Positions 1 through 64,000 of a DNA stretch of 64,000 nucleotides are shown here, piece after piece. The position numbers and the translations under genes are program-made. Below the pieces are notes generated by a model. It was not told the origin of the DNA. It worked only from the letters and a program-made list of their open reading frames with translations, and searched no databases. The stretch covers positions 1 to 64,000 of the forward strand of contig CAIUZK010000109.1 of NCBI GenBank assembly GCA_903903635.1. Direction: 5' to 3'. Source of the stretch: an uncultured Bacteroidota bacterium. GTDB taxonomy: Bacteria > Bacteroidota > Bacteroidia > Chitinophagales > Chitinophagaceae. The number at the start of each line of letters is the position of its first letter. Position 1 is the stretch's first letter.

Positions 1-67
1 CTCCTTTCGTTATAGACAGCAACTCTTCTCTTTCCTCTTGCGTTAATGTAACCTTATACTTTACCAT
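1..67 (-). CDS. N-terminus of a putative IS630-like transposase, truncated by the window edge
   Basis: Reverse strand from ATG at 65-67 reads MVKYKVTLTQEEREELLSITKG, which resembles IS630-family N-termini (VTLTxEER..L..I..G). Only 22 codons are visible. Confidence 0.45.
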   Translation of the reverse strand, partial: MVKYKVTLTQEEREELLSITKG

Positions 68-268
68 AGTTTTTTTGGCAAAGATACAATATTTATACGT
101 CATAGTATAATTGATATGACACTAGTGTTGTAATATTGAAATTTGCAAATCGGTAGCAGAACTACTACTAAAAACTCTACTTTTTTCAGGACGATACATT
201 CCGTGAAATCCCTTAATCCGTTCAACTCGCCTACCGGCAGGCAGGTCCGCGATTCAGACAACCCCCAC

Positions 269-540
269 TGCTCCAAGGCGCTCCTCTGCTCCTCATAAAT
301 GGAAGTGTCCCACTTCCGAATACTTCCCACAAAAACAATTTAAACTCCACCATCTCCCACAGTCCCAGAAGATCTCACATTTGTAAAGCCAGCTTAGTCG
401 AAGGTCGGTAACTCGCCTGCTATCAGGTTCCCTCATCCACTCATTGCGCCAATTTACATCCATAGACATTCTGTTAATTCTAAAATCCTGAAAATTCTGA
501 TTCAGACAATTTTTCGCACTCAACCAATCAACTTATCAAC
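269..540. repeat. Interspersed repeat copy A, with GGAAGTG-TCC-CACTTCC hairpin and CCTGAAAATTCTGATTCAGA tail
   Basis: About 240 bp nearly identical to 3843-4080; both copies produce homologous spurious ORFs (NQNFQDFRINRM...REPDSRRVTDLRLSWLYKCEIFWDCGRWWSLNCFCGKYSEVGH). Confidence 0.8.
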
Positions 541-577
541 TTATCAACTTATCAACTTATCAACTTATCAACTTATC
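525..577. repeat. 8-bp tandem repeat (ATCAACTT)n
   Basis: About six consecutive ATCAACTT units following the interspersed repeat. Confidence 0.85.
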
Positions 578-682
578 CCCCCCTAAATCACGATAAAAGA
601 TTCATGTGTGTGTGCATTCCATTTACTAGATATTTTACACTACTTTGGCATCAGATATTTATTGCTCTTTAAACCAATTCGC

Positions 683-1357
683 ATGGCACCCGAAAATTTC
701 TTCAAAATATTGCTTATATGCGTATCCCTATATGCAGGAGCTGCCTCTGCACAAGTAGGGTTTGAAACTTCGCTCATGAGTCCTAACGGCGACATAGGCC
801 AGTTTTACAAAAAGAATATTTCGGCAGACTTGTATTTTATGAACGGCTACATGGATGGCCGCCTCAGGATAAGGATAGGTGTATTTTATACAAAGCTATC
901 CCCGAGGTTGGACACAGTACCCATTTATGGCGTTCAAATAGGCGGCACTCCCTATGTACAGGTTGTGCCGGGTATTCTTGTGGATGGGAAGTTGACCATG
1001 GTCTATTTGTATGGAGACATGAGTTACCGGCTCCTGAAAATTAAAAAGTTCGCACTTTTTGCCGGTTTAGGTATCGAAGGTGGTAAGGTTCATGAAATTT
1101 ATTACAAGTCGTTGGAAACCGTAATTAATGAAACCGCGAATAGTGATGTATTGGTTGCCGGGTTCAAAGCTAACGCAAGTATAGAATACAAAATAAGCCC
1201 CCGCGTTGATGTTTATACCCAGGCTAGTTACATGAATTTGGTTGCAACCGACCATTCAACCAATTTCAAGCATACCAACATGGGAGTCGGCATCAACTAT
1301 TATTATTTAGTAACTGGAAAGAAATCGAAAAGTAAACACAGAATTACAAATGACTAA
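683..1357 (+). CDS. Putative outer-membrane beta-barrel protein
   Basis: Signal peptide MAPENFFKILLICVSLYAGAASAQ, alternating beta-type sequence and aromatic-rich strands. The internal Met at 683 is preferred over 608. Confidence 0.5.
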   Translation: MAPENFFKILLICVSLYAGAASAQVGFETSLMSPNGDIGQFYKKNISADLYFMNGYMDGRLRIRIGVFYTKLSPRLDTVPIYGVQIGGTPYVQVVPGILVDGKLTMVYLYGDMSYRLLKIKKFALFAGLGIEGGKVHEIYYKSLETVINETANSDVLVAGFKANASIEYKISPRVDVYTQASYMNLVATDHSTNFKHTNMGVGINYYYLVTGKKSKSKHRITND

Positions 1358-2102
1358 ACGGATATTTTCTTTTTTGTTGGTATTGATCTTTTTCTCCCCT
1401 TCCTGTGTGAAGGTGCAAAAGGATGTACACTCGTATTACCCGCAGGTAAAAACGGTCTCTGCAACTGTGAATAAAGACGGGTCTGTAACTGTTACCGGGC
1501 AGGTGACCTTTGAGGGCAGAACCTCAATACAGTATTGTGGTTTCTGTATGGACACAACCGCTAACCCCGATATGCTGACCAACCAACTACTCTCAGACAG
1601 CCTGATCGGGAATGTTTTTTCCTGCACCTATACTTCACTAAGTGCAGTTCAAACTTATTATTTCAGGGCATTTGCCGCCAATGTAAATGGATATGCAATT
1701 GGTAGCGCTGTCTCCGTAAGCCATGCGGGTTTTGATACATCGCTGATACCCTGCCACCCCAGGGCGCAATACATGGTACTAACCGGCACCAGCAACCAAA
1801 CCGACGCATACACCTATGTTGATTCGGTGACACCATCGGCCACAGGCTATGAAGTCCTGGGGCATACTGGGAGCCATTCTATTGATATCGTTTTTGGCCA
1901 GTATCCCATATCAGGTGTATACACCAATGCCAGCGTAAGGTTTGATGCTATAATCGTTACCGGAGTAACGTTATACGTTCAGCAAATAAGCCGTGGGGCT
2001 ATAGATATTACCATTTGCCAGGCCAATGTACAAGTACAGAACATGTTCACCGGCGTTTACTACCCCTACGTAATGACCACTAAATTCAGAAGCCCGAGTT
2101 AA
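1350..2102 (+). CDS. Putative lipoprotein with an FN3-like segment
   Basis: Lipobox-like FFSPSCVKV; VTGQVTFEGRTSIQYCGFCMD...YYFRAFAANVNGYAIG; overlaps the upstream gene by 8 nt. Confidence 0.5.
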   Translation: MTKRIFSFLLVLIFFSPSCVKVQKDVHSYYPQVKTVSATVNKDGSVTVTGQVTFEGRTSIQYCGFCMDTTANPDMLTNQLLSDSLIGNVFSCTYTSLSAVQTYYFRAFAANVNGYAIGSAVSVSHAGFDTSLIPCHPRAQYMVLTGTSNQTDAYTYVDSVTPSATGYEVLGHTGSHSIDIVFGQYPISGVYTNASVRFDAIIVTGVTLYVQQISRGAIDITICQANVQVQNMFTGVYYPYVMTTKFRSPS

Positions 2103-3622
2103 TTAAAAGTGATCCAGGCAATGCGCATGTGCGATTTTTTCCCTTTCCCTTCCAGTATCATGGTCGCATATGTCTCGGTATCCTTATTATAATCGGGTAC
2201 CATTAGGGTTGATGTTGGTTCGTCGCTATCCTGTGTGCCAAACAATAATGATTTTTCAACGCTGTTATCATTGAGTTTCACGCAAACAGTGCTCAGCCTG
2301 CCGCCACGCGCTTTTGCTATCTCCGGGCTGGTCTCATCCGCATTCTTTTCTATATTGCCAGGAACATCGTTATAAAACACATAATTGCTTTTCGATGTAT
2401 TAACGTAATTGTACGACATACAGGGTGTGCCGTCCAGAAGTTGCTTTTTATTGATTGCGTACCCTTGCAATTCCACGCCTTCATCAGATAATACGGAGAT
2501 GCCTGCCGCATCTAAGTAGGTTTCTTTTACCGTAGACTCTCTTCTTTCCATTAATATAGTAGTTGTATTGTCTTTATTGAGTATCATATGGGAAGGGATA
2601 CCCGTATATTCCTCTTTAAAATGGCCAAGGGCATAGGCATTTACTTTCTCACCAGCTACTTGCTTACGCGATTTGGCTTCCAATGTTTCAGGGTCAATAT
2701 AAGTGAGCAGGGACGCATAATATTTAGTGACCTTTTGAGAAAGTACCTTACTTGTACTTGAGGTAAGATATGTTGTCATTAGTTGTATTTTGTTGCTGTT
2801 GTGGTTAAAAACCATATGAGCCGTTACATCTTCCAGGCTCAGGTCGGTATTTAACTTAGCATGTTTAAAAGCAGTTGTGCCGGCGCTGAGTTTTGATAAA
2901 ACCAAACTGCATTCCTTTTGAGTAGGGCGTTCTTTAAATCCGCAAAAAAGAAGATAGATAGCTTTATCACCATCTACAACAGCGTTTTTATAGGTTAAGT
3001 TCTTAAATCCGGGAGGCCCTGTATAGCGGCCTTCATTGATCTTTTTGTGCGAGCCGTCGAAATGAGTGACTGTTATTTGCTGCTTACCGCTGGAGCCAAT
3101 CTTAATTTCCTGATCGTAAGTAATAGTTGTATAGAAATCAGAATTCGGATCTTTCTCCACATCGAAACCACTTAAGTGCGAATTAAGTGCAAATTTATAT
3201 TGAATAGCCATACCAGGCAGATGCTCCAGGGTGCCGAGTTCGTCCTTTTGTACCAAGGCGCCGGTGGTTGCATTTATCCTGTACCGGAATAACACAGGTT
3301 CCTTGCATATCCTGTAGAAGAAAAGCACAGCTTCCCCGTTTATTTCATACAATCCGCAGATCAATGCGTTATCGTCAAAATCGTCGCTTTCCACAAAGTT
3401 CTGCCCTGTTTTTTTCCTGCTTTTATCATATACAGTTACTTCTATTCCTTTACCGTCTTTTCTGTGAAAAAATAACGTGTTGCCGTTTTTGAACTGTAGT
3501 AATTTATTCCATGTATCGTCCGGCTCTTCGAACGCATCACTTTTTTGAATGTTGATTTTTTGCGCAGTAAGAACACTTGTACTGGCTAGGGCCAAAAACA
3601 GGAGCATCAATAATTTTCTCAT
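2099..3622 (-). CDS. Hypothetical secreted protein
   Basis: 507-aa ORF with signal peptide MRKLLMLLFLALASTSVLTAQ. Confidence 0.6.
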   Translation of the reverse strand: MRKLLMLLFLALASTSVLTAQKINIQKSDAFEEPDDTWNKLLQFKNGNTLFFHRKDGKGIEVTVYDKSRKKTGQNFVESDDFDDNALICGLYEINGEAVLFFYRICKEPVLFRYRINATTGALVQKDELGTLEHLPGMAIQYKFALNSHLSGFDVEKDPNSDFYTTITYDQEIKIGSSGKQQITVTHFDGSHKKINEGRYTGPPGFKNLTYKNAVVDGDKAIYLLFCGFKERPTQKECSLVLSKLSAGTTAFKHAKLNTDLSLEDVTAHMVFNHNSNKIQLMTTYLTSSTSKVLSQKVTKYYASLLTYIDPETLEAKSRKQVAGEKVNAYALGHFKEEYTGIPSHMILNKDNTTTILMERRESTVKETYLDAAGISVLSDEGVELQGYAINKKQLLDGTPCMSYNYVNTSKSNYVFYNDVPGNIEKNADETSPEIAKARGGRLSTVCVKLNDNSVEKSLLFGTQDSDEPTSTLMVPDYNKDTETYATMILEGKGKKSHMRIAWITFN

Positions 3623-3730
3623 TGGGTTATATGTTAGTTGGATTAAAAGCGAATGTAGTTAAAACCCACTAATCTAAGGTTGTAACTAAAAAATAAGTAC
3701 TGGTCTAAGGGTCGCCCTTGGTCCTAATAT

Positions 3731-3785
3731 GTGGAAGTGTCCCACTTCCGAGAAGTTACCACAAAAACAATTTAAACTCCGCCAT
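3731..3785. repeat. Partial copy of the interspersed repeat, with AAGGG-TCG-CCCTT just upstream
   Basis: GTGGAAGTGTCCCACTTCCGAGAAGTTACCACAAAAACAATTTAAACTCC repeats the core of copies A and B; the leader GGTCTAAGGGTCGCCCTTGGTCC recurs at about 3816. Confidence 0.7.
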
Positions 3786-3808
3786 TACCCTATGTCTCAG
3801 GCAATCTC

Positions 3809-4080
3809 CCCACTGGTCCAAGGGTCGCCCTAGGTCCCAATATGTGGTAGTGTCCCACTTCCGAATACTTCCCACAAAAACAATTTAAACTCCACCATCT
3901 CCCACAGTCCCAGAAGATCTCACATTTGTAAAGCCAGCTTAGTCGAAGGTCGGTAACTCGCCGGCTATCAGGTTCCCCAATCCCCTCATTGCGCCAAATT
4001 ACATCCTTACACATTCTGTTAATTCTAAAATCCTGAAAATTCTGATTCAGATAATTTTGCTCACTCAACCAATCAACTAA
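3809..4080. repeat. Interspersed repeat copy B
   Basis: Nearly identical to 269-540 over about 240 bp. Confidence 0.8.
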
Positions 4081-4215
4081 TCAACCTATCAACCTCTCAA
4101 CTTTTTAACCTTTCAACCAATCAACTTATACTATCAACTTATCAACCTATCAACCTATCAACTTATCATCCAATCAACTTATCAACCTATATCAACAAAT
4201 CAACAAATCAACTAG
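4065..4215. repeat. Degenerate ATCAACYT-type tandem repeat
   Basis: Run of ATCAACTT, ATCAACCT and TCAACAAA variants, matching the cleaner array at 525-577. Confidence 0.7.
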
Positions 4216-4301
4216 TCAGGTTAATCAGCAGATCAGACAACATTCGCGATTGAAATGTTTTTGAAGTTAAATTGAAATATATAATTGCAAGATTTTTTTT
4301 C

Positions 4302-4309
4302 TATATTTG
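4302..4309 (+). promoter_or_regulatory. Candidate Bacteroidota -7 element (TAnnTTTG)
   Basis: TATATTTG 33 nt upstream of the ATG at 4343, in an AT-rich leader. Confidence 0.4.
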
Positions 4310-4342
4310 TAAAGAGCAAAATGGAAGTCAACTAACTCTAAA

Positions 4343-5068
4343 TTGAAGCGCATGAAAAAGATGATCCTACTGGTTGCAGTACTGTTGGGTTCGGTATTGG
4401 GCAACCGCACCTATTCACAGTCTTTTACAATGCTGACTGATACTATTTACATTTCTGCAGCTCCTGGATTTGCAAGTTATTTCGACAGCATTGTTACTGG
4501 CACTGCACCGGTAACTTATACATGGAAGGTAATTGATTGCAACTTTCCGGGAGATTGGCGCACCGCCACCGCTTCCGGATTTTGCGACAACGATTTATGC
4601 CTCTTTATGCCTTCGCTTTGGCCCACTGGAGCTGTTGAAACTTCCGCTCCATACCTTGCATCAGATACTGGTGTACTTGATTTGACGCTCGACCTTACCT
4701 CTACCTCCACACCAGGCTGTTATTACGTTACTGTCATGCTGCACAATGTACTTATACCAACTGATTCAGCTAAAGAGACATTTATCATCTGCTACAGTAC
4801 ACTTGCCGCACCTGCAGCCATCAACAATGCCAACATCAGCTTATACCCCAACCCAGCCAACAGCGAATTAAATTTATCCTATGCCCCAAATGCCGGGATC
4901 ACATCATTAAAGGTATTTGATGTAATGGGTACGGAAGAAGCCAGCCAGGCAACAGGCAACAGCACCTCTCTTGTAGATATTCACACACTATCAAAGGGAG
5001 TACACTTTATAAGGCTAATCAACCAATCAGGTGAAGTAGTAGCAATTAGAAAGTTTGTAAAGGATTAA
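4343..5068 (+). CDS. T9SS type A sorting domain-containing secreted protein
   Basis: Signal peptide, then C-terminal ISLYPNPANSELNLSY...LKVFDVMGTE...GVHFIRLINQSGEVVAIRKFVKD. Confidence 0.75.
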   Translation: MKRMKKMILLVAVLLGSVLGNRTYSQSFTMLTDTIYISAAPGFASYFDSIVTGTAPVTYTWKVIDCNFPGDWRTATASGFCDNDLCLFMPSLWPTGAVETSAPYLASDTGVLDLTLDLTSTSTPGCYYVTVMLHNVLIPTDSAKETFIICYSTLAAPAAINNANISLYPNPANSELNLSYAPNAGITSLKVFDVMGTEEASQATGNSTSLVDIHTLSKGVHFIRLINQSGEVVAIRKFVKD

Positions 5069-5703
5069 TCAGCTATTTTACAATTTTCCGTAAAAACCCT
5101 GAATCTGCTAAATCCGCGATTCAGATAAAATAATCAATAAATAAATATGCCAATTAATTAGGAAATATAGATTGATGCACATATCTTTGTCCCAAATTTT
5201 ATCACTAATGCCAGATTATTAAACTATGAAACATGAAAATTCCAACTTATTTGTCTTAAATCAGGTGTTAACTTTTTCAAAACACAATCCTGCAAATCCT
5301 ACTTCGTGCGCCATAGCTTTTTCAGCGACAGTGCATAATCCTGAAAATTCAGATCAAAAATACATAAATAACTAATAATCAACGATTTGCAATCCATAAA
5401 AACTTCCGATTTCCGGAAACTTCATGAAGCAAACCAGAAGTTTTTGCCCCTAAACCAGAAGTAAAACCTGAAGCAACCTGAAACAAATCCAGAAATTGTA
5501 TGAACCAAACCTGTAGTGCTCTATAAGGCAGGAAGTAATATTTAATAATACACAGACAAAAAACAAATACCTGCCCCCATGGATGTCTCACACCTCCTTC
5601 CTATGTGCGACACCTATATTTGCTACCTTGCACCTCACGACTCATAACCTGCAACTTTCGACTAAATACTTTCTACTTTCGACTAAATACTTTCGACTCA
5701 AAA

Positions 5704-7611
5704 ATGGATTATTTCAAAAAGCAGATCGAACTGCTTAAAATGGAACGTGAAGAAGACCGCAAATCCTATGAGGTTTTGGCTGCTACAACATCAGTTGTAC
5801 AGCGCAGGGCCAATGGCTACACCTGGTATCCGATTGCCATTAAGGGCACCGAAATGACCAAGGGTGACTATATTTCTGTTGAGGTGGAGCGAACCACCCA
5901 CCAGGATGTAAGCCACCAGTTAAGGTTTGGCGTTTCGGCAATGCTCTTCTCCAATCATGACCCCAAAAACAATAAAGTAGAAGGAACCATAACATTCCAG
6001 AGCGGCGACCGGCTCAAGATCACCCTGCGCACCGACGAACTTCCGGAATGGGCCAGTGATGGCAAGCTGGGCATCGATCTGTTGTTTGACGATAACAGCT
6101 ACGACGAAATGCAGAACGCCCTCATGGGTGCACTGGCCCGAAATGAGGACAAGGAGGAAGGAAGATTGATTAGCATACTAACAGGTAAACGCCCCCCGAC
6201 TTTCGACACAGAAGTCTATCAGTTCAGTAATCCTAAATTAAACCAGAGCCAGAATGAAGCAGTAAATAAAATAATAGCCGCCAACGAATTATCCATAGTT
6301 CATGGCCCTCCGGGCACAGGGAAGACCACTACGCTGGTGCAGGCTATTAAGACCCTCATAAAAAACAACAACCAGCAGATACTCGTGGTAGCTCCCAGCA
6401 ATACCGCTGTAGACCTGCTGAGCGAAAAACTATCGGATGAAGGGTTAAATGTGTTGCGTGTAGGAAATCCTGCCAGGGTGTCTGAGCGGCTGATGGCACT
6501 CACACTGGATAGCAAAATGTCGGAGCATAGTGCCATGAAAGAAATCAAAAGCCTGAAAAAAAGGGCTGCCGAATTCAAAAATATGGCGCACAAATACAAG
6601 CGCAGTTTTGGCAAAGCCGAGCGCGACCAGCGCAAAGCCCTGTTTGATGAAGCGCATAAGATCATGAAGGATGTGGGCAACACAGAGCAATACATTATTG
6701 ATGACCTTATAGCAAAGGCCCAGGTCATTACAGCTACGCTTGTAGGAGCAAACCACTATACCGTAAAAAAAATAAACTACCATACAATTGTAATAGACGA
6801 AGCAGGCCAGGCAATGGAACCAGCCTGCTGGATATCACTCCTGAAAGGCAAAAAAGTGATCCTTGCCGGCGACCATTGCCAGCTATCCCCAACCATTAAA
6901 AGTAATGAAGCCGCCAGGAAAGGACTATCCACCACCCTGCTCGAAAAATGTGTGGCGCTCCACCCTGCCGCAGTCACCCTGCTTCAGGAGCAATACAGGA
7001 TGCATACCAGCATCATGAATTATTCCTCCAGGGTGTTTTACAAAAACCAGTTGAAGGCCCACGGCAGCGTTGCCGGGCATTTGTTATTTCCTGATGATAG
7101 CCCCCTGGCTTTTATAGACACCGCCGGTTGTGGCTTCGACGAAAAAGCAGATGGCACCAGCACTACCAACCCCGAAGAGGCTGCATTACTCATTAAACAC
7201 CTGACAGCACTCACCAATGAATTGGATAAACACTACCCCGTTAAAAAATTCCCGACCATTGCAGTTATCTCTCCTTACAAACAACAGATAGCTGTGCTTA
7301 ATGACCTCTTGGTTCATTCGGGTGAACTTAAAAAGTATAGCAACAGTATCTCAGTCAATACCATAGATAGCTTCCAGGGCCAGGAAAGAGATATAGTATA
7401 TATCAGTATGGTACGCAGCAACAGCGATGGAACCATTGGCTTTCTATCCGACATCCGTCGCATGAATGTAGCTATGACAAGAGCTCGTAAAAAGCTGGTT
7501 GTTGTCGGCGACAGTGCTACCCTGTCCAGGTTACCTTTTTATGCCGATTTCATTGCCTATGCCGAAAGTATAAACACATACCATAGTGCCTGGGAATTCA
7601 TGGATCTATAA
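5704..7611 (+). CDS. SF1 DNA/RNA helicase, IGHMBP2/Upf1-like
   Basis: Walker A HGPPGTGKTTT, VIDEAGQA (DEAG box), LAGDHCQLSPT, QEQYRMH, SVNTIDSFQGQERDIV, NVAMTRARKKLVVVGD. Start at the internal Met (MDYFKKQIELLK). Confidence 0.9.
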   Translation: MDYFKKQIELLKMEREEDRKSYEVLAATTSVVQRRANGYTWYPIAIKGTEMTKGDYISVEVERTTHQDVSHQLRFGVSAMLFSNHDPKNNKVEGTITFQSGDRLKITLRTDELPEWASDGKLGIDLLFDDNSYDEMQNALMGALARNEDKEEGRLISILTGKRPPTFDTEVYQFSNPKLNQSQNEAVNKIIAANELSIVHGPPGTGKTTTLVQAIKTLIKNNNQQILVVAPSNTAVDLLSEKLSDEGLNVLRVGNPARVSERLMALTLDSKMSEHSAMKEIKSLKKRAAEFKNMAHKYKRSFGKAERDQRKALFDEAHKIMKDVGNTEQYIIDDLIAKAQVITATLVGANHYTVKKINYHTIVIDEAGQAMEPACWISLLKGKKVILAGDHCQLSPTIKSNEAARKGLSTTLLEKCVALHPAAVTLLQEQYRMHTSIMNYSSRVFYKNQLKAHGSVAGHLLFPDDSPLAFIDTAGCGFDEKADGTSTTNPEEAALLIKHLTALTNELDKHYPVKKFPTIAVISPYKQQIAVLNDLLVHSGELKKYSNSISVNTIDSFQGQERDIVYISMVRSNSDGTIGFLSDIRRMNVAMTRARKKLVVVGDSATLSRLPFYADFIAYAESINTYHSAWEFMDL

Positions 7612-7764
7612 CAGAAGTTTTGGATTACTAAGCACATAAAAGAATTAAAAGGGCCATTAGATACTTGAGCATTATTAATAATAACACAACCCTATTCCAC
7701 AACTGTATATTTGGATTAGAAAAAGTTATTTTAATTTGCTGCAAATCAGGTTATTTTGTAGACA

Positions 7765-8598
7765 ATGTCTTTATACATAGCATCTATTAATTCGGGAAGT
7801 AATGGCAACTGTTATTACATAGGTAACAACCGGGAAGCCGTACTGATAGATGCAGGTATCTCCTGCCGGGAAACCGAAAAGCGTATGAGGCGCATGGGAT
7901 TGAAAATGGATACAGTAAAGGCTATTTTTATTACCCATGAGCATGGCGATCATATCAAAGGTCTTGAAGGAATTGTAACAAGACATAAACTGCCGGTATA
8001 CATTACTAATCCAACCTTACATCATACAACGCTCAGAGTCGACCCTGCTCTTATAAAATCCTTTACCGCTTACGAGGCTGTATTTATTGGCGGCCTTGCT
8101 GTATTACCATTCCCGAAATTACACGATGCCACCGATCCCCATAGTTTCCTGGTAAGTGGCAATGGAGTAACCGTAGGCGTATTTACCGATATCGGCGCAC
8201 CATGCCAGCATGTCACCGATAATTTCAGGAAATGCCATGCGGCTTTCCTGGAAGCCAACTATGATGAGCATATGCTGGAAATCGGCAGCTACCCTGCGCA
8301 CCTTAAAAAAAGGATCAGCAGCGATCATGGTCACCTGTCCAACCGTCAGGCTATTGAATTATTTCTTGAGCACGGCCCGGCTTATATGAGCCACTTGTTT
8401 TTATCACACTTATCAAAAGAAAATAACCGGCCCGACCTTGCGCAGAAGGTATTTGAACGGCATGCAGGCAAGACCAATATTGTAGTAGCTTCCCGCGATG
8501 TAGAAAGTGAAGTGTACCATATCCGGAACACTTCATTTAAAGAACCTATTCAGAAATCAGCTCCCTTAAAATCAGTGCAGGGCAACCTGTTTGGATAG
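7765..8598 (+). CDS. MBL-fold metallo-hydrolase (YycJ/WalJ-like)
   Basis: SINSGSNGNCYYIG...VLIDAGIS...FITHEHGDHIKGL; later SSDHGHLSNRQ and LFLSHLSKENN. Confidence 0.85.
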   Translation: MSLYIASINSGSNGNCYYIGNNREAVLIDAGISCRETEKRMRRMGLKMDTVKAIFITHEHGDHIKGLEGIVTRHKLPVYITNPTLHHTTLRVDPALIKSFTAYEAVFIGGLAVLPFPKLHDATDPHSFLVSGNGVTVGVFTDIGAPCQHVTDNFRKCHAAFLEANYDEHMLEIGSYPAHLKKRISSDHGHLSNRQAIELFLEHGPAYMSHLFLSHLSKENNRPDLAQKVFERHAGKTNIVVASRDVESEVYHIRNTSFKEPIQKSAPLKSVQGNLFG

Positions 8599-8625
8599 CG
8601 CTTCAACAGCCTGAATCAAAACTAA

Positions 8626-8661
8626 AATGAGACAATGAAAGTACTTTTCCATTGTCTCATT
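8626..8661. terminator. Bidirectional terminator-like hairpin between convergent operons
   Basis: AATGAGACAATG (8626-8637) and CATTGTCTCATT (8650-8661), a perfect 12-bp stem with a 12-nt loop, between 8598 (+) and 8697 (-). Confidence 0.75.
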
Positions 8662-8696
8662 CATATGAACTATTTCAAGCCCAATGCTATGACTGT

Positions 8697-10694
8697 CTAT
8701 ACTCCTTTATACGCTACCTGTTTGCCAATAGAAGTCAATCCCAGCAACGCATCGGAGGTGCTGAATATTTTATTCAGGTAGCTCAATTCCGATTCACATC
8801 CTTTTGCTTCTTCTATCAGTTTATCAGCAATAGATACTGCAATGGGAGCCTTTCTTTTAAGGGTCTTAAATATTTTCTCAGCCTCGTCTGCGCCAATACC
8901 TTCTGAAGAAAACGTGTGGCCAAGAATTTGCTCCGTAGTATTATTGATAAAGAACTGCTCAATATTCTTCCACTTACTATTCAGATTGACCGTAGCCTGT
9001 GCTGGTATGGAAACCTTACCTGAGATCATACCAAAAAAATCATCGGTAGAAATCACCTTATCCACAAGGCCCACTTCACAGGCATCTTTAGCGCTCAGCA
9101 TTTTACCGGACAATACAAGATAACGGCCCATTGGCTTACCAGTCCTTCTAGCGCTTCTCTGTGTTCCACCCAGGCCCGGATAAATTCCAATACCTGTTTC
9201 AGGGAAAGCCATTTGCGCCTTTGGCATGGCAAGTACAATATCTGCACATAATGCCAGTTCCAGCCCACCCCCAAGCGCTAATCCATTAATAACAGCCACT
9301 ACCTTCTTCTTCGATTCATCGATCTTCTTAAATACACCCTGCCCATAAGCTGTAAATGTTTCAATATCATTTATCTTATTAGCCTTTATGTTTTTTACGA
9401 AGAATTTAATATCTGCACCGGCCACAAATGCCTTACCTGCGCCGGTAATAAAAATCGTATCAATAGCAGCATCCTGATCAGCCAATGCAAACTGTTCATC
9501 AAGTTGCTTCATTACTTCCTCATTCAGTGCATTCAGGTCCTCGGGCCTGTTCATGGTCAGCACAGCCACATTTCCCTTTTTCTCCAGGTTCACATACTGC
9601 ATTTGCCAGTGTTCCGTTCCAATGGCCAGAGGCAGGTGCATCTGGTATAATCCGGCTATTTTATGCACCAGGAACCAAACTTTCTCAGTACCATAATACT
9701 GCATCAGGTCTATTGGGCCACGACGCCATTTCAAACCAATTTTGGCGCCACGGTTTATGTCGGCTGCTGTACAAACTTTTTCATCCAGCAGTTGAGAACA
9801 AACAAAGAATACCACTCCCAGCATTCGCTCGGTAATTTCCTTTTTCACATCTTCATCCGGATTTACATCCCCTTCCAGGTTCCATTGCTTGCCCGATAAT
9901 GCCTGCTCTTTAAGCTTTTCACTTACCGCATAAAGACTGCCGTAGCGTTCCAGTGTTTTCTCAGCGTGATATGCAACAGGTACTCCTGTGGCATTCATCA
10001 AGGCGAAGGGGCCCATTCCTATGCCAAACAGGTCCATGCATACTGCATCTATGGTGGCAATATTTGCAATGTGCTCATCCAGCAAACGGGCTGATTCATT
10101 CAACCAGGGAACAAAAAACCGGTTTACCACAAAGCCGTAAGAATCCTTGCAAACTATGGCATCTTTACCCGACAGCATAGAAAATGCTTTCACTGATTCT
10201 ACCACATCAGCAGATGTTTTTTCACCCGGAATAATTTCCACCAGCCTGTTCTTTGCAGCATGATAGAAATAATGCAAGCCTACAAATCTTTCAGGTTTAA
10301 CAACCGATTCAGCCAGTTCAGTTACAGAGAACGAAGAAGTATTGGTAGCTAAAATAGTATGTTCATTTACTATAGTACTCAGTGTTTTGAACAGATCACT
10401 TTTTGCATTGAAATCCTCGTATATGGCCTCCACAATAAGGTCGCACTTTTTAAGATCGTTAAGATCATGCGTACCCATGATGTTGGAAAGGTAACCATCT
10501 ACCTGTTCGGCAGTAAATACCTTCTTCTCAACTCCATCCAGCAGCATCTTTGTGATATTATCTATACCCCTCTTTACAAACGACTCTTCTCTGTCTGCCA
10601 GTAATACGATAAAATTCTCCTGGGCAAATTTTTGCGCTATTGCTGCGCCCATTGTACCTGCCCCTACTATCCCAACTGTTTTAATCGTTGTCAC
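8697..10694 (-). CDS. Bifunctional 3-hydroxyacyl-CoA dehydrogenase (N-term)/enoyl-CoA hydratase (C-term)
   Basis: N-terminal VGIVGAGTMGAAIAQKFAQ (NAD site); C-terminal crotonase domain VLTMNRPEDLNALN...AGKAFVAGADIKFF...NGLALGGGLELALCADI...FPETGIGIYPGLGGTQR. Confidence 0.9.
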   Translation of the reverse strand: MTTIKTVGIVGAGTMGAAIAQKFAQENFIVLLADREESFVKRGIDNITKMLLDGVEKKVFTAEQVDGYLSNIMGTHDLNDLKKCDLIVEAIYEDFNAKSDLFKTLSTIVNEHTILATNTSSFSVTELAESVVKPERFVGLHYFYHAAKNRLVEIIPGEKTSADVVESVKAFSMLSGKDAIVCKDSYGFVVNRFFVPWLNESARLLDEHIANIATIDAVCMDLFGIGMGPFALMNATGVPVAYHAEKTLERYGSLYAVSEKLKEQALSGKQWNLEGDVNPDEDVKKEITERMLGVVFFVCSQLLDEKVCTAADINRGAKIGLKWRRGPIDLMQYYGTEKVWFLVHKIAGLYQMHLPLAIGTEHWQMQYVNLEKKGNVAVLTMNRPEDLNALNEEVMKQLDEQFALADQDAAIDTIFITGAGKAFVAGADIKFFVKNIKANKINDIETFTAYGQGVFKKIDESKKKVVAVINGLALGGGLELALCADIVLAMPKAQMAFPETGIGIYPGLGGTQRSARRTGKPMGRYLVLSGKMLSAKDACEVGLVDKVISTDDFFGMISGKVSIPAQATVNLNSKWKNIEQFFINNTTEQILGHTFSSEGIGADEAEKIFKTLKRKAPIAVSIADKLIEEAKGCESELSYLNKIFSTSDALLGLTSIGKQVAYKGV

Positions 10695-10725
10695 CTGAAT
10701 TTGATTTAATATTTATCCAAATAAA

Positions 10726-11499
10726 TTAATTATTGCGCCATACCGGCTTTCTCTTCTCCAAAAAGGAATTGATCCCTTCATTGGCATCAAAAGTATTCAT
10801 CAGCTCATTCACATACATATTTTCAAGTACAGGCAGGTATTCCGATAAAACCTTATTGAACTTTACTCTTGATGCTTTTACGGCAAACCTTAAGCTGGAT
10901 GCACTTTTAGGAATAATCTGATGTTCAATCCATTTGTTCACACCCGATTCAAGCTCAATAGTATCGGCAAAAACCTCGTTGATGAGCCCAAATGCTTTCC
11001 CTTCATCTGCCGAGAAAGTCAAACCGGTAATGATGAGTTCTTCCGCTTTTGCCAAACCTATCTTCTCCGATAAAATCAAAGATGCAGGTGGAGGGAACAC
11101 GCCCAAAATAATTTCAGGCTGACTGAACTTCGCACCTTTCTCGGCAAAAAGAAAATTACACATAATGGCTAGTTCCATACCACCACCCAGGCATTGACCT
11201 GATATTTTAGCCAATGTAGGTATGGCAAGGTCTTTCAACTTAATAAAAAGCTGATGGAATGAATGGATCATTCCCGCTGCTTGTGCCTTTTGATGCTCTT
11301 CCACACTTGCCCCGAATGAAAAGTGCTTTCCGGCACCTTCAAATGTGATCAGTTTCAACTCATGCATGGCACTGAAGGTGTCCAAAGCGGCCATCAGTTC
11401 GGCCATCATGCCGCTATCTATCACATTCCCTTTGCTGTTATCCATGATAACCTGGGCAATAGCGCCGCCATGCGAAAAATTGATCTTTATTTTTTCCAT
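10726..11499 (-). CDS. dch: Cyclohexa-1,5-diene-1-carbonyl-CoA hydratase (dienoyl-CoA hydratase), crotonase family
   Basis: GKHFSFGASVEEH, SGQCLGGGMELAIMCNFLFAEKGAKFSQPEIILGVFPPPAS; lies between oah and the HAD/ECH gene. Confidence 0.82.
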   Translation of the reverse strand: MEKIKINFSHGGAIAQVIMDNSKGNVIDSGMMAELMAALDTFSAMHELKLITFEGAGKHFSFGASVEEHQKAQAAGMIHSFHQLFIKLKDLAIPTLAKISGQCLGGGMELAIMCNFLFAEKGAKFSQPEIILGVFPPPASLILSEKIGLAKAEELIITGLTFSADEGKAFGLINEVFADTIELESGVNKWIEHQIIPKSASSLRFAVKASRVKFNKVLSEYLPVLENMYVNELMNTFDANEGINSFLEKRKPVWRNN

Positions 11500-11502
11500 A
11501 AT

Positions 11503-12603
11503 CTAAACTGTTTGTTTTTGATATTGAGGAGAAATGGTATGGTGTAACTCTTCATTCCACTCATGTCCTTCTGCCAGCAATTGCCTCAGGAGCACAAAAT
11601 CAACTTCCCTGTTTTCTTTTGGTCCATCGTTAAATGCCTTGAAACCTGCTTTTGCTTCAGACATCATATTCAAAGCAAGCCATTCCCTGCTGCCTTCCTT
11701 GTTCTTATCCCAATGCTCCAGCTTGAATTTACGAACCTCAGAAATTGTCTTATTCATACAATTAGGGAAGGTGTGCAGTATTTTGGCTATAAGGCTATTT
11801 ACGGCTTTATCAAGCATAGCTAAATCAACTTCTGCCTTAGCAACAATTTCTTTTGCCTTAGCCAGTTCTTCTCCTGTTTTGGCAGTACCAAAAACTATAC
11901 GGCCATACTCATCAGTCACCCTTTCAGTTACAACCATTGGGTTGGCAATGAACTTACCATCTAGCTTAAGCACTGGTGCAATATCTGTAAGCACTCCAAA
12001 ATAATATGCCTGGTGAGCCGACCATGGCTCGCAAAGAGTAAGTGAATACATGGCTCTCTCAACACCTACGAATAATGGTAAAAAGTCGGTTGCGCCTCCG
12101 ATAGGAGCACTACCATGTTTAGGACCTGCCTGACCCAGGCGGGCCATATCGCTGGCTATACTGAAATCGCAAGCCATACCTATCTCCTGGCCACCACCTA
12201 CACGCATACCATTGATACGGCATATCACCGGTTTTTCGCACATAAGGATAGCAGAAACCATATCATTGAACAGGCGCATATACTGAGAATACTCCTGCGG
12301 ATTGCCTGAATAATATTCGGCATATTCCTTGGTATTGCCACCTGTACAGAATGCTTTATCACCTACTGCGGTAAGCACAACTGCCACCACACTCCGGTCG
12401 TTGGATGCAGTGCGGAAGGCCATAATAATCTCCTTAATAGCAGCAGTAGTATACGAGTTGAATTGCTTTGGGTTATTCAGAATGATCCAGGCATTAAATA
12501 GCCCGTTTTTTGCGCTTCCGTCTCTATCAAGACAAGGCCTCTTTTCAAATAATATTTCTTTAAATTCTATCGTTACGAGGTCATGATTTTTTAAGTTGCT
12601 CAT
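11503..12603 (-). CDS. oah: 6-oxocyclohex-1-ene-1-carbonyl-CoA hydrolase (BamA/Oah)
   Basis: 366 aa, longer than usual crotonases; AWIILNNPKQFNSYTTAAIKEII...GDKAFCTGGNTKEYAEYYSGNPQEY...NGMRVGGGQEIGMACDFSIASDMARLGQAGPKHGSAPIGGATDFLP, characteristic of BamA/Oah. Confidence 0.93.
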   Translation of the reverse strand: MSNLKNHDLVTIEFKEILFEKRPCLDRDGSAKNGLFNAWIILNNPKQFNSYTTAAIKEIIMAFRTASNDRSVVAVVLTAVGDKAFCTGGNTKEYAEYYSGNPQEYSQYMRLFNDMVSAILMCEKPVICRINGMRVGGGQEIGMACDFSIASDMARLGQAGPKHGSAPIGGATDFLPLFVGVERAMYSLTLCEPWSAHQAYYFGVLTDIAPVLKLDGKFIANPMVVTERVTDEYGRIVFGTAKTGEELAKAKEIVAKAEVDLAMLDKAVNSLIAKILHTFPNCMNKTISEVRKFKLEHWDKNKEGSREWLALNMMSEAKAGFKAFNDGPKENREVDFVLLRQLLAEGHEWNEELHHTISPQYQKQTV

Positions 12604-12612
12604 ATATTTCGT

Positions 12613-13680
12613 TTAATTGTTAAAATCTGGTACAAGCACTGAGCGCTTCACATATTTATGCTCCAGTGTATTTTTGAAAACTTCATTGATCTGCGACATC
12701 GGGAAGGTCTGCACAAACTCATCAATATGTAGCTGGTCATTAGCCACCAATTGCACTACCTCCGGATACAACTCCGGTTTACAACCCCATGTACCGATTA
12801 GTTTGGCATCAAATGCCATCAGGTTGCTCAAACGCACCTCAACCTTATCCATTGTAAAACCTACAACTGATAGTGTAGAAGCAAACGTAATCAGGTTAAA
12901 AGCCACCTCCTGTCCTGCCTTGGTTCCCGACATTTCAAATATCTTCCAGCAGAACGGAGAAGCTTTCAGCTCTTTTACAATACCCTTTACTGCATCTTTT
13001 ATTTCTTTAACTCCGAGACCCTTAATGTTGAGAATAGCATCTATACCATTCTCTTTAGCAAGATTCAGTTTCTCATCATTTACATCCAGTGCAATTACTT
13101 TTGCCCCGGCTATTTTGGCAAGCTGGGCACCATACTGACCTACCCCGCCTACACCTATTACAATGGCCAGATCGCCAGCTTCAATTTCAGCTTTCTTTAT
13201 TACCTGGTAAGGGGTAGAAACCGCATCAGCTATAATCGATAACTGCTCAAGGCTGTATTTCTTCAAAACCTTATCAGGCACAGGGCACAAAAATTTTGCC
13301 GGTACTATGATATGCGATGCAAAACCACCATCAAAATCATTACCCGGCATCAACTGGCTACGGCATATATTGCTGCGGCCTTTTCTGCATAGTTCACATT
13401 CGCCACAAGGCAATACAGCCGGAATAATTACATTTTTATTTAACCACTCATCAGGTCCGTTAACTACCCTGCCACTTATCTCGTGGCCCAGGGTTAATGG
13501 TAATGCATGCTTGGTTTGCACTCCATGATGCCAGAAGCTGATATCAGTATGGCAGACACCACAGCCTGCCACTTTAACCAATGCTTCGCCATCTTTCAGT
13601 ACCGGAACCGGTTGTTCAACAAGAGTAAACTCTTTATTCAACTCAGTCATTTGCCATTTATAAATTTTCTGATCGGCCAT
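12613..13680 (-). CDS. had: 6-hydroxycyclohex-1-ene-1-carbonyl-CoA dehydrogenase (Zn-dependent alcohol dehydrogenase family)
   Basis: GVCHTDISFWHHGVQTKHALPLTLGHEISGRV, PAVLPCGECELCRKGRSNICRSQLMPGNDFDGGFASHI, VIGVGGVGQYGAQLAKIAGA; starts 9 nt upstream of oah. Confidence 0.88.
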   Translation of the reverse strand: MADQKIYKWQMTELNKEFTLVEQPVPVLKDGEALVKVAGCGVCHTDISFWHHGVQTKHALPLTLGHEISGRVVNGPDEWLNKNVIIPAVLPCGECELCRKGRSNICRSQLMPGNDFDGGFASHIIVPAKFLCPVPDKVLKKYSLEQLSIIADAVSTPYQVIKKAEIEAGDLAIVIGVGGVGQYGAQLAKIAGAKVIALDVNDEKLNLAKENGIDAILNIKGLGVKEIKDAVKGIVKELKASPFCWKIFEMSGTKAGQEVAFNLITFASTLSVVGFTMDKVEVRLSNLMAFDAKLIGTWGCKPELYPEVVQLVANDQLHIDEFVQTFPMSQINEVFKNTLEHKYVKRSVLVPDFNN

Positions 13681-13682
13681 TT

Positions 13683-14942
13683 TTATAAATTTATGTTCTC
13701 AAATAATATTGCATTTCCCTGTCCGCCACCTATACAGGCAGAAGCTATACCGTACCTTACTTTCCGGATGTTCATTTCTCTGGATAAGGTAAGCGATAAC
13801 CTGAGACCACTGGCTGCTAATGGATGACCATAAGCAATAGCGCCACCGTTCACATTACATATGTTCCTGTCCAGCCCAAGTTCACGCTCGCAACCAATAA
13901 ACTGGGCTGCAAATGCTTCATTGATCTCAAACAGTCCAATGTCACTTATGTTCAGGCCGGTCATTTCCAGCAACAGCCTGATAGCAGGTACAGGGCCTAA
14001 ACCCATTACCTTGGGATCAACAGCACTGGTTGCAGAAGCAACCACCCTGCTAAGTGACTTCAGATTATTCTTTGCCAGGTAGGCCTTATTGGCAATTACA
14101 GCAGAAGCCGCGCCATCTACCATTCCACTTGAATTGGCAGCCGTTTGCACACCTTCTTTATCAAACACCGTTGGCAATTTTGCCATCACATCCAATGTAG
14201 AAGAACGGATATTTTCATCTGCAACAAAATCAACCATTTTCTTGGGCAGGGAAACTTTTCTGGGCTTACAACCATCTGCTTCAAAAACCATACTGTTCAT
14301 GGCTACGATCTCATCCTTCAGATAGCCTCTTTCTGTAGCTGCAATGGCCCTGTCAACCGATAGCTTACCAAATACATCTGCCTCCTGCCTGGTGATTCCA
14401 TGTTTTTTGGCCACATTCTCAGCAGTGCAGCCCATAGGCACAGCGGCAGTATCATTCAACGCTTCCCATAAAAAGTCTTTGAACTCAACACGACCCAGGG
14501 CATAACCCATACGGTTGCCATAACTTACTGTTGGCGCCAGCGACATACTTTCTGCGCCACCGCAAAGTGTAACATCAGCCTTGCCCAGGGTGATCTGATC
14601 AGCGCCGGCGGTGATAGTCTCGAATCCTGAACCACAGATCCTTTGCAACATTACTGCTGGAACGCCTTCAGGAACGCCTGAATAAAGACCTACATGCCGT
14701 GGGTAAAAATAAGAGTCATAAGAGCACTGCCCTATATTAGCCATCATTACCTGGTCAATATCCTTGGGCGAGATGCCGGACTTTTCCATAGCCGCCCTGC
14801 TGGAATAAATAGCAAGATCGGTAGGTGATATATTGGCCAATGTACCGCACAATTTACCAAACGGTGTTCTGGCTCCGTTCACCAGGTAGATATCATCGTA
14901 CATTATTCCAATGCCTTTTTCTTTATTATGGTATGCTTTCAT
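13683..14942 (-). CDS. Thiolase (acetyl-CoA acyltransferase)
   Basis: LVNGARTPFGKLCG, QRICGSGFETITAGADQI, GGAESMS, NVNGGAIAYGHPLAASGLRL, ASACIGGGQGNAI. The true start may be the internal Met at 14903. Confidence 0.9.
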   Translation of the reverse strand: MKAYHNKEKGIGIMYDDIYLVNGARTPFGKLCGTLANISPTDLAIYSSRAAMEKSGISPKDIDQVMMANIGQCSYDSYFYPRHVGLYSGVPEGVPAVMLQRICGSGFETITAGADQITLGKADVTLCGGAESMSLAPTVSYGNRMGYALGRVEFKDFLWEALNDTAAVPMGCTAENVAKKHGITRQEADVFGKLSVDRAIAATERGYLKDEIVAMNSMVFEADGCKPRKVSLPKKMVDFVADENIRSSTLDVMAKLPTVFDKEGVQTAANSSGMVDGAASAVIANKAYLAKNNLKSLSRVVASATSAVDPKVMGLGPVPAIRLLLEMTGLNISDIGLFEINEAFAAQFIGCERELGLDRNICNVNGGAIAYGHPLAASGLRLSLTLSREMNIRKVRYGIASACIGGGQGNAILFENINL

Positions 14943-14951
14943 ATAAATTGA

Positions 14952-16802
14952 TTATTGAACTTTAGATAATTCTTTTGCATCAGCCTGTTCTGCAGCAGGC
15001 TCAACATAACTTTGTTTAGCAATAATTGCTGCCCCGTAAGAAACTGTGTACTGAGGATGGTCCACAGTCATGATCTCCTTGCCAAATTTCTGTGTAAGAA
15101 TATTACTCAGGTACGGATGATAGGCAATAACACCACCTATAATATAAATAGGCAGCCCCGGCACCATTTTCATTTTGGCCACTTTATTTGCTATGGATAT
15201 ATAAATACCACGCGCAATATCCTGAACAGGCATTCCATCGAATACCCAGTTCATAATTTCCGTTTTAGCAAATACTGTACAGAAACTATTCAGCTCCTTA
15301 TCATATTCTGAGTGAGAGGCCAGTGTGCTCATATCGGTATCGTTGATCCCCGCCCTTTCAGATATTTCAGAAAGGAAAGCGCCGGTACCTGCAGCACACT
15401 TATCATTCATATAAAAATTAGAAACGTGATTTTCTACATCGCACTGAACGATCTTGATATCCTCACCTCCAATGTCTATTATATTTTTTGGCCCGCTGAA
15501 AAACCGGGATGCTCCTGCGGCGCCGCAGTTGATCTCGGTCTTGATGATGTCGGAATCAGTAAAATGTTTACGACCATAACCTGTGGCACAACTGTATTTA
15601 ATATTAAACACACCATGAATGGCCTGAAGCACATTCTTCATTGCCTGGCGATCTTTATTCAATGTCTGAAGAAGATATCTGAATACAGTTGTCCCCTGAT
15701 CATCTGTTACAGTAAACTTAGTATAAGCAGAACCAAGGTCTATACCCAGAAAACAGTTCATGCCTTTATAAAACAAAGATGAACGATCCTTCTCTACCAG
15801 ACCTTTATTTATGATCTTTTTATTTACTTCTCCCGTCACCCCGGGCATCCTGGAAAGCACATTTTTATTGGTCATGGCTTTTACCATATTGGTAAAAGAC
15901 AGGTTCAAAGAAGTCTTTACATAATGCTTCTTGCCATACTCAACAATCTTCCCGTTGAAATAATCAATCTCAGTCTGCCTGTTATTGATAATATCAACAG
16001 CAAGCGACGGAAAGTGGTCACCTCCGTTTTTAAGATACCGCATACACTTTCTTACGAAATCATCCGGGAATCTGATCTTCTCCTTTTCAGCCACATCAAT
16101 ACCCTCATTGATGATCTGCTCAATAAGTTCGCAGGTATCAGCATCTGCAATAGCCTCAGCCATGGTCAGCCGACCAACGCCGCACAATGCGCTAAGAGAT
16201 GCATTCAGAATTGTTTTTTCCCATGAGCGTTTTACCAACTCAAATGAGTCGATATTCTGTGTTTTAAAATCTACACTATTCAGAATATCTGCAAATTGCT
16301 TAGCTTGCTCTCCTCTTCTGTCATCTACAGGGCCAATATAATTTGGCGGTGTAAAAAAGGACACCCTGATGTTATTGGGCGAAACAGTATTTCCCGCATA
16401 ATTGATGATCATGCGCATGGTACGCAACTCTCCAAAACCAGGAATCAGTAATTCTTCAACATCTATCCCGTTTTGTGCCGCAATAACAGAAAGCTTTTCC
16501 GACTTCAGTACTTCTGCTTCTCTTACTGCGCCGGGAGTATGGTACGACTTAAGGGCAAATACCAGAAAATCAAGATCCATCGGAGCCATTTCCTCAACTT
16601 TGCTATAAACCCTTTCAAATTTGGTTACCGATTGGAAAACGTGCTGGAGTATGATTCCCTCTTCCCTGATTTTCTTAAGTTTAAATTCATCCTTATCGCA
16701 GATGGCTACATCACATCCTGCCTCAACCAGTTTCACCGCAAGGATCATTCCCACAGGACCTAATCCAATGATGCCAACTTTTATTTTTTTTACTTCGCTC
16801 AT
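14952..16802 (-). CDS. Fusion protein: ketopantoate reductase (ApbA/PanE)-like domain plus BcrA/D-BadF-HgdC family ATPase
   Basis: Residues 1 to about 340: KVGIIGLGPVGMILAVKLVEAGCDVAICDKDE...NGIDVEELL...SWEKTILNASLSALCGVGRLTMAEA. From Met348: MNCFLGIDLGSAYTKFTV...IDIGGEDIKIVQ...NDKCAAGTGAFLSEISERAG...NSFCTVFAKTEI...IIGGVIAYHPYL...VSYGAAIIA. One uninterrupted ORF. Confidence 0.88.
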   Translation of the reverse strand: MSEVKKIKVGIIGLGPVGMILAVKLVEAGCDVAICDKDEFKLKKIREEGIILQHVFQSVTKFERVYSKVEEMAPMDLDFLVFALKSYHTPGAVREAEVLKSEKLSVIAAQNGIDVEELLIPGFGELRTMRMIINYAGNTVSPNNIRVSFFTPPNYIGPVDDRRGEQAKQFADILNSVDFKTQNIDSFELVKRSWEKTILNASLSALCGVGRLTMAEAIADADTCELIEQIINEGIDVAEKEKIRFPDDFVRKCMRYLKNGGDHFPSLAVDIINNRQTEIDYFNGKIVEYGKKHYVKTSLNLSFTNMVKAMTNKNVLSRMPGVTGEVNKKIINKGLVEKDRSSLFYKGMNCFLGIDLGSAYTKFTVTDDQGTTVFRYLLQTLNKDRQAMKNVLQAIHGVFNIKYSCATGYGRKHFTDSDIIKTEINCGAAGASRFFSGPKNIIDIGGEDIKIVQCDVENHVSNFYMNDKCAAGTGAFLSEISERAGINDTDMSTLASHSEYDKELNSFCTVFAKTEIMNWVFDGMPVQDIARGIYISIANKVAKMKMVPGLPIYIIGGVIAYHPYLSNILTQKFGKEIMTVDHPQYTVSYGAAIIAKQSYVEPAAEQADAKELSKVQ

Positions 16803-16873
16803 CTAAAATAATATATAAGGTTCCAAATGCGATCAGAGAACCGGATGTCTTTCAACACCTGCCTCCCAAAATC

Positions 16874-17356
16874 TCAACTAAGCTTCATATTAAACACCTC
16901 TTCATTTACCGGCAATTTATCCCCGAATAAATTCTTAAGATGATTATTATACCTGGCAATAACATTATTCTTATTCACCTCTGCCCCCGGATCAATCATG
17001 CCGGCTTCTGCCAATAAATCTGCATTGACGATCACAGCGGAATCAATTTTCTCACTTCCCGGCAGCAACTTCATATTTATAGAATGCATACAGCCAGAAA
17101 GGCATTTACCCAGCTCCTTCAGATTCCTTGGACAAAAGCAACCTTCTTCAGGCGACTTTTCATAATCCGGATTAGTAAACAATGATCGGTTCGGAAAGAT
17201 CATGGCTACCAGTGTTTTACCATCTTTAAGAGCCAGAACAACATAGTGTACATAATGACAGATTCGTTTAATTTCCTTTTCCAATAACTCAGTATCAACC
17301 GAATGCCCGTTCGGCAAGGTCAATTTACTTTCGTCAATAGCAGTAAAATTGTTCAT
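16874..17356 (-). CDS. Small Cys-rich protein resembling an isolated C-terminal domain of AMP-forming acyl-CoA ligases
   Basis: KLTLPNGHSVDTELLEKEIKRICHYVHYVVLALKDGKTLVAMIFPN and IDPGAEVNKNNVIARYNNHLKNLFGD look like ligase C-termini; contains a CFCPRNLKELGKCLSGC cysteine cluster. Confidence 0.5.
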   Translation of the reverse strand: MNNFTAIDESKLTLPNGHSVDTELLEKEIKRICHYVHYVVLALKDGKTLVAMIFPNRSLFTNPDYEKSPEEGCFCPRNLKELGKCLSGCMHSINMKLLPGSEKIDSAVIVNADLLAEAGMIDPGAEVNKNNVIARYNNHLKNLFGDKLPVNEEVFNMKLS

Positions 17357-17380
17357 AAACTGAATTTACGCATCGTTCTG

Positions 17381-18616
17381 TTAACTGTATACTTTCGAAC
17401 TCTCTATCTGCTCAATAAATGTTTCAATCTTGGTAATGCTCTGCCCTTCTGAGTAGAATCTCAGATCGCACAAATCGCCCTCAATCACCAATGTAGGTAT
17501 GCCTAGTTTTTCCCTCAAACGCTGTGGCATTCCAAAACGGGAATTGGAGTTATTCGCACAGGTTTTTGCATCATGGAAAATGATACCATCAATACTGAAA
17601 TCATGTACCAGACCGGAGAGAATACGTTCTTTAGCGCTCTCGCTGCGGTTGATGAAAATCTCAGTATACGCTTTGGCTGATGATTCAAACGGATGCCGCT
17701 CATCAAAAGCATCGAACACCCAGCTATTGCAATAGGTAGAAGCAACGATTGCAGCATTGTTTTGAATGAACAATTCTGACAGTGGCCTTAACTTGCCCCA
17801 TATAGGCATACCATCCCAATAAATCCTGCATTTCTCAACTTCAAGGAATCCTATTCCCTTTGTCACATTACCCTGCAGTTCATCCAGCAACATCTGGTAG
17901 TAATCTTTTGCTATCTGAGTACCCCTCAGTACAACTATTGGCCCCATATGTATGGTGGCATCAAAGAAACTGATAGGTGCAGGAGATACTCTTGCAGTCC
18001 ATAACACTTTCTTCCACAGTTCTGTTGCTTCTTTGCTGAGTCTTAAGGTTTCTCTGAACTTATCAATATCAAACTTCTGACCGCTTACCTCTTCGCAGAG
18101 CGGAACCATATTTTTGAATTGAGCAGCCACATCATCTATCTCCTCCTGGCCTACTTCATCCATATGCCTTGGGGGAGTAATACCAAATACCGGAACCCCT
18201 AATTCCTTGCCAAAATAATTGAACCAATCCTGAACTTCCCTGCACTGATTCGTATTATATACAATAATATCTGGTTTTGGTGGACCATTCAGGCCATAAT
18301 GTTTGGTAAGTGGTGTTTCTTTCTTTAAGTAAGATCCAATATCCGCAGTAAGGTAAGAACAGATATCATTAGAATAACCAAGAGTTGCAGATTCAGGAAT
18401 CAGATCGCCTGCTGTGCGCGAAGTACCCAACAAAGCGCCATGGTTCTCAGGAAAATGCACTTCAAATCCGAAAGACCGCAGCAGTTCAGCAGGGCCAACA
18501 CTTGTACACCATGCATACTTTTTGGTGGTATCTTTCATACCAAGAAAATAATTACTCATTATTTCCTTCAATTTTTTTGCAGATTCTATTTTATACATAA
18601 AAACTCTATTAATCAA
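17381..18616 (-). CDS. 2-hydroxyacyl-CoA dehydratase D/benzoyl-CoA reductase (HgdB/BcrB/BcrC) family protein, paralog outside bcrCB
   Basis: Probable cluster cysteines at SNDICSYLTADIG, VYNTNQCREVQDWFNYFGKELGVPVFGITPPRH and FHDAKTCANNSNSRFGMPQRLREKLGIPTLVIEGDLCD. The true start may be the internal Met at 18598. Confidence 0.82.
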   Translation of the reverse strand: MINRVFMYKIESAKKLKEIMSNYFLGMKDTTKKYAWCTSVGPAELLRSFGFEVHFPENHGALLGTSRTAGDLIPESATLGYSNDICSYLTADIGSYLKKETPLTKHYGLNGPPKPDIIVYNTNQCREVQDWFNYFGKELGVPVFGITPPRHMDEVGQEEIDDVAAQFKNMVPLCEEVSGQKFDIDKFRETLRLSKEATELWKKVLWTARVSPAPISFFDATIHMGPIVVLRGTQIAKDYYQMLLDELQGNVTKGIGFLEVEKCRIYWDGMPIWGKLRPLSELFIQNNAAIVASTYCNSWVFDAFDERHPFESSAKAYTEIFINRSESAKERILSGLVHDFSIDGIIFHDAKTCANNSNSRFGMPQRLREKLGIPTLVIEGDLCDLRFYSEGQSITKIETFIEQIESSKVYS

Positions 18617-20738
18617 TTTTTATACGTGCATCCACTACATATACCTTATCATTAATGGCTATGATGGGATTCATATCCATTTCTGTGATCATCGGGAAGT
18701 CGGTAACCAATTTCGAGATCCGCTGAATGATATCTATAACCTTTTCTTTATTGATTCCTTTTTCACCCCTTACACCATCAAGCAACCTGGTGGCCTTGAT
18801 AGAGGAAAGCATCTCACGCGCTTCCACGTCTGTCACAGGAGCGATCTTAAATACAACGTCTTTTAATACCTCTACATAAATACCACCCAGGCCAAACATT
18901 ACCAGATGACCTAAACCAGGTTTGGTACTTACTCCGGCAATCAATTCCTTGCCACCGGGCAAAAATTTCTGCACCAGGTATTTGAGGCCCTTATCACCAA
19001 ATGCATCCCGCATTTTTTCGGCAGCAACCCTTACTTCTTCTGCACTCTTCAGGTTGATTACAACCCCACCCATATCACTCTTATGAACTATTGCAGCCGA
19101 TTCGGCTTTCAATACCACAGGGAAACCGATGTTGATCGCTGCATTCTCAGCTTCATAAATATCGTTTGCCAGCCACCATTCCGGTACAGGTATGCCATAT
19201 GCAGTAAGCAGATCATAAACTCTGTCTGCAGTCAGGTAGGATCTGCCTTCCTTTTTCGACTGATTCAGGCTAATCTCTGCAATTTTAGTATTCATGACAT
19301 TAAGTAGTGCAGGCTCACCTATATCCCTTGCTCTTAATTTACTATAACGGTACAAAGCGCCAAGCGCCTTTGCTGCTGTTGTAGGGAAACTATAACAGGG
19401 GACTCCGCCATCCTTCAATATCTTAGCTGTTTCCTGAAAACGCTCAAGACTCATATTGGTCATGAAATTGCAGATGATCGGCTTCTTCCTCAGATTGCTA
19501 ACCTCAACTATATTCCTGGCAACCTCATTAGTATCGGTAAAAGGAGCAGTAACAAAATTGATATAGATAGAATCAATGGACTCTTCATCCATCAATACAT
19601 CCATTGCACTCCTGAAATGAGCGCCTCCACCTGTAGCCACCACATCAATAGGATTACCAATAGTTGCTTCGGGTAACATGGTAGCCTGAAGAACTGCTTT
19701 AGCTCTGTCTGATAATGCCGGCAACTGAAGTCCTGCGCTTATCAATTCATCGGTGGCTATTACAGCGGGGCCGCCGGTGTTGGTTATTATACCCACCCGG
19801 TTGCCTTTAGGAAACGGCTGTGTAGCAAATGCCATTGCCACCTGGCACATTTCCTCTTCATTATTAAATGCAAGAATACCGGTCTTTTCAAATATCAGTT
19901 CTGTAGAAATATCCACTCCGGCCAATGAGCCGGTGTGTGATGCTGCAGCCTTGGCGCCTTCTTCGGTCCTTCCGGCTTTCATTGCCAGAATGGGTTTCCG
20001 ACGGGTGACCTTCCTGGCTACCTCCATGAAATCAAGCGGATTGGAAAGCCCTTCGGTATACAGGATAATTGCTTTAGTCTGGTCGTCTTCGCCATAATAT
20101 TCCAGAACATCCGGAATGGATACGTCGCAGGCATTACCATTCGATGCATAAAACCTCATGCCTATTTCAAGGTCATAAAGGCTTTGCATAATAAAGGCGC
20201 CAACCCCACCACTTAAAGCAACAATTGAAATACCTCCCGGTTTTGGAAATGTAAATGTAAAATCGCAGTAAGCCTTATAGTCAGGATCAGTATTAATAAT
20301 ACCCTGACAGTTAGGGCCAAAAATCCTGATGCCATATTGTTTGGCTTTGCTCAGGAACTCTTTTTGTAATGCTATACCCTCATCACCCATTTCGCTGAAA
20401 CCGGCTGAATTGATGATAACTGATTTGATTCCTTTCTTACCGCAATCTTCAATTGCTTGCGGAACCATTTTAGCAGGTATGATCACATGAGCCAGATCGA
20501 TAGTACCAGGAACATCGAAAATTGTAGGGTAGGCTTTTATTCCTCTTATCTCATCCATTTTGGGATTAATGGGATAGATATCCCCTGTAAACCCAAAATG
20601 AACAAGATTCTTTATAATCACATTGCCAATTGACAATTCTTTTTGCGAAGCGCCAATAATTGCAATTGACTTAGGCTTAAAAAGTGTATCCAGTTCGTGA
20701 ACTGAATTCTTCACAGGATCAAGTACTGCTGATTCCAT
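18609..20738 (-). CDS. ADP-forming (NDP-forming) acyl-CoA synthetase, fused alpha/beta type
   Basis: LFKPKSIAIIGASQKELSIGN...YPINPKMDEIRGIKAYPTI...GPNCQGIIN...ALSGGVGAF...SHTGSLAG...FEKTGILA...ITNTGGPAVIATD; C-terminal ATP-grasp PVVLKAESAAIVHKSDMGGVVINL...MNPIIAINDKVYVVDARI. Confidence 0.9.
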   Translation of the reverse strand: MESAVLDPVKNSVHELDTLFKPKSIAIIGASQKELSIGNVIIKNLVHFGFTGDIYPINPKMDEIRGIKAYPTIFDVPGTIDLAHVIIPAKMVPQAIEDCGKKGIKSVIINSAGFSEMGDEGIALQKEFLSKAKQYGIRIFGPNCQGIINTDPDYKAYCDFTFTFPKPGGISIVALSGGVGAFIMQSLYDLEIGMRFYASNGNACDVSIPDVLEYYGEDDQTKAIILYTEGLSNPLDFMEVARKVTRRKPILAMKAGRTEEGAKAAASHTGSLAGVDISTELIFEKTGILAFNNEEEMCQVAMAFATQPFPKGNRVGIITNTGGPAVIATDELISAGLQLPALSDRAKAVLQATMLPEATIGNPIDVVATGGGAHFRSAMDVLMDEESIDSIYINFVTAPFTDTNEVARNIVEVSNLRKKPIICNFMTNMSLERFQETAKILKDGGVPCYSFPTTAAKALGALYRYSKLRARDIGEPALLNVMNTKIAEISLNQSKKEGRSYLTADRVYDLLTAYGIPVPEWWLANDIYEAENAAINIGFPVVLKAESAAIVHKSDMGGVVINLKSAEEVRVAAEKMRDAFGDKGLKYLVQKFLPGGKELIAGVSTKPGLGHLVMFGLGGIYVEVLKDVVFKIAPVTDVEAREMLSSIKATRLLDGVRGEKGINKEKVIDIIQRISKLVTDFPMITEMDMNPIIAINDKVYVVDARIKID

Positions 20739-20749
20739 TTTTTGATAAT

Positions 20750-21589
20750 TTATGCTACGACAGCCTGTTTTTCTTTCAACTTAAAATGACGGTATCCGCC
20801 CCACAATGCAGCGCCTATGCAGCCCGCATATATGGAATCAGGATGAGCCATGATAACAAACTTCTTGCTTCCTTCTTTCAGGGTTTCGTCAATAGCCTGT
20901 ATCATACCTGTGTTCAGCGCCATGCCTCCGGTAAGTACAATAGGCGACTCTGCTTTAAGCGATCCTAAAAGCTTGATAACCCTGGATGCTATCGAAAGAT
21001 GGATTCCTTTAATAATGTCAGGTGTTTTAATCCCTCTGGACACCATGTTGATTACATCTGTTTCGGCAAGTACCGCACATATACCCGATGAAATTTCAGG
21101 ATTGTTTGACTGTAGTGATACTTCACCTACTTCTTCAATACTCAATCCAAGATAGCGGGAGATATTCTCGAGAAACTGGCCAGAACCTGATGCGCACTGA
21201 CCGGTCATTTTATAATCTTCCACCCTTGCACCTTCATTGATACGAATGCAACGAACATACAATGCACCCAGATCCACTACAGTACGTGCTTCAGGAAAGA
21301 AGAAATGAGCGCCACGCGCATGCGTTGTCATACCATAAAAATGGCCGCGTTTACGCTTTACAAGGTCACCCTCTCCTGTCGATGCCAGGTAAGCAATATC
21401 TTCATACTTGAGGTTATTTTTATCAAGCATGATCTGTACCATTTCATCGGCCACCTGCGTGGGATTCCTTTTACGGATCTTCTCGGTGTGTTTATCTATT
21501 ATTTTAGGATTATCTGAATATTCCATCAATACCAGCTTGATAAAATTGCTGCCCACATCAATCCCCATCGTATATACTGTCTCAGACAT
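20750..21589 (-). CDS. bcrD: Benzoyl-CoA reductase subunit D (BcrD/BadG), BadF-type ATPase
   Basis: MGIDVGSNFIKLVLMEY, ASTGEGDLVKRKRGHFYGMTTHARGAHFFFPEARTVVDLGALYVRCIRI, TGQCASGSGQFLENISRYLG, SSGICAVLAETDVINMVSRG, IVLTGGMALNTGM, DSIYAGCIGAALWGGYR. Confidence 0.9.
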   Translation of the reverse strand: MSETVYTMGIDVGSNFIKLVLMEYSDNPKIIDKHTEKIRKRNPTQVADEMVQIMLDKNNLKYEDIAYLASTGEGDLVKRKRGHFYGMTTHARGAHFFFPEARTVVDLGALYVRCIRINEGARVEDYKMTGQCASGSGQFLENISRYLGLSIEEVGEVSLQSNNPEISSGICAVLAETDVINMVSRGIKTPDIIKGIHLSIASRVIKLLGSLKAESPIVLTGGMALNTGMIQAIDETLKEGSKKFVIMAHPDSIYAGCIGAALWGGYRHFKLKEKQAVVA

Positions 21590-21626
21590 AATGCTTGTTT
21601 TTCAGTTTATAAATAATTGTTGATTT

Positions 21627-23048
21627 TTATGCTACTACTTTCTTTGCGCTTGGAAGATCGGCTTTGATATTACGGCGGGCAAACATAGCACCACCCAGGG
21701 CTCCCATAAATATGGAGTCCGTGTGAATGTTTATCTTAATGTTGTCTCCGTAATTTTCCTTTACCAACTGGGTAAGATATTTGATAACTGCCTGATTTCT
21801 GGCCACGCCTCCGGTAAAGGTAAATTCATTGAATACCCCACCCGACCTGGCTATCAGCGACATTGCACGCATAATAATTGCCTTGTGCAATCCGCCAAGA
21901 ATATCGGCTCTTTTTTCACCCATGTTGGTAAGCTCTCTCAGTTCAGCGCCAGCAAATACGGTACAGGTAGAACAAATTGTTACTTCCTTCTCTGCCTGCA
22001 TGGCCATAGGGCCTAATTCATTGAGCGAAATACTCATTTCATCAGCTATATATCCCAGGTACCTGCCGCAACCCGCGGCACAACGGTCGTTCATCTGGAA
22101 ACTGGTTACCAGTCCGTATTTATCAACCTGTATGGCCTTTGTATCCTGTCCGCCAATATCCAGTACAGTCCTTGTTTCAGGGAATACCGCATGAGCGCCG
22201 AACGCATGGCATAAAATTTCCGATCTGATACATTCCTGAGGGAACGGAAGCAAAGCGCGACCATAGCCTGTACCCGTCATGTTTTCAATATTGAAATCAA
22301 TATTGGCCACCTCATCAATTCTGTCGCGAAGCGATTCTGAAACATTTTTGAAATCGCCTTTCAGCAAATACATTTCAGCATCAAAATTGGCCTCAGACTC
22401 AATTGGGATATTCTCCGACTGTTCAGGCAGGTTCTCATATTTGTCTTTGAGCAGATCCATTGCCTGTGTTATCAGGGAATGGAATTCAAATTGAACCACC
22501 TCATTTTCTGCCGCTGTAATACTCTTATCCCAGATGGTCATCAATGGCTCAAAAAGAGCAATGTCGAATTTGTTTACCTCTTCATTATATTTTTCGGATA
22601 CAATATCCCTGAAGAACTGGTTTTTATCTCCCAGGTTCTCATAGATATACTGGTGCTTGATCTTGGGCTTAATGGACTTGCGAATCAGTCGCAGATGATC
22701 GATCATTACCAGACGCCTTTCACCTTCAAAATGGTTATAGCAGGTTTTCAGCAGTTCATCACCCAGTTTGTCAATTCTTACTTTAAATTGCTCATACTGA
22801 AATACGCTTTCCAGATCAGACAGGTATTTTCTGTATTGTGGTTTAGATGCTATTTCATTGGCAAGATTTTTCTTTAAGATAGAAAAACGTGCATTGTAAA
22901 TTGCTTCCATTTTGGCTATATCGGCCGCCACAGAATAATTTGCGCGGGTATTGGTTATTCCGCGGCCTATGATTTCATCCTGCTCATTGATGATCACAGC
23001 TTTCGAGGTTGTTGATCCCAGATCAATTCCTAAGTAGTACTTGCTCAT
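21627..23048 (-). CDS. bcrA: Benzoyl-CoA reductase subunit A (BcrA/BadF), long form with central insertion
   Basis: YYLGIDLGSTTSKAVIINE...GTGYGRALLPFPQECIRSEILCHAFGAHAVFPETRTVLDIGGQDTKAIQVD...NDRCAAGCGRYLGYIADEM...TICSTCTVFAGAEL...FTGGVARNQAV. The roughly 470-aa length with a central insert fits the Thauera type. Confidence 0.92.
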   Translation of the reverse strand: MSKYYLGIDLGSTTSKAVIINEQDEIIGRGITNTRANYSVAADIAKMEAIYNARFSILKKNLANEIASKPQYRKYLSDLESVFQYEQFKVRIDKLGDELLKTCYNHFEGERRLVMIDHLRLIRKSIKPKIKHQYIYENLGDKNQFFRDIVSEKYNEEVNKFDIALFEPLMTIWDKSITAAENEVVQFEFHSLITQAMDLLKDKYENLPEQSENIPIESEANFDAEMYLLKGDFKNVSESLRDRIDEVANIDFNIENMTGTGYGRALLPFPQECIRSEILCHAFGAHAVFPETRTVLDIGGQDTKAIQVDKYGLVTSFQMNDRCAAGCGRYLGYIADEMSISLNELGPMAMQAEKEVTICSTCTVFAGAELRELTNMGEKRADILGGLHKAIIMRAMSLIARSGGVFNEFTFTGGVARNQAVIKYLTQLVKENYGDNIKINIHTDSIFMGALGGAMFARRNIKADLPSAKKVVA

Positions 23049-23074
23049 TAGTTTAAGTTTCGTTTAATAATTAA

Positions 23075-24376
23075 TTAAGCTGTAACTTCCTCCTGTGCCA
23101 GGATCACTTTACGCTGACCAAGCATCTGGAAATATGATTCCAACCTGTTTTTAATATTAGCATAGGAAAAATAACGTGGGTCAACAAGATCGCTTTCTAT
23201 AAAGCCAACCGGCACACCGCAACGTTGCTCTACCTCGCGCATCATCAGCAACTGACCCGCTGAGAATGAATTACAACTCTTAATTGAATTGATTAAGAAA
23301 CCATCTGCTTTGTATTCTTTGATGTAATGTTCAATCAGATCAACACGCTGTGGCAGATTGAGGTTGGTATAGCAACCCATGCAGTATTTAGCAAGGCTTT
23401 CCAATGGTTTTCCGGGCTCATGCCTGAATCCCTGGTCGTAAAGACCACCCACTTTTGTATAAGTAGAGGCAACAATTACTGCCCCCATATCGTAGAATAT
23501 TTTCCAGAATTCCCTGAAGTTGGTCCAGTTTGGCGGGCCTTCTACCACAAGCCTGAACTTCTCTTCCTTCATTTCACCCTCAGGAGTTACAGGACAAAGT
23601 CCCTGACTCATACGGTCGGTTACTTCTTTGTACAACTCTTCATAATAATGAACAGCTTCCTCAGTACCACGGAATGCGGTATTCAGTGGTCCCATATAAT
23701 ATACACCAGCAAAATAAGAATCGATTGGAGAAGGCCTGTTTTTAGCTGTTTCCAGTACTTTCACCCATAGATCTTCTGCTTTCGCTGCATTTTCCAGCAT
23801 TTTGTTCAGTCTGTTATAATCCAGCTTTTTACCGGCAACTTTTTCCATTTTTGGTATAACATCTTCTTCAAGTTGCTTTACCATATATTTCAATTGTTCC
23901 TCGGTAATAACTCCATCTTCCTGGTAAGGTGTGTGGAGCATAGCGATTTCAACACCGGGATATAACCTTTCCAGGTTTTCAAACCATTTAAGGAATGTAA
24001 AACAGCCGGTATAGCTCAATAACAGCAGATCCGGGTCGGGTAGTTTTTCACCGGTTGGGCCTATGTTACCATTAAGCATCATACCGATATCGCACTTCAC
24101 ATAAGTACATACATCTTCCGAAAATCCCATTTTTTCAGCATCCTTGATGTAAGATCCTGATTTTTTACGCATACCCGATTGCAGGGCATTGATCTCAGGG
24201 TAAACCGGCAGCATATCCATTGCCAGTATCAATTCAGTGAGATTACCGGGAACAAAAGTGTACACTACTTTTTTACCGTTTGCTTTCGCATTGCTCAGTT
24301 CGGTAAAGAGATTGGCTAGCATCTCTTTTTGAATGACCATGCTTTTTTCCTTTATTGCTTCTTTTGGATCGCTCAT
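23075..24376 (-). CDS. bcrB: Benzoyl-CoA reductase subunit B (BcrB/BadE)
   Basis: YTFVPGNLTELILAMDMLPVYPEINALQSGMRKKSGSYIKDAEKMGFSEDVCTYVKCDIG...DLLLLSYTGCFTFLKWFENLERLYPGVEIAMLHTPYQEDG...VEGPPNWTNFREFWKIFYDMGAVIVASTYTKVGG...SIKSCNSFSAGQLLMMREVEQRCGVPVGFIESDLVDPRYFS. Confidence 0.92.
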   Translation of the reverse strand: MSDPKEAIKEKSMVIQKEMLANLFTELSNAKANGKKVVYTFVPGNLTELILAMDMLPVYPEINALQSGMRKKSGSYIKDAEKMGFSEDVCTYVKCDIGMMLNGNIGPTGEKLPDPDLLLLSYTGCFTFLKWFENLERLYPGVEIAMLHTPYQEDGVITEEQLKYMVKQLEEDVIPKMEKVAGKKLDYNRLNKMLENAAKAEDLWVKVLETAKNRPSPIDSYFAGVYYMGPLNTAFRGTEEAVHYYEELYKEVTDRMSQGLCPVTPEGEMKEEKFRLVVEGPPNWTNFREFWKIFYDMGAVIVASTYTKVGGLYDQGFRHEPGKPLESLAKYCMGCYTNLNLPQRVDLIEHYIKEYKADGFLINSIKSCNSFSAGQLLMMREVEQRCGVPVGFIESDLVDPRYFSYANIKNRLESYFQMLGQRKVILAQEEVTA

Positions 24377-24418
24377 TTTTTTAATAATTTAGGTTGTAAT
24401 AGCGTTACATAACAATAA

Positions 24419-25597
24419 TTATACCCACAACTTGATTGAATCTGAGAAAGTACCTGCCTGCTCTTTAATTACTTTGAATTGTCCGGTATTTTCATGGAAT
24501 TGAAAATTGATATGGGCAATACCCGCATCATCACATGCCTTCTGAAGATCAGGCCTGTCGAGCAGGGCCGGATCACAAAAACTTGCAGCACAGAATATCA
24601 CACCATCAGCTTTTCTATCTCTTACCTGCTTTACAAGGCGTGCGCTCTTCGGATTGAAAATGTCATAAACCGCTGAAGAAGGTGCACTTTGTGTCAGGAA
24701 AGAATCAACAACAGCATTCAACGGATCACTGGTGGTGCTATCTATATTACCCTGTATCCACCTGGAACCCAGCATAAAGTCGTCATCTACGATATAGCAG
24801 CCCGCCATTTCTATTGATTTGATAAGCCCGATCGGAGGTTGTTCGCAGAACGCCCCTGATATCACCACCCTGATGTTATCCATTGGCTCACCGAAATCTT
24901 CACCGAGAAGATTTACAATCTCTTCAAGCATTTCATTATGCTTTTCCACATTGATCACCATTCCGGCCCTGATAATATGATATACATCAACAGCCGATAA
25001 ACGCCAAGGGAATTCCTCCCTTATATCATATATTTTCTCAATCAACTCCCTGTTCTTATTATACAAGGCAATTGAATTATTGAGATGAGCAGATATGATC
25101 TTATGATCATTTATCTTGAACATATCACTTATGATAGTTTCAAGTAGTTCCCTGTAGAAAGTACCGCCAATGTGTTTTTCGAAATTCTGCGGATAATCGA
25201 AATACCTGCTGAATCCTCCCTTTTTTGCCAGTTTGAACATTCCGCTCAGGTTACGGACACAATCACATATTGACGGGAACAGAAACCCATCAAAATCATT
25301 TAGGTTGTCATCCAATGCCATTTCTATCACTCCTCTGGGAAGATGGCATATATAGGATTGGTAGTAGGCATCACCTTTTATTATCTGCTTCCTGTCCCCT
25401 ACCCCCATAATTCCGACCGCAAGTCCATTCGCGGCATGGATTATTTCTCTGGGAACATAGATAGGCAGATAACCTACCAATAGTCTGAACTTCGATTTTG
25501 CCTTCCATTGTTTCGCGTATGTGAAATTAAGATCAAATGCGAGGGATTTGCATTCGTCCAACAAGGAGGTCAAGCGCTCTGGTGCTTGTTTTATCAT
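24419..25597 (-). CDS. bcrC: Benzoyl-CoA reductase subunit C (BcrC/BadD)
   Basis: VGYLPIYVPREIIHAANGLAVGIMGVGDRKQIIKGDAYYQSYICHLPRGVIEMALDDNLNDFDGFLFPSICDCVRNLSGMFK...RYFDYPQNFEKHIGG...VVISGAFCEQPPIGLIKSIEMAGCYIVDDDFMLGSRW...FCAASFCDPALLDRPDLQKACDDAGI. Confidence 0.92.
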   Translation of the reverse strand: MIKQAPERLTSLLDECKSLAFDLNFTYAKQWKAKSKFRLLVGYLPIYVPREIIHAANGLAVGIMGVGDRKQIIKGDAYYQSYICHLPRGVIEMALDDNLNDFDGFLFPSICDCVRNLSGMFKLAKKGGFSRYFDYPQNFEKHIGGTFYRELLETIISDMFKINDHKIISAHLNNSIALYNKNRELIEKIYDIREEFPWRLSAVDVYHIIRAGMVINVEKHNEMLEEIVNLLGEDFGEPMDNIRVVISGAFCEQPPIGLIKSIEMAGCYIVDDDFMLGSRWIQGNIDSTTSDPLNAVVDSFLTQSAPSSAVYDIFNPKSARLVKQVRDRKADGVIFCAASFCDPALLDRPDLQKACDDAGIAHINFQFHENTGQFKVIKEQAGTFSDSIKLWV

Positions 25598-25700
25598 GTG
25601 CTATTTATTATTCCATTTACGTCGGTTACCTTGACAAGAAATAATTCCACAATTTCCGATACGAATATCTTTTGGATTATGATTACTATCAGAAAAATGG

Positions 25701-25714
25701 TTGATTAATATCAG
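25701..25714. promoter_or_regulatory. Candidate CRP/FNR-family box
   Basis: TTGAT-TAAT-ATCAG, one mismatch from TTGAT-N4-ATCAA, in the 211-bp gap between divergent bcrC and mocA-like genes. Confidence 0.4.
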
Positions 25715-25726
25715 GTTTTATGTTTT

Positions 25727-25740
25727 TTAAGATGTCTTAA
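25727..25740. promoter_or_regulatory. Palindrome, candidate operator
   Basis: TTAAGA-TG-TCTTAA, perfect 6-bp half-sites, in the same divergent intergenic region. Confidence 0.35.
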
Positions 25741-25808
25741 TTGCATAGAATTTGGTATTTTATTACAACAATAATTTATTTGTTAAATTAGCAAATTATC
25801 AATAACCT

Positions 25809-26426
25809 ATGGAATTTTTTTCGCATACAAATAAAATAGCATGCATTATCCTTTCCGGTGGTTTATCAACCAGAATGAATACGCACAAAGCCTTACTCAG
25901 GTTTTCTGAATCCCGGAATTTTATGGAGCATATTATTGAGGTTTACAATGAAGCTAACATCGATCAGATAATTGTAGTAAAGAACCATGAAATTGTTTTT
26001 TCGCCCATGTTAAAAAACAGACAAAAAGTTATTATTGTAAACAATAGCCATCCCGAAAAGGGCCGGTTATATTCTATCCGGTTAGGACTGTCCGAATTAA
26101 AACATGCCGGCTACTGCTTTATCCAGAATATCGACAACCCATTTGTTACCGGTTCCCTTCTGAAGGAGTTACTCGACAATAAAAATTCCGAAGGCAGTAT
26201 TGCCCCGGTTAATGCTCATGGGGGTGGGCATCCCGTACTTATTTCTTTACCGGTAATGAATAAAATCAGATCAATAGATAATTGGGAACTTACCCTCCGG
26301 GATGTTTTGAGTGATTTCAGCAGAAATAAACTAATTACCGGCGACGAAAGGTGTACCCTTAATATCAACGACCCTGGCGACTACCAGAAATATTTTTCAC
26401 AGGAAAGCTTAAATACAACAGCGTGA
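25809..26426 (+). CDS. MobA/MocA-like nucleotidyltransferase (molybdenum cofactor cytidylyltransferase family)
   Basis: ACIILSGGLSTRMNTHKALLRF, QNIDNPFVTGSLLKEL, GGGHPVLIS, LNINDPGDY; overlaps the XdhC-like gene by 4 nt. Confidence 0.8.
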   Translation: MEFFSHTNKIACIILSGGLSTRMNTHKALLRFSESRNFMEHIIEVYNEANIDQIIVVKNHEIVFSPMLKNRQKVIIVNNSHPEKGRLYSIRLGLSELKHAGYCFIQNIDNPFVTGSLLKELLDNKNSEGSIAPVNAHGGGHPVLISLPVMNKIRSIDNWELTLRDVLSDFSRNKLITGDERCTLNINDPGDYQKYFSQESLNTTA

Positions 26427-27193
26427 ACGACATTTTCCTGAAAATAGCAGAAGAAAGAAAGAGCAACCGCCAGTTTGCGTTATGCATTTCTGTTAGTACC
26501 AGGGGATCGGTACCAAGGTGTCCCGGAGCAAAAATGCTGGTTTATCCTGATGGCAAAATATTTGGCACCATAGGCGGGGGCCGGATAGAAAAAAAGGTTA
26601 TTGAAGATGCATTATCAGTTTTAAAATCGCAGGTATCCGTACTTCGGCATTACGACCTGTTGAAGGACCTGCAGATGAGTTGTGGCGGAAGCATGGATGT
26701 TTATATAGAACCGGTTATGAGCAAAAACAAACTCATCATTTTCGGCGCCGGGCATACCGGAACCGCTCTTGCAAAAAGAGCGCAGGAATTCGATTTTGAT
26801 ATTACCATGATCGATGACCGCAAAGATTACCTCGATGCTGTTGACATCATTGGCATCAGTAAGATTTTCGGAGCATACAGCCAGGTAATGCCTGAACTGC
26901 TGTTTGACGCCAACACATACATTACCGTAATGACCTATAGCCACCAATGCGACAGGGAGATACTCTCCTATTGCATCCGGAAACCATCGGCCTACCTGGG
27001 AATGATGGGTAGCCATAGGAAGGTAGAACTAACCAAAAAAGCTTTTTCAGAAGAAGGTCTGGCTACTTCTGAGGAAATTGAACGGGTGGATATGCCAATG
27101 GGAATTGAGATCGGCGCAGATGGTCCTGATGAAATAGCTATCAGCATTATTGCTAAACTAATATCAGTTAAAAATAAAATTACGCATCAATGA
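26423..27193 (+). CDS. XdhC/CoxF family molybdenum hydroxylase maturation protein
   Basis: TRGSVPRCPGAKMLVYPDGKIFGTIGGGRIEKKVIEDA, MSCGGSMDVYIEP, IFGAGHTGTALAKRAQEFDFDITMIDDR, YLGMMGSHRKVE, MPMGIEIGADGPDEIAISIIAKL. Confidence 0.9.
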   Translation: MNDIFLKIAEERKSNRQFALCISVSTRGSVPRCPGAKMLVYPDGKIFGTIGGGRIEKKVIEDALSVLKSQVSVLRHYDLLKDLQMSCGGSMDVYIEPVMSKNKLIIFGAGHTGTALAKRAQEFDFDITMIDDRKDYLDAVDIIGISKIFGAYSQVMPELLFDANTYITVMTYSHQCDREILSYCIRKPSAYLGMMGSHRKVELTKKAFSEEGLATSEEIERVDMPMGIEIGADGPDEIAISIIAKLISVKNKITHQ

Positions 27194-27930
27194 ACGAAAA
27201 AAGAATCGCGATAGTTACCGGCGCTGCCAAGGGCATAGGTAAAGCCATTTGTATCAGGCTGGTAAGGGATGGCTATTTTGTTATAGCAGTAGATCAGGAT
27301 CCTACAGGTGAACAGGGCCTTATCGACGAATTGGGGAAGGATGCTGTGGCCTGCAACAACATGAACATCTGCAACGAACAGCAGGTAAAAGATCTGTTTG
27401 CCGACACTGTAAAGCAGTATGGCAAGATCGATGCCGTGGTTAATAATGCAGGTATTATCAGGGATAATATGATCTGGAACATGAGTGTGGATGATTTTGA
27501 TGCGGTTATAAATGTAAACCTGAAGGGAACCTGGCTCATGTGCCGCGAAGCTGCCATGATCATGAAGGTTCAGAAATCAGGCCGGATAGTGAATATTGCC
27601 TCAAGGGCCTGGCTCGGCAACAGGGGGCAGAGCAATTACTCGGCTTCTAAAGCCGGCGTTGTAGCCCTTACCCGCGTTCTGGCGCTTGAACTGGGTAAAT
27701 ACAATATCAGTGTTAATGCCATAGCGCCAGGGCTGATAGATACCCCGTTAACCCAAAAATTAGAAAAAGACGTTTTACAGAAACTCATTGAGGCCCAACC
27801 TTCCAAATCTATGGGCACACCCGATGATGTTGCTAAAGCCGTTGCCTTTCTGGCCGCAGATACCACTAATTTCATTACCGGGCAAACCATCTATGTTGAT
27901 GGTGGGAAAAGCATAGGTGCAAACATGTAA
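27190..27930 (+). CDS. SDR family oxidoreductase (FabG/BadH-like)
   Basis: AIVTGAAKGIGKAI, VNNAGI, SNYSASKAGVVALTR, VNAIAPGLIDTPLT, FITGQTIYVDGG. Confidence 0.88.
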   Translation: MNEKRIAIVTGAAKGIGKAICIRLVRDGYFVIAVDQDPTGEQGLIDELGKDAVACNNMNICNEQQVKDLFADTVKQYGKIDAVVNNAGIIRDNMIWNMSVDDFDAVINVNLKGTWLMCREAAMIMKVQKSGRIVNIASRAWLGNRGQSNYSASKAGVVALTRVLALELGKYNISVNAIAPGLIDTPLTQKLEKDVLQKLIEAQPSKSMGTPDDVAKAVAFLAADTTNFITGQTIYVDGGKSIGANM

Positions 27931-27946
27931 CCAAACCACAAAGAAT

Positions 27947-28486
27947 ATGAACAACTCACTGAAAGTACTTTTCGACGAACATGAGGTCATTACAAGGGCT
28001 GCTGACCTGGCAAAAAACGCCAAAGCGCTTATTGGTAAAAATGATGAGGAATATGAACTTACGGTGAGCGAACTGATCCGCTTTTTCAGGATCTATGCCG
28101 ACCAGTATCACCACCATAAGGAAGAAGAAATACTTTTTCCTGAGATGGCCAAAAAGAATGAGTTGCTGGCTGAAGGCATCATTAAAGAGATGTTCGATAA
28201 CCACACCTATTTCAGAGACCTGATCCGGGACATTGAAGCAGATCTGGAAGCGGGGGATTATGTGGAGGTATCACTAAAAATTGATGAGTATACCGAATCT
28301 CTTTTAGATCATATAGCAGTAGAAGATGAAGAAGTATTTCAAACAGCCTACAGCATTTTTTCCGAAGACGATCTGGACAACATCAACTTCAGGTTTATGG
28401 ATCTCGACCGTGAACTGGGCGAAACCAAAAAGAAGGACTTTGCCGATATGCTCAAATTACTGAACAACCCTCAGCAAGTATTTTGA
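27947..28486 (+). CDS. Hemerythrin-domain protein
   Basis: LFDEHEVI...YADQYHHHKEEEILFPEM...MFDNHTYFRDLIRDIE...LLDHIAVEDEEVFQ. Preferred start MNNSLKV at 27947. Confidence 0.8.
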   Translation: MNNSLKVLFDEHEVITRAADLAKNAKALIGKNDEEYELTVSELIRFFRIYADQYHHHKEEEILFPEMAKKNELLAEGIIKEMFDNHTYFRDLIRDIEADLEAGDYVEVSLKIDEYTESLLDHIAVEDEEVFQTAYSIFSEDDLDNINFRFMDLDRELGETKKKDFADMLKLLNNPQQVF

Positions 28487-28527
28487 CAACTGTTAGACTA
28501 TTATGAAATGAAGGCAAACTAAGATGG

Positions 28528-29142
28528 CTAATGGCCTTTCTTATAGTTTGTCTTTACTTTATCCAGCCAGGCCACAAATTTCTTTGGGTCCGGGTCATAA
28601 GCATAAACTTCTGGCACCAGCTTTTTACCCCGGTCGTCTACAAAATAATAACAAGGTTGTGAGTTCGAACCAAATTTAGATTCCTGCAAATCGCAATACT
28701 TCCATCCCAGAGTTGTCACTTTCTTATTGAGTGTTCTGGAGAAATACTGCTGATCTGCCGGTAACTCTATTTTGTTCATATCGCAGTACAAAAAGGTTAC
28801 AATAAAATCATTGACCAGTCTTTTAGCGACCTCAGGATTTTTCCAAACCACGGATTCCATCTTTCTGCAGTTCACGCAATTGATACCGGTAAAGTTCACA
28901 AACACAGGCTTTCCAAGGCGCTTCGATGCAGCCAGAGCTTCATCATAATCATAATACAGATTAAGGCCTAAACCTTCTACCGCAGCAGGAAGGTACATTC
29001 TTAGTTGCTCAGCATAGTGGGTATGTATCCCGGTTGTTCTGCGCACTCCCCTATCAGTAGCATCCTGAGCCATTGATCCACCTGTAAAGGCAAAGCTTAC
29101 AAGTATTAATAACAGCGATTTGATTATTCTCCTGGCTGCCAT
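28528..29142 (-). CDS. Thioredoxin-family protein, standalone version of the DsbD C-terminal domain
   Basis: YYDYDEALAASKRLGKPVFVNFTGINCVNCRKMESVVWKNPEVAKRL, highly similar to the C-terminus of 29152-31290. Confidence 0.82.
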   Translation of the reverse strand: MAARRIIKSLLLILVSFAFTGGSMAQDATDRGVRRTTGIHTHYAEQLRMYLPAAVEGLGLNLYYDYDEALAASKRLGKPVFVNFTGINCVNCRKMESVVWKNPEVAKRLVNDFIVTFLYCDMNKIELPADQQYFSRTLNKKVTTLGWKYCDLQESKFGSNSQPCYYFVDDRGKKLVPEVYAYDPDPKKFVAWLDKVKTNYKKGH

Positions 29143-29151
29143 AGTTTTGGC

Positions 29152-31290
29152 TTAGTGTGTCTTCTTGAAATTAGCCTTTACCAGTTCAAGGTGCGCCACA
29201 AATTTTTCAACATCCGGATCATAACCATATCCACCATCTACCAGTTTATTGCCATTTTCATCAACGTAGAAGTAAAATGGCTGTGAGTTTGAACCAAACT
29301 TTGAAGCCTGCAGATCGGCGTTCTTACCACCAAGAGTCGTTACATTCGAATTCAGGTCCTTGGAGAAATACTGCTGATTTTCCGGTAGTTTGATCCTGTT
29401 CATATCGCAATACAACGACACTACAATAAAATCTTCCTTCAGCCTTTTTGCCACCTCCGGTTTCGACCATACCTGCGACTCCATCTTGCGGCAGTTCACA
29501 CAATTAATACCTGTAAAATCAAGCATAATTGGCTTCTTGAACTTTTTCGATGCAGCCAGTGCTTCGTCATAATCAAAATAGGTAACCAGCCCCAGCGATT
29601 TTACAACCTGTGGCTCATAGATCTTCATTTCGCTCACATACTTCACAGGCTTGAGGTCGCTATTACTTTCAGCTACGCTACCGCCGCCGCCAAATGCATC
29701 AAATGTACCCATTGGGGGCACAAAAGCACTTACACCATTGAGAGGTGCACCCCACATGCCTGGAAGCAGGTATACCGCAAAGGTGAAGGATATGATAGCC
29801 AGGAAGAGTTTGAAAATAGATACATATTCCTGCCCGTATACGTTTTTGGCCGGGGCATCATCGTGCGATAATTGCAGCTTACCAAGCAGGTAAATACCCA
29901 GCAGAATAGATAATACGATCCAGATAGCAATGAAGATTTCACGGTCCAGCAAACGCCAGCCCATAGCCAGATCTGCATTTGATAGGAACTTCAGAGCAAG
30001 CATTAACTCAACAAACCCAAGTACCACTTTCACCTGGTTCAACCACCCACCCGATTGGGCCATCTTATTGATCAGTCCGGGGAAAATAGCAAACAAGGCA
30101 AATGGCAACGACAATCCCAGCGAGAAGCCCAGCATGCCCACTGTGGGCCCTGCTACTCCTCCTTTTCCTGCCAGCACCAGCAGTGGCCCTACTATTGGCC
30201 CTGTGCACGAAAAGGATACAATAACCAAAGTTAGCGCCATGAAGAATATACCCATAAAGCTCCCTACCCCCGCCTTCGAATCGGTAACGTTGGTCCAGGA
30301 CGATGGTAATGTAATTTCAAACGCGCCAAGGAAGGAAATGGCAAATACCATGATCATCACAAAAAAGAAAAGGTTAGCCCGCCAGTCAGTCGATAATGTA
30401 TTCAGTTTTTCCGATCCAAAAAGGGCCGAGATCAATACACCAAGCACTGTAAAGATCACAATAATGGACAACGAATAATAAATAGCATTGCGGATACCCT
30501 CTGCCCTTGTCTTACTCCTTTTGGTAAAAAACGAGATAGTAATGGGTATCATCGAGAAGATACAAGGCGTAAATACTGCCAGCAACCCACTACCTAGCGA
30601 TATAAAGAACAGGATCAGTAATGGCTTCTTGCTCAGGTCGTCATTGTTGTTCCCACCCGAAGCACTTTTAGTATTGGCCGCCACTCCCGCCTTATTCTTG
30701 CTGGTATCTGTTGGTGCCACACCAGCATTTTTAGAACTGGTATCCGCATTTCCTGAATCTGCCTTTTCAGGTGCAGCCGTACCGTTATTTGTAACTGCCT
30801 CAATGGCTCCGGTGTCCTTAATTTCTAAAGTAAAATTCTTCGTAAACGCTGGCAGGCACATGCTGTGATCACATACCATATACCTGTAAGTTCCTTTGAG
30901 CTTTGTAGGTGCTTTAATGGTTGCCTCCTGCACATAAGTTACTTTATTTTCAAAATAAACCACTATGCCATCCACTCCGTCCATCGGCCCTATAATAGGT
31001 TTACCGCTTTCTTTTACACTATCCTTCAATTTTACATTTGGATTCTTGCCAAAAGTAAATTCAGGAGGTGACTGCATCCCATCCCCACGTGGATGAAGCG
31101 ACCAGATGTGCCAGTCTTTCTTCAAATTAAGATGAAAAATAATTTTATATTCATCTCCTTTTACCTTTTGGGCTTCAATTTTCCAGGTAGTAGGATCCGC
31201 TATCATTTGCGCATGCAAACAATTAGTCATAACCAAACCAAAAACGACAAAAACTATTTTCATTAATACCTTCATCTGGAAAAAGTTCAT
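29152..31290 (-). CDS. dsbD: Thiol:disulfide interchange protein DsbD (N-terminal domain, DsbD TM domain, C-terminal thioredoxin)
   Basis: Eight or so TM helices with AVFTPCIFSMIPITISFF and SCTGPIVGPLL; C-terminal DFTGINCVNCRKMES. Confidence 0.88.
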   Translation of the reverse strand: MNFFQMKVLMKIVFVVFGLVMTNCLHAQMIADPTTWKIEAQKVKGDEYKIIFHLNLKKDWHIWSLHPRGDGMQSPPEFTFGKNPNVKLKDSVKESGKPIIGPMDGVDGIVVYFENKVTYVQEATIKAPTKLKGTYRYMVCDHSMCLPAFTKNFTLEIKDTGAIEAVTNNGTAAPEKADSGNADTSSKNAGVAPTDTSKNKAGVAANTKSASGGNNNDDLSKKPLLILFFISLGSGLLAVFTPCIFSMIPITISFFTKRSKTRAEGIRNAIYYSLSIIVIFTVLGVLISALFGSEKLNTLSTDWRANLFFFVMIMVFAISFLGAFEITLPSSWTNVTDSKAGVGSFMGIFFMALTLVIVSFSCTGPIVGPLLVLAGKGGVAGPTVGMLGFSLGLSLPFALFAIFPGLINKMAQSGGWLNQVKVVLGFVELMLALKFLSNADLAMGWRLLDREIFIAIWIVLSILLGIYLLGKLQLSHDDAPAKNVYGQEYVSIFKLFLAIISFTFAVYLLPGMWGAPLNGVSAFVPPMGTFDAFGGGGSVAESNSDLKPVKYVSEMKIYEPQVVKSLGLVTYFDYDEALAASKKFKKPIMLDFTGINCVNCRKMESQVWSKPEVAKRLKEDFIVVSLYCDMNRIKLPENQQYFSKDLNSNVTTLGGKNADLQASKFGSNSQPFYFYVDENGNKLVDGGYGYDPDVEKFVAHLELVKANFKKTH

Positions 31291-31748
31291 TTAATTTCAA
31301 AAACAAAATTCTTATCCTTGGGGGGCAGGCACATTTTATCATTGCATACCTGGTAGCTGTGTATTCCGGTGATCTTTGTTTTACCCGTCACCGTCGCCTC
31401 CTGCACATAATCGGTTTTACCTGTGTAGTAAGTCACCAAACCTTCAATCCCGGCCATTTTAGTTACAGTCTTTTTACCTTTCTCTGTCACTCCTCCTTTC
31501 AGTTTCACATTCGGGTTCTTGTCAAAGTTGAAAGTCGGAGCTATCTCATATCCGTCTCCTCCTGGATTGAGTGACCAGATATGCCAGCCTTTTTTAATGT
31601 CCAGGTGAACGATCAACTGGTATTCATGCCCACCTTTTTTCTTAACCTCATAGGTCCATGTACATGGATCCTCAATCATCTGCGAATACGCAACGCTACT
31701 GGTAATCAGGATGGCAATAAACAAAAATACTAATCGCTTGAAACTCAT
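31287..31748 (-). CDS. Standalone DsbD N-terminal-like domain protein
   Basis: CTWTYEVKKKGGHEYQLIVHLDIKKGWHIWSLNPGGDGYEIAPTFNFDKNPNVKLKG aligns with the N-terminus of the adjacent DsbD. Confidence 0.8.
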   Translation of the reverse strand: MSFKRLVFLFIAILITSSVAYSQMIEDPCTWTYEVKKKGGHEYQLIVHLDIKKGWHIWSLNPGGDGYEIAPTFNFDKNPNVKLKGGVTEKGKKTVTKMAGIEGLVTYYTGKTDYVQEATVTGKTKITGIHSYQVCNDKMCLPPKDKNFVFEIK

Positions 31749-31859
31749 GTTTTTTACTTAATTATTTTGATCATTACTACATAAGACAAGCTAATATAGA
31801 ACAAGGCAGGGTTACAAACACATTATATGCTGACTTTTAACTTTTAATTTTAACACATG

Positions 31860-32069
31860 CTATTTTTGTTCCTCCTTTGCCGCCAAAATTAATCTGCGCC
31901 AAAGTCTCCAGATAATAAACAGGAAAACCAATTGGCCGGCAACTAATATCATTTTTGACAAGGCTTTATTCCCATGTACAAAATATTGGTCACCGAAGGC
32001 TATAAACCCGATTACCCATAGTATATAGAGGATTAAAGCAATAAGCATCCATGTCTTTATCCTTTTCAT
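31860..32069 (-). CDS. Small membrane protein, hypothetical
   Basis: 69-aa ORF with two hydrophobic segments. Confidence 0.45.
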   Translation of the reverse strand: MKRIKTWMLIALILYILWVIGFIAFGDQYFVHGNKALSKMILVAGQLVFLFIIWRLWRRLILAAKEEQK

Positions 32070-32082
32070 ATATGCTATCCTG

Positions 32083-32766
32083 CTAGTTAAGAGCCATCAG
32101 TATACTTCTGCCGTCTATATTATTCAATTCTGGCGAACAGGCCCTTTCCGGATGGGGCATCATACCAAATACATTACGGCCTGCATTGCATATACCGGCA
32201 ATATTATTGATAGCCCCGTTGGGGTTTGAATTGACGTGCACCTCACCATGCTCATTGCAATATTTGAATACGATCTGGTTATTGCTTTGCAATTGCTTTA
32301 GTGTATCAGCATCTGCATAATACCGGCCTTCGCCATGTGCCACAGGTATCTTCAGTGCCTTATCGCCCACAAGCTGGCCAATCCTGTTATTGGTGCTTTC
32401 ACTTTTGATGTATACGTTCTTACAAACAAATTTCTGGTGATCATTCTGCAGCAGCACACCTGGCAGCAATCCTGCCTCACACAATATCTGGAAACCATTG
32501 CACACGCCAAATACTTTTCCACCCTTACCTGCAAACTCTATAACCTGCTCCATCATAGGACTGAAACGGGCCAATGCGCCACAACGCAGATAATCTCCAT
32601 AAGAGAAACCGCCTGGCAATACAATACAATCATCTGTTGTAAACATGCTCAGGTCACGGTCTTTATGCCATAGCATAACGGTTTCCTGCTTCAGGTCATC
32701 GCGCAATGCGTGCATCATATCCCTGTCGCAATTTGATCCCGGAAAAACTATAATACCAAATTTCAT
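32083..32766 (-). CDS. purQ: Phosphoribosylformylglycinamidine synthase subunit PurQ
   Basis: GIIVFPGSNCDRD, VLPGGFSYGDYLRCGALA, GKVFGVCNGFQILCEAGLLPG, GMMPHPERA. Confidence 0.93.
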   Translation of the reverse strand: MKFGIIVFPGSNCDRDMMHALRDDLKQETVMLWHKDRDLSMFTTDDCIVLPGGFSYGDYLRCGALARFSPMMEQVIEFAGKGGKVFGVCNGFQILCEAGLLPGVLLQNDHQKFVCKNVYIKSESTNNRIGQLVGDKALKIPVAHGEGRYYADADTLKQLQSNNQIVFKYCNEHGEVHVNSNPNGAINNIAGICNAGRNVFGMMPHPERACSPELNNIDGRSILMALN

Positions 32767-32774
32767 TCGTTCAG

Positions 32775-33758
32775 TTATTTATTTGCCAACAGGCAGAAAA
32801 TGAGAAAAACTAGTGAGAAATAAAAGATAAAGTTACTAAACCGCTGGTTTTTTTCCAGCAAAAGAGCATGAGAAATAATAATACTCAACGCTGGCATAGC
32901 TATCAGCCATGCAGTTTTTATTTCCGAATCTGTAAGAATGGCTACAAATACAGAGATAATAAGGTAAAAAGATATCGCGATCCAGTCCCTTCTGATATAA
33001 ATATTACTCATGGCTACGTTTTGCTGCATGGCATAAACCCCACTCGCCAGTAGTATCAGTAGTCCTGTAAGTGTCACTATCAGGTAGAATATCGAAGTAA
33101 CGTTCGACGTAAAATTAAAACCTACATGAGGCCATGCACTATATAGCCCGATCTTATCAAACAGAAACAGGATACATGCAGTAAAATATACAGGAGTGGT
33201 ATAGCCCATCAATGCCACCGACCACTCACCCAGATTAAAAGACCGGAACATAACCATGCCTACCAGTAACAGAAAAAAATAGGCCAGCATCGTAAACTGG
33301 AATAACGCTGCCATACTGAGCAGGAAGCTGGCATTGAAAATCAGTTTACGAGGCTGGGTGGTTTGTGTAAAACCAAACATGGTATCAACAGCGCCAAGCA
33401 GGAACCAGTTTACCAGCAATGTTTCGCTAAATGTATTGAATGGCGGATATATAGACGTTAAAAGCAAATAAACAAATGCCGGGATATACGTATATCGCTG
33501 AAACAGCTTGTGCCGTGTTGCTATGTTCTTCAGGTATAAAGACTGCATGAACAATATGATGATAGCAACAATACTATAGGCAAACCCTCCGTTTCTAAAA
33601 ATCAGGAACATGGCCCTTACAATGTAATTATACAAAAAATGCCCCCCGGTCATAGTCGGAACAACAGGATGGAGTAACACTTGGCTTTTTACCAGCAGTG
33701 CGAATATAAATAAGGCAATTACAGTGAATGGACTATTATTTTTGAATAACTGGAGCAC
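32775..33758 (-). CDS. Polytopic membrane protein (DUF6427-like)
   Basis: 327 aa with multiple hydrophobic helices; family assignment from general resemblance only. Confidence 0.5.
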   Translation of the reverse strand: MLQLFKNNSPFTVIALFIFALLVKSQVLLHPVVPTMTGGHFLYNYIVRAMFLIFRNGGFAYSIVAIIILFMQSLYLKNIATRHKLFQRYTYIPAFVYLLLTSIYPPFNTFSETLLVNWFLLGAVDTMFGFTQTTQPRKLIFNASFLLSMAALFQFTMLAYFFLLLVGMVMFRSFNLGEWSVALMGYTTPVYFTACILFLFDKIGLYSAWPHVGFNFTSNVTSIFYLIVTLTGLLILLASGVYAMQQNVAMSNIYIRRDWIAISFYLIISVFVAILTDSEIKTAWLIAMPALSIIISHALLLEKNQRFSNFIFYFSLVFLIFCLLANK

Positions 33759-33890
33759 GTATTGGTTTTTGACTACAGAATTTCGGCTAAGGTAAGGCTA
33801 TAAAATAAGTATCGCAATTTTCCGCCGCATTGGGAATAGCATTTTTCAACACCTCTCTTTATTTTAACATCAGTTCTATTAATTATGGTA

Positions 33891-33934
33891 GTTCCTGCGG
33901 TCAGTACCGCTTTTCGCGGTCAGACCGCAGGAAC
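33891..33934. repeat. Nested inverted repeat in an intergenic region
   Basis: GTTCCTGCGGTC (33891-33902) and GACCGCAGGAAC (33923-33934), with inner ACCGC-N5-GCGGT. Confidence 0.85.
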
Positions 33935-34071
33935 GTTGCTAAAATTTCGATAATTATGCATTAAAACACCCAAGTTATCACCAAATAAGGAATCTTAAAT
34001 AGGTGCTATTATTGCTAAATTTTATTCTTCGAACTATCGTTATATTAACATTGCCTTTGTAACTGCAATCT

Positions 34072-35526
34072 TTAAAACACTACCCTTGCAAAACATATCT
34101 GCTTTTTATGAAAACATGGTACAACCATGGCCCTGCCCGAAACCTGCTTGCCTGACCGTGGCAACCAGTCAGGATAATCATTCCCCTCGGCGGTAAAAGC
34201 ATGTATGTCTGTCTTCCCTCCCCCATCCAATGTAGCCAGTTGAATCCTGGAATGCGAGGCATTGAAATCATTGAACATAAAGGCCAATGTTCCTCCGGTA
34301 TTCAACAGTGAATAAGAGGAGAAAACTCCCCCATCTTCCTGCGAATATTGCATTTTGGGTATAAACGAACTCCAATCCCTCACTGCATCCTTATTATAAG
34401 ACAATGCCATAATATCATCAAAATGATATTCCCGCACCATTGAGGTCATATACGGACTGTAATAAGAATAATAACCGAAACCCGGTGTATAATTACTTCT
34501 TGTGGTTATATAGTGTACTTCTGCTACAAGCACAAAACCACCATCATTCTTTACTATAAGTTGCTTAACCTCATAGTTGTCAAATGCATGATTTTTATGC
34601 CTTGCTCCGGCTGCAATGATTAATTCCTGATCGAAGGGAATTAAACGGCTGGTAAGATAACGTCCGCTGGCCACATCAAAATCAGCATAAATAATACCAT
34701 TAAAACTGCCATTCTTTTTATCGCTGTAAAACCCACCGAAATAAACCCGGTTGTTTACATTATCAATTTTCATGTAACCGCTGGCTGCATACTTCTCATT
34801 CAGTTGCAATTCATTGGATTCAAATTTTGTGGCTCCCGGCGATAATTTCAATATCCAGAACTGATCGGCATAATTTTGTGCCCCTACTATGGTAAATGCA
34901 GTTACATAGGCCGTTCCGTCATTGCTGATGCTTAATTCACCATGTTGTATATTATTGTCCGCCTTAAAGGTTGCCTTGCAGCGCTTTACTATCGTCAGCT
35001 TATCATCCAGCCACTTACCGTCAAAATCCACACTAGTACCACGATCATTGGCGCTGTATATCAATATAGACTTCTTATTTTCCGATACTTCCGATGAAAA
35101 ATATACTTTGGTGGCTCCGAATATCCCTGTTTTAAAACTTCCCAGTTCCAATGGTCTTCCCTGAAGCCTCCCCTTTTCGTCAAGCAGAGCGGCATATTGA
35201 ACTATTTTGTTGCTCTCAAGCGCCTGGTACAATACTATTATTTTATCCGGATAGGCAATAAACCGTATCTGGTATATTTTCTCCGGAAAAAAATCAAGTA
35301 AAATGGTGGCGATTTTGGTCATAGAGTCATCGTATGCATTAAGCATAGCGCTCCCCTCTGAATTGATGTAGGTATATAAATTACCTCCCGATATCCCAAC
35401 GATACCATATTCATCCGACCGGAAATCGAATTTATCATACTGCGAATAAATCACCTCCTGTGCCCTTAAAGGCGCTCCCAGGCAATAAAAAATCAACAGT
35501 AGAATAATCGGCCTAAAATAATTCAT
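34072..35526 (-). CDS. Hypothetical secreted protein
   Basis: 484-aa ORF with signal peptide ILLLIFYCLGAPLRAQ. Confidence 0.6.
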   Translation of the reverse strand: MNYFRPIILLLIFYCLGAPLRAQEVIYSQYDKFDFRSDEYGIVGISGGNLYTYINSEGSAMLNAYDDSMTKIATILLDFFPEKIYQIRFIAYPDKIIVLYQALESNKIVQYAALLDEKGRLQGRPLELGSFKTGIFGATKVYFSSEVSENKKSILIYSANDRGTSVDFDGKWLDDKLTIVKRCKATFKADNNIQHGELSISNDGTAYVTAFTIVGAQNYADQFWILKLSPGATKFESNELQLNEKYAASGYMKIDNVNNRVYFGGFYSDKKNGSFNGIIYADFDVASGRYLTSRLIPFDQELIIAAGARHKNHAFDNYEVKQLIVKNDGGFVLVAEVHYITTRSNYTPGFGYYSYYSPYMTSMVREYHFDDIMALSYNKDAVRDWSSFIPKMQYSQEDGGVFSSYSLLNTGGTLAFMFNDFNASHSRIQLATLDGGGKTDIHAFTAEGNDYPDWLPRSGKQVSGRAMVVPCFHKKQICFARVVF

Positions 35527-35819
35527 ACCTCAAATTTAGAGCAGATGTATGAAACGGGGATTATTTTTTTATTTAAATAAATCTGGAGTAATTCCGGACT
35601 GGGTATCATGCATTCCTCCTTTTTACCAAACCACTTATACCGGTTGCGGGCAATGATGCCATAAAAAAAATTACGAATGAACCTTGGGATAATTATTAAA
35701 ACAAAAAGCAGTTGCCACATACCTCCAAGTAACAGGCATATCCTTAAAGCTGCAGAAGATCTATTGTAATAATTGCCTTTGTAAAAGAGGATCACACTGT
35801 CAGCATCCTTATCGCTCAT
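35523..35819 (-). CDS. Hypothetical protein
   Basis: 98-aa ORF overlapping the start of the downstream 484-aa gene by 4 nt. Confidence 0.4.
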   Translation of the reverse strand: MSDKDADSVILFYKGNYYNRSSAALRICLLLGGMWQLLFVLIIIPRFIRNFFYGIIARNRYKWFGKKEECMIPSPELLQIYLNKKIIPVSYICSKFEV

Positions 35820-36015
35820 ATGCTCCCTGGCTAACTTTCCAGCATACGATTGTAATGGGCAGAACAGGAATTTCTTCTTTTTATCGTGCCTTATTATGAA
35901 TAATACAGAACTGGCACAAAGATTGCAAACCCCGTCAAAGTATATACTGGCCGCTCTTGCAATTCAATAATCTGATTAGGCATATCACAGTAGAACTCCA
36001 GCTAAAATTATATGA

Positions 36016-36330
36016 TCACTTTGTAAAAGGAGGCTTTATTGCTGCAGGAGCAGATGGTTGCACAGCCTGATTCTTGATTTTTGATGAATCTGTATTAGCT
36101 TTCTGATACCTTGAATTAACTATCGAGTCGGCTTTTACCTTCACCTCAATCCTGATTCTGTGTCCAAGGTCCTTTTGCGCCTGTTCATCCGATTGTTGGG
36201 TGCTGGCCTTTACTGCCGAATCAATTTTAAGTTTCACTTCTTCCTTCGAAAGTGGTTTTGTTTCCTTATTACATGAAAATAAACCGCAAACTATAAGTAA
36301 AGCAAAAATTGTTTTCTTCATAATCAGCAT
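36016..36330 (-). CDS. Small putative lipoprotein
   Basis: MLIMKKTIFALLIVCGLFSCNKE lipobox. Confidence 0.5.
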   Translation of the reverse strand: MLIMKKTIFALLIVCGLFSCNKETKPLSKEEVKLKIDSAVKASTQQSDEQAQKDLGHRIRIEVKVKADSIVNSRYQKANTDSSKIKNQAVQPSAPAAIKPPFTK

Positions 36331-36463
36331 GCAAATTAATATAACTAAGCTAGCAAATATTGTTCCAGATGGTAAATAATGAAAATATTAACACTTGATT
36401 GTAAAACATTTCGGCCCTATAACGCGTTTAATACAAATAAATTGTCCGAAATTTACAATTGAT

Positions 36464-37120
36464 ATGGTTAGGTACAGGCACGCTATATGGTTATGTTACC
36501 TTCTGGTGTTTACAACTGCCCTATCGTCTTCTGCTCAAAATTCGGTTAACGATACTATCCGTCTGGGTGCTGTTATCGAAAACGGGCACACCTACCCAAT
36601 GGTATTTCTGTCCGAATACGAAATCGTCGACCATTATATGAATGATGAAGCCCGTAAACGTAGAAACAAGCTGCGTAATGACATTTTCGTCGTATATCCA
36701 TATGCAATGGCTGCTGCAGAAATTTTCAAGAAAGTAAATGATACGCTGGACAAATTTGATGGCAGGAGAGATCGTAAAAAATACCTGAAAACAATTGACA
36801 AAAAGCTGGATGTTACTTTCAAAGAACCTTTGAAGAACCTGAGTATTGACCAGGGCCATGTATTAATAAAACTGATTAACCGGCAAACAGGCCAGAATTG
36901 TTACAGCATAATTAAGGAACTGAAAGGAGGTCTCTCCGCAATGGTTTGGCAATCAGTGGGTGTTTTCTTCAACAACAGTCTCACCCGCGAATATGACCCC
37001 GAAGACAGGGACAAAGAATTGGAAGGACTGGTAAAGGACCTTGAAACATCTAACAACTACAGGTATCAATTATACATGCAACAGGCGCTACTTAAAAAAG
37101 TAGCCAATACCTTAAATTAA
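36464..37120 (+). CDS. DUF4294-like Bacteroidota protein
   Basis: VFLSEYEIVDHYMNDEARKRRNKLRNDIFVVYPYAMAAAEIFKKVNDTLDKFDGRRDRKKYLKTIDKKLDVTFKEPLKNLSIDQGHVLIKLINRQTGQNCYSIIKELKGG. Start moved to MVRYRHAIW. Confidence 0.7.
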   Translation: MVRYRHAIWLCYLLVFTTALSSSAQNSVNDTIRLGAVIENGHTYPMVFLSEYEIVDHYMNDEARKRRNKLRNDIFVVYPYAMAAAEIFKKVNDTLDKFDGRRDRKKYLKTIDKKLDVTFKEPLKNLSIDQGHVLIKLINRQTGQNCYSIIKELKGGLSAMVWQSVGVFFNNSLTREYDPEDRDKELEGLVKDLETSNNYRYQLYMQQALLKKVANTLN

Positions 37121-38274
37121 GGTTGCGGGTCCAGTACCGATGTGATTATTGCTACTGTCTTTAGGATATCTGCTTCATCCAGTTCATAGTACATTGGCAG
37201 GCGCAGCAGACAGTCAGTATATCTGTCAGCCTCAGGCAATTCACGGCCATCATGCTTATCGGTATAATACGGACTTTTATGCAGGCTTAGATAATGGAAA
37301 ACCGCATAAATATTACTTTCCTTTAGCATCTTAACTACTTCATTACGCTGTTCCAGGCTTTTAAACACCACATAATACATATGCGCATTATTGGAAGCAA
37401 ATGGAGGAATTACCGGCAATTGCAGCAAACCTTTTTCCTTCAAAGGCATCAGTGCCTCATTATAGGTATTCCAGATGACTTTTCTTCTCTTTTGTATATC
37501 TTCCAGGTTCTCCAATTGGGCATACAAAAATGCAGCTATAATATCTGAAGGAAGAAATGAACTGCCTATATCCACCCAGCCATATTTATCTACCTCGCCT
37601 CTGAAGAACTGGCTCCGGTTGGTACCCTTCTCCCTAATTATCTCAGCCCTACCACTAAAACGATCATCATTTATAACCAGCATACCACCCTCACCCGACA
37701 TGATGTTTTTGGTTTCATGAAAAGAGAAAGCAGCCATATGACCTATTGAGCCCAAGGGCTGCCTGATACCACTACGCCCGGTAAAATAACTATCAATCCC
37801 CTGAGCTGCATCTTCTATTACATACAGATTGTGCCTTGCAGCCACATCCATTATCTTGTCCATGTCGCAGGCAATTCCTGCGTAATGTACCGGTACGATT
37901 GCCCTGGTGCGCTCAGTCACCAGTGCCTCAATAGCATCTTCATCAATTCCAGGATGGTCTTTACGACTATCGCAAAAAACTATTTTAGCCCCCCTGAGCA
38001 CAAATGCATTTGAAGTAGATACAAATGTGTAGGATGGCATGATTACTTCATCTCCGGGCTGAATATTGATGAGCAGAGCCGCCATTTCCAGTGCATCGGT
38101 GCAGGAAGTAGTAAGCAGGCATTTCCTGAAACCAAACCTTTTCTCAAAAAACTCATGGCATCGCCTGGTAAAAATACCATCACCCGAAATCTTCCCTGAT
38201 AATACTGCCTGGTAAATATAGTGGCCCTCTTTCCCTGTCAGGTATGGTTTATTAAATGGAATGACATTACTCAT
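37117..38274 (-). CDS. dTDP-4-amino-4,6-dideoxygalactose transaminase-like, DegT/DnrJ/EryC1 family (RffA/WecE)
   Basis: IPFNKPYLTGKEGHYI, TTSCTDALEMAALLINIQPGDEVIMPSYTFVSTSNAFVLRGAKIVFCD, VIEDAAQGIDSYF, FSFHETKNIMSGEGGMLVIND. Confidence 0.85.
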   Translation of the reverse strand: MSNVIPFNKPYLTGKEGHYIYQAVLSGKISGDGIFTRRCHEFFEKRFGFRKCLLTTSCTDALEMAALLINIQPGDEVIMPSYTFVSTSNAFVLRGAKIVFCDSRKDHPGIDEDAIEALVTERTRAIVPVHYAGIACDMDKIMDVAARHNLYVIEDAAQGIDSYFTGRSGIRQPLGSIGHMAAFSFHETKNIMSGEGGMLVINDDRFSGRAEIIREKGTNRSQFFRGEVDKYGWVDIGSSFLPSDIIAAFLYAQLENLEDIQKRRKVIWNTYNEALMPLKEKGLLQLPVIPPFASNNAHMYYVVFKSLEQRNEVVKMLKESNIYAVFHYLSLHKSPYYTDKHDGRELPEADRYTDCLLRLPMYYELDEADILKTVAIITSVLDPQP

Positions 38275-38688
38275 TTTATAAAAGAATTACAACAATTTAA
38301 ACTCACCAACTTTATAAAAACATGAATTACTTAACTTCTTATCCGAAAGCCGCAATATTACTACTTTAGGTACATACAACAAAATGAAGGCTACTTCATT
38401 TTATGTACTTGAAACTGCAAATCATTAAATCAAAATTATCTTATGAATACGACAACAATAACTTCAATGCTCATTCTTAATGTCGATATGTCAACTTTAA
38501 CTCAGGCTAGCCTATTAATCAAATCAAACATTCTTGGCTTCCTGGTAACACAACGCGTGAAGATCTATTTGTTTATACTTAAAACACTATATCTGAAGAA
38601 CTAACCAGAGTTAATAAGCTTGCTGTTATTCAACTATTTATTTTTACATTTGCATCATGCTAATCATGGTAAACTCCTTAATAATTGC

Positions 38689-39372
38689 ATGAAGAAAGTG
38701 GCGATATTACAATCTAATTATATTCCGTGGAAGGGCTATTTTGATTTGATACGGATGGTAGATGAGTTTATAATCTATGACAACGTACAATATACCAGAA
38801 GTGACTGGCGTAACCGAAACAAAATTAAAACACCAAATGGCTTAGCATGGCTTACCATTGCAGTCGGAAAACATTATGAAAAGATAAATGAAACAACTGT
38901 ATCAGACATTAATTGGGGTAGAAGCCATTGGTCTACACTTAGACAATGTTATAGCAAATCGAAATATTTTAATGAATATAAAGGGATTTTTGAAGCGTTT
39001 TACTTAAATAACATAGAAAAACACCTGAGCATTATCAACTATGATTTGATCAAAATAATCAATAACATATTGAATATTAACACCAAAATCTCCTGGTCAA
39101 CTGATTATAATATAATAGACGGTAAGGTGGAACGTCTGGTAGATCTGGTACACCAGACCGGTGGGTCTGAATACCTGAGCGGGCCGGCTGCAAAGGGTTA
39201 TATTGATGAAAGTTTGTTTACGAATGCTGGTATAAAGGTTTCCTGGATGGATTATTCGGGATATAAGGAATATGATCAGCTATATCCGCCCTTTGAACAT
39301 GGCGTAACTATACTGGACCTGATATTTAATGAGGGGCCAGAGGCGATTAAATATATGAAGGAGTTGCCCTAA
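38689..39372 (+). CDS. WbqC family protein
   Basis: KKVAILQSNYIPWKGYFDLIRMVDEFIIYDNVQYTRSDWRNRNKIKTPNGLAWLTIAV. Start moved to the internal Met. Confidence 0.85.
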   Translation: MKKVAILQSNYIPWKGYFDLIRMVDEFIIYDNVQYTRSDWRNRNKIKTPNGLAWLTIAVGKHYEKINETTVSDINWGRSHWSTLRQCYSKSKYFNEYKGIFEAFYLNNIEKHLSIINYDLIKIINNILNINTKISWSTDYNIIDGKVERLVDLVHQTGGSEYLSGPAAKGYIDESLFTNAGIKVSWMDYSGYKEYDQLYPPFEHGVTILDLIFNEGPEAIKYMKELP

Positions 39373-39547
39373 GTGAAACTTTCAAAATACAATATTCATC
39401 AGCTAAAAAGAAAATTTCCGTAATTGGGCCGGTAGGAAGCATATATTGTGTGTTTGGTTCGCAAAAGAAAAACACGCAATTATGCTTACTAAATATAAAT
39501 TATAAATGTTATGTGTGTGTTAATATTTAATTATGTCATTTCAACCA

Positions 39548-39570
39548 ATTCGTCGAACTGACGTTAAGTA
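39548..39570 (-). repeat. Solitary IS982-like terminal inverted repeat
   Basis: Reverse strand TACTTAACGTCAGTTCGACGAAT closely matches AATTTAGCGTCAGTTCGATGAATT at 60990-61013 beside the IS982-like remnant. Confidence 0.5.
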
Positions 39571-39794
39571 TTATTCGGGTGCAAATCATCCCAATGTAAT
39601 CTTATCGCATTGATGATCTTGGTATCCCGAAGGACGAGATATACAAGAGTGGATAAAATGAGACAAATAAGGAGCGACGATTTTCCACCTTCACTTTTAT
39701 TTACACTATTGACATCAACGATGTGGAAATCCTTGCCTGCAGCAATATCCAGACGTTGCTGCTCCTTTATTGCCAGATAAAACTTTTGGGCCAA
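39564..39794 (-). pseudogene. 76-aa hypothetical ORF, possibly truncated by an IS end
   Basis: Its stop codon (39564-39566) lies inside the solitary TIR-like sequence. Confidence 0.35.
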
Positions 39795-39837
39795 CTGCTC
39801 AATAATATTATCAACAGGCGTAAATAAGTTTTCGTTG

Positions 39838-41409
39838 CTATTTCATCTTAATGCTTCTCCAGATTAATCCCTCCAGTTGTTGTCTGCTAATTATACTTGC
39901 ACGGTATTTCGGACTTTCAGACCATGTGTTTTCATTTGGCTGGAATACTTCATAAAACGCACTCCAAACAATGTTTTTGTTAATATCAGCAATGAAAATA
40001 TCGCCATAAGGCGTACTCATGGATACAAATATATTGCCATCCGGCAGAACAACTACATTACCACCAGCGCTACCGCCACTCATTAATCTGCGATCATTTA
40101 GAATAAGTTTGGTATTAAAATCCCATTCCTTTTGCAACTCATTTCCGGATTCCTTCAATTTCAGAATATTAGCATAATTCCCACCGGCAACTTCATTTAC
40201 TCCCGGTATAAAGTTGTTGTTATTAAACATATATAAAGAACCATCTTCATCACACGTCAATGCATGCTGATGCGCAAATAAACTATTATATAGATACGGT
40301 TCAACTTTAAGGAAATTTTGTTCAAGAGTATCTGAATTTACTAAGGAAGATGCTGAAATCTTACTCCCATATTCTTTCATTACAATACCTGATGGATATT
40401 TAATTTTAACTACCCTATTGATCCCCGACAAACCTAAGAATATAACGCTATCCCGCTCATTATAGTAAAAAGCGTTTTCATGAAGATCAAATGACATTTT
40501 TGGAAAATGCTCCTGTAGTGCCCATAAATCAGATTGCTGCATGTATTTTGAACTTTCCCACGACCAGATGATGTTTCCGTCCTTATCAAATTCAGCCAGC
40601 GTACTGGAATTCAGCGGAGGAAAGAACCTTATTCTGCCGGGTTCCTTCACCCGTTTTTGCTCCTGGTTTTGCTTTAAAGCCAAAAGCAACATATAATGAC
40701 CGTTGTTCAGTTTGTTCAATTCATGATGGCAAGTGTATTCAGACAGGGCATGACCATTGAAATCGCGATTACTCTTAGCATGCCACAATATTTTGCCTTT
40801 GTAATTAATATCATATGCATCTTCATTGGCAAGGAAAGTAATGGTCCCGTCTGGTGAAATTTTCACATCTGACCCCATGCTTATAGAATCTCCACCAGGA
40901 AGATACCATATTGGCTGGCCTTGAATATCGTATATAGTATTACTACCGTCAACCAGGATATAATTTGACACAAATTTGCCTGAATTGTTAATTACGCGCA
41001 ACCTCTTATTACCAGTAGTGTTGGCCGGAATTATACCGGTAGAGAAATGACAGAGTTTGCCGGTTTCTATAACAGAACCTTCTTTTTTATACACCACCCG
41101 CCAGGTATAGGCATTGCCGAACTCAGGTACTTCAATGATTGCTTTATTATGGGCTGAGGTGATTGTCTGCTTGATATGAGTTGTAAATTCAGCTATGTTA
41201 ATGAATTTTCCGTAGGCAATCTGGATCTGGTATTCTGTTATTTTTTGCCTGGCAGGAAATGAACATCCGATTACTCTATAGTTTAGAATACTACCCTCGG
41301 CCGGGGTAACCTGAGCAATAGCCGGTAGTGACATCAATCCCACAAAAAGAATAAGCAAGACACAACCGTAATTGCCTCTGCAAAGGCGCAACACTAAATT
41401 CTTAATCAT
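39838..41409 (-). CDS. Arylsulfotransferase (ASST)-like secreted protein
   Basis: YILVDGSNTIYDIQGQPIWYLPGGDSISMGSDVKISPDGTITFLANEDAYDINYKGKILW...HHELNKLNNGHYMLLLALK...LAEFDKDGNIIWSWESSKYM...DLHENAFYYNERDSVIFLGLSGINRVVKI. Confidence 0.7.
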   Translation of the reverse strand: MIKNLVLRLCRGNYGCVLLILFVGLMSLPAIAQVTPAEGSILNYRVIGCSFPARQKITEYQIQIAYGKFINIAEFTTHIKQTITSAHNKAIIEVPEFGNAYTWRVVYKKEGSVIETGKLCHFSTGIIPANTTGNKRLRVINNSGKFVSNYILVDGSNTIYDIQGQPIWYLPGGDSISMGSDVKISPDGTITFLANEDAYDINYKGKILWHAKSNRDFNGHALSEYTCHHELNKLNNGHYMLLLALKQNQEQKRVKEPGRIRFFPPLNSSTLAEFDKDGNIIWSWESSKYMQQSDLWALQEHFPKMSFDLHENAFYYNERDSVIFLGLSGINRVVKIKYPSGIVMKEYGSKISASSLVNSDTLEQNFLKVEPYLYNSLFAHQHALTCDEDGSLYMFNNNNFIPGVNEVAGGNYANILKLKESGNELQKEWDFNTKLILNDRRLMSGGSAGGNVVVLPDGNIFVSMSTPYGDIFIADINKNIVWSAFYEVFQPNENTWSESPKYRASIISRQQLEGLIWRSIKMK

Positions 41410-41783
41410 TCAACGTATTAATTAACGACCAACATTATTCGGCGACAGATTTTACCATTTAAGTTCCGATCTACATGTAAACTTACGTTATTGGAGATTC
41501 GAATTCAAATTACCATGAGATTTTTTACTTCTCTCTTTGAATCTAATAGGTTTCGATTAATGGTTTATGATAGCATTGGGAGTTAAGCAATTTCGGTATC
41601 CCGGAAAAACAAATGTAGCATAAACCACATGCCTGTTTTTATGATTAAAAAAAATGAGATTTTTTTGTACTTTTACCACCAATATTTCAAAATCAGGAAA
41701 AGTTGTGTTAATTAATAATTAACTTTTAATTTACTCAATCTAGCATGATTTTTGCTGTAAATATTGCGAATCCAAACAGATAA

Positions 41784-42527
41784 ATGAAACAAGAGGCTAT
41801 TTTAGATTTACCGTTGGAGAAGCAACAAAGTCAGTCTGTTCCGCAAACAGACATGGCTAGCATTCGCTACATGTTTCATGAAATGAATCAGCAGTTGGTT
41901 GACCATCAGCCTGCTGCTTACTATTATACAATTAAACGCATTATGGATATGACTTTAGCCTCAGCTTTTATTTTGCTGGTTATGTCCTGGTTAACCCCAA
42001 TTCTTGCGCTATTAATTAAATTATCATCCAAAGGGCCTGTATTCTTTATTCAGAAACGCACAGGGTACATGGGTGTGGAATTTGATTGTTTTAAGTTCAG
42101 GACAATGTATGTAAATGATGAGGCCGATATTAAACAGGTTTCAATAAACGACAACAGGATAACACGTCTGGGAAAATTTTTACGTGTAACACATCTTGAC
42201 GAAACTCCGCAGTTTTTCAATGTATTACTGGGAGATATGAGTGTGGTTGGTCCAAGACCTCACATGCTTTACCATACCCGTTATTATTCCGAATGTATCC
42301 CCTATTATAATCTCAGGCTTGAGGTATTACCCGGCATGACCGGCATGGCCCAGATAAAGGACTATATTGGGGAGATCAGCGTTGAACGCGAATTACGCAA
42401 ACGCATTCAGTGGGATATTTACTATATGAAGAACCGCAGCATCGGGCTGGACACGAATATTCTCTTTAGTACGGTTGGGTGTGTATTCAGCAAAATTTTC
42501 GGCTTATTTAGTAAAAAGAATAAGTAA
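41784..42527 (+). CDS. Bacterial sugar transferase (undecaprenyl-phosphate sugar-1-P transferase, WcaJ-like)
   Basis: IKRIMDMTLASAFILLVMSWLTPILALLIKLSSKGPVFFIQKRTGYMGVEFDCFKFRTMYVN...RLGKFLRVTHLDETPQFFNVLLGDMSVVGPRPHM. Confidence 0.9.
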   Translation: MKQEAILDLPLEKQQSQSVPQTDMASIRYMFHEMNQQLVDHQPAAYYYTIKRIMDMTLASAFILLVMSWLTPILALLIKLSSKGPVFFIQKRTGYMGVEFDCFKFRTMYVNDEADIKQVSINDNRITRLGKFLRVTHLDETPQFFNVLLGDMSVVGPRPHMLYHTRYYSECIPYYNLRLEVLPGMTGMAQIKDYIGEISVERELRKRIQWDIYYMKNRSIGLDTNILFSTVGCVFSKIFGLFSKKNK

Positions 42528-42640
42528 CCAGGTACTTCCAGTTTAATACCCCCCCTCTGCAATATTATCTTCCGGCTTAACAGTCGAAAATAGTACTAAC
42601 TTTGGTAGTATTGTATTCCCCGTAAATACTACTTAACCAT

Positions 42641-43471
42641 ATGCCATTAATACTTACAGCCACCGACTTTTCGGAGGTAGCCGACAATGCAGTGAATTAT
42701 GCCTGCCAACTTGCTGCCACATGTAACGCAAGTGTTATTGTGGTTCACTCTTTCATACAACCCATAATGTTCAGCGACATGCCTATGCCGGGATCAATAG
42801 TCGCAGATGAGCAGCAGGATGCTGAATTGCAAATGTCGACACTGGTGCAGAAGTTGGAGGATGATTATCCGGATTTGCGCATTAAGGGCAAAGTAATTTA
42901 TGGAGACACGCTGGATGTTTTTGAAGAGTATAAAGATAATGATCAGGCTCCACTGATGGTGGTACTGGGCAATAGCAGCCTGCACGAATCAAGCTCATGG
43001 TCGGAAAGCGTGCTTATCAGTTCTTTCAGAACATTACAGTATCCGGTGCTCGCTGTCCCCCCCGGAGCTAAATTCAAGGCTGCGAACAAAATTTGTTTTG
43101 CGGCAGACAGTAAACCGGGTGGTTATGATATGGCAGTAAAACAATTGAAGAATATTGCCGGTGTGCTGAAATCAGAAATCCACATCCTTCATATTGTTGC
43201 TTCTGACCAGCATAACGACCATTCTGATTCTGAAATCAATCTTGAAAATCTGTTTGCTGATCTTCATCCGGTTTACCACCAGGTAACCGATAATGGCAAT
43301 ACAGATAATGCCATACTTGATTTTATTGATGCAAACGGGATAGACTGGCTGGTTATGATGCCCCGGAAGCACTCATTCTTTGATTCTATAATTCATAAAA
43401 GCCATACGCGGGCTCTTGTGCATCATAGCCATCTGCCTATATTGGCAATACATGAACATAAAAATCAGTAA
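42641..43471 (+). CDS. Tandem-domain universal stress protein
   Basis: LILTATDFSEVADNAVNYACQLAATCNASVIVVHSF; second half KICFAADSK...ILHIVAS...DWLVMMPRKHSFFDSIIHKSHTRALVHHSHLPILAIHE. Confidence 0.88.
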   Translation: MPLILTATDFSEVADNAVNYACQLAATCNASVIVVHSFIQPIMFSDMPMPGSIVADEQQDAELQMSTLVQKLEDDYPDLRIKGKVIYGDTLDVFEEYKDNDQAPLMVVLGNSSLHESSSWSESVLISSFRTLQYPVLAVPPGAKFKAANKICFAADSKPGGYDMAVKQLKNIAGVLKSEIHILHIVASDQHNDHSDSEINLENLFADLHPVYHQVTDNGNTDNAILDFIDANGIDWLVMMPRKHSFFDSIIHKSHTRALVHHSHLPILAIHEHKNQ

Positions 43472-43516
43472 ACAATCGGGGAAGTATATTTCGGGAGATT
43501 GAAGCAAATGAAGGCA

Positions 43517-43960
43517 CTAACTTTCCTTCCTGCTTTTCTGTTTTTTAATCAGGTATCTGATACCTTTATAACTTAACTCTATTGCTTTCCATTTCAGGTA
43601 ACCACCTGCAATTTCCCAGGCTAAGGTTTTGAGTAGATTACCACCCTTGCTTTCACTCTTTTTTTCCTGGCCACCATTGTTTGTATCAGCCTTACCAATC
43701 TTCTTCAAAATCAAGGGCAAAACAAAATCCTTCAGGATACCGGAAACATCTTTTGATACAGGGAGGAACTGCATTATTGTACCAAGCAAGCCGGATTCCT
43801 CTTTATCATTACTTTCTTTTTTACCTTCTTTTTTACTGCTGCCTAAATTAATACCACTCAAAAAATCCATATTATCCAACTTACGGCTCTGCTTCATCAA
43901 CCGGGCCTTTTCACGCTCCAGTTCATCCAGACTCCTCAGTTTTTTAGGATAAAGTTTCAT
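43517..43960 (-). CDS. Hypothetical protein, clustered with holin-like and YtxH-like genes
   Basis: 147-aa ORF, Lys-rich, immediately downstream of the holin-like gene. Confidence 0.5.
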   Translation of the reverse strand: MKLYPKKLRSLDELEREKARLMKQSRKLDNMDFLSGINLGSSKKEGKKESNDKEESGLLGTIMQFLPVSKDVSGILKDFVLPLILKKIGKADTNNGGQEKKSESKGGNLLKTLAWEIAGGYLKWKAIELSYKGIRYLIKKQKSRKES

Positions 43961-43981
43961 TTTAAAATACTTTACAGTTCA

Positions 43982-44353
43982 TTAATCACCTTCTTCCTCA
44001 TTGTCATCTTCTTCCTTCTCTTCATCACCTTCAGTAAGCACACTAATAAGGCCACCTGCAAAAAAACGCATAACCTGTTTACGGCAAGCCATAAGCAGAA
44101 CGAGCATTAATACATATATACCCACCACAATGAATATGGATGCCAGCCTGCTTAAACCAAGCGTAGCAAATAACTCAATAAGACCAAATCCGAGAAACAG
44201 GAAAATGCCCAACAGGATGAACAATCCAATCATGGCAAACATCAGGTAACTCAACAGACCAGATGTGCGCTGTATAAAATTGAGTTTAAACAACTTTACA
44301 TACACATCTGCGTAAGCGGCAACCTGATCTTTTATCTGGCCTATTATGTTCAT
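43982..44353 (-). CDS. Putative holin superfamily III (phage_holin_3_6-like) membrane protein
   Basis: Two hydrophobic hairpin segments, LMFAMIGLFILLGIFLFLGFGLIELFATLGLSRLASIFIVVGIYVLMLVLLMACRK; acidic C-terminus. Confidence 0.6.
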   Translation of the reverse strand: MNIIGQIKDQVAAYADVYVKLFKLNFIQRTSGLLSYLMFAMIGLFILLGIFLFLGFGLIELFATLGLSRLASIFIVVGIYVLMLVLLMACRKQVMRFFAGGLISVLTEGDEEKEEDDNEEEGD

Positions 44354-44367
44354 GTTATTGATATTAA

Positions 44368-44601
44368 TCAGGAATGATAAATCTGATCTTCCACATCCTG
44401 TGCCTTATTTGAGAATTTATCTTTTAAATTACTAAGACCATTCTTCAGTTTCTCCAGGTCTTCTTTTCTTGTTTCCTTATCGGTAGCCAGAATATAACCT
44501 ACTGCAATACCTGCGGCAGCGCCCACCAATAATGTTGCAATTGTATTGCCAATCTTTGCCATAGAACTAAGTTTTAAGGTTTTTATAATGATTAAATCCA
44601 C
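44368..44601 (-). CDS. YtxH-like protein
   Basis: TLLVGAAAGIAVGYILATDKETRKEDLEKLKNGLSNLKDKFS. Confidence 0.7.
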   Translation of the reverse strand: MDLIIIKTLKLSSMAKIGNTIATLLVGAAAGIAVGYILATDKETRKEDLEKLKNGLSNLKDKFSNKAQDVEDQIYHS

Positions 44602-44743
44602 TTCACTAAAACCTCAACAAAATTACGATACTTATCATTAATTTGGAATGATATATGTCAGTGGCCTTGTTAAAACTTACACAAACTGAAACTCAGCAAA
44701 AAAACTAAAAATCAACCGATAATGACCACCCGTATCGCCTACC

Positions 44744-45316
44744 CTATTTTGTATAGTATTTATTGGTTTCAATATAAGTTTCTACCGCTTCAGGCAACAG
44801 GTATTTTATCGATTTTTTCTCTTTTATCTGCCTGCGGATGTAGGTTGAGGAAATCTGCAACAAGGGCGCATCCAGTAAGGTAATATCGGCCCCATGGGTT
44901 TCCTTTATTTCAAAACCTGCCCTGTTGTATACAATTACAGAATACCTGGCCAGCAGTTGTTCGAAATTTTTCCATCTGTGGATGTTCTGAAAACTATCAG
45001 CACCCATTATAACAGAAAAACGCTCCAGCGGAAATTTCTCGGTCAGATAAGTAAGCGTATCGATTGTATAGGATGGCTTAGGCAAATGAAATTCCACATT
45101 GCTTCCTCTGAACTTCGGATTATCCTGTATCGCAAGGTTTACCAGGTAAAGCCTGTCGTATTCATTAAGTAAAGAATGAGAATCTTTAAGCGGATTATGA
45201 GGCGATACTACAAACCAAACTTTATCAACTTCGGTATTGGCCACGACATGGTTGGCAATGATCAGGTGGCCAATGTGAATGGGGTTGAAACTTCCGAAAT
45301 ATAATCCGATGTGCAT
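44744..45316 (-). CDS. nadD: Nicotinate-nucleotide adenylyltransferase
   Basis: HIGLYFGSFNPIHIGHLIIANHVV...WFVVSPHNPLK...FSVIMGADSFQNIHRWKN...SSTYIRRQIKEKKSIKYLLPEAVETYI. Confidence 0.92.
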   Translation of the reverse strand: MHIGLYFGSFNPIHIGHLIIANHVVANTEVDKVWFVVSPHNPLKDSHSLLNEYDRLYLVNLAIQDNPKFRGSNVEFHLPKPSYTIDTLTYLTEKFPLERFSVIMGADSFQNIHRWKNFEQLLARYSVIVYNRAGFEIKETHGADITLLDAPLLQISSTYIRRQIKEKKSIKYLLPEAVETYIETNKYYTK

Positions 45317-45396
45317 GAAACAAAGCTAAGGAAAATGCAAAGATAAAAATAGATGGCAACTGCAGAAATTAAATCCGCGATGTTGATACTGATTTA

Positions 45397-45429
45397 ATAA
45401 CAACCCCGGCTCATGGCCGGGGTTGTTAT
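45397..45429. terminator. Strong terminator-like hairpin downstream of the giant T9SS gene
   Basis: ATAACAACCCCGGC (45397-45410) and GCCGGGGTTGTTAT (45416-45429), perfect 14-bp GC-rich stem with a 5-nt loop. Confidence 0.8.
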
Positions 45430-45466
45430 GATCAATAATCAATCTTTATGTAACAAAACAACAAAC

Positions 45467-48400
45467 TTATTGTGCTAATACAAAATGGAATACGCTGTGT
45501 TCTGATCCTGATTGTAAGGTAAGCAGATACATACCATTGGCAAGATTGCCTGAAAGCTGAACCTGCTCATCAACCACCCCATTCTTAGCCTGCAGCTTGT
45601 TTTTGTAAACTACCTGGCCCAGAACATCTGTAACTTCAATTGTCACATCCTGATTATTTATTGAGCCAAGCTTTCCTTTCAGTGAGAATACGCCCTTATT
45701 CGGGTTAGGAACAAGGATAATATCGCTTCCTGCTGCTGTAACAGGTTTCACTGCATCTGGCTGCAGGCGAATTACTATCAGTTTGGTTGTAACCACTCCA
45801 CCGCAAGCGCCACTGCTGGTAACATCGCAGGTAATAGAGTCGTTATTGAAATAAACAGAAGTATAGAATGTATCGTTGGTAGCGCCATAAACAGGATTGC
45901 CGTTAATATACCACTGGAATGCAGGCGTTGGGCCACCGCCACCTGTAATTTTTGCAACCAGCGTATCAACATAGCCTACAGGAATCTGTACACCCGGATA
46001 AGCGGAAATAGTAAATACCGGCACCGCGTAATTTTGAATAACTATTGTTGCGGATCCTGTCATAGTATCATGGCAACCTGTATTGCCATTATGAGCCAAT
46101 ACAATGTAAGAGCCTGCTGAAGTATCCAGGCCAAAGTCCAACGAACCAGTATTACCTGACAACGGACTACCAAGCAATAATCCACTATGAACCAACTGAT
46201 AGTTCACACCAGTATCAGAACCATCGAGGAAGATATGAACACCACTATCTGAAATGCAATAAGAACCACCACCTGTAACATTGTAGGTATGAGGTAATGG
46301 GTTTTCTGTAATTACGCTTCTGCCATACATTGTATCATGACAAGTTGTAGGAAGATTCAATGCATTAATCTTATAGGTACCAACTACATTCTGATAGCCA
46401 AAATTGATTGGCAAACCTGTGCCGGCACGTGGACCACCTATTGGCATTGAACCAACATAAAGCTGATAGTTTATACCTGTTTGCGAACTGTCAAGTATAA
46501 GTATCACACCAGAATCTCCGGTACAGAAAGAACCGCCACCTATCAGCGTATCAACTCTTGGCAGTGGATTAACAACCACAGTAGCGCCGCCAGTCATATT
46601 GTTTGTACACAATGTATAAATGTCGCGGGCTGTTACAGTGTAAGTACCTGCTGTAGTATAAGTGCCAAAGGTAAATAAGCCACCTGTACCATCAGCCGAG
46701 TCCACAATAACAGAACCACCTCTCATTAATGTATACCTGATACCAGTTGTTGAACCGGAAAGATTAATAGGATACCCCGGCGCTCCGGCGCAAAGTGTAC
46801 CACCACCTGACACATTGAAAACAACAGGCAGTGAATTAATAGAAATCGAAACCGTACTTGCCATATTGCTGGTACATCCGGTAGTAGTATTAGTAGCAAC
46901 TATGTTATAAGTTCCGGCTGTGGTAAATGCACCAAAATCAAGTCCGAATCCTGTACCGGGTTTGGTACCTACCAATATACCTGAACGGAACAGATCATAC
47001 TTTATGCCTGTATTGGACCCATCAAGGTAAATATGAAGTCCGGCACCTCCAATGCAATAACTACCGCCACCGGCTATAGTATAAACTGTTGGTAACGGAT
47101 TTCTAACATTAACAGCGCCTCCAACCATATTGCTGACACAACCTGTTGTTGCATTAGTAGCAATGGCTGTATAAGTACCTCCAAGTGAAATATACCCGAA
47201 AGATACAGGAGAACCAGTACCGGAAATTGTGGCAACAGGTACTGAGAAAGTGTCACGATACAGTTGATAATAAACACCAACTTCTGACCCCCTCAAACTA
47301 TCCTGAGCGCCGGGAGTACCCGCGCAATAAATACCACCGCCACCTACTGTTTGAATAAGAGGCAATGGGTTGATAATAATTGTTGCGCTGCCATTCATAG
47401 TATCTTTACATCCTGTAGATGTGCGGATAGCTGAAATTGTATAAGTACCCGGATTATGGAACGTACCAAAGCTGATTGCGGAACCGGTACCTGATATTGG
47501 TGCACCATACAATGTGTCTGTATTAGACAACTGATATTTTATACCGGTATCAGAACCACTAAGCCCGATTGGCTGATTGATGCCAGGAAAACAAGACTGA
47601 CCACCACCTGTTACATTATACTTGGTTGGCAACGGCAATACTGTTATGCTTGACGATCCATTCATGGTATCACTACAGCCCCATGAACTGGTAGCAACCA
47701 CATAATAGTTACCGCCACCTACCTGGTTGCCATAATCTATAAGTGCACCGGTGCCATTAACCGGAGCGCCTATATATGCAGTGGTATCAAATAACTGGTA
47801 ATTGGTTCCTGTTTCAGAATTACTTAAAATAATATCAATACCGGTTCCGCCATTACAGAAATTACCGGTACCTGCTACAGTATATTTTATTGGTAACGGA
47901 TGAATATTGATACTTACGGTATTGCCCATATCTGCAGTACATCCTGTTATTGAATTCACCGCAGTTACTTTATAAGTACCCACATCGCTGAATGAACCAA
48001 ATGAGATAGGTATTCCTGTACCCGGAACCGATGCACCACTTGCCACACCATTATAATATAACTGATAATTTACATTCAATTCAGACATACCTAAGGAAAT
48101 CACAGAGAACATGGTATCATTCACACAGTAATCAGGGAAACCGCTAATTACTACAGTCTGGATCTGAGGCAGTGGATTTACAAATATGTCGGCACTGTCG
48201 GCCATATTACTTACGCAGCCCGGTGTACTTGTTGCTACAATTGTGTAATTGGCACCTGGCACTGCCGGAATGAGACCATAGAAAGTCATTGGGCTTCCTG
48301 TTCCGGCCACGGGCCCGATAGGCGCAACAAGATCAGCAAACAACTGGTAACTCACGCCTGTTTCAGAGCTATCGAGATAAATATTGAAACCCGTACCATC

Positions 48401-51400
48401 CGCACACATGGTACCACCACCACTTACATGATAAACAAAAGGCAATGGATTGATCCATACAGAATCGCGTGTACTCATAGTATCAATACATCCGTAGACT
48501 GTATTTTTAGCAATTACAGTATATGTTCCGGGCGTTGTATAATAACCTGTTCCGAAGTTAAAAGAACCCGGATAGCCCTGATAACCTGAATCAATTAATA
48601 TCCAGTTATGATACAGGAAGTAAGAATCGGTAGGATCGCAACTTGCAAGTCCAATAAATACACCGGGAGCATCTGCACAATAGCCGCCGCCGCCAGTAAG
48701 TGGTTGATCGGTTGGTAAAGGAATAGGATTCACAAAAACACTGTCGCTCATATGGAAGGAACAAGTGGTTGTAGGGTTGGTTGCTGTTATCGAGTAATTC
48801 CCCCTTACAGTCTTGAGTCCGAAATCAAGGGGGTTACCGGTACCTGGTTTCGGAGCGCCATCTGCAACACCAGCTATATACAACTGGTAATTTACACCAA
48901 CATCAGAGTTACTGAAAATAACATGAACTCCGGTATCGCCGGTACAAAAATTACCACCATTGGCAAGCGGCGTAAAAGGATAATCAGTTGGATGGTAATT
49001 AATGACAACTACTGCGCTGTCATCAGGTCCCCAACAACCGGCACTGCTAACAGTACGGAAATAATAAGTTCCTGAAGTGTACACTACCTGTGGCGATGAA
49101 CCAAGAGAGGTAAAAGTGCCATTGTGTGCGTAACCTTGAAAAAATATAATATGTGGTAATGGATCGGAATTGGTAGCTGAAATTACTGCGCTATCGCAAT
49201 AGGTACCGCTACCCAATGCAGTTGTTGCCAAAGGCAAAGGATTAACAGTCGCTGTTGTTGTAAAAGTAGCCATGCAATTCGCCCCCGGTCCATTGCTGAT
49301 TGTTAAAGTATAAACACCGGATGCAGCAGGAGTTGCGCTGCCAACTGTAGCAGTATCAGAATTAACACCTGTAGTTAAAGCAACAGGGCCACTCCATGCA
49401 AAATTTGCAACGTTGGTTGGCGCGATTCCAAATAATATAAGCGAGTCACCCTTACAAAGAGAAGATAGCACTGAATTGTTTGATATGCCACCAGCCAGTG
49501 TAGGTGCAGCATTAACGGTAACAGTTGTATGGGCGGTACCGCTAAATCCATTACTGTCTGTTATAGTAACTGTATAAGTAGTAGTAATGCCAGGAGTAGC
49601 AATTACCGAAGTACCTGTTGTACCCGAAAGACCCGTAGAAGGTGCCCATGTATAAGTAAAACCCGGATCACCTGTAGGCAAGGTAGCATTGAGTGTATAT
49701 GTGCCGCCTGGCTGACAGATAATGGTATCTACTGAACTAACAATTGTTGGTTTTGTTGAGTCAAGACCAGTATAATGATTTGGTGGTATACCTACGCTTA
49801 CATCTACGGCTGTTGACAATGTATGTGTAGTGGTATTGGCATAATCAAATTTTGTCCATGAGCCGGTCCATTGGCCCATAACTAATTTAGACTCGATACC
49901 TACCACATCGCCGGGAACATACTGAACGGTTACAGCATAGTTGGGGGAAGTAAAGCCCTGCATATCCAGAGACCAGTAACGTTTAAGATAGTTGGTGATA
50001 TTGGCATTGTTTGGATGCTTTACCTTGGTAACTCTCACACCTGCATAAGAGCCTGCGCCATATCCGCTGCCGTTAAAACCAAGTGTAATCGGACTATAAT
50101 TAACATTATCACCAATTGGGAACAGATAATTCACATCGGCATTGAGCAGCTTAACTACTTCACCTGCCGTGCTGGCAACGATCATATTTGTAGCTGAAAA
50201 AGTGCCTGGTGCAATGGCTGGAGAAGAATAACCAAGAACCAGAGTATCGGCGTTCAGATTCATATTACCGGCTGTAAGCGTTAATTGTCCGTTTACGGTA
50301 TCGTTGAATCCAATGGTTGCGCCACCGGTATTATTTAATGTAAGATCGTTGAAATTGGTAGAGAAAGTACCACCAAGAACTATCGGAGTAATACCTGCAA
50401 GGTTTACATTACCGCTTCTGGGAACAAATGCAGTATGACTGGCGAAATTGGCCCAGTTGCCATATGCATTAATTGTATAATTGGATGGTGAAACATCGAA
50501 AATACCGGCATTAAATATCAGTGAATCATTTACCGTAACTGCCGAGCCAAGTGTAATAACAGCCCCTGCTTTACTAACGATTAATTTGCCAATGCTGTTG
50601 GATGCAATTGGCTGAAGTTCAAATCCGGTGGTAACCGCAAGCGCATTGTTACCCAGGTTTTTATACACAATATTCACCAATGGAGAATAAGTAGGTTGGG
50701 CATTTAGTGTACCATTATCCACATTAACAACAGTAGAATTATTCATTATCAGATTGGAACCATTTGATAAAGTACCATTCTGCAGATTCAGCTTTGATTT
50801 ATTATTAAATGTGGTTGGTGCAGAGAGTGTTACTCCGGCAGCATTGTTGATAGTCACATTACCTTCCATATTGTATCCGCCGCTATTATCAATAGTGCTG
50901 GCAAACGACAACCCCGTAATTTGCGGAGCTGTTCCGTTAAAATAATAATTTGCCTTTGGACTATACCATGTTGCTGACATATGCTGAATCATGGAGTCAA
51001 ATCCATTTACATTTTTCGTGTAAATAAAAGAGCTGTCAGCGATAAAAAAGGCTGCTGAATTACCGGCATTCATATTATAGGTGAGGCAATCAAGGGCTCC
51101 GTTAAGAGAGTCGGTAATATCAGGAAAACGTGGTACCGGAAGGTTTGTAGCAAGTTTACGGTAACAACGTTTGTCAAATGTCAATGAGGTATAAATGCTA
51201 GCAGTATCGCTGGACCAGTTAATCGATTTTGCCGTAGCTATATTGCCCAAAGTACCGCCAACATCTGAAAAATGCAGATGGATATACCCGGAGCCGGATG
51301 TACTAAAATAAGAATGCCCGCTGACTGTTAAGTTACCCCTGAGATTGATGGTTAATACTCCGGTGGATACAAATGCCGTAGTGAAAAATGATGTATCAGC

Positions 51401-51742
51401 CAAAGTCAGATTGCCGATAATATTGATTAAACTAGGCGATGATCCGGTTTTAAGAAAACGTTGAGTACCTACACCTGGCCCTGCAGCCCTGGCCATAATT
51501 ACATTTCCTGCAATATTCCATGTTTCGCCACTATTAATACGAACAGGGATATAAATAATCCACGTATTACCGGCACCTAAGAAATCCGAAGGATGCGGAT
51601 GAATGGAACCAGCAGGAAATGTTGTTGCCCAAATTGTTGTATCGGTTACATCACCACCCGCAGTAACGGCATAATACACAGTAGCTTGAGATCTGATGAC
51701 TCCCAGAATGCAAAACAGCAACAATAAGTAGATTTTTTTCAT
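45467..51742 (-). CDS. Giant (2091 aa) secreted T9SS protein with about 12 Cys-containing tandem modules
   Basis: N-terminal signal peptide; PKD-like TYTVTITDSNGFSGTAHTTVTVN; repeated PLP-x-YxVxGGGxYC...GVNYQLxxxG...GTG..FG...GTYxVxAxNxxTGCxxxM; C-terminal ILVPNPNKGVFSL...GMYLLTLQSG. Confidence 0.85.
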   Translation of the reverse strand: MKKIYLLLLFCILGVIRSQATVYYAVTAGGDVTDTTIWATTFPAGSIHPHPSDFLGAGNTWIIYIPVRINSGETWNIAGNVIMARAAGPGVGTQRFLKTGSSPSLINIIGNLTLADTSFFTTAFVSTGVLTINLRGNLTVSGHSYFSTSGSGYIHLHFSDVGGTLGNIATAKSINWSSDTASIYTSLTFDKRCYRKLATNLPVPRFPDITDSLNGALDCLTYNMNAGNSAAFFIADSSFIYTKNVNGFDSMIQHMSATWYSPKANYYFNGTAPQITGLSFASTIDNSGGYNMEGNVTINNAAGVTLSAPTTFNNKSKLNLQNGTLSNGSNLIMNNSTVVNVDNGTLNAQPTYSPLVNIVYKNLGNNALAVTTGFELQPIASNSIGKLIVSKAGAVITLGSAVTVNDSLIFNAGIFDVSPSNYTINAYGNWANFASHTAFVPRSGNVNLAGITPIVLGGTFSTNFNDLTLNNTGGATIGFNDTVNGQLTLTAGNMNLNADTLVLGYSSPAIAPGTFSATNMIVASTAGEVVKLLNADVNYLFPIGDNVNYSPITLGFNGSGYGAGSYAGVRVTKVKHPNNANITNYLKRYWSLDMQGFTSPNYAVTVQYVPGDVVGIESKLVMGQWTGSWTKFDYANTTTHTLSTAVDVSVGIPPNHYTGLDSTKPTIVSSVDTIICQPGGTYTLNATLPTGDPGFTYTWAPSTGLSGTTGTSVIATPGITTTYTVTITDSNGFSGTAHTTVTVNAAPTLAGGISNNSVLSSLCKGDSLILFGIAPTNVANFAWSGPVALTTGVNSDTATVGSATPAASGVYTLTISNGPGANCMATFTTTATVNPLPLATTALGSGTYCDSAVISATNSDPLPHIIFFQGYAHNGTFTSLGSSPQVVYTSGTYYFRTVSSAGCWGPDDSAVVVINYHPTDYPFTPLANGGNFCTGDTGVHVIFSNSDVGVNYQLYIAGVADGAPKPGTGNPLDFGLKTVRGNYSITATNPTTTCSFHMSDSVFVNPIPLPTDQPLTGGGGYCADAPGVFIGLASCDPTDSYFLYHNWILIDSGYQGYPGSFNFGTGYYTTPGTYTVIAKNTVYGCIDTMSTRDSVWINPLPFVYHVSGGGTMCADGTGFNIYLDSSETGVSYQLFADLVAPIGPVAGTGSPMTFYGLIPAVPGANYTIVATSTPGCVSNMADSADIFVNPLPQIQTVVISGFPDYCVNDTMFSVISLGMSELNVNYQLYYNGVASGASVPGTGIPISFGSFSDVGTYKVTAVNSITGCTADMGNTVSINIHPLPIKYTVAGTGNFCNGGTGIDIILSNSETGTNYQLFDTTAYIGAPVNGTGALIDYGNQVGGGNYYVVATSSWGCSDTMNGSSSITVLPLPTKYNVTGGGQSCFPGINQPIGLSGSDTGIKYQLSNTDTLYGAPISGTGSAISFGTFHNPGTYTISAIRTSTGCKDTMNGSATIIINPLPLIQTVGGGGIYCAGTPGAQDSLRGSEVGVYYQLYRDTFSVPVATISGTGSPVSFGYISLGGTYTAIATNATTGCVSNMVGGAVNVRNPLPTVYTIAGGGSYCIGGAGLHIYLDGSNTGIKYDLFRSGILVGTKPGTGFGLDFGAFTTAGTYNIVATNTTTGCTSNMASTVSISINSLPVVFNVSGGGTLCAGAPGYPINLSGSTTGIRYTLMRGGSVIVDSADGTGGLFTFGTYTTAGTYTVTARDIYTLCTNNMTGGATVVVNPLPRVDTLIGGGSFCTGDSGVILILDSSQTGINYQLYVGSMPIGGPRAGTGLPINFGYQNVVGTYKINALNLPTTCHDTMYGRSVITENPLPHTYNVTGGGSYCISDSGVHIFLDGSDTGVNYQLVHSGLLLGSPLSGNTGSLDFGLDTSAGSYIVLAHNGNTGCHDTMTGSATIVIQNYAVPVFTISAYPGVQIPVGYVDTLVAKITGGGGPTPAFQWYINGNPVYGATNDTFYTSVYFNNDSITCDVTSSGACGGVVTTKLIVIRLQPDAVKPVTAAGSDIILVPNPNKGVFSLKGKLGSINNQDVTIEVTDVLGQVVYKNKLQAKNGVVDEQVQLSGNLANGMYLLTLQSGSEHSVFHFVLAQ
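46020..49240 (-). repeat. Tandem coding repeats of about 85-90 aa each, about 12 units
   Basis: Recurring GGG-x-YC ... YQL ... TGC ... NPLP pattern in the 2091-aa ORF. Confidence 0.8.
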
Positions 51743-52055
51743 AAAAAAAAATTTTAAGATACCAATAGCGTTTTAAGGTCTTTTAATAGTTGTTTATATA
51801 AATATACAGCAAAATCACACCCCTTTTTGCGAGGGCATAATACTGCATACTAATTTTGCATCTAAAATACGCGTTTTAGTGCATATAAAAAATATTGCGC
51901 TCACATATATAAATAAATAACGCAAGAAAAGATCCGCTTTTAGGCCACAAAACAACTTTACAAACTAAAATATTTATATGCGAAAAATTAGCCTAACTAA
52001 CATCTACCGCAAAATAACGGTCAATTATATACTTCCAAATTACTTATATTGTCAA

Positions 52056-53141
52056 TCACCTGATTTTCAATCCGTCCTGAATCTGGTAATTTGCATCTGA
52101 AATTACTTCATCTCCTATCTTAACAGAACCAAATATTTCTACCGAATCGCCAGATTGAATACCTTCAGAAACGTCTACCTGTTTAGTCACATTATCCGAA
52201 ACAACAATAATATATTTTCGTTCCGTAGTGGTTACAATGGCTCCTCTGGGCACAACAAAGGATGCGATATTGCTTTTTGTTTTAAATGAAACCTCAGCAT
52301 ACATACCAGGCTTAAATTGCCCTTCTGTATTTTCTACATCAATTTCCATTGTTTCTGAACGGAAAGTATTATTCAGGCTTTTTGATGATCTCGAAACTAA
52401 GCCAATAAAATCATGGCCAGGCAGGGAATTGGCCTTAAAATGAACCGTATCTCCTATACCCACCTGAGAAATATACTTTTCAGGAACTTCTACAACCAGC
52501 CTTAAATTGGAAACCTGTTGCAAAACGACCATTGGCTTAGCATTCTGAACTCCCGGGCCAACCAATGCACCAGGATGAACATTCCGTTCACTTATCAGAC
52601 CATCAAATGGTGCAGTTACCAATAGATAGCTCCTCATTGATTCCAAAGCTTTATAATTAGCAAATTCCCCTTGTGAAGCGGCACTATCACCTTGCATTTT
52701 ATTTAATGCAGATTCAAGGTCGTAACCTGATATAGTGCCAGGAGTATTGCTGGTCTCTTTCAATCGCTTGTACTTATCTTTACTGGTAATAAAATTTGAC
52801 AGTGCGTTGGCATATTTCAATTTCGCTGCTGAGACTTGTTGAATAATTTCAGGTGCTTCAAGTGAGACCAGCAAGTCGCCTTTATGTACTTTCGTCCCAC
52901 GGTCGACTACAATATTCTTAACAAAACCATTTATTCTCGGAAAAATCTGTACATATTGAAAAGATTGCATAACGCCTGGTAATTGTACATTGCCACTCAT
53001 ATGGTGCAGTTGAAGCACGAACGTTTTATAAGGTGTTACTTTAGGAGCTGAGTTTTGATTTTCATTTATACTATTATTTCTGCATGAAGTAATAACTAAA
53101 GCAAAAACCAAACTCGTCATTTTTATTATTGAATATCTCAT
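52056..53141 (-). CDS. RND efflux periplasmic adaptor (membrane fusion protein)
   Basis: Lipobox LVITSCRNN; FPRINGFVKNIVVDRGTKVHKGDLLVSLEAPE; VTAPFDGLISERNVHPGALVG; EVSFKTKSNIASFVVPRGAIV. Confidence 0.88.
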   Translation of the reverse strand: MRYSIIKMTSLVFALVITSCRNNSINENQNSAPKVTPYKTFVLQLHHMSGNVQLPGVMQSFQYVQIFPRINGFVKNIVVDRGTKVHKGDLLVSLEAPEIIQQVSAAKLKYANALSNFITSKDKYKRLKETSNTPGTISGYDLESALNKMQGDSAASQGEFANYKALESMRSYLLVTAPFDGLISERNVHPGALVGPGVQNAKPMVVLQQVSNLRLVVEVPEKYISQVGIGDTVHFKANSLPGHDFIGLVSRSSKSLNNTFRSETMEIDVENTEGQFKPGMYAEVSFKTKSNIASFVVPRGAIVTTTERKYIIVVSDNVTKQVDVSEGIQSGDSVEIFGSVKIGDEVISDANYQIQDGLKIR

Positions 53142-53236
53142 GATATTTATTGTTTAATTTTTTATGTTTAAATATTTCTAACAAACAAATGAGGCTAATA
53201 GGACCAAGACAAAATATAGCCCACTCTTCAAATAAA

Positions 53237-56200
53237 TTATTCTGGTAGTTTTGATTCCGGATTTAGTGGCATAAGCGATGAAGATTTCAAAGTTGAATTC
53301 TGTAACAACCATGCATAACACTGTGGCACTATGTAAAGAGCGGCAAATGTGGAAGCAATAAGCCCACCAATTACCGCTCTACCCAAAGGTGCTGTCTGAT
53401 CTCCGGACTCCCCTAGCCCACTAGCCATAGGAATCATACCTGCAATCATTGCCAGACTAGTCATTAGAATTGGTCTTAGCCTGATGGAAGCACTCATTGC
53501 AGCAGCTTTAGCTACATCATTATTATACTCGAATCGCAACTTCTCAGCATTGGTTACAATTAAAATAGCGTTAGCTACCGAAACGCCTGTACTCATAATT
53601 ATACCCATATAAGATTGAAGGTTGAGCGTGCAGCCTGTAATCAGGAGAAACACAAGGGCTCCTAACAGTACAGCAGGAATTGTACACAAAACAGAAAGTG
53701 ATACTTTGAATGATTGATAATTGGCGGCCAGCAATAAAAAGATTACCACGATTGCCAAAATCAAACCACTTTGCAAACCATCCATTGTCTCCGTTAACAG
53801 ACTTGACATTCCTTGAATTTTCACTTCCATACCCCTGGGTAAATTCCCCAACATACTGATGGCTTTATTTACTGCATCAGTTCCGGTTTTCAAGTCTTTT
53901 TTAGCCAGATTAGCACTTACAGTTACAAACCTCCGGGGACCTGTCCGATCATATTCCCCATAAGAAGAATCAACTTCCAGATCTGCCACATCATTTAGCA
54001 CAAGGCCCGGCTGACCTGATTGTAAAGGGATTTCACCCAGTGAATTTAGATTATTCATTATTAACTCAGGAACCTGAACCTGAACCTGGTAGGTGTATGC
54101 ATTTTTAGTATCCAGCCACAGATTTTTTTCGATATAACGGCTGGATGAGGTAAAGGCAGAAACCGACCTTGTCACATCCTGAAACCTAAGCCCTAATTGT
54201 GAAATTTTGTTACGATTAAGTACAATTCGAATAGTTGGATATTTTATTGGTTGCTCAATTACTACATCCCTCATAAATGATACTCCTTTTAATTCAGTAA
54301 CCAGCCTGGAAGCATATTCTCCTATGAGTTGCATATCCTTTCCACCTACCTGTATTTCAATGGGTGTAGCAGCGCCCTGACTCAATATTTTTTCAGTTAA
54401 TTCTATTGGCTCAAATGACATCATGACATCTGGCAATCGGTTGTGTACTGCTAATCTAAAAGCCTCCTGAAATTTATCTTTGCTCAACTTAAATTGCTCC
54501 TCAATCTGAATCTGCAAAGTAGCCTCATGAGATCCGCTATTAAAAAGGTACAAATTAGCAGAAGCATAGTTGGTTGGGGTCATGCCAACAAATGCCGAGC
54601 TTATTGCAACATGCCCTCCGGTAAGACTATCCAATATCTGCAATACATTTATAACCATACTTTCAGTACGCTCCAATCTGGTACCTGCCGGCATACGCAA
54701 TTTTACCTGGTACTGTCCATTATTGGTCTTAGGCAGCAGGTCCTTGCCAATCCAAACAAAACAAACAGTAGAAATCAACAGCACTAATACAAGGTAGAGT
54801 GTAACATTTCTTTTTTTGTGTCGAATCATACCCGAAACTGATGACAGAAATTTTAACTTAAGTCTTTCGAAGAAATCGTTTTTTTCAGGGGCAGACAACT
54901 CATGATTAAGATGCTCATCAACATTTAAAATTTCATCCTTATCCAGGGCCAGTCCGGCATGAGCATGATGTTTGCCATGACGGTATTTATATTGTTCGTG
55001 TTTCAGGAGCCAATTGGCCAGAATTGGCACTATGCTTTGTGCCAACAAAAAAGAAGCTATCATGGCAAATCCGATAGACAAGGATAATGGCAGGAACAAA
55101 GCTCTTGGCACTCCCTGCATAATGAAGGAAGGTGCGAATACCGCAATAACACACATCAGAATTAAGAATAGAGGGAAGGATATTTCCGTGCAGGCATCAT
55201 AAATTGCCAGCCTTTTTGGCTTACCCATTTCAAGATGCTGATGAATATTTTCAATTGTTACCGTGGCCTGATCAACAAGTATACCGATGGCAAGGGCCAG
55301 ACCACTTAGCGTCATAATATTAATTGACTGCCCTGCTACCTTTAGACAAAAAACTGCACTTAGAATAGAAACCGGAATTGTAACAACCACCACAATACAA
55401 CTCCGCCAATCTTTCAGAAAAAGTAATACCATCAGACCTGTTAGAATGGCTCCGATCACACCTTCAGTTATAAGACTTTTTACAGAGTTCATTACAAAAA
55501 CCGACTGATCAAATTCATAAGTTATATGCACATCATCAGGAAGCAGGCTTTGCATTTCGGGAAGTTTTGCCTTCAATTGTTTTACTACTTCCCAGGTCGA
55601 AGCATCGGGTGTTTTTACAACCGGCATATAAATAGACCTCTTGCCATTTATAAGCGCATATCCGGTAGTTATATCTGCACCATCAATTATTGCACCAACA
55701 TCGTGAAGTAAAATCGAATTGTTGTTGTCTGTTTTCACAGGTATTTCACCGAAAGCTATCACCGTTTCTTCAAGTGAATTTGAGGTAGCCATGTACATAG
55801 TATTCCCGATCCTCATATTCCCGGAAGGCGACATAATATTGTTATGCGCAATTGCGCTGACTACCTCATCAGGTGTAAGGTTATAACTCCGTAGTTTATC
55901 CGGATTTATATTTACAACTACTGTCCGGATATTGGCACCAACTGGTGGTGGGGCCGATAAGCCAGGCACTGATGAAAACATTGGCCTGATCCTGGTTGCA
56001 GCCAGATCATTGATTTCATCCAGGGAGTGACCAGTACTACTGAAAACCAGGGAGCCAACAGGAAGCGATGATGCATCGAACCTGATGACCTGCGGCGGAA
56101 GTGCACCTGGCGGGAAAAAAGTCATTGCCCGATTTAGCTGCAAAGCAACCTGAGCAGAAGCCTCCGCCATATCTGTACTTTCGAAAAAAGTAAGCCGGAG

Positions 56201-56470
56201 AATGCTTAACCCTTGAATGTTTTTACTGGTTATATTCTTAATTCCATTTACATAAAGAAACTGATCCTGAAGTCGTGTTGAAAAAAAACCTTCCATTTGC
56301 TGGGGTGTCATGCCCCCATAAGGTTCAATTACATAAATAACCGGCAGATTAAGTTTGGGAAATATATCTATTGGTATTGACCTAATTGCCAGAAATGAAC
56401 TGAATAATAACGCGGAAACGATTACCAATACAGTTATAGGTCTGTTTAAGGAGGCTGATACAATGCTCAT
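53237..56470 (-). CDS. RND family efflux transporter permease
   Basis: 1077 aa; SLNRPITVLVIVSALLF, GMTPQQMEGFFSTRLQDQF, VVVVTIPVSILSAVFCLKVAGQSINIMTLSGLALAIGILVDQATVTIENI, GVSVANAILIVTNAEKLR. Confidence 0.92.
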   Translation of the reverse strand: MSIVSASLNRPITVLVIVSALLFSSFLAIRSIPIDIFPKLNLPVIYVIEPYGGMTPQQMEGFFSTRLQDQFLYVNGIKNITSKNIQGLSILRLTFFESTDMAEASAQVALQLNRAMTFFPPGALPPQVIRFDASSLPVGSLVFSSTGHSLDEINDLAATRIRPMFSSVPGLSAPPPVGANIRTVVVNINPDKLRSYNLTPDEVVSAIAHNNIMSPSGNMRIGNTMYMATSNSLEETVIAFGEIPVKTDNNNSILLHDVGAIIDGADITTGYALINGKRSIYMPVVKTPDASTWEVVKQLKAKLPEMQSLLPDDVHITYEFDQSVFVMNSVKSLITEGVIGAILTGLMVLLFLKDWRSCIVVVVTIPVSILSAVFCLKVAGQSINIMTLSGLALAIGILVDQATVTIENIHQHLEMGKPKRLAIYDACTEISFPLFLILMCVIAVFAPSFIMQGVPRALFLPLSLSIGFAMIASFLLAQSIVPILANWLLKHEQYKYRHGKHHAHAGLALDKDEILNVDEHLNHELSAPEKNDFFERLKLKFLSSVSGMIRHKKRNVTLYLVLVLLISTVCFVWIGKDLLPKTNNGQYQVKLRMPAGTRLERTESMVINVLQILDSLTGGHVAISSAFVGMTPTNYASANLYLFNSGSHEATLQIQIEEQFKLSKDKFQEAFRLAVHNRLPDVMMSFEPIELTEKILSQGAATPIEIQVGGKDMQLIGEYASRLVTELKGVSFMRDVVIEQPIKYPTIRIVLNRNKISQLGLRFQDVTRSVSAFTSSSRYIEKNLWLDTKNAYTYQVQVQVPELIMNNLNSLGEIPLQSGQPGLVLNDVADLEVDSSYGEYDRTGPRRFVTVSANLAKKDLKTGTDAVNKAISMLGNLPRGMEVKIQGMSSLLTETMDGLQSGLILAIVVIFLLLAANYQSFKVSLSVLCTIPAVLLGALVFLLITGCTLNLQSYMGIIMSTGVSVANAILIVTNAEKLRFEYNNDVAKAAAMSASIRLRPILMTSLAMIAGMIPMASGLGESGDQTAPLGRAVIGGLIASTFAALYIVPQCYAWLLQNSTLKSSSLMPLNPESKLPE

Positions 56471-56473
56471 ATC

Positions 56474-57871
56474 CTAATGTTTAAATTTTTGAAGGAGATT
56501 ATCTAATTGCCCGGTTAGTCCGGCGCGTATATAAATTAGCTGAAGCAGTTCAGTCTGGGTTATCACATAATTTGTTTCAGCCTGAGACAAAGCATAGGTT
56601 GAATTTGTCAGCTCAATTAGCGTATTTAGTCCAGACCTGTAAAGCGCCATCTGTTGTGCAAGTGCTTGCTGTGCACTGAAGAGTTGCAAAGGCATTTCAT
56701 TCAGTTTTTCAACCGTTGTCAGGTATGCCGAATTTGTTTGTAACCACAACCTATTAATTAATAATTGTTGATTTTGCAATGAGCCCTGTCTAGCTTCAGC
56801 CAGGTACCGCCCTTCTGCAAGTTGGTCCTGCCTGTGCTTTAGGTCAAATAGGTTGTAACTAAGCGTTGCGCCCAACAAATAGTTGAACCTGCTGTAAGGA
56901 AAGCCTGAGGCCAACTGTTCGGGATAAGTTCCGGAATAGGATATACCGGAACTACGTTCCCATGTAGCCGCGTCTAATCCTACTTTAGGCAGATATTTCT
57001 TTGCAGTTGTTTTATTATCAGCAAGCTGAAGTTCATATAATTTCGAATACACTTCAATCATTGGGTTCGTTTCTGATAAACTATCTCCAGTTGTTGTAAT
57101 CAACTGGGGAATGTTTGCATAAAATGTAGTATCCGGAATGATATCAGCAGCCTTTAATCCTGCATAGGAAGCGATTAAAATTTTTACATAATTATAATCC
57201 TCCAGGCCTTGCAAATAGGTTATCCTTGAGTCAGAATAAACAGCATTTGCTGTACTACTATCCACACCTGGTTTAAGGCCACTTAATACATTTGCCCTTA
57301 TTACAGAAAATATGAGTTGGGCTCGTTGCATATTTTCCTTCTTAATTTGGAGTAATCTGAATTTTTTAAGCCAATCAAGATATAAGGAGATGATCTGCTC
57401 TGTTAACTGATATTTATCGCCGGCAAGGTTGGCCTCGATAACAGCCAATTGTGAATTTGCCTGTTTTTGCTGAGCTCGATAATATCCAAAATTAAAGACT
57501 TCCCACTGCAGAAATCCAATGGCTACATTGCCGGGATTGGGATTTGTATGTGTTGGCAGGCTACTATTGCTACCAGCAGTTGATGGCACTATACCCAATG
57601 AAAAATAGCCGCCTTGCAGCCCATTATTTGTACCCATATTCAACTGATCCTGCAGAACAAGAGAAGGTAACCGGTTACCATTTACAGTTAGTACATGAGC
57701 CTTAGCGGCAAGTATTTCTGATTGCCGTTGTTGCATAAGGGGGTAAGCAGATATTGATTTACTTACAGCTTCATTTAAAGGAAGTACCTGACAATAAGTT
57801 GAAATTGGAAAGAGCCATCCAATAATAAATAAGTTCCACTGCCGGAATGGGCAGGAAATAGATTTTTCCAT
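56474..57871 (-). CDS. TolC-family outer membrane efflux protein
   Basis: LNEAVSKSISAYPLMQQRQSEILAAKAHVLTVNGNRLPSLVLQDQ; LGATLSYNLFDLKHRQDQLAEGRYLAEARQGSLQNQ; SGLNTLIELTNSTYALSQAETNYV. Confidence 0.88.
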   Translation of the reverse strand: MEKSISCPFRQWNLFIIGWLFPISTYCQVLPLNEAVSKSISAYPLMQQRQSEILAAKAHVLTVNGNRLPSLVLQDQLNMGTNNGLQGGYFSLGIVPSTAGSNSSLPTHTNPNPGNVAIGFLQWEVFNFGYYRAQQKQANSQLAVIEANLAGDKYQLTEQIISLYLDWLKKFRLLQIKKENMQRAQLIFSVIRANVLSGLKPGVDSSTANAVYSDSRITYLQGLEDYNYVKILIASYAGLKAADIIPDTTFYANIPQLITTTGDSLSETNPMIEVYSKLYELQLADNKTTAKKYLPKVGLDAATWERSSGISYSGTYPEQLASGFPYSRFNYLLGATLSYNLFDLKHRQDQLAEGRYLAEARQGSLQNQQLLINRLWLQTNSAYLTTVEKLNEMPLQLFSAQQALAQQMALYRSGLNTLIELTNSTYALSQAETNYVITQTELLQLIYIRAGLTGQLDNLLQKFKH

Positions 57872-57940
57872 AAAATAGTTGAATCAGGCCAATGGCCTGG
57901 TAAGAAATAAAAGAGAATAGTCAAAAGTTATTGGGGGGAA

Positions 57941-58354
57941 TCAGGCTATGGGAGGACCTCTAAGGCCATTCTTGCATAGGCAGTATGCTTTGTAATAAAA
58001 ATGGGAAGTATTAACTGTAAAATCGCAAAACAGTATGGATATATAATTTATATCATAATGAGCATTCGGAATAAACCAGTAGTTATCATCCCATGCTTTA
58101 ATTCGTATCCTGTACTTGCTGTTATCCTGTTTATCCTTATTTAAAGATTGACTTGCAGGGGAGGTAGGTTGAACCGAATTTTCTATTGATGAAATTACTT
58201 TGCCCGAGGTAAATGAACCCACATGATAATGTAAACATCTGTTATTAAAAAATAACAGAAGCATCAAAAACGGGAGTACAATACCGATATACCTCTTGTT
58301 CATTTGAAATAATAAAGTTAATATACTATTCGATAAGGAAATCATAAATCGCAT
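57941..58354 (-). CDS. Small hypothetical exported protein upstream of the RND operon
   Basis: 137-aa ORF with a hydrophobic N-terminus and C-terminal CLCKNGLRGPPIA; same strand as the efflux operon. Confidence 0.45.
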   Translation of the reverse strand: MRFMISLSNSILTLLFQMNKRYIGIVLPFLMLLLFFNNRCLHYHVGSFTSGKVISSIENSVQPTSPASQSLNKDKQDNSKYRIRIKAWDDNYWFIPNAHYDINYISILFCDFTVNTSHFYYKAYCLCKNGLRGPPIA

Positions 58355-58488
58355 TTTTTTTATTTAAAACCAACAAAAGCACTTTACTAAGCCTTTCTGG
58401 TTTTTTGTCGGTTTATAGGGCTATTGTTTTTGGGAATTCAAAAATGTTCATCATTATACTATCTTAGCAACAGTTTTAATAAAACTGA

Positions 58489-59460
58489 ATGAAAACCACA
58501 CTGCTTAACTTACCACCCACTGCCAGGCAACTCATTTTTATAATTTGCGTTATTGCATCAGTATTGTTCCTTAACCCTCCGGTTGCTCTTTTCCTGGGGC
58601 TGGTTATTGCATTGGTTACCGGCCATCCTTTTATTCAGATCAATAAAAAAGCTACTACCCTGCTGTTGCAGGTTTCGGTGGTTTGCCTGGGTTTTACCAT
58701 GAATTTTGAAGAAGCCATGAAGGCTGGTAAAGAAGGTTTCTTTTTTACAGTAGGCACTATTTCCATAACCTTGCTGGCAGGTTATTTTATTGGCAAACAA
58801 TTAAAGATAGACAAGAATACTTCTACCTTAATATCCAATGGAACCGCAATATGCGGAGGCAGCGCCATCGCCGCAATCGCACCTATTATTAAGGCTAATG
58901 ATGAGCAGATAAGCGTATCGTTGGGCACTATTTTCATCCTTAATTCAATAGCTCTTTTTATCTTCCCTACCCTCGGGCATATGCTCGCCCTTACCGATCA
59001 GCAATTCGGTACATGGTGCGCCATAGCCATACATGATACCAGTTCGGTAGTTGGCGCTTCAAAACAATACAGTGAAAAGGCGTTACAGATCGCAACTACC
59101 ATAAAACTGGAAAGAGCGCTCTGGATAATACCTTTATCATTGATTACTGCATATTTTCAGAAGAGCACCGGAAAGATCAAGATCCCTTACTTTATTTTCT
59201 ATTTCATTATAGCTATTCTTATTGCCACCTACCTGCCAGTCTATATACCTGCACTTAAAACGGAGATTGAACACCAGACCCTATTCCAGTGGGCTGCCAT
59301 GTTTGGCAAAAAAGGTCTGGTAGTTACCTTGTTCCTGATAGGTTCGGGCCTGTCGCTGAAAACAATAAGAGTAGTTGGCTGGCGACCCATCGTGCAGGGG
59401 GTATTGCTTTGGATATTGATCGGGGCCACATCTCTGGCTGTGATAAAAGGAATTCTTTAA
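58489..59460 (+). CDS. YeiH-family putative sulfate exporter
   Basis: LVTGHPF...TTLLLQVSVVCLGFTMNFEEAMKAGKEG...LISNGTAICGGSAIAAIAPIIKANDEQISVSLGTIFILNSIALFIFPTLGH...GTWCAIAIHDTSSVVGA. Confidence 0.9.
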   Translation: MKTTLLNLPPTARQLIFIICVIASVLFLNPPVALFLGLVIALVTGHPFIQINKKATTLLLQVSVVCLGFTMNFEEAMKAGKEGFFFTVGTISITLLAGYFIGKQLKIDKNTSTLISNGTAICGGSAIAAIAPIIKANDEQISVSLGTIFILNSIALFIFPTLGHMLALTDQQFGTWCAIAIHDTSSVVGASKQYSEKALQIATTIKLERALWIIPLSLITAYFQKSTGKIKIPYFIFYFIIAILIATYLPVYIPALKTEIEHQTLFQWAAMFGKKGLVVTLFLIGSGLSLKTIRVVGWRPIVQGVLLWILIGATSLAVIKGIL

Positions 59461-59531
59461 AAGCAATTTGCCCGGAAGCCCGGGCAAATAAAAATTCAAT
59501 ATTAATTTCCAAATCCCAGTGAGATACTGGA

Positions 59532-60866
59532 TTACCTCCTGCCCGGCATCATACCTGGCATACCCATACCTGGTCCGCGCATTTTATTCATTTGCCCCAT
59601 CATCTGCTTCATCTGGTCAAACTGTTTCATAAAGGCATTTACCTCACCAATATCTTTTCCACTGCCCATTGCAATTCTCTTCCGACGGCTGCCATCTATA
59701 ACATCAGGATTGCTGCGCTCATAGGGTGTCATTGAATTGATCATAGCCTCGATACCCTTAAATGCATCATCTGAAATGTCGATCTCTTTGATAGCCTTAC
59801 CTACCCCCGGAATCATTGCCAGCAAGTCTTTAATGTTACCCATTTTTTTGATCTGACCCAACTGCTCTTTAAAGTCTTCAAAGTCAAATTTATTAGCCCT
59901 GATCTTTTTCTCTAATTTCTTGGCCTGCACCTCATCAAACTGGGCCTGTGCGCGCTCTACCAGGGTTGTAATATCACCCATACCCAGAATACGCTGTGCC
60001 ATACGCTCAGGATAGAATATATCCAGCGCATCCAACTTTTCGCCCATACTTACGAACTTGATGGGCTTATCAACAGTATACCGGATAGTCAATGCGGCAC
60101 CACCTCTGGTGTCACCATCCAGTTTGGTAAGCACCACACCTGTAAAGTCGAGACGGTCGTTAAAGGTTTTGGCTGTATTAACGGCATCCTGACCAGTCAT
60201 GGAGTCAACCACAAACAGGATCTCCTGAGGGTTAACGGACTCCTTTATGTTGGCTACCTCCTGCATCATCACCTCATCGATAGCCAAACGGCCTGCCGTA
60301 TCTATAATGACAATGTTGTTACCATGCTGTTTGGCGTAGGCTATGGCGTTTTGGGCTATGGAAACGGCACTCTTGTTTTCCAGTTCAAGGAACACAGGCA
60401 CCTTAATCTGCTCACCCAATACCCGCAACTGTTCCATCGCCGCCGGACGGTAAATATCGGCTGCAACCAGCAATGGATGCCTGCCCTTCTTGGTTTTGAG
60501 GAAATTGGCCAGCTTACCGCTGAAGGTGGTTTTACCCGAACCCTGAAGGCCCGCTATAAGTATGACTGTTGGTTTGCCGGTAAGATTTAATTCTTCCTCC
60601 CTGCCACCCATTAAGGCTGCCAGTTCATCCTTAACTATCTTCACCATCAACTGACCGGGGCTTACTGAAGTGAGCACTTTTTCGCCCATTGCCTTGTCCT
60701 TTACCCTGTCGGTAAGTTCTTTGGCTATTTTATAGTTCACATCCGCATCCACCAGCGCACGGCGGATATCCTTAACTGTAGCGGCAATATTGATCTCATT
60801 AATACGGCCTTCACCTTTCAGCAGCTTAAATGCGGAGTCGAGCCGCTCACTCAGATTGTCAAACAT
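59532..60866 (-). CDS. ffh: Signal recognition particle protein Ffh
   Basis: AGLQGSGKTTFSGKLANFLK, VAADIYRPAAMEQL, VIIDTAGRLAIDEVMM, VVLTKLDGDTRGGAAL, YTVDKPIKFVSMGEKLDALDIFYPERMAQRILGMGD; Met-rich M domain. Confidence 0.95.
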   Translation of the reverse strand: MFDNLSERLDSAFKLLKGEGRINEINIAATVKDIRRALVDADVNYKIAKELTDRVKDKAMGEKVLTSVSPGQLMVKIVKDELAALMGGREEELNLTGKPTVILIAGLQGSGKTTFSGKLANFLKTKKGRHPLLVAADIYRPAAMEQLRVLGEQIKVPVFLELENKSAVSIAQNAIAYAKQHGNNIVIIDTAGRLAIDEVMMQEVANIKESVNPQEILFVVDSMTGQDAVNTAKTFNDRLDFTGVVLTKLDGDTRGGAALTIRYTVDKPIKFVSMGEKLDALDIFYPERMAQRILGMGDITTLVERAQAQFDEVQAKKLEKKIRANKFDFEDFKEQLGQIKKMGNIKDLLAMIPGVGKAIKEIDISDDAFKGIEAMINSMTPYERSNPDVIDGSRRKRIAMGSGKDIGEVNAFMKQFDQMKQMMGQMNKMRGPGMGMPGMMPGRR

Positions 60867-61024
60867 AATTTAGTATAAAGTCTAAAGTTGAATTGGAGTG
60901 CAAAATTAAGAAAATAAAGGGAGTGTATTAGCAAGAATTTTTAGTAGTCGGGATGTCTGGAAATTGGATGAGACACGAAAAAAGTTCTTAATTTAGCGTC
61001 AGTTCGATGAATTAACTGCCAAGA

Positions 61025-61351
61025 TTACAGAGAAATCTGCAATTTATTTCCGGGATGGAATTCGAAATTTGATTTTAAGGAAGGTTTTTTAGGAGCGAAG
61101 TCATAAGCGCACAAAGCGGCAAATAAGTTAGCAACAAAATTGGTAAAGTATCTGTGTATTGAGTGTTCAATTTGAACAATGTTTTTAAGCTGGTCAATAA
61201 TTGTTTCTATCAAAGATCTTTTGCGCAGCATGACTTTATCGCAAACAGACATGAGTTTTATTTTCATGTTTTTCTTGACCTTAGTTATCAGGTGCACGCC
61301 ATCGAAGAATCGCTTTTCAAAAACAGCTACTATCAAGGATGTTACTGACAA
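61025..61351 (-). pseudogene. IS982-family transposase C-terminal remnant
   Basis: FFDGVHLITKVKKNMKIKLMSVCDKVMLRKRSLIETIIDQLKNIVQIEHSIHRYFTNFVANLFAALCAYDFAPKKPSL; N-terminal half absent; TIR-like sequence at 60990-61013. Confidence 0.75.
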
Positions 61352-61399
61352 AGGGGTAATTCATTTGGTCAATTATTCCAATGACATAAATGAAACCCT

Positions 61400-61753
61400 T
61401 GTAGGTCTTGCGGTGAAAACAGGTTTGCTGAAAACTCCAACCGCTACATGCTCGGTGATTTCAACCTGCACCACCTGCTATTCCCTGATATGTGTACCAA
61501 TACAGTCTTTATGTACCTGATGGCCATGTGCGCAACACTGTTTGAATGGATAAAAACTGTATTAGTAGCCAATAAAGCCAGAGCAATCAAAGTAACCATA
61601 CGGGTAAAAGGGGTATTATATTTTGAAGCAATAAGAAATGCATTACATAAGCAATTTGATGCACTTGTTTACTCGGATTTTAACCTGTTTCTGTATTCAG
61701 ATAAAGTTTGCGACTTTTCGGGTTATACTTTTTTCCTGCAGCAATGTAAATAG
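61400..61753 (+). pseudogene. Second transposase C-terminal remnant (IS1380-like)
   Basis: ENSNRYMLGDFNLHHLLFPDMCTNTVFMYLMAMCATLFEWIKTVLVANKARAIKVTIRVKGV, resembling IS1380-type transposase ends; no N-terminal half. Confidence 0.5.
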
Positions 61754-61841
61754 AAAAGCACCTATCTCACGGTACTGAGCCGACTGCTTATAAATGAGAT
61801 TCAGCTGCAATACAATAAGGCCAGAACACATAAGTTAAATA

Positions 61842-63170
61842 CTATCTGATTAAAATGACTGAGGTTTGAATACCCTGATCGCTGACTATTTTAAGAAAAT
61901 AATACCCTGGATTAAGTGTAACAGATGCCAGCTCATTCTGATCTAACCGGCTCATTGTTCTACGCAAAACTTCAGTGCCATCAGTATTGCATACTGCAAT
62001 CGTGACATTGGTAAGGTTTTGATCGGGAACAATGGTTTGTGTGCCGGATGATGGATTGGGATATACCGAAATGTTTATCTTGTCTGCGGAAGCTGAATTT
62101 ACAATTGTACCTAAAGCCCCTGCTTTGTGTGCCAGCCAGATGGTAATATTCATTATGAGCAATTGGTGATTACCTCCTGCATCGGCAAAATAACCATTAT
62201 ACAAAGTACAAGCTGGATTACCAGTACCATCATCTGCAGGTGAACTATCCCCCATGGCAGCAATTTTCCCAGCCCCATACCTGCCATATGCTACCATAGC
62301 ATTAGTATTGCCGGGCGAAGTACCTGTTTTAAAAATGACACCTTTTATGGTAGGATTTTTTATGGGGTCGAGCGTCATTGTTGTGCCATTGGCCCATTGT
62401 GCTTTTGTAACATTTCCCATTGGCCCATGAATTATGGAGTCGGTTGTTGTCGCTGAAACATTGGTAGTAGTTTGTGAAAAATCGACCAGGTCAAAGTTGA
62501 TACCAAAGGGATTTACAGCGACCGTGTTGTTGTTGAATAAATCATTCCAGATATTAGGTGAATCCCATCCATCTCCATTTCGGTCGCTACCGTTATGATC
62601 TGAAATAATAAACAAACTTCCACCGTTTTGAACAAAGTGGATGATAGCAGTCTTTTCGGCAGCAGAAAAGACCAGGTTAGGCTCATCTACTATATAGATA
62701 TTATAATGGCTCAGGTCCTGAGCATTACTAATATTCCCATAGGTTATCTGACCATTCCATGGTAATGTCTCTACAATATATCCCTTTTTAGCACAGTCTA
62801 CAGCCCAGGCTGATAACCCTCCACTCCAATAGGTTTCAGTAGTAGCGATCGTGATACCACTTTGTGCCGGTGTAGGAATCTGCTGGGGATTGCTTTGATG
62901 CCCGCTTGTAGTAAGATATGTACCTGAGGAACCTACACCAAGTGTGGTTTGGTCGTAATCAATTACCCAATCTGCATTACCAGCCATTTCACCTTTGGTG
63001 GCATCAAACAGAATGCGAACCTGCGCATTTGAATTGATTGTAGTAATTAGGAAGAATGATAAAGAGAGTAATAGTTTATTGAAGCTAAATTCAGGCATAA
63101 TTCTATACATGCGATGTAGTTTAAAAATATGGATCAGATTGTATGTGTAAACAGATAATTGATATACCAA
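61842..63170 (-). CDS. Secreted T9SS protein with a DUF4350/ThuA-like alpha/beta domain
   Basis: VRILFDATKGEMAGNADWVIDYD...YNIYIVDEPNLVFSAAEKTAIIHFVQNGGSLFIISDHNGSDRNGDGWDSP; C-terminal ISVYPNPSSGTQTIVP...GYYFLKIVSDQGIQTSVILIR. Confidence 0.7.
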   Translation of the reverse strand: MVYQLSVYTYNLIHIFKLHRMYRIMPEFSFNKLLLSLSFFLITTINSNAQVRILFDATKGEMAGNADWVIDYDQTTLGVGSSGTYLTTSGHQSNPQQIPTPAQSGITIATTETYWSGGLSAWAVDCAKKGYIVETLPWNGQITYGNISNAQDLSHYNIYIVDEPNLVFSAAEKTAIIHFVQNGGSLFIISDHNGSDRNGDGWDSPNIWNDLFNNNTVAVNPFGINFDLVDFSQTTTNVSATTTDSIIHGPMGNVTKAQWANGTTMTLDPIKNPTIKGVIFKTGTSPGNTNAMVAYGRYGAGKIAAMGDSSPADDGTGNPACTLYNGYFADAGGNHQLLIMNITIWLAHKAGALGTIVNSASADKINISVYPNPSSGTQTIVPDQNLTNVTIAVCNTDGTEVLRRTMSRLDQNELASVTLNPGYYFLKIVSDQGIQTSVILIR

Positions 63171-63219
63171 ATAATGAATTGGGAGCCATCAATGCTGATC
63201 CCATTTGATAGAATTGAAC

Positions 63220-64000
63220 TTAATTTACCAGGACCTTTTGAGTAATTATTTTTTTATCCATTATTACCTGTAAAAAATACATTCCTTTTGACCAGCCAGA
63301 AACCGATATGCTCAAATTTTGCCCGGATAAATTCTCTGCCTCCAGATGATAAACCTCTATACCATTCAGATTAAAAATTCTCAAACTCAATGGAAATGAA
63401 GGAGCTACGACAGGCAATACAATATTGATCTTGTCGCTTACCGGATTGGGAAATAGACTTACAGTTGCCAAACTACTCTGATCAGGCACTTTGTTATTTG
63501 TACCACACCCCCCTGATCCCCAAATACAATCTGCATATTCAGGATGGTCAATAAAAGGATTACGATTTCCTTGTAGTGCATATACAGCATTATTCCGGTC
63601 GATTTCCTTTTTACTTACAGGATCATTATGATGCCATTCCAATAACATCTGTACAACCCATGGATTCAGATTGACATGAGTAGCCATTTCCCATGATGAG
63701 AAGGTAGCACTATCATCCCTATAGCATGTTGATACATAAAAATAATTTCTGGCCAGGTCCCCTTTAAAAGAGTCTATAGGCTCAAAACATTCAGATGCCG
63801 GGGCGCCAGCATAAGTGTTGATTCCAATTTTGCTTCCATTAGTAAATGTCTGTGATGCGGTTGCAACCACTCCATAGGGTAGATCACCCCGGTGGCTGTT
63901 AACATAATAATCGGCAGGGTAGACAATGAACAAATCTGTTTGCATAGGTGCTGAACTTGAGAACTTACTTTGTGGCCATGTATGCTCCCTGTTGTAACAA
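63220..64000 (-). CDS. Endonuclease I family nuclease with T9SS sorting domain, 5' end beyond the window
   Basis: The frame continues upstream of the listed ORF without a stop, reading CYNREHTWPQSKFSSSAPMQTDLFIVYPADYYVNSHRGDLPYGVV; then WEMATHVNLNPWVVQMLLEWHHNDPVSKKEIDRNNAVYALQGNRNPFIDHPEYADCIWG; C-terminal VSLFPNPVSDKINIV...GMYFLQVIMDKKIITQKVLVN. Confidence 0.85.
   Translation of the reverse strand, partial: CYNREHTWPQSKFSSSAPMQTDLFIVYPADYYVNSHRGDLPYGVVATASQTFTNGSKIGINTYAGAPASECFEPIDSFKGDLARNYFYVSTCYRDDSATFSSWEMATHVNLNPWVVQMLLEWHHNDPVSKKEIDRNNAVYALQGNRNPFIDHPEYADCIWGSGGCGTNNKVPDQSSLATVSLFPNPVSDKINIVLPVVAPSFPLSLRIFNLNGIEVYHLEAENLSGQNLSISVSGWSKGMYFLQVIMDKKIITQKVLVN

Follow-up and report, generated by a model that had tools for sequence, protein, structure and literature searches.

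The 64,000-nucleotide stretch of an uncultured Bacteroidota genome analysed here (the window) encodes, in one uninterrupted frame of 616 codons, a ketopantoate reductase (KPR)-type dehydrogenase fused to a BadF/HgdC-type activator ATPase. The fusion gene is part of a class I benzoyl-CoA reductase (BCR) operon with the order BcrC, BcrB, BcrA, BcrD, CoA ligase, HGDx, fusion, thiolase, Had, Oah, Dch and FadB-like (Table 1), HGDx being a third protein of the HGD-D family. Both domains and the operon enzymes are of known kinds; what appears to be new, and undescribed as far as the literature was searched, is the fusion architecture, the way in which ligase and tail are arranged, and the addition of a third HGD-D/activator set to a BCR operon. 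We tentatively favour, at somewhat below an even chance, a feeder function of this set, in which the KPR domain would produce an (R)-2-hydroxy acid, the ligase its CoA ester, and HGDx together with the ATPase domain would dehydrate the latter; aryl-lactates from phenylalanine and tyrosine would be the likeliest substrates, feeding (4-hydroxy)benzoyl-CoA to the reductases.

Table 1. Positions of the fusion gene, its domains and the neighbouring genes in the window.
Feature	Position	Strand	Basis or remark
Fusion protein, KPR-type dehydrogenase + BadF/HgdC-type activator ATPase, 616 aa	14952..16802	-	ORF, Pfam, NCBIfam, relatives
KPR (ApbA/PanE, D-2-hydroxyacid dehydrogenase) domain, residues 8-312	15867..16781	-	Pfam, alignment, structure match
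Linker, residues 313-350, holds Met348; residues 303-322 at pLDDT <50	15753..15866	-	AlphaFold, alignment
Activator ATPase domain, residues 351-597, with cluster Cys469 and Cys508, and E447	15012..15752	-	Pfam, NCBIfam, alignment, structure match
BcrC	24419..25597	-	TIGR02263 over cut-off
BcrB	23075..24376	-	TIGR02260 over cut-off
BcrA	21627..23048	-	best match TIGR02259, 442.7 bits (cut-off 578)
BcrD	20750..21589	-	TIGR02261 over cut-off
ADP-forming acyl-CoA synthetase, AcdAB type	18609..20738	-	replaces AMP-forming ligase of other loci
HGDx, third HGD-D protein, HadB-like, constant fusion partner	17381..18616	-	likely true start 18598, MYKIES...
u160, stand-alone C-terminal domain of AMP-forming acyl-CoA synthetase; conserved C33, C73, C75, C85, C89	16874..17356	-	model, alignment
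Thiolase	13683..14942	-	TIGR01930 over cut-off
Had, 6-hydroxycyclohex-1-ene-1-carbonyl-CoA dehydrogenase	12613..13680	-	TIGR03201 over cut-off
Oah, 6-oxocyclohex-1-ene-1-carbonyl-CoA hydrolase	11503..12603	-	TIGR03200 over cut-off
Dch, dienoyl-CoA hydratase	10726..11499	-	best match TIGR03189, 219 bits (cut-off 292)
FadB-like 3-hydroxyacyl-CoA dehydrogenase/enoyl-CoA hydratase	8697..10694	-	profile matches
Divergent MobA-like, XdhC-like, SDR and hemerythrin-like genes	25809..28486	+	flank 4-hydroxybenzoyl-CoA-reductase-like enzyme in relatives

A fusion of two operon partners

The initial annotation had read the frame as a KPR-like dehydrogenase joined to a complete BadF/HgdC-type ATPase, and profile searches bore this out: ApbA (59.3 bits, residues 9-158), ApbA_C (94.1 bits, residues 191-310) and BcrAD_BadFG (114.2 bits, residues 352-595) all passed the Pfam gathering cut-offs, as did TIGR00745 (152.5 bits; cut-off 141.35) and TIGR00241 (159.4 bits; cut-off 125.4) those of NCBIfam. 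The two-domain layout stood, but not the boundary drawn at residues 347/348, as the KPR domain already ends at about residue 312 and is followed by the linker. The AlphaFold model that had been suggested as a check on this linker (49 sequences) gave both domains with confidence (mean pLDDT 83), the linker at a pLDDT below 50 and a pTM of 0.51, and predicted no fixed contact between the domains; by this model, the linker is flexible. Separate production of the ATPase from an internal start at Met348 can be ruled out as the rule among homologs, since this residue is not conserved and is replaced by T, G, Q, V, H, I or L in most of the other fusions aligned.

Single-ORF relatives of the fusion were found in over 90 Bacteroidota MAGs, the sampled sets partly overlapping. 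The frame is intact in eight genomes including that of the window (seven further ones among the 60 nearest) and in about 75-80 loci of the genome collection, which yielded 103 relatives altogether. A sample of 398 genomes of the order contained 15 carriers besides the window genome, one of these fusions being a fragment at a contig end, and 10 carriers were found among 197 genomes of the class to which an Ignavibacteriae MAG belongs. That sequencing or assembly might have merged two neighbouring genes has a practically negligible probability: we found nothing to support it, and the same open frame recurs in scores of independent MAGs whose fusions are 46-86% identical to the window protein, which excludes a local error or frameshift at the junction. 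Proteins sharing the architecture are thus many, as the initial annotation had allowed for, but an assigned function was found for none of them.

Five genomes of the Ignavibacteria-type class encode KPR and ATPase as two separate genes, which share the BCR operon in at least four of the five. The order is BcrCBAD, ligase, HGDx, KPR, ATPase and thiolase at two loci (L117, L118), and KPR, HGDx and ATPase followed by BcrCBAD and ligase at a third (L119); at L113, genes of an enzyme resembling 4-hydroxybenzoyl-CoA reductase (Hcr-like) stand between KPR and ATPase, and in the fifth genome (G570) the parts are scattered over different contigs. The window protein thus goes back to the joining of two genes of one operon, and the fusion cannot be essential to the chemistry. 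Phylogenetic trees are consistent with one fusion event or with several.

Both domains retain their active-site residues

In the KPR domain, K85, N111, K196, N200, S204, S266 and E278 are invariant among the aligned fusions, and K196, E278, N111, N200 and S266 align with the catalytic Lys and Glu and the Asn/Ser substrate ligands of 3wfi/2ew2. Foldseek returned D-mandelate dehydrogenase (3wfi, and 5x20 with NADH) and ketopantoate reductases, the NADH-dependent D-mandelate dehydrogenase being structurally closest; most members have an acidic residue at position 36, which lines up with the NAD-type Asp of 3wfi. The window domain shares the family's fold, cofactor loop and catalytic residues and is set apart by its fusion to an activator ATPase and its place inside a BCR operon. 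Judged from these residues, the active site is intact and the domain is a putative 2-oxo acid reductase. The KPR-related family includes an NAD-dependent D-mandelate dehydrogenase that is active on benzoylformate; the D-mandelate dehydrogenase relative accepts 2-ketoisovalerate as well (PMC4230899). The initial annotation had also considered nicotinamide-linked control of the activator. The physical fusion would be in line with the KPR domain sensing nicotinamides and regulating the attached ATPase, but such a role is very unlikely given that its catalytic residues are all kept, that no confident interdomain contact was predicted and that related genomes encode the parts separately.

The ATPase domain belongs to the acyl-CoA dehydratase activase family by its PF01869 and TIGR00241 matches and by structure, with HadI (4eht), MbdQ and HgdC among the Foldseek hits. 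Both cluster cysteines noted at the outset are present, and C469 (NDKCAAGTG) and C508 (NSFCTVF) are invariant in 78/78 and 77/78 aligned fusions, respectively, the sole exception being a gap in one alignment row. All 78 fusions carry GGED, with an invariant E447, in place of the GGQD of HadI, HgdC, MbdQ, DCCP-R and BcrA, and thus depart from a D-x-G-G-Q-D motif that is common to the references but is not a curated defining feature; the Q is also found in the most divergent unfused relative (L119). A further substitution is K513, where HadI and HgdC have Glu (CTVFAESE), and together with E447 this may represent a charge swap. We considered and rejected the domain as a third BCR ATPase, as it scored far under the equivalog cut-offs of BcrA (TIGR02259, 96.2 against 578 bits) and BcrD (TIGR02261, 63.7 against 312.85 bits). 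Its tree position beside HadI/DCCP-R is weak (support 64/90) and carries no claim.

The operon and its link to BCR

The initial annotation had overlooked both the complete BCR operon around the gene and the spread of the fusion through scores of genomes. BcrB, BcrC, BcrD, Had and Oah passed their equivalog cut-offs, while BcrA and Dch were best matches below theirs. Across the loci compared, the operon order is found repeatedly and the ligase-HGDx-KPR/ATPase cassette does not vary, HGDx lying directly upstream of the fusion, or separated from it by u160 only, in nearly all intact loci. Genes for 2-oxoacid:ferredoxin oxidoreductases occur in several fusion loci; an aminotransferase or a CoA-transferase was not found within the cluster. 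None of the plasmid records covers 80% of the query, the best one listed reaching about 55%.

Several variations of the neighbourhood were seen. A hemerythrin-like gene (27917-28486, plus strand, in the window) recurs beside BCR loci and perhaps serves oxygen protection. A TnaA/TPL-like (tryptophanase/tyrosine phenol-lyase) gene directly follows the fusion in two loci (L042, at 3985-5382, and L078). In seven others (L031, L025, L034, L036, L053, L069, L093), hydantoinase/caprolactamase-like A and B genes replace Thiol-Had-Oah-Dch downstream of the fusion, some with RidA-like, TrpB-like or acyl-CoA dehydrogenase genes, possibly pointing to indole/tryptophan degradation.

Among the 398 genomes sampled in the order, BcrB was found in 16 and the fusion in the identical 16, which span ten genera and six families, although shared descent and block transfer of the operon weaken this co-occurrence as a statistic. 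The set persists where the locus is broken up, as at L056, where BCR and HGDx are on different contigs. In 38 of 40 fusion genomes, the HGD-D genes number exactly three, namely those of BcrB, BcrC and HGDx; the remaining two have fewer, and their loci lie on short contigs. A fourth HGD-D gene or a dedicated beta subunit for HGDx was found in none of the 40, so that only BcrB and BcrC are available. Known dehydratases are heterodimers, and HGDx would accordingly have to act as a homodimer or borrow BcrC.

HGDx, a HadB-like protein with an extra cysteine

By profile score, HGDx is closer to HadB (197 bits; structure 3o3m) than to MbdO (158) or BzdO (101). It keeps the three catalytic [4Fe-4S] cysteines C86, C125 and C353 and the active-site Glu E57, and in the tree forms a deep branch in the catalytic-subunit clade, apart from BcrB. 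Its S39 is shared with HadB only among the aligned references; in BzdO, however, Ser44 hydrogen-bonds the catalytic Glu (PMC11971306), so that the alignment may overstate how specific this Ser is to dehydratases. An invariant extra cysteine, Cys296, occupies the position of Cys263 of BzdN, a double-cubane ligand (PMC11971306), but an equivalent of Cys293 is missing, which makes a full double-cubane cluster unlikely. The pairing of one HGD-D protein with one activator ATPase and no second subunit resembles DCCP/DCCP-R (YjiM/YjiL); in the alignment to DCCP, four of the six double-cubane cysteines correspond and C37 is one position off. With one ligand cysteine lacking and 52.5 bits against a cut-off of 350 for NF040772, we rejected HGDx as a double-cubane protein. 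The window BcrC and MbdN, for their part, have no Cys at the aligned BzdN ligand positions Cys36 and Cys263, and BCR- and MBR-type enzymes may thus lack the [8Fe-9S] cluster seen in BzdN.

Given the missing second subunit, Cys296, the GGED motif and the strict coupling to BCR, there is real scope for HGDx and the fusion ATPase to act as an accessory or second reductase of BCR, for instance with substituted benzoyl-CoAs, in cluster repair or in electron delivery, with KPR serving a core-pathway step or being structural. The perfect co-occurrence with BCR across 398 genomes, exactly one HGDx per BcrB/BcrC pair, and the combination of a cysteine at the BzdN/DCCP ligand position with the absence of a beta subunit, as in homodimeric DCCP, would all be in line with this. 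A KPR dehydrogenase with an intact 2-hydroxyacid active site, on the other hand, has no known role in BCR, the well-studied class I BCRs function with just four subunits (PMC11971306), HGDx scores nearer to HadB than to BcrB/MbdO, and one of the six double-cubane cysteines has no counterpart. On balance, we consider an accessory function unlikely, if deserving of serious attention.

The ligase and its cysteine-rich tail

In many loci, the gene preceding HGDx encodes an AMP-forming acyl-CoA synthetase of about 580 aa with five conserved cysteines in its C-terminal domain. In the window and in loci resembling it, this enzyme is exchanged for an ADP-forming synthetase, and the Cys-rich tail alone survives as the 160-aa u160; a model of u160 (pLDDT 90) found its match in the C-terminal domain of adenylating enzymes. 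At first a candidate for a new small protein, as it was unclassified even at E 10, u160 turned out to be this ligase tail. Its five conserved cysteines suggest a metal site, and its retention after loss of the ligase suggests that it has a role of its own.

A candidate route from aryl-pyruvates to benzoyl-CoA

As far as can be read from their sequences, the ligase, the HadB-like protein, the HadI-like activator and KPR form a complete set for conversion of a 2-oxo acid to a 2-enoyl-CoA. In the feeder route that we favour, the KPR domain would reduce a 2-oxo acid with NADH, aryl-pyruvates derived from phenylalanine or tyrosine being the likeliest candidates, and the adjacent ligase (AMP-forming with its Cys-rich tail, or AcdAB plus free u160) would convert the resulting (R)-2-hydroxy acid to the 2-hydroxyacyl-CoA. 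A dimer of the ATPase domain, with a [4Fe-4S] cluster held between the C469/C508 pairs, would then inject one low-potential electron into HGDx, which, by homology to HadI/HadB, would eliminate water to yield a 2-enoyl-CoA such as cinnamoyl- or 4-coumaroyl-CoA. The FadB-like enzyme and the thiolase would release benzoyl- or 4-hydroxybenzoyl-CoA, the latter would be dehydroxylated by the Hcr-like enzyme, and BcrCBAD would reduce the ring. The direction of the route, the partner of HGDx and the part played by u160 are our inferences; the fusion as such we propose to be a convenience rather than a mechanistic need.

The genome content of the carriers bears on this proposal. A benzoate-CoA ligase over the cut-off was found in none of 33 carrier genomes, whereas an Hcr-like enzyme was present in 34 of 34, often near the BCR genes. 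TIGR03194 and TIGR03195 were the best matches for its alpha and beta subunits, but the scores stayed below the cut-off for all three models of the TIGR03193/4/5 set (807 of 995, 163 of 258 and 208 of 405 bits). In this molybdenum enzyme, seen for instance at L098 (8506-12236 of G000:C218) and L099-L106, the gamma and alpha subunits are fused into one chain of about 930 aa, and its genes often lie beside the MobA-XdhC-SDR-hemerythrin genes and BCR. 4-Hydroxyphenylpyruvate dioxygenase, encoded in 30 of 31 genomes, would provide an alternative fate for tyrosine under air. Oxidation of arylpyruvates by indolepyruvate oxidoreductase was rejected as the main route, because none of the 31 genomes had a match over the cut-off; a lower-scoring relative was present in 12.

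Several lines of evidence argue for the feeder route: the complete and invariant active-site residues of KPR and ATPase, the match of KPR to NADH-dependent D-mandelate dehydrogenase structures together with the HadB-like character of HGDx, a constant cassette whose four parts stay in one operon in the unfused relatives, the occurrence of BCR and fusion in the same 16 of 398 genomes along with the lack of a benzoate-CoA ligase and the ubiquity of the Hcr-like enzyme in the carriers, and the TnaA/TPL-like genes that follow the fusion in two loci. Related precedents exist in the literature. A Flavobacteriales koll-22 MAG (Bacteroidota) expresses peptidases, peptide uptake and benzoyl-CoA degradation (PMC8099898), and a path from 2-oxo-3-phenylpropanoate via phenyllactyl-CoA dehydratase to cinnamoyl-CoA and benzoyl-CoA has been considered a possible route in another organism (PMC13416013). 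Against the feeder route stand the lack of a dedicated beta subunit and the extra invariant Cys296 of HGDx, a strict 1:1 coupling to BCR that exceeds that of a usual peripheral feeder, the lack of aminotransferase and CoA-transferase genes in the cluster, the Hcr-like subunits falling below their family cut-offs, and the aerobic tyrosine route offered by 4-hydroxyphenylpyruvate dioxygenase. The channelling of a 2-oxo acid via its 2-hydroxy acid into a radical dehydratase, as the initial annotation had suggested, gives the best fit to the operon, with a HadB-like HGD-D protein and a CoA ligase adjoining and KPR nearest to D-mandelate dehydrogenase; the identity of the substrate is the inferred part.

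A dehydratase route for a non-aromatic 2-oxo acid would draw on the same HadB/HadI-like parts, for example to take 2-oxoglutarate to glutaconyl-CoA and so into the glutaryl-CoA branch, or to use a branched-chain acid as electron sink. That the lower pathway ends at glutaryl-CoA, that the D-mandelate dehydrogenase relative takes 2-ketoisovalerate (PMC4230899) and that several loci contain 2-oxoacid:ferredoxin oxidoreductase genes are consistent with such a route, yet it leaves the absolute linkage to BCR and the missing benzoate-CoA ligase unexplained, and we regard it as rather improbable.

Relation to known systems and implications

The cassette has its closest overall parallel in the (R)-2-hydroxyisocaproyl-CoA dehydratase system LdhA/HadA/HadI/HadBC of Clostridioides difficile, which likewise arranges a D-2-hydroxyacid dehydrogenase, CoA activation, an ATP-driven activator and an HGD-D dehydratase in series, with the fusion ATPase corresponding to HadI and HGDx to HadB. 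In the window cassette, by contrast, the dehydrogenase belongs to the KPR family and is joined to the activator, a ligase stands in place of the CoA-transferase, a HadC-like partner is absent and all parts are tied to a BCR operon. The phenyllactate dehydratase FldABC/FldI of Clostridium sporogenes resembles the proposed route in the step from aryl-lactyl-CoA to aryl-acryloyl-CoA, a likeness of function; Fld, however, has two HGD-D subunits and a CoA-transferase and serves Stickland reduction rather than the supply of benzoyl-CoA. Compared with the class I BCRs (BcrCBAD, BzdNOPQ, MbdONPQ), whose clusters hold two HGD-D proteins and two ATPases, the window operon has a canonical BcrCBAD and adds a third member of each of these two protein families, neither reaching the BCR equivalog cut-offs. 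The open-licence papers searched contained no description of the dehydrogenase-activator architecture, of the cassette or of both protein names together, an absence that is of course no proof of novelty. The wider reading, a hitherto undescribed Bacteroidota route from aryl-pyruvate via (R)-aryl-lactate, aryl-lactyl-CoA and aryl-acryloyl-CoA to (4-hydroxy)benzoyl-CoA and into the class I pathway, in which HGDx would represent a novel branch of the BCR/HAD family made up of a single gene and marked by its additional Cys at a cluster position, acting as a homodimer or borrowing BcrC, with its activator fused to the dehydrogenase that makes the substrate, is in our judgement possible rather than probable.

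Class I BCR operons are spread across scores of Bacteroidota-lineage MAGs, and all sampled genomes of the order that carry BCR have, in addition, a third activator and a third HGD-D protein that are not known from the studied BCR clusters. The fusion and its unfused relatives define the set of proteins to be studied together, and the HGDx system offers a compact test bed for how a single BCR/HAD subunit works without its usual partner. If the proposed route holds true, it would link protein degradation in Bacteroidota directly to anaerobic ring reduction.
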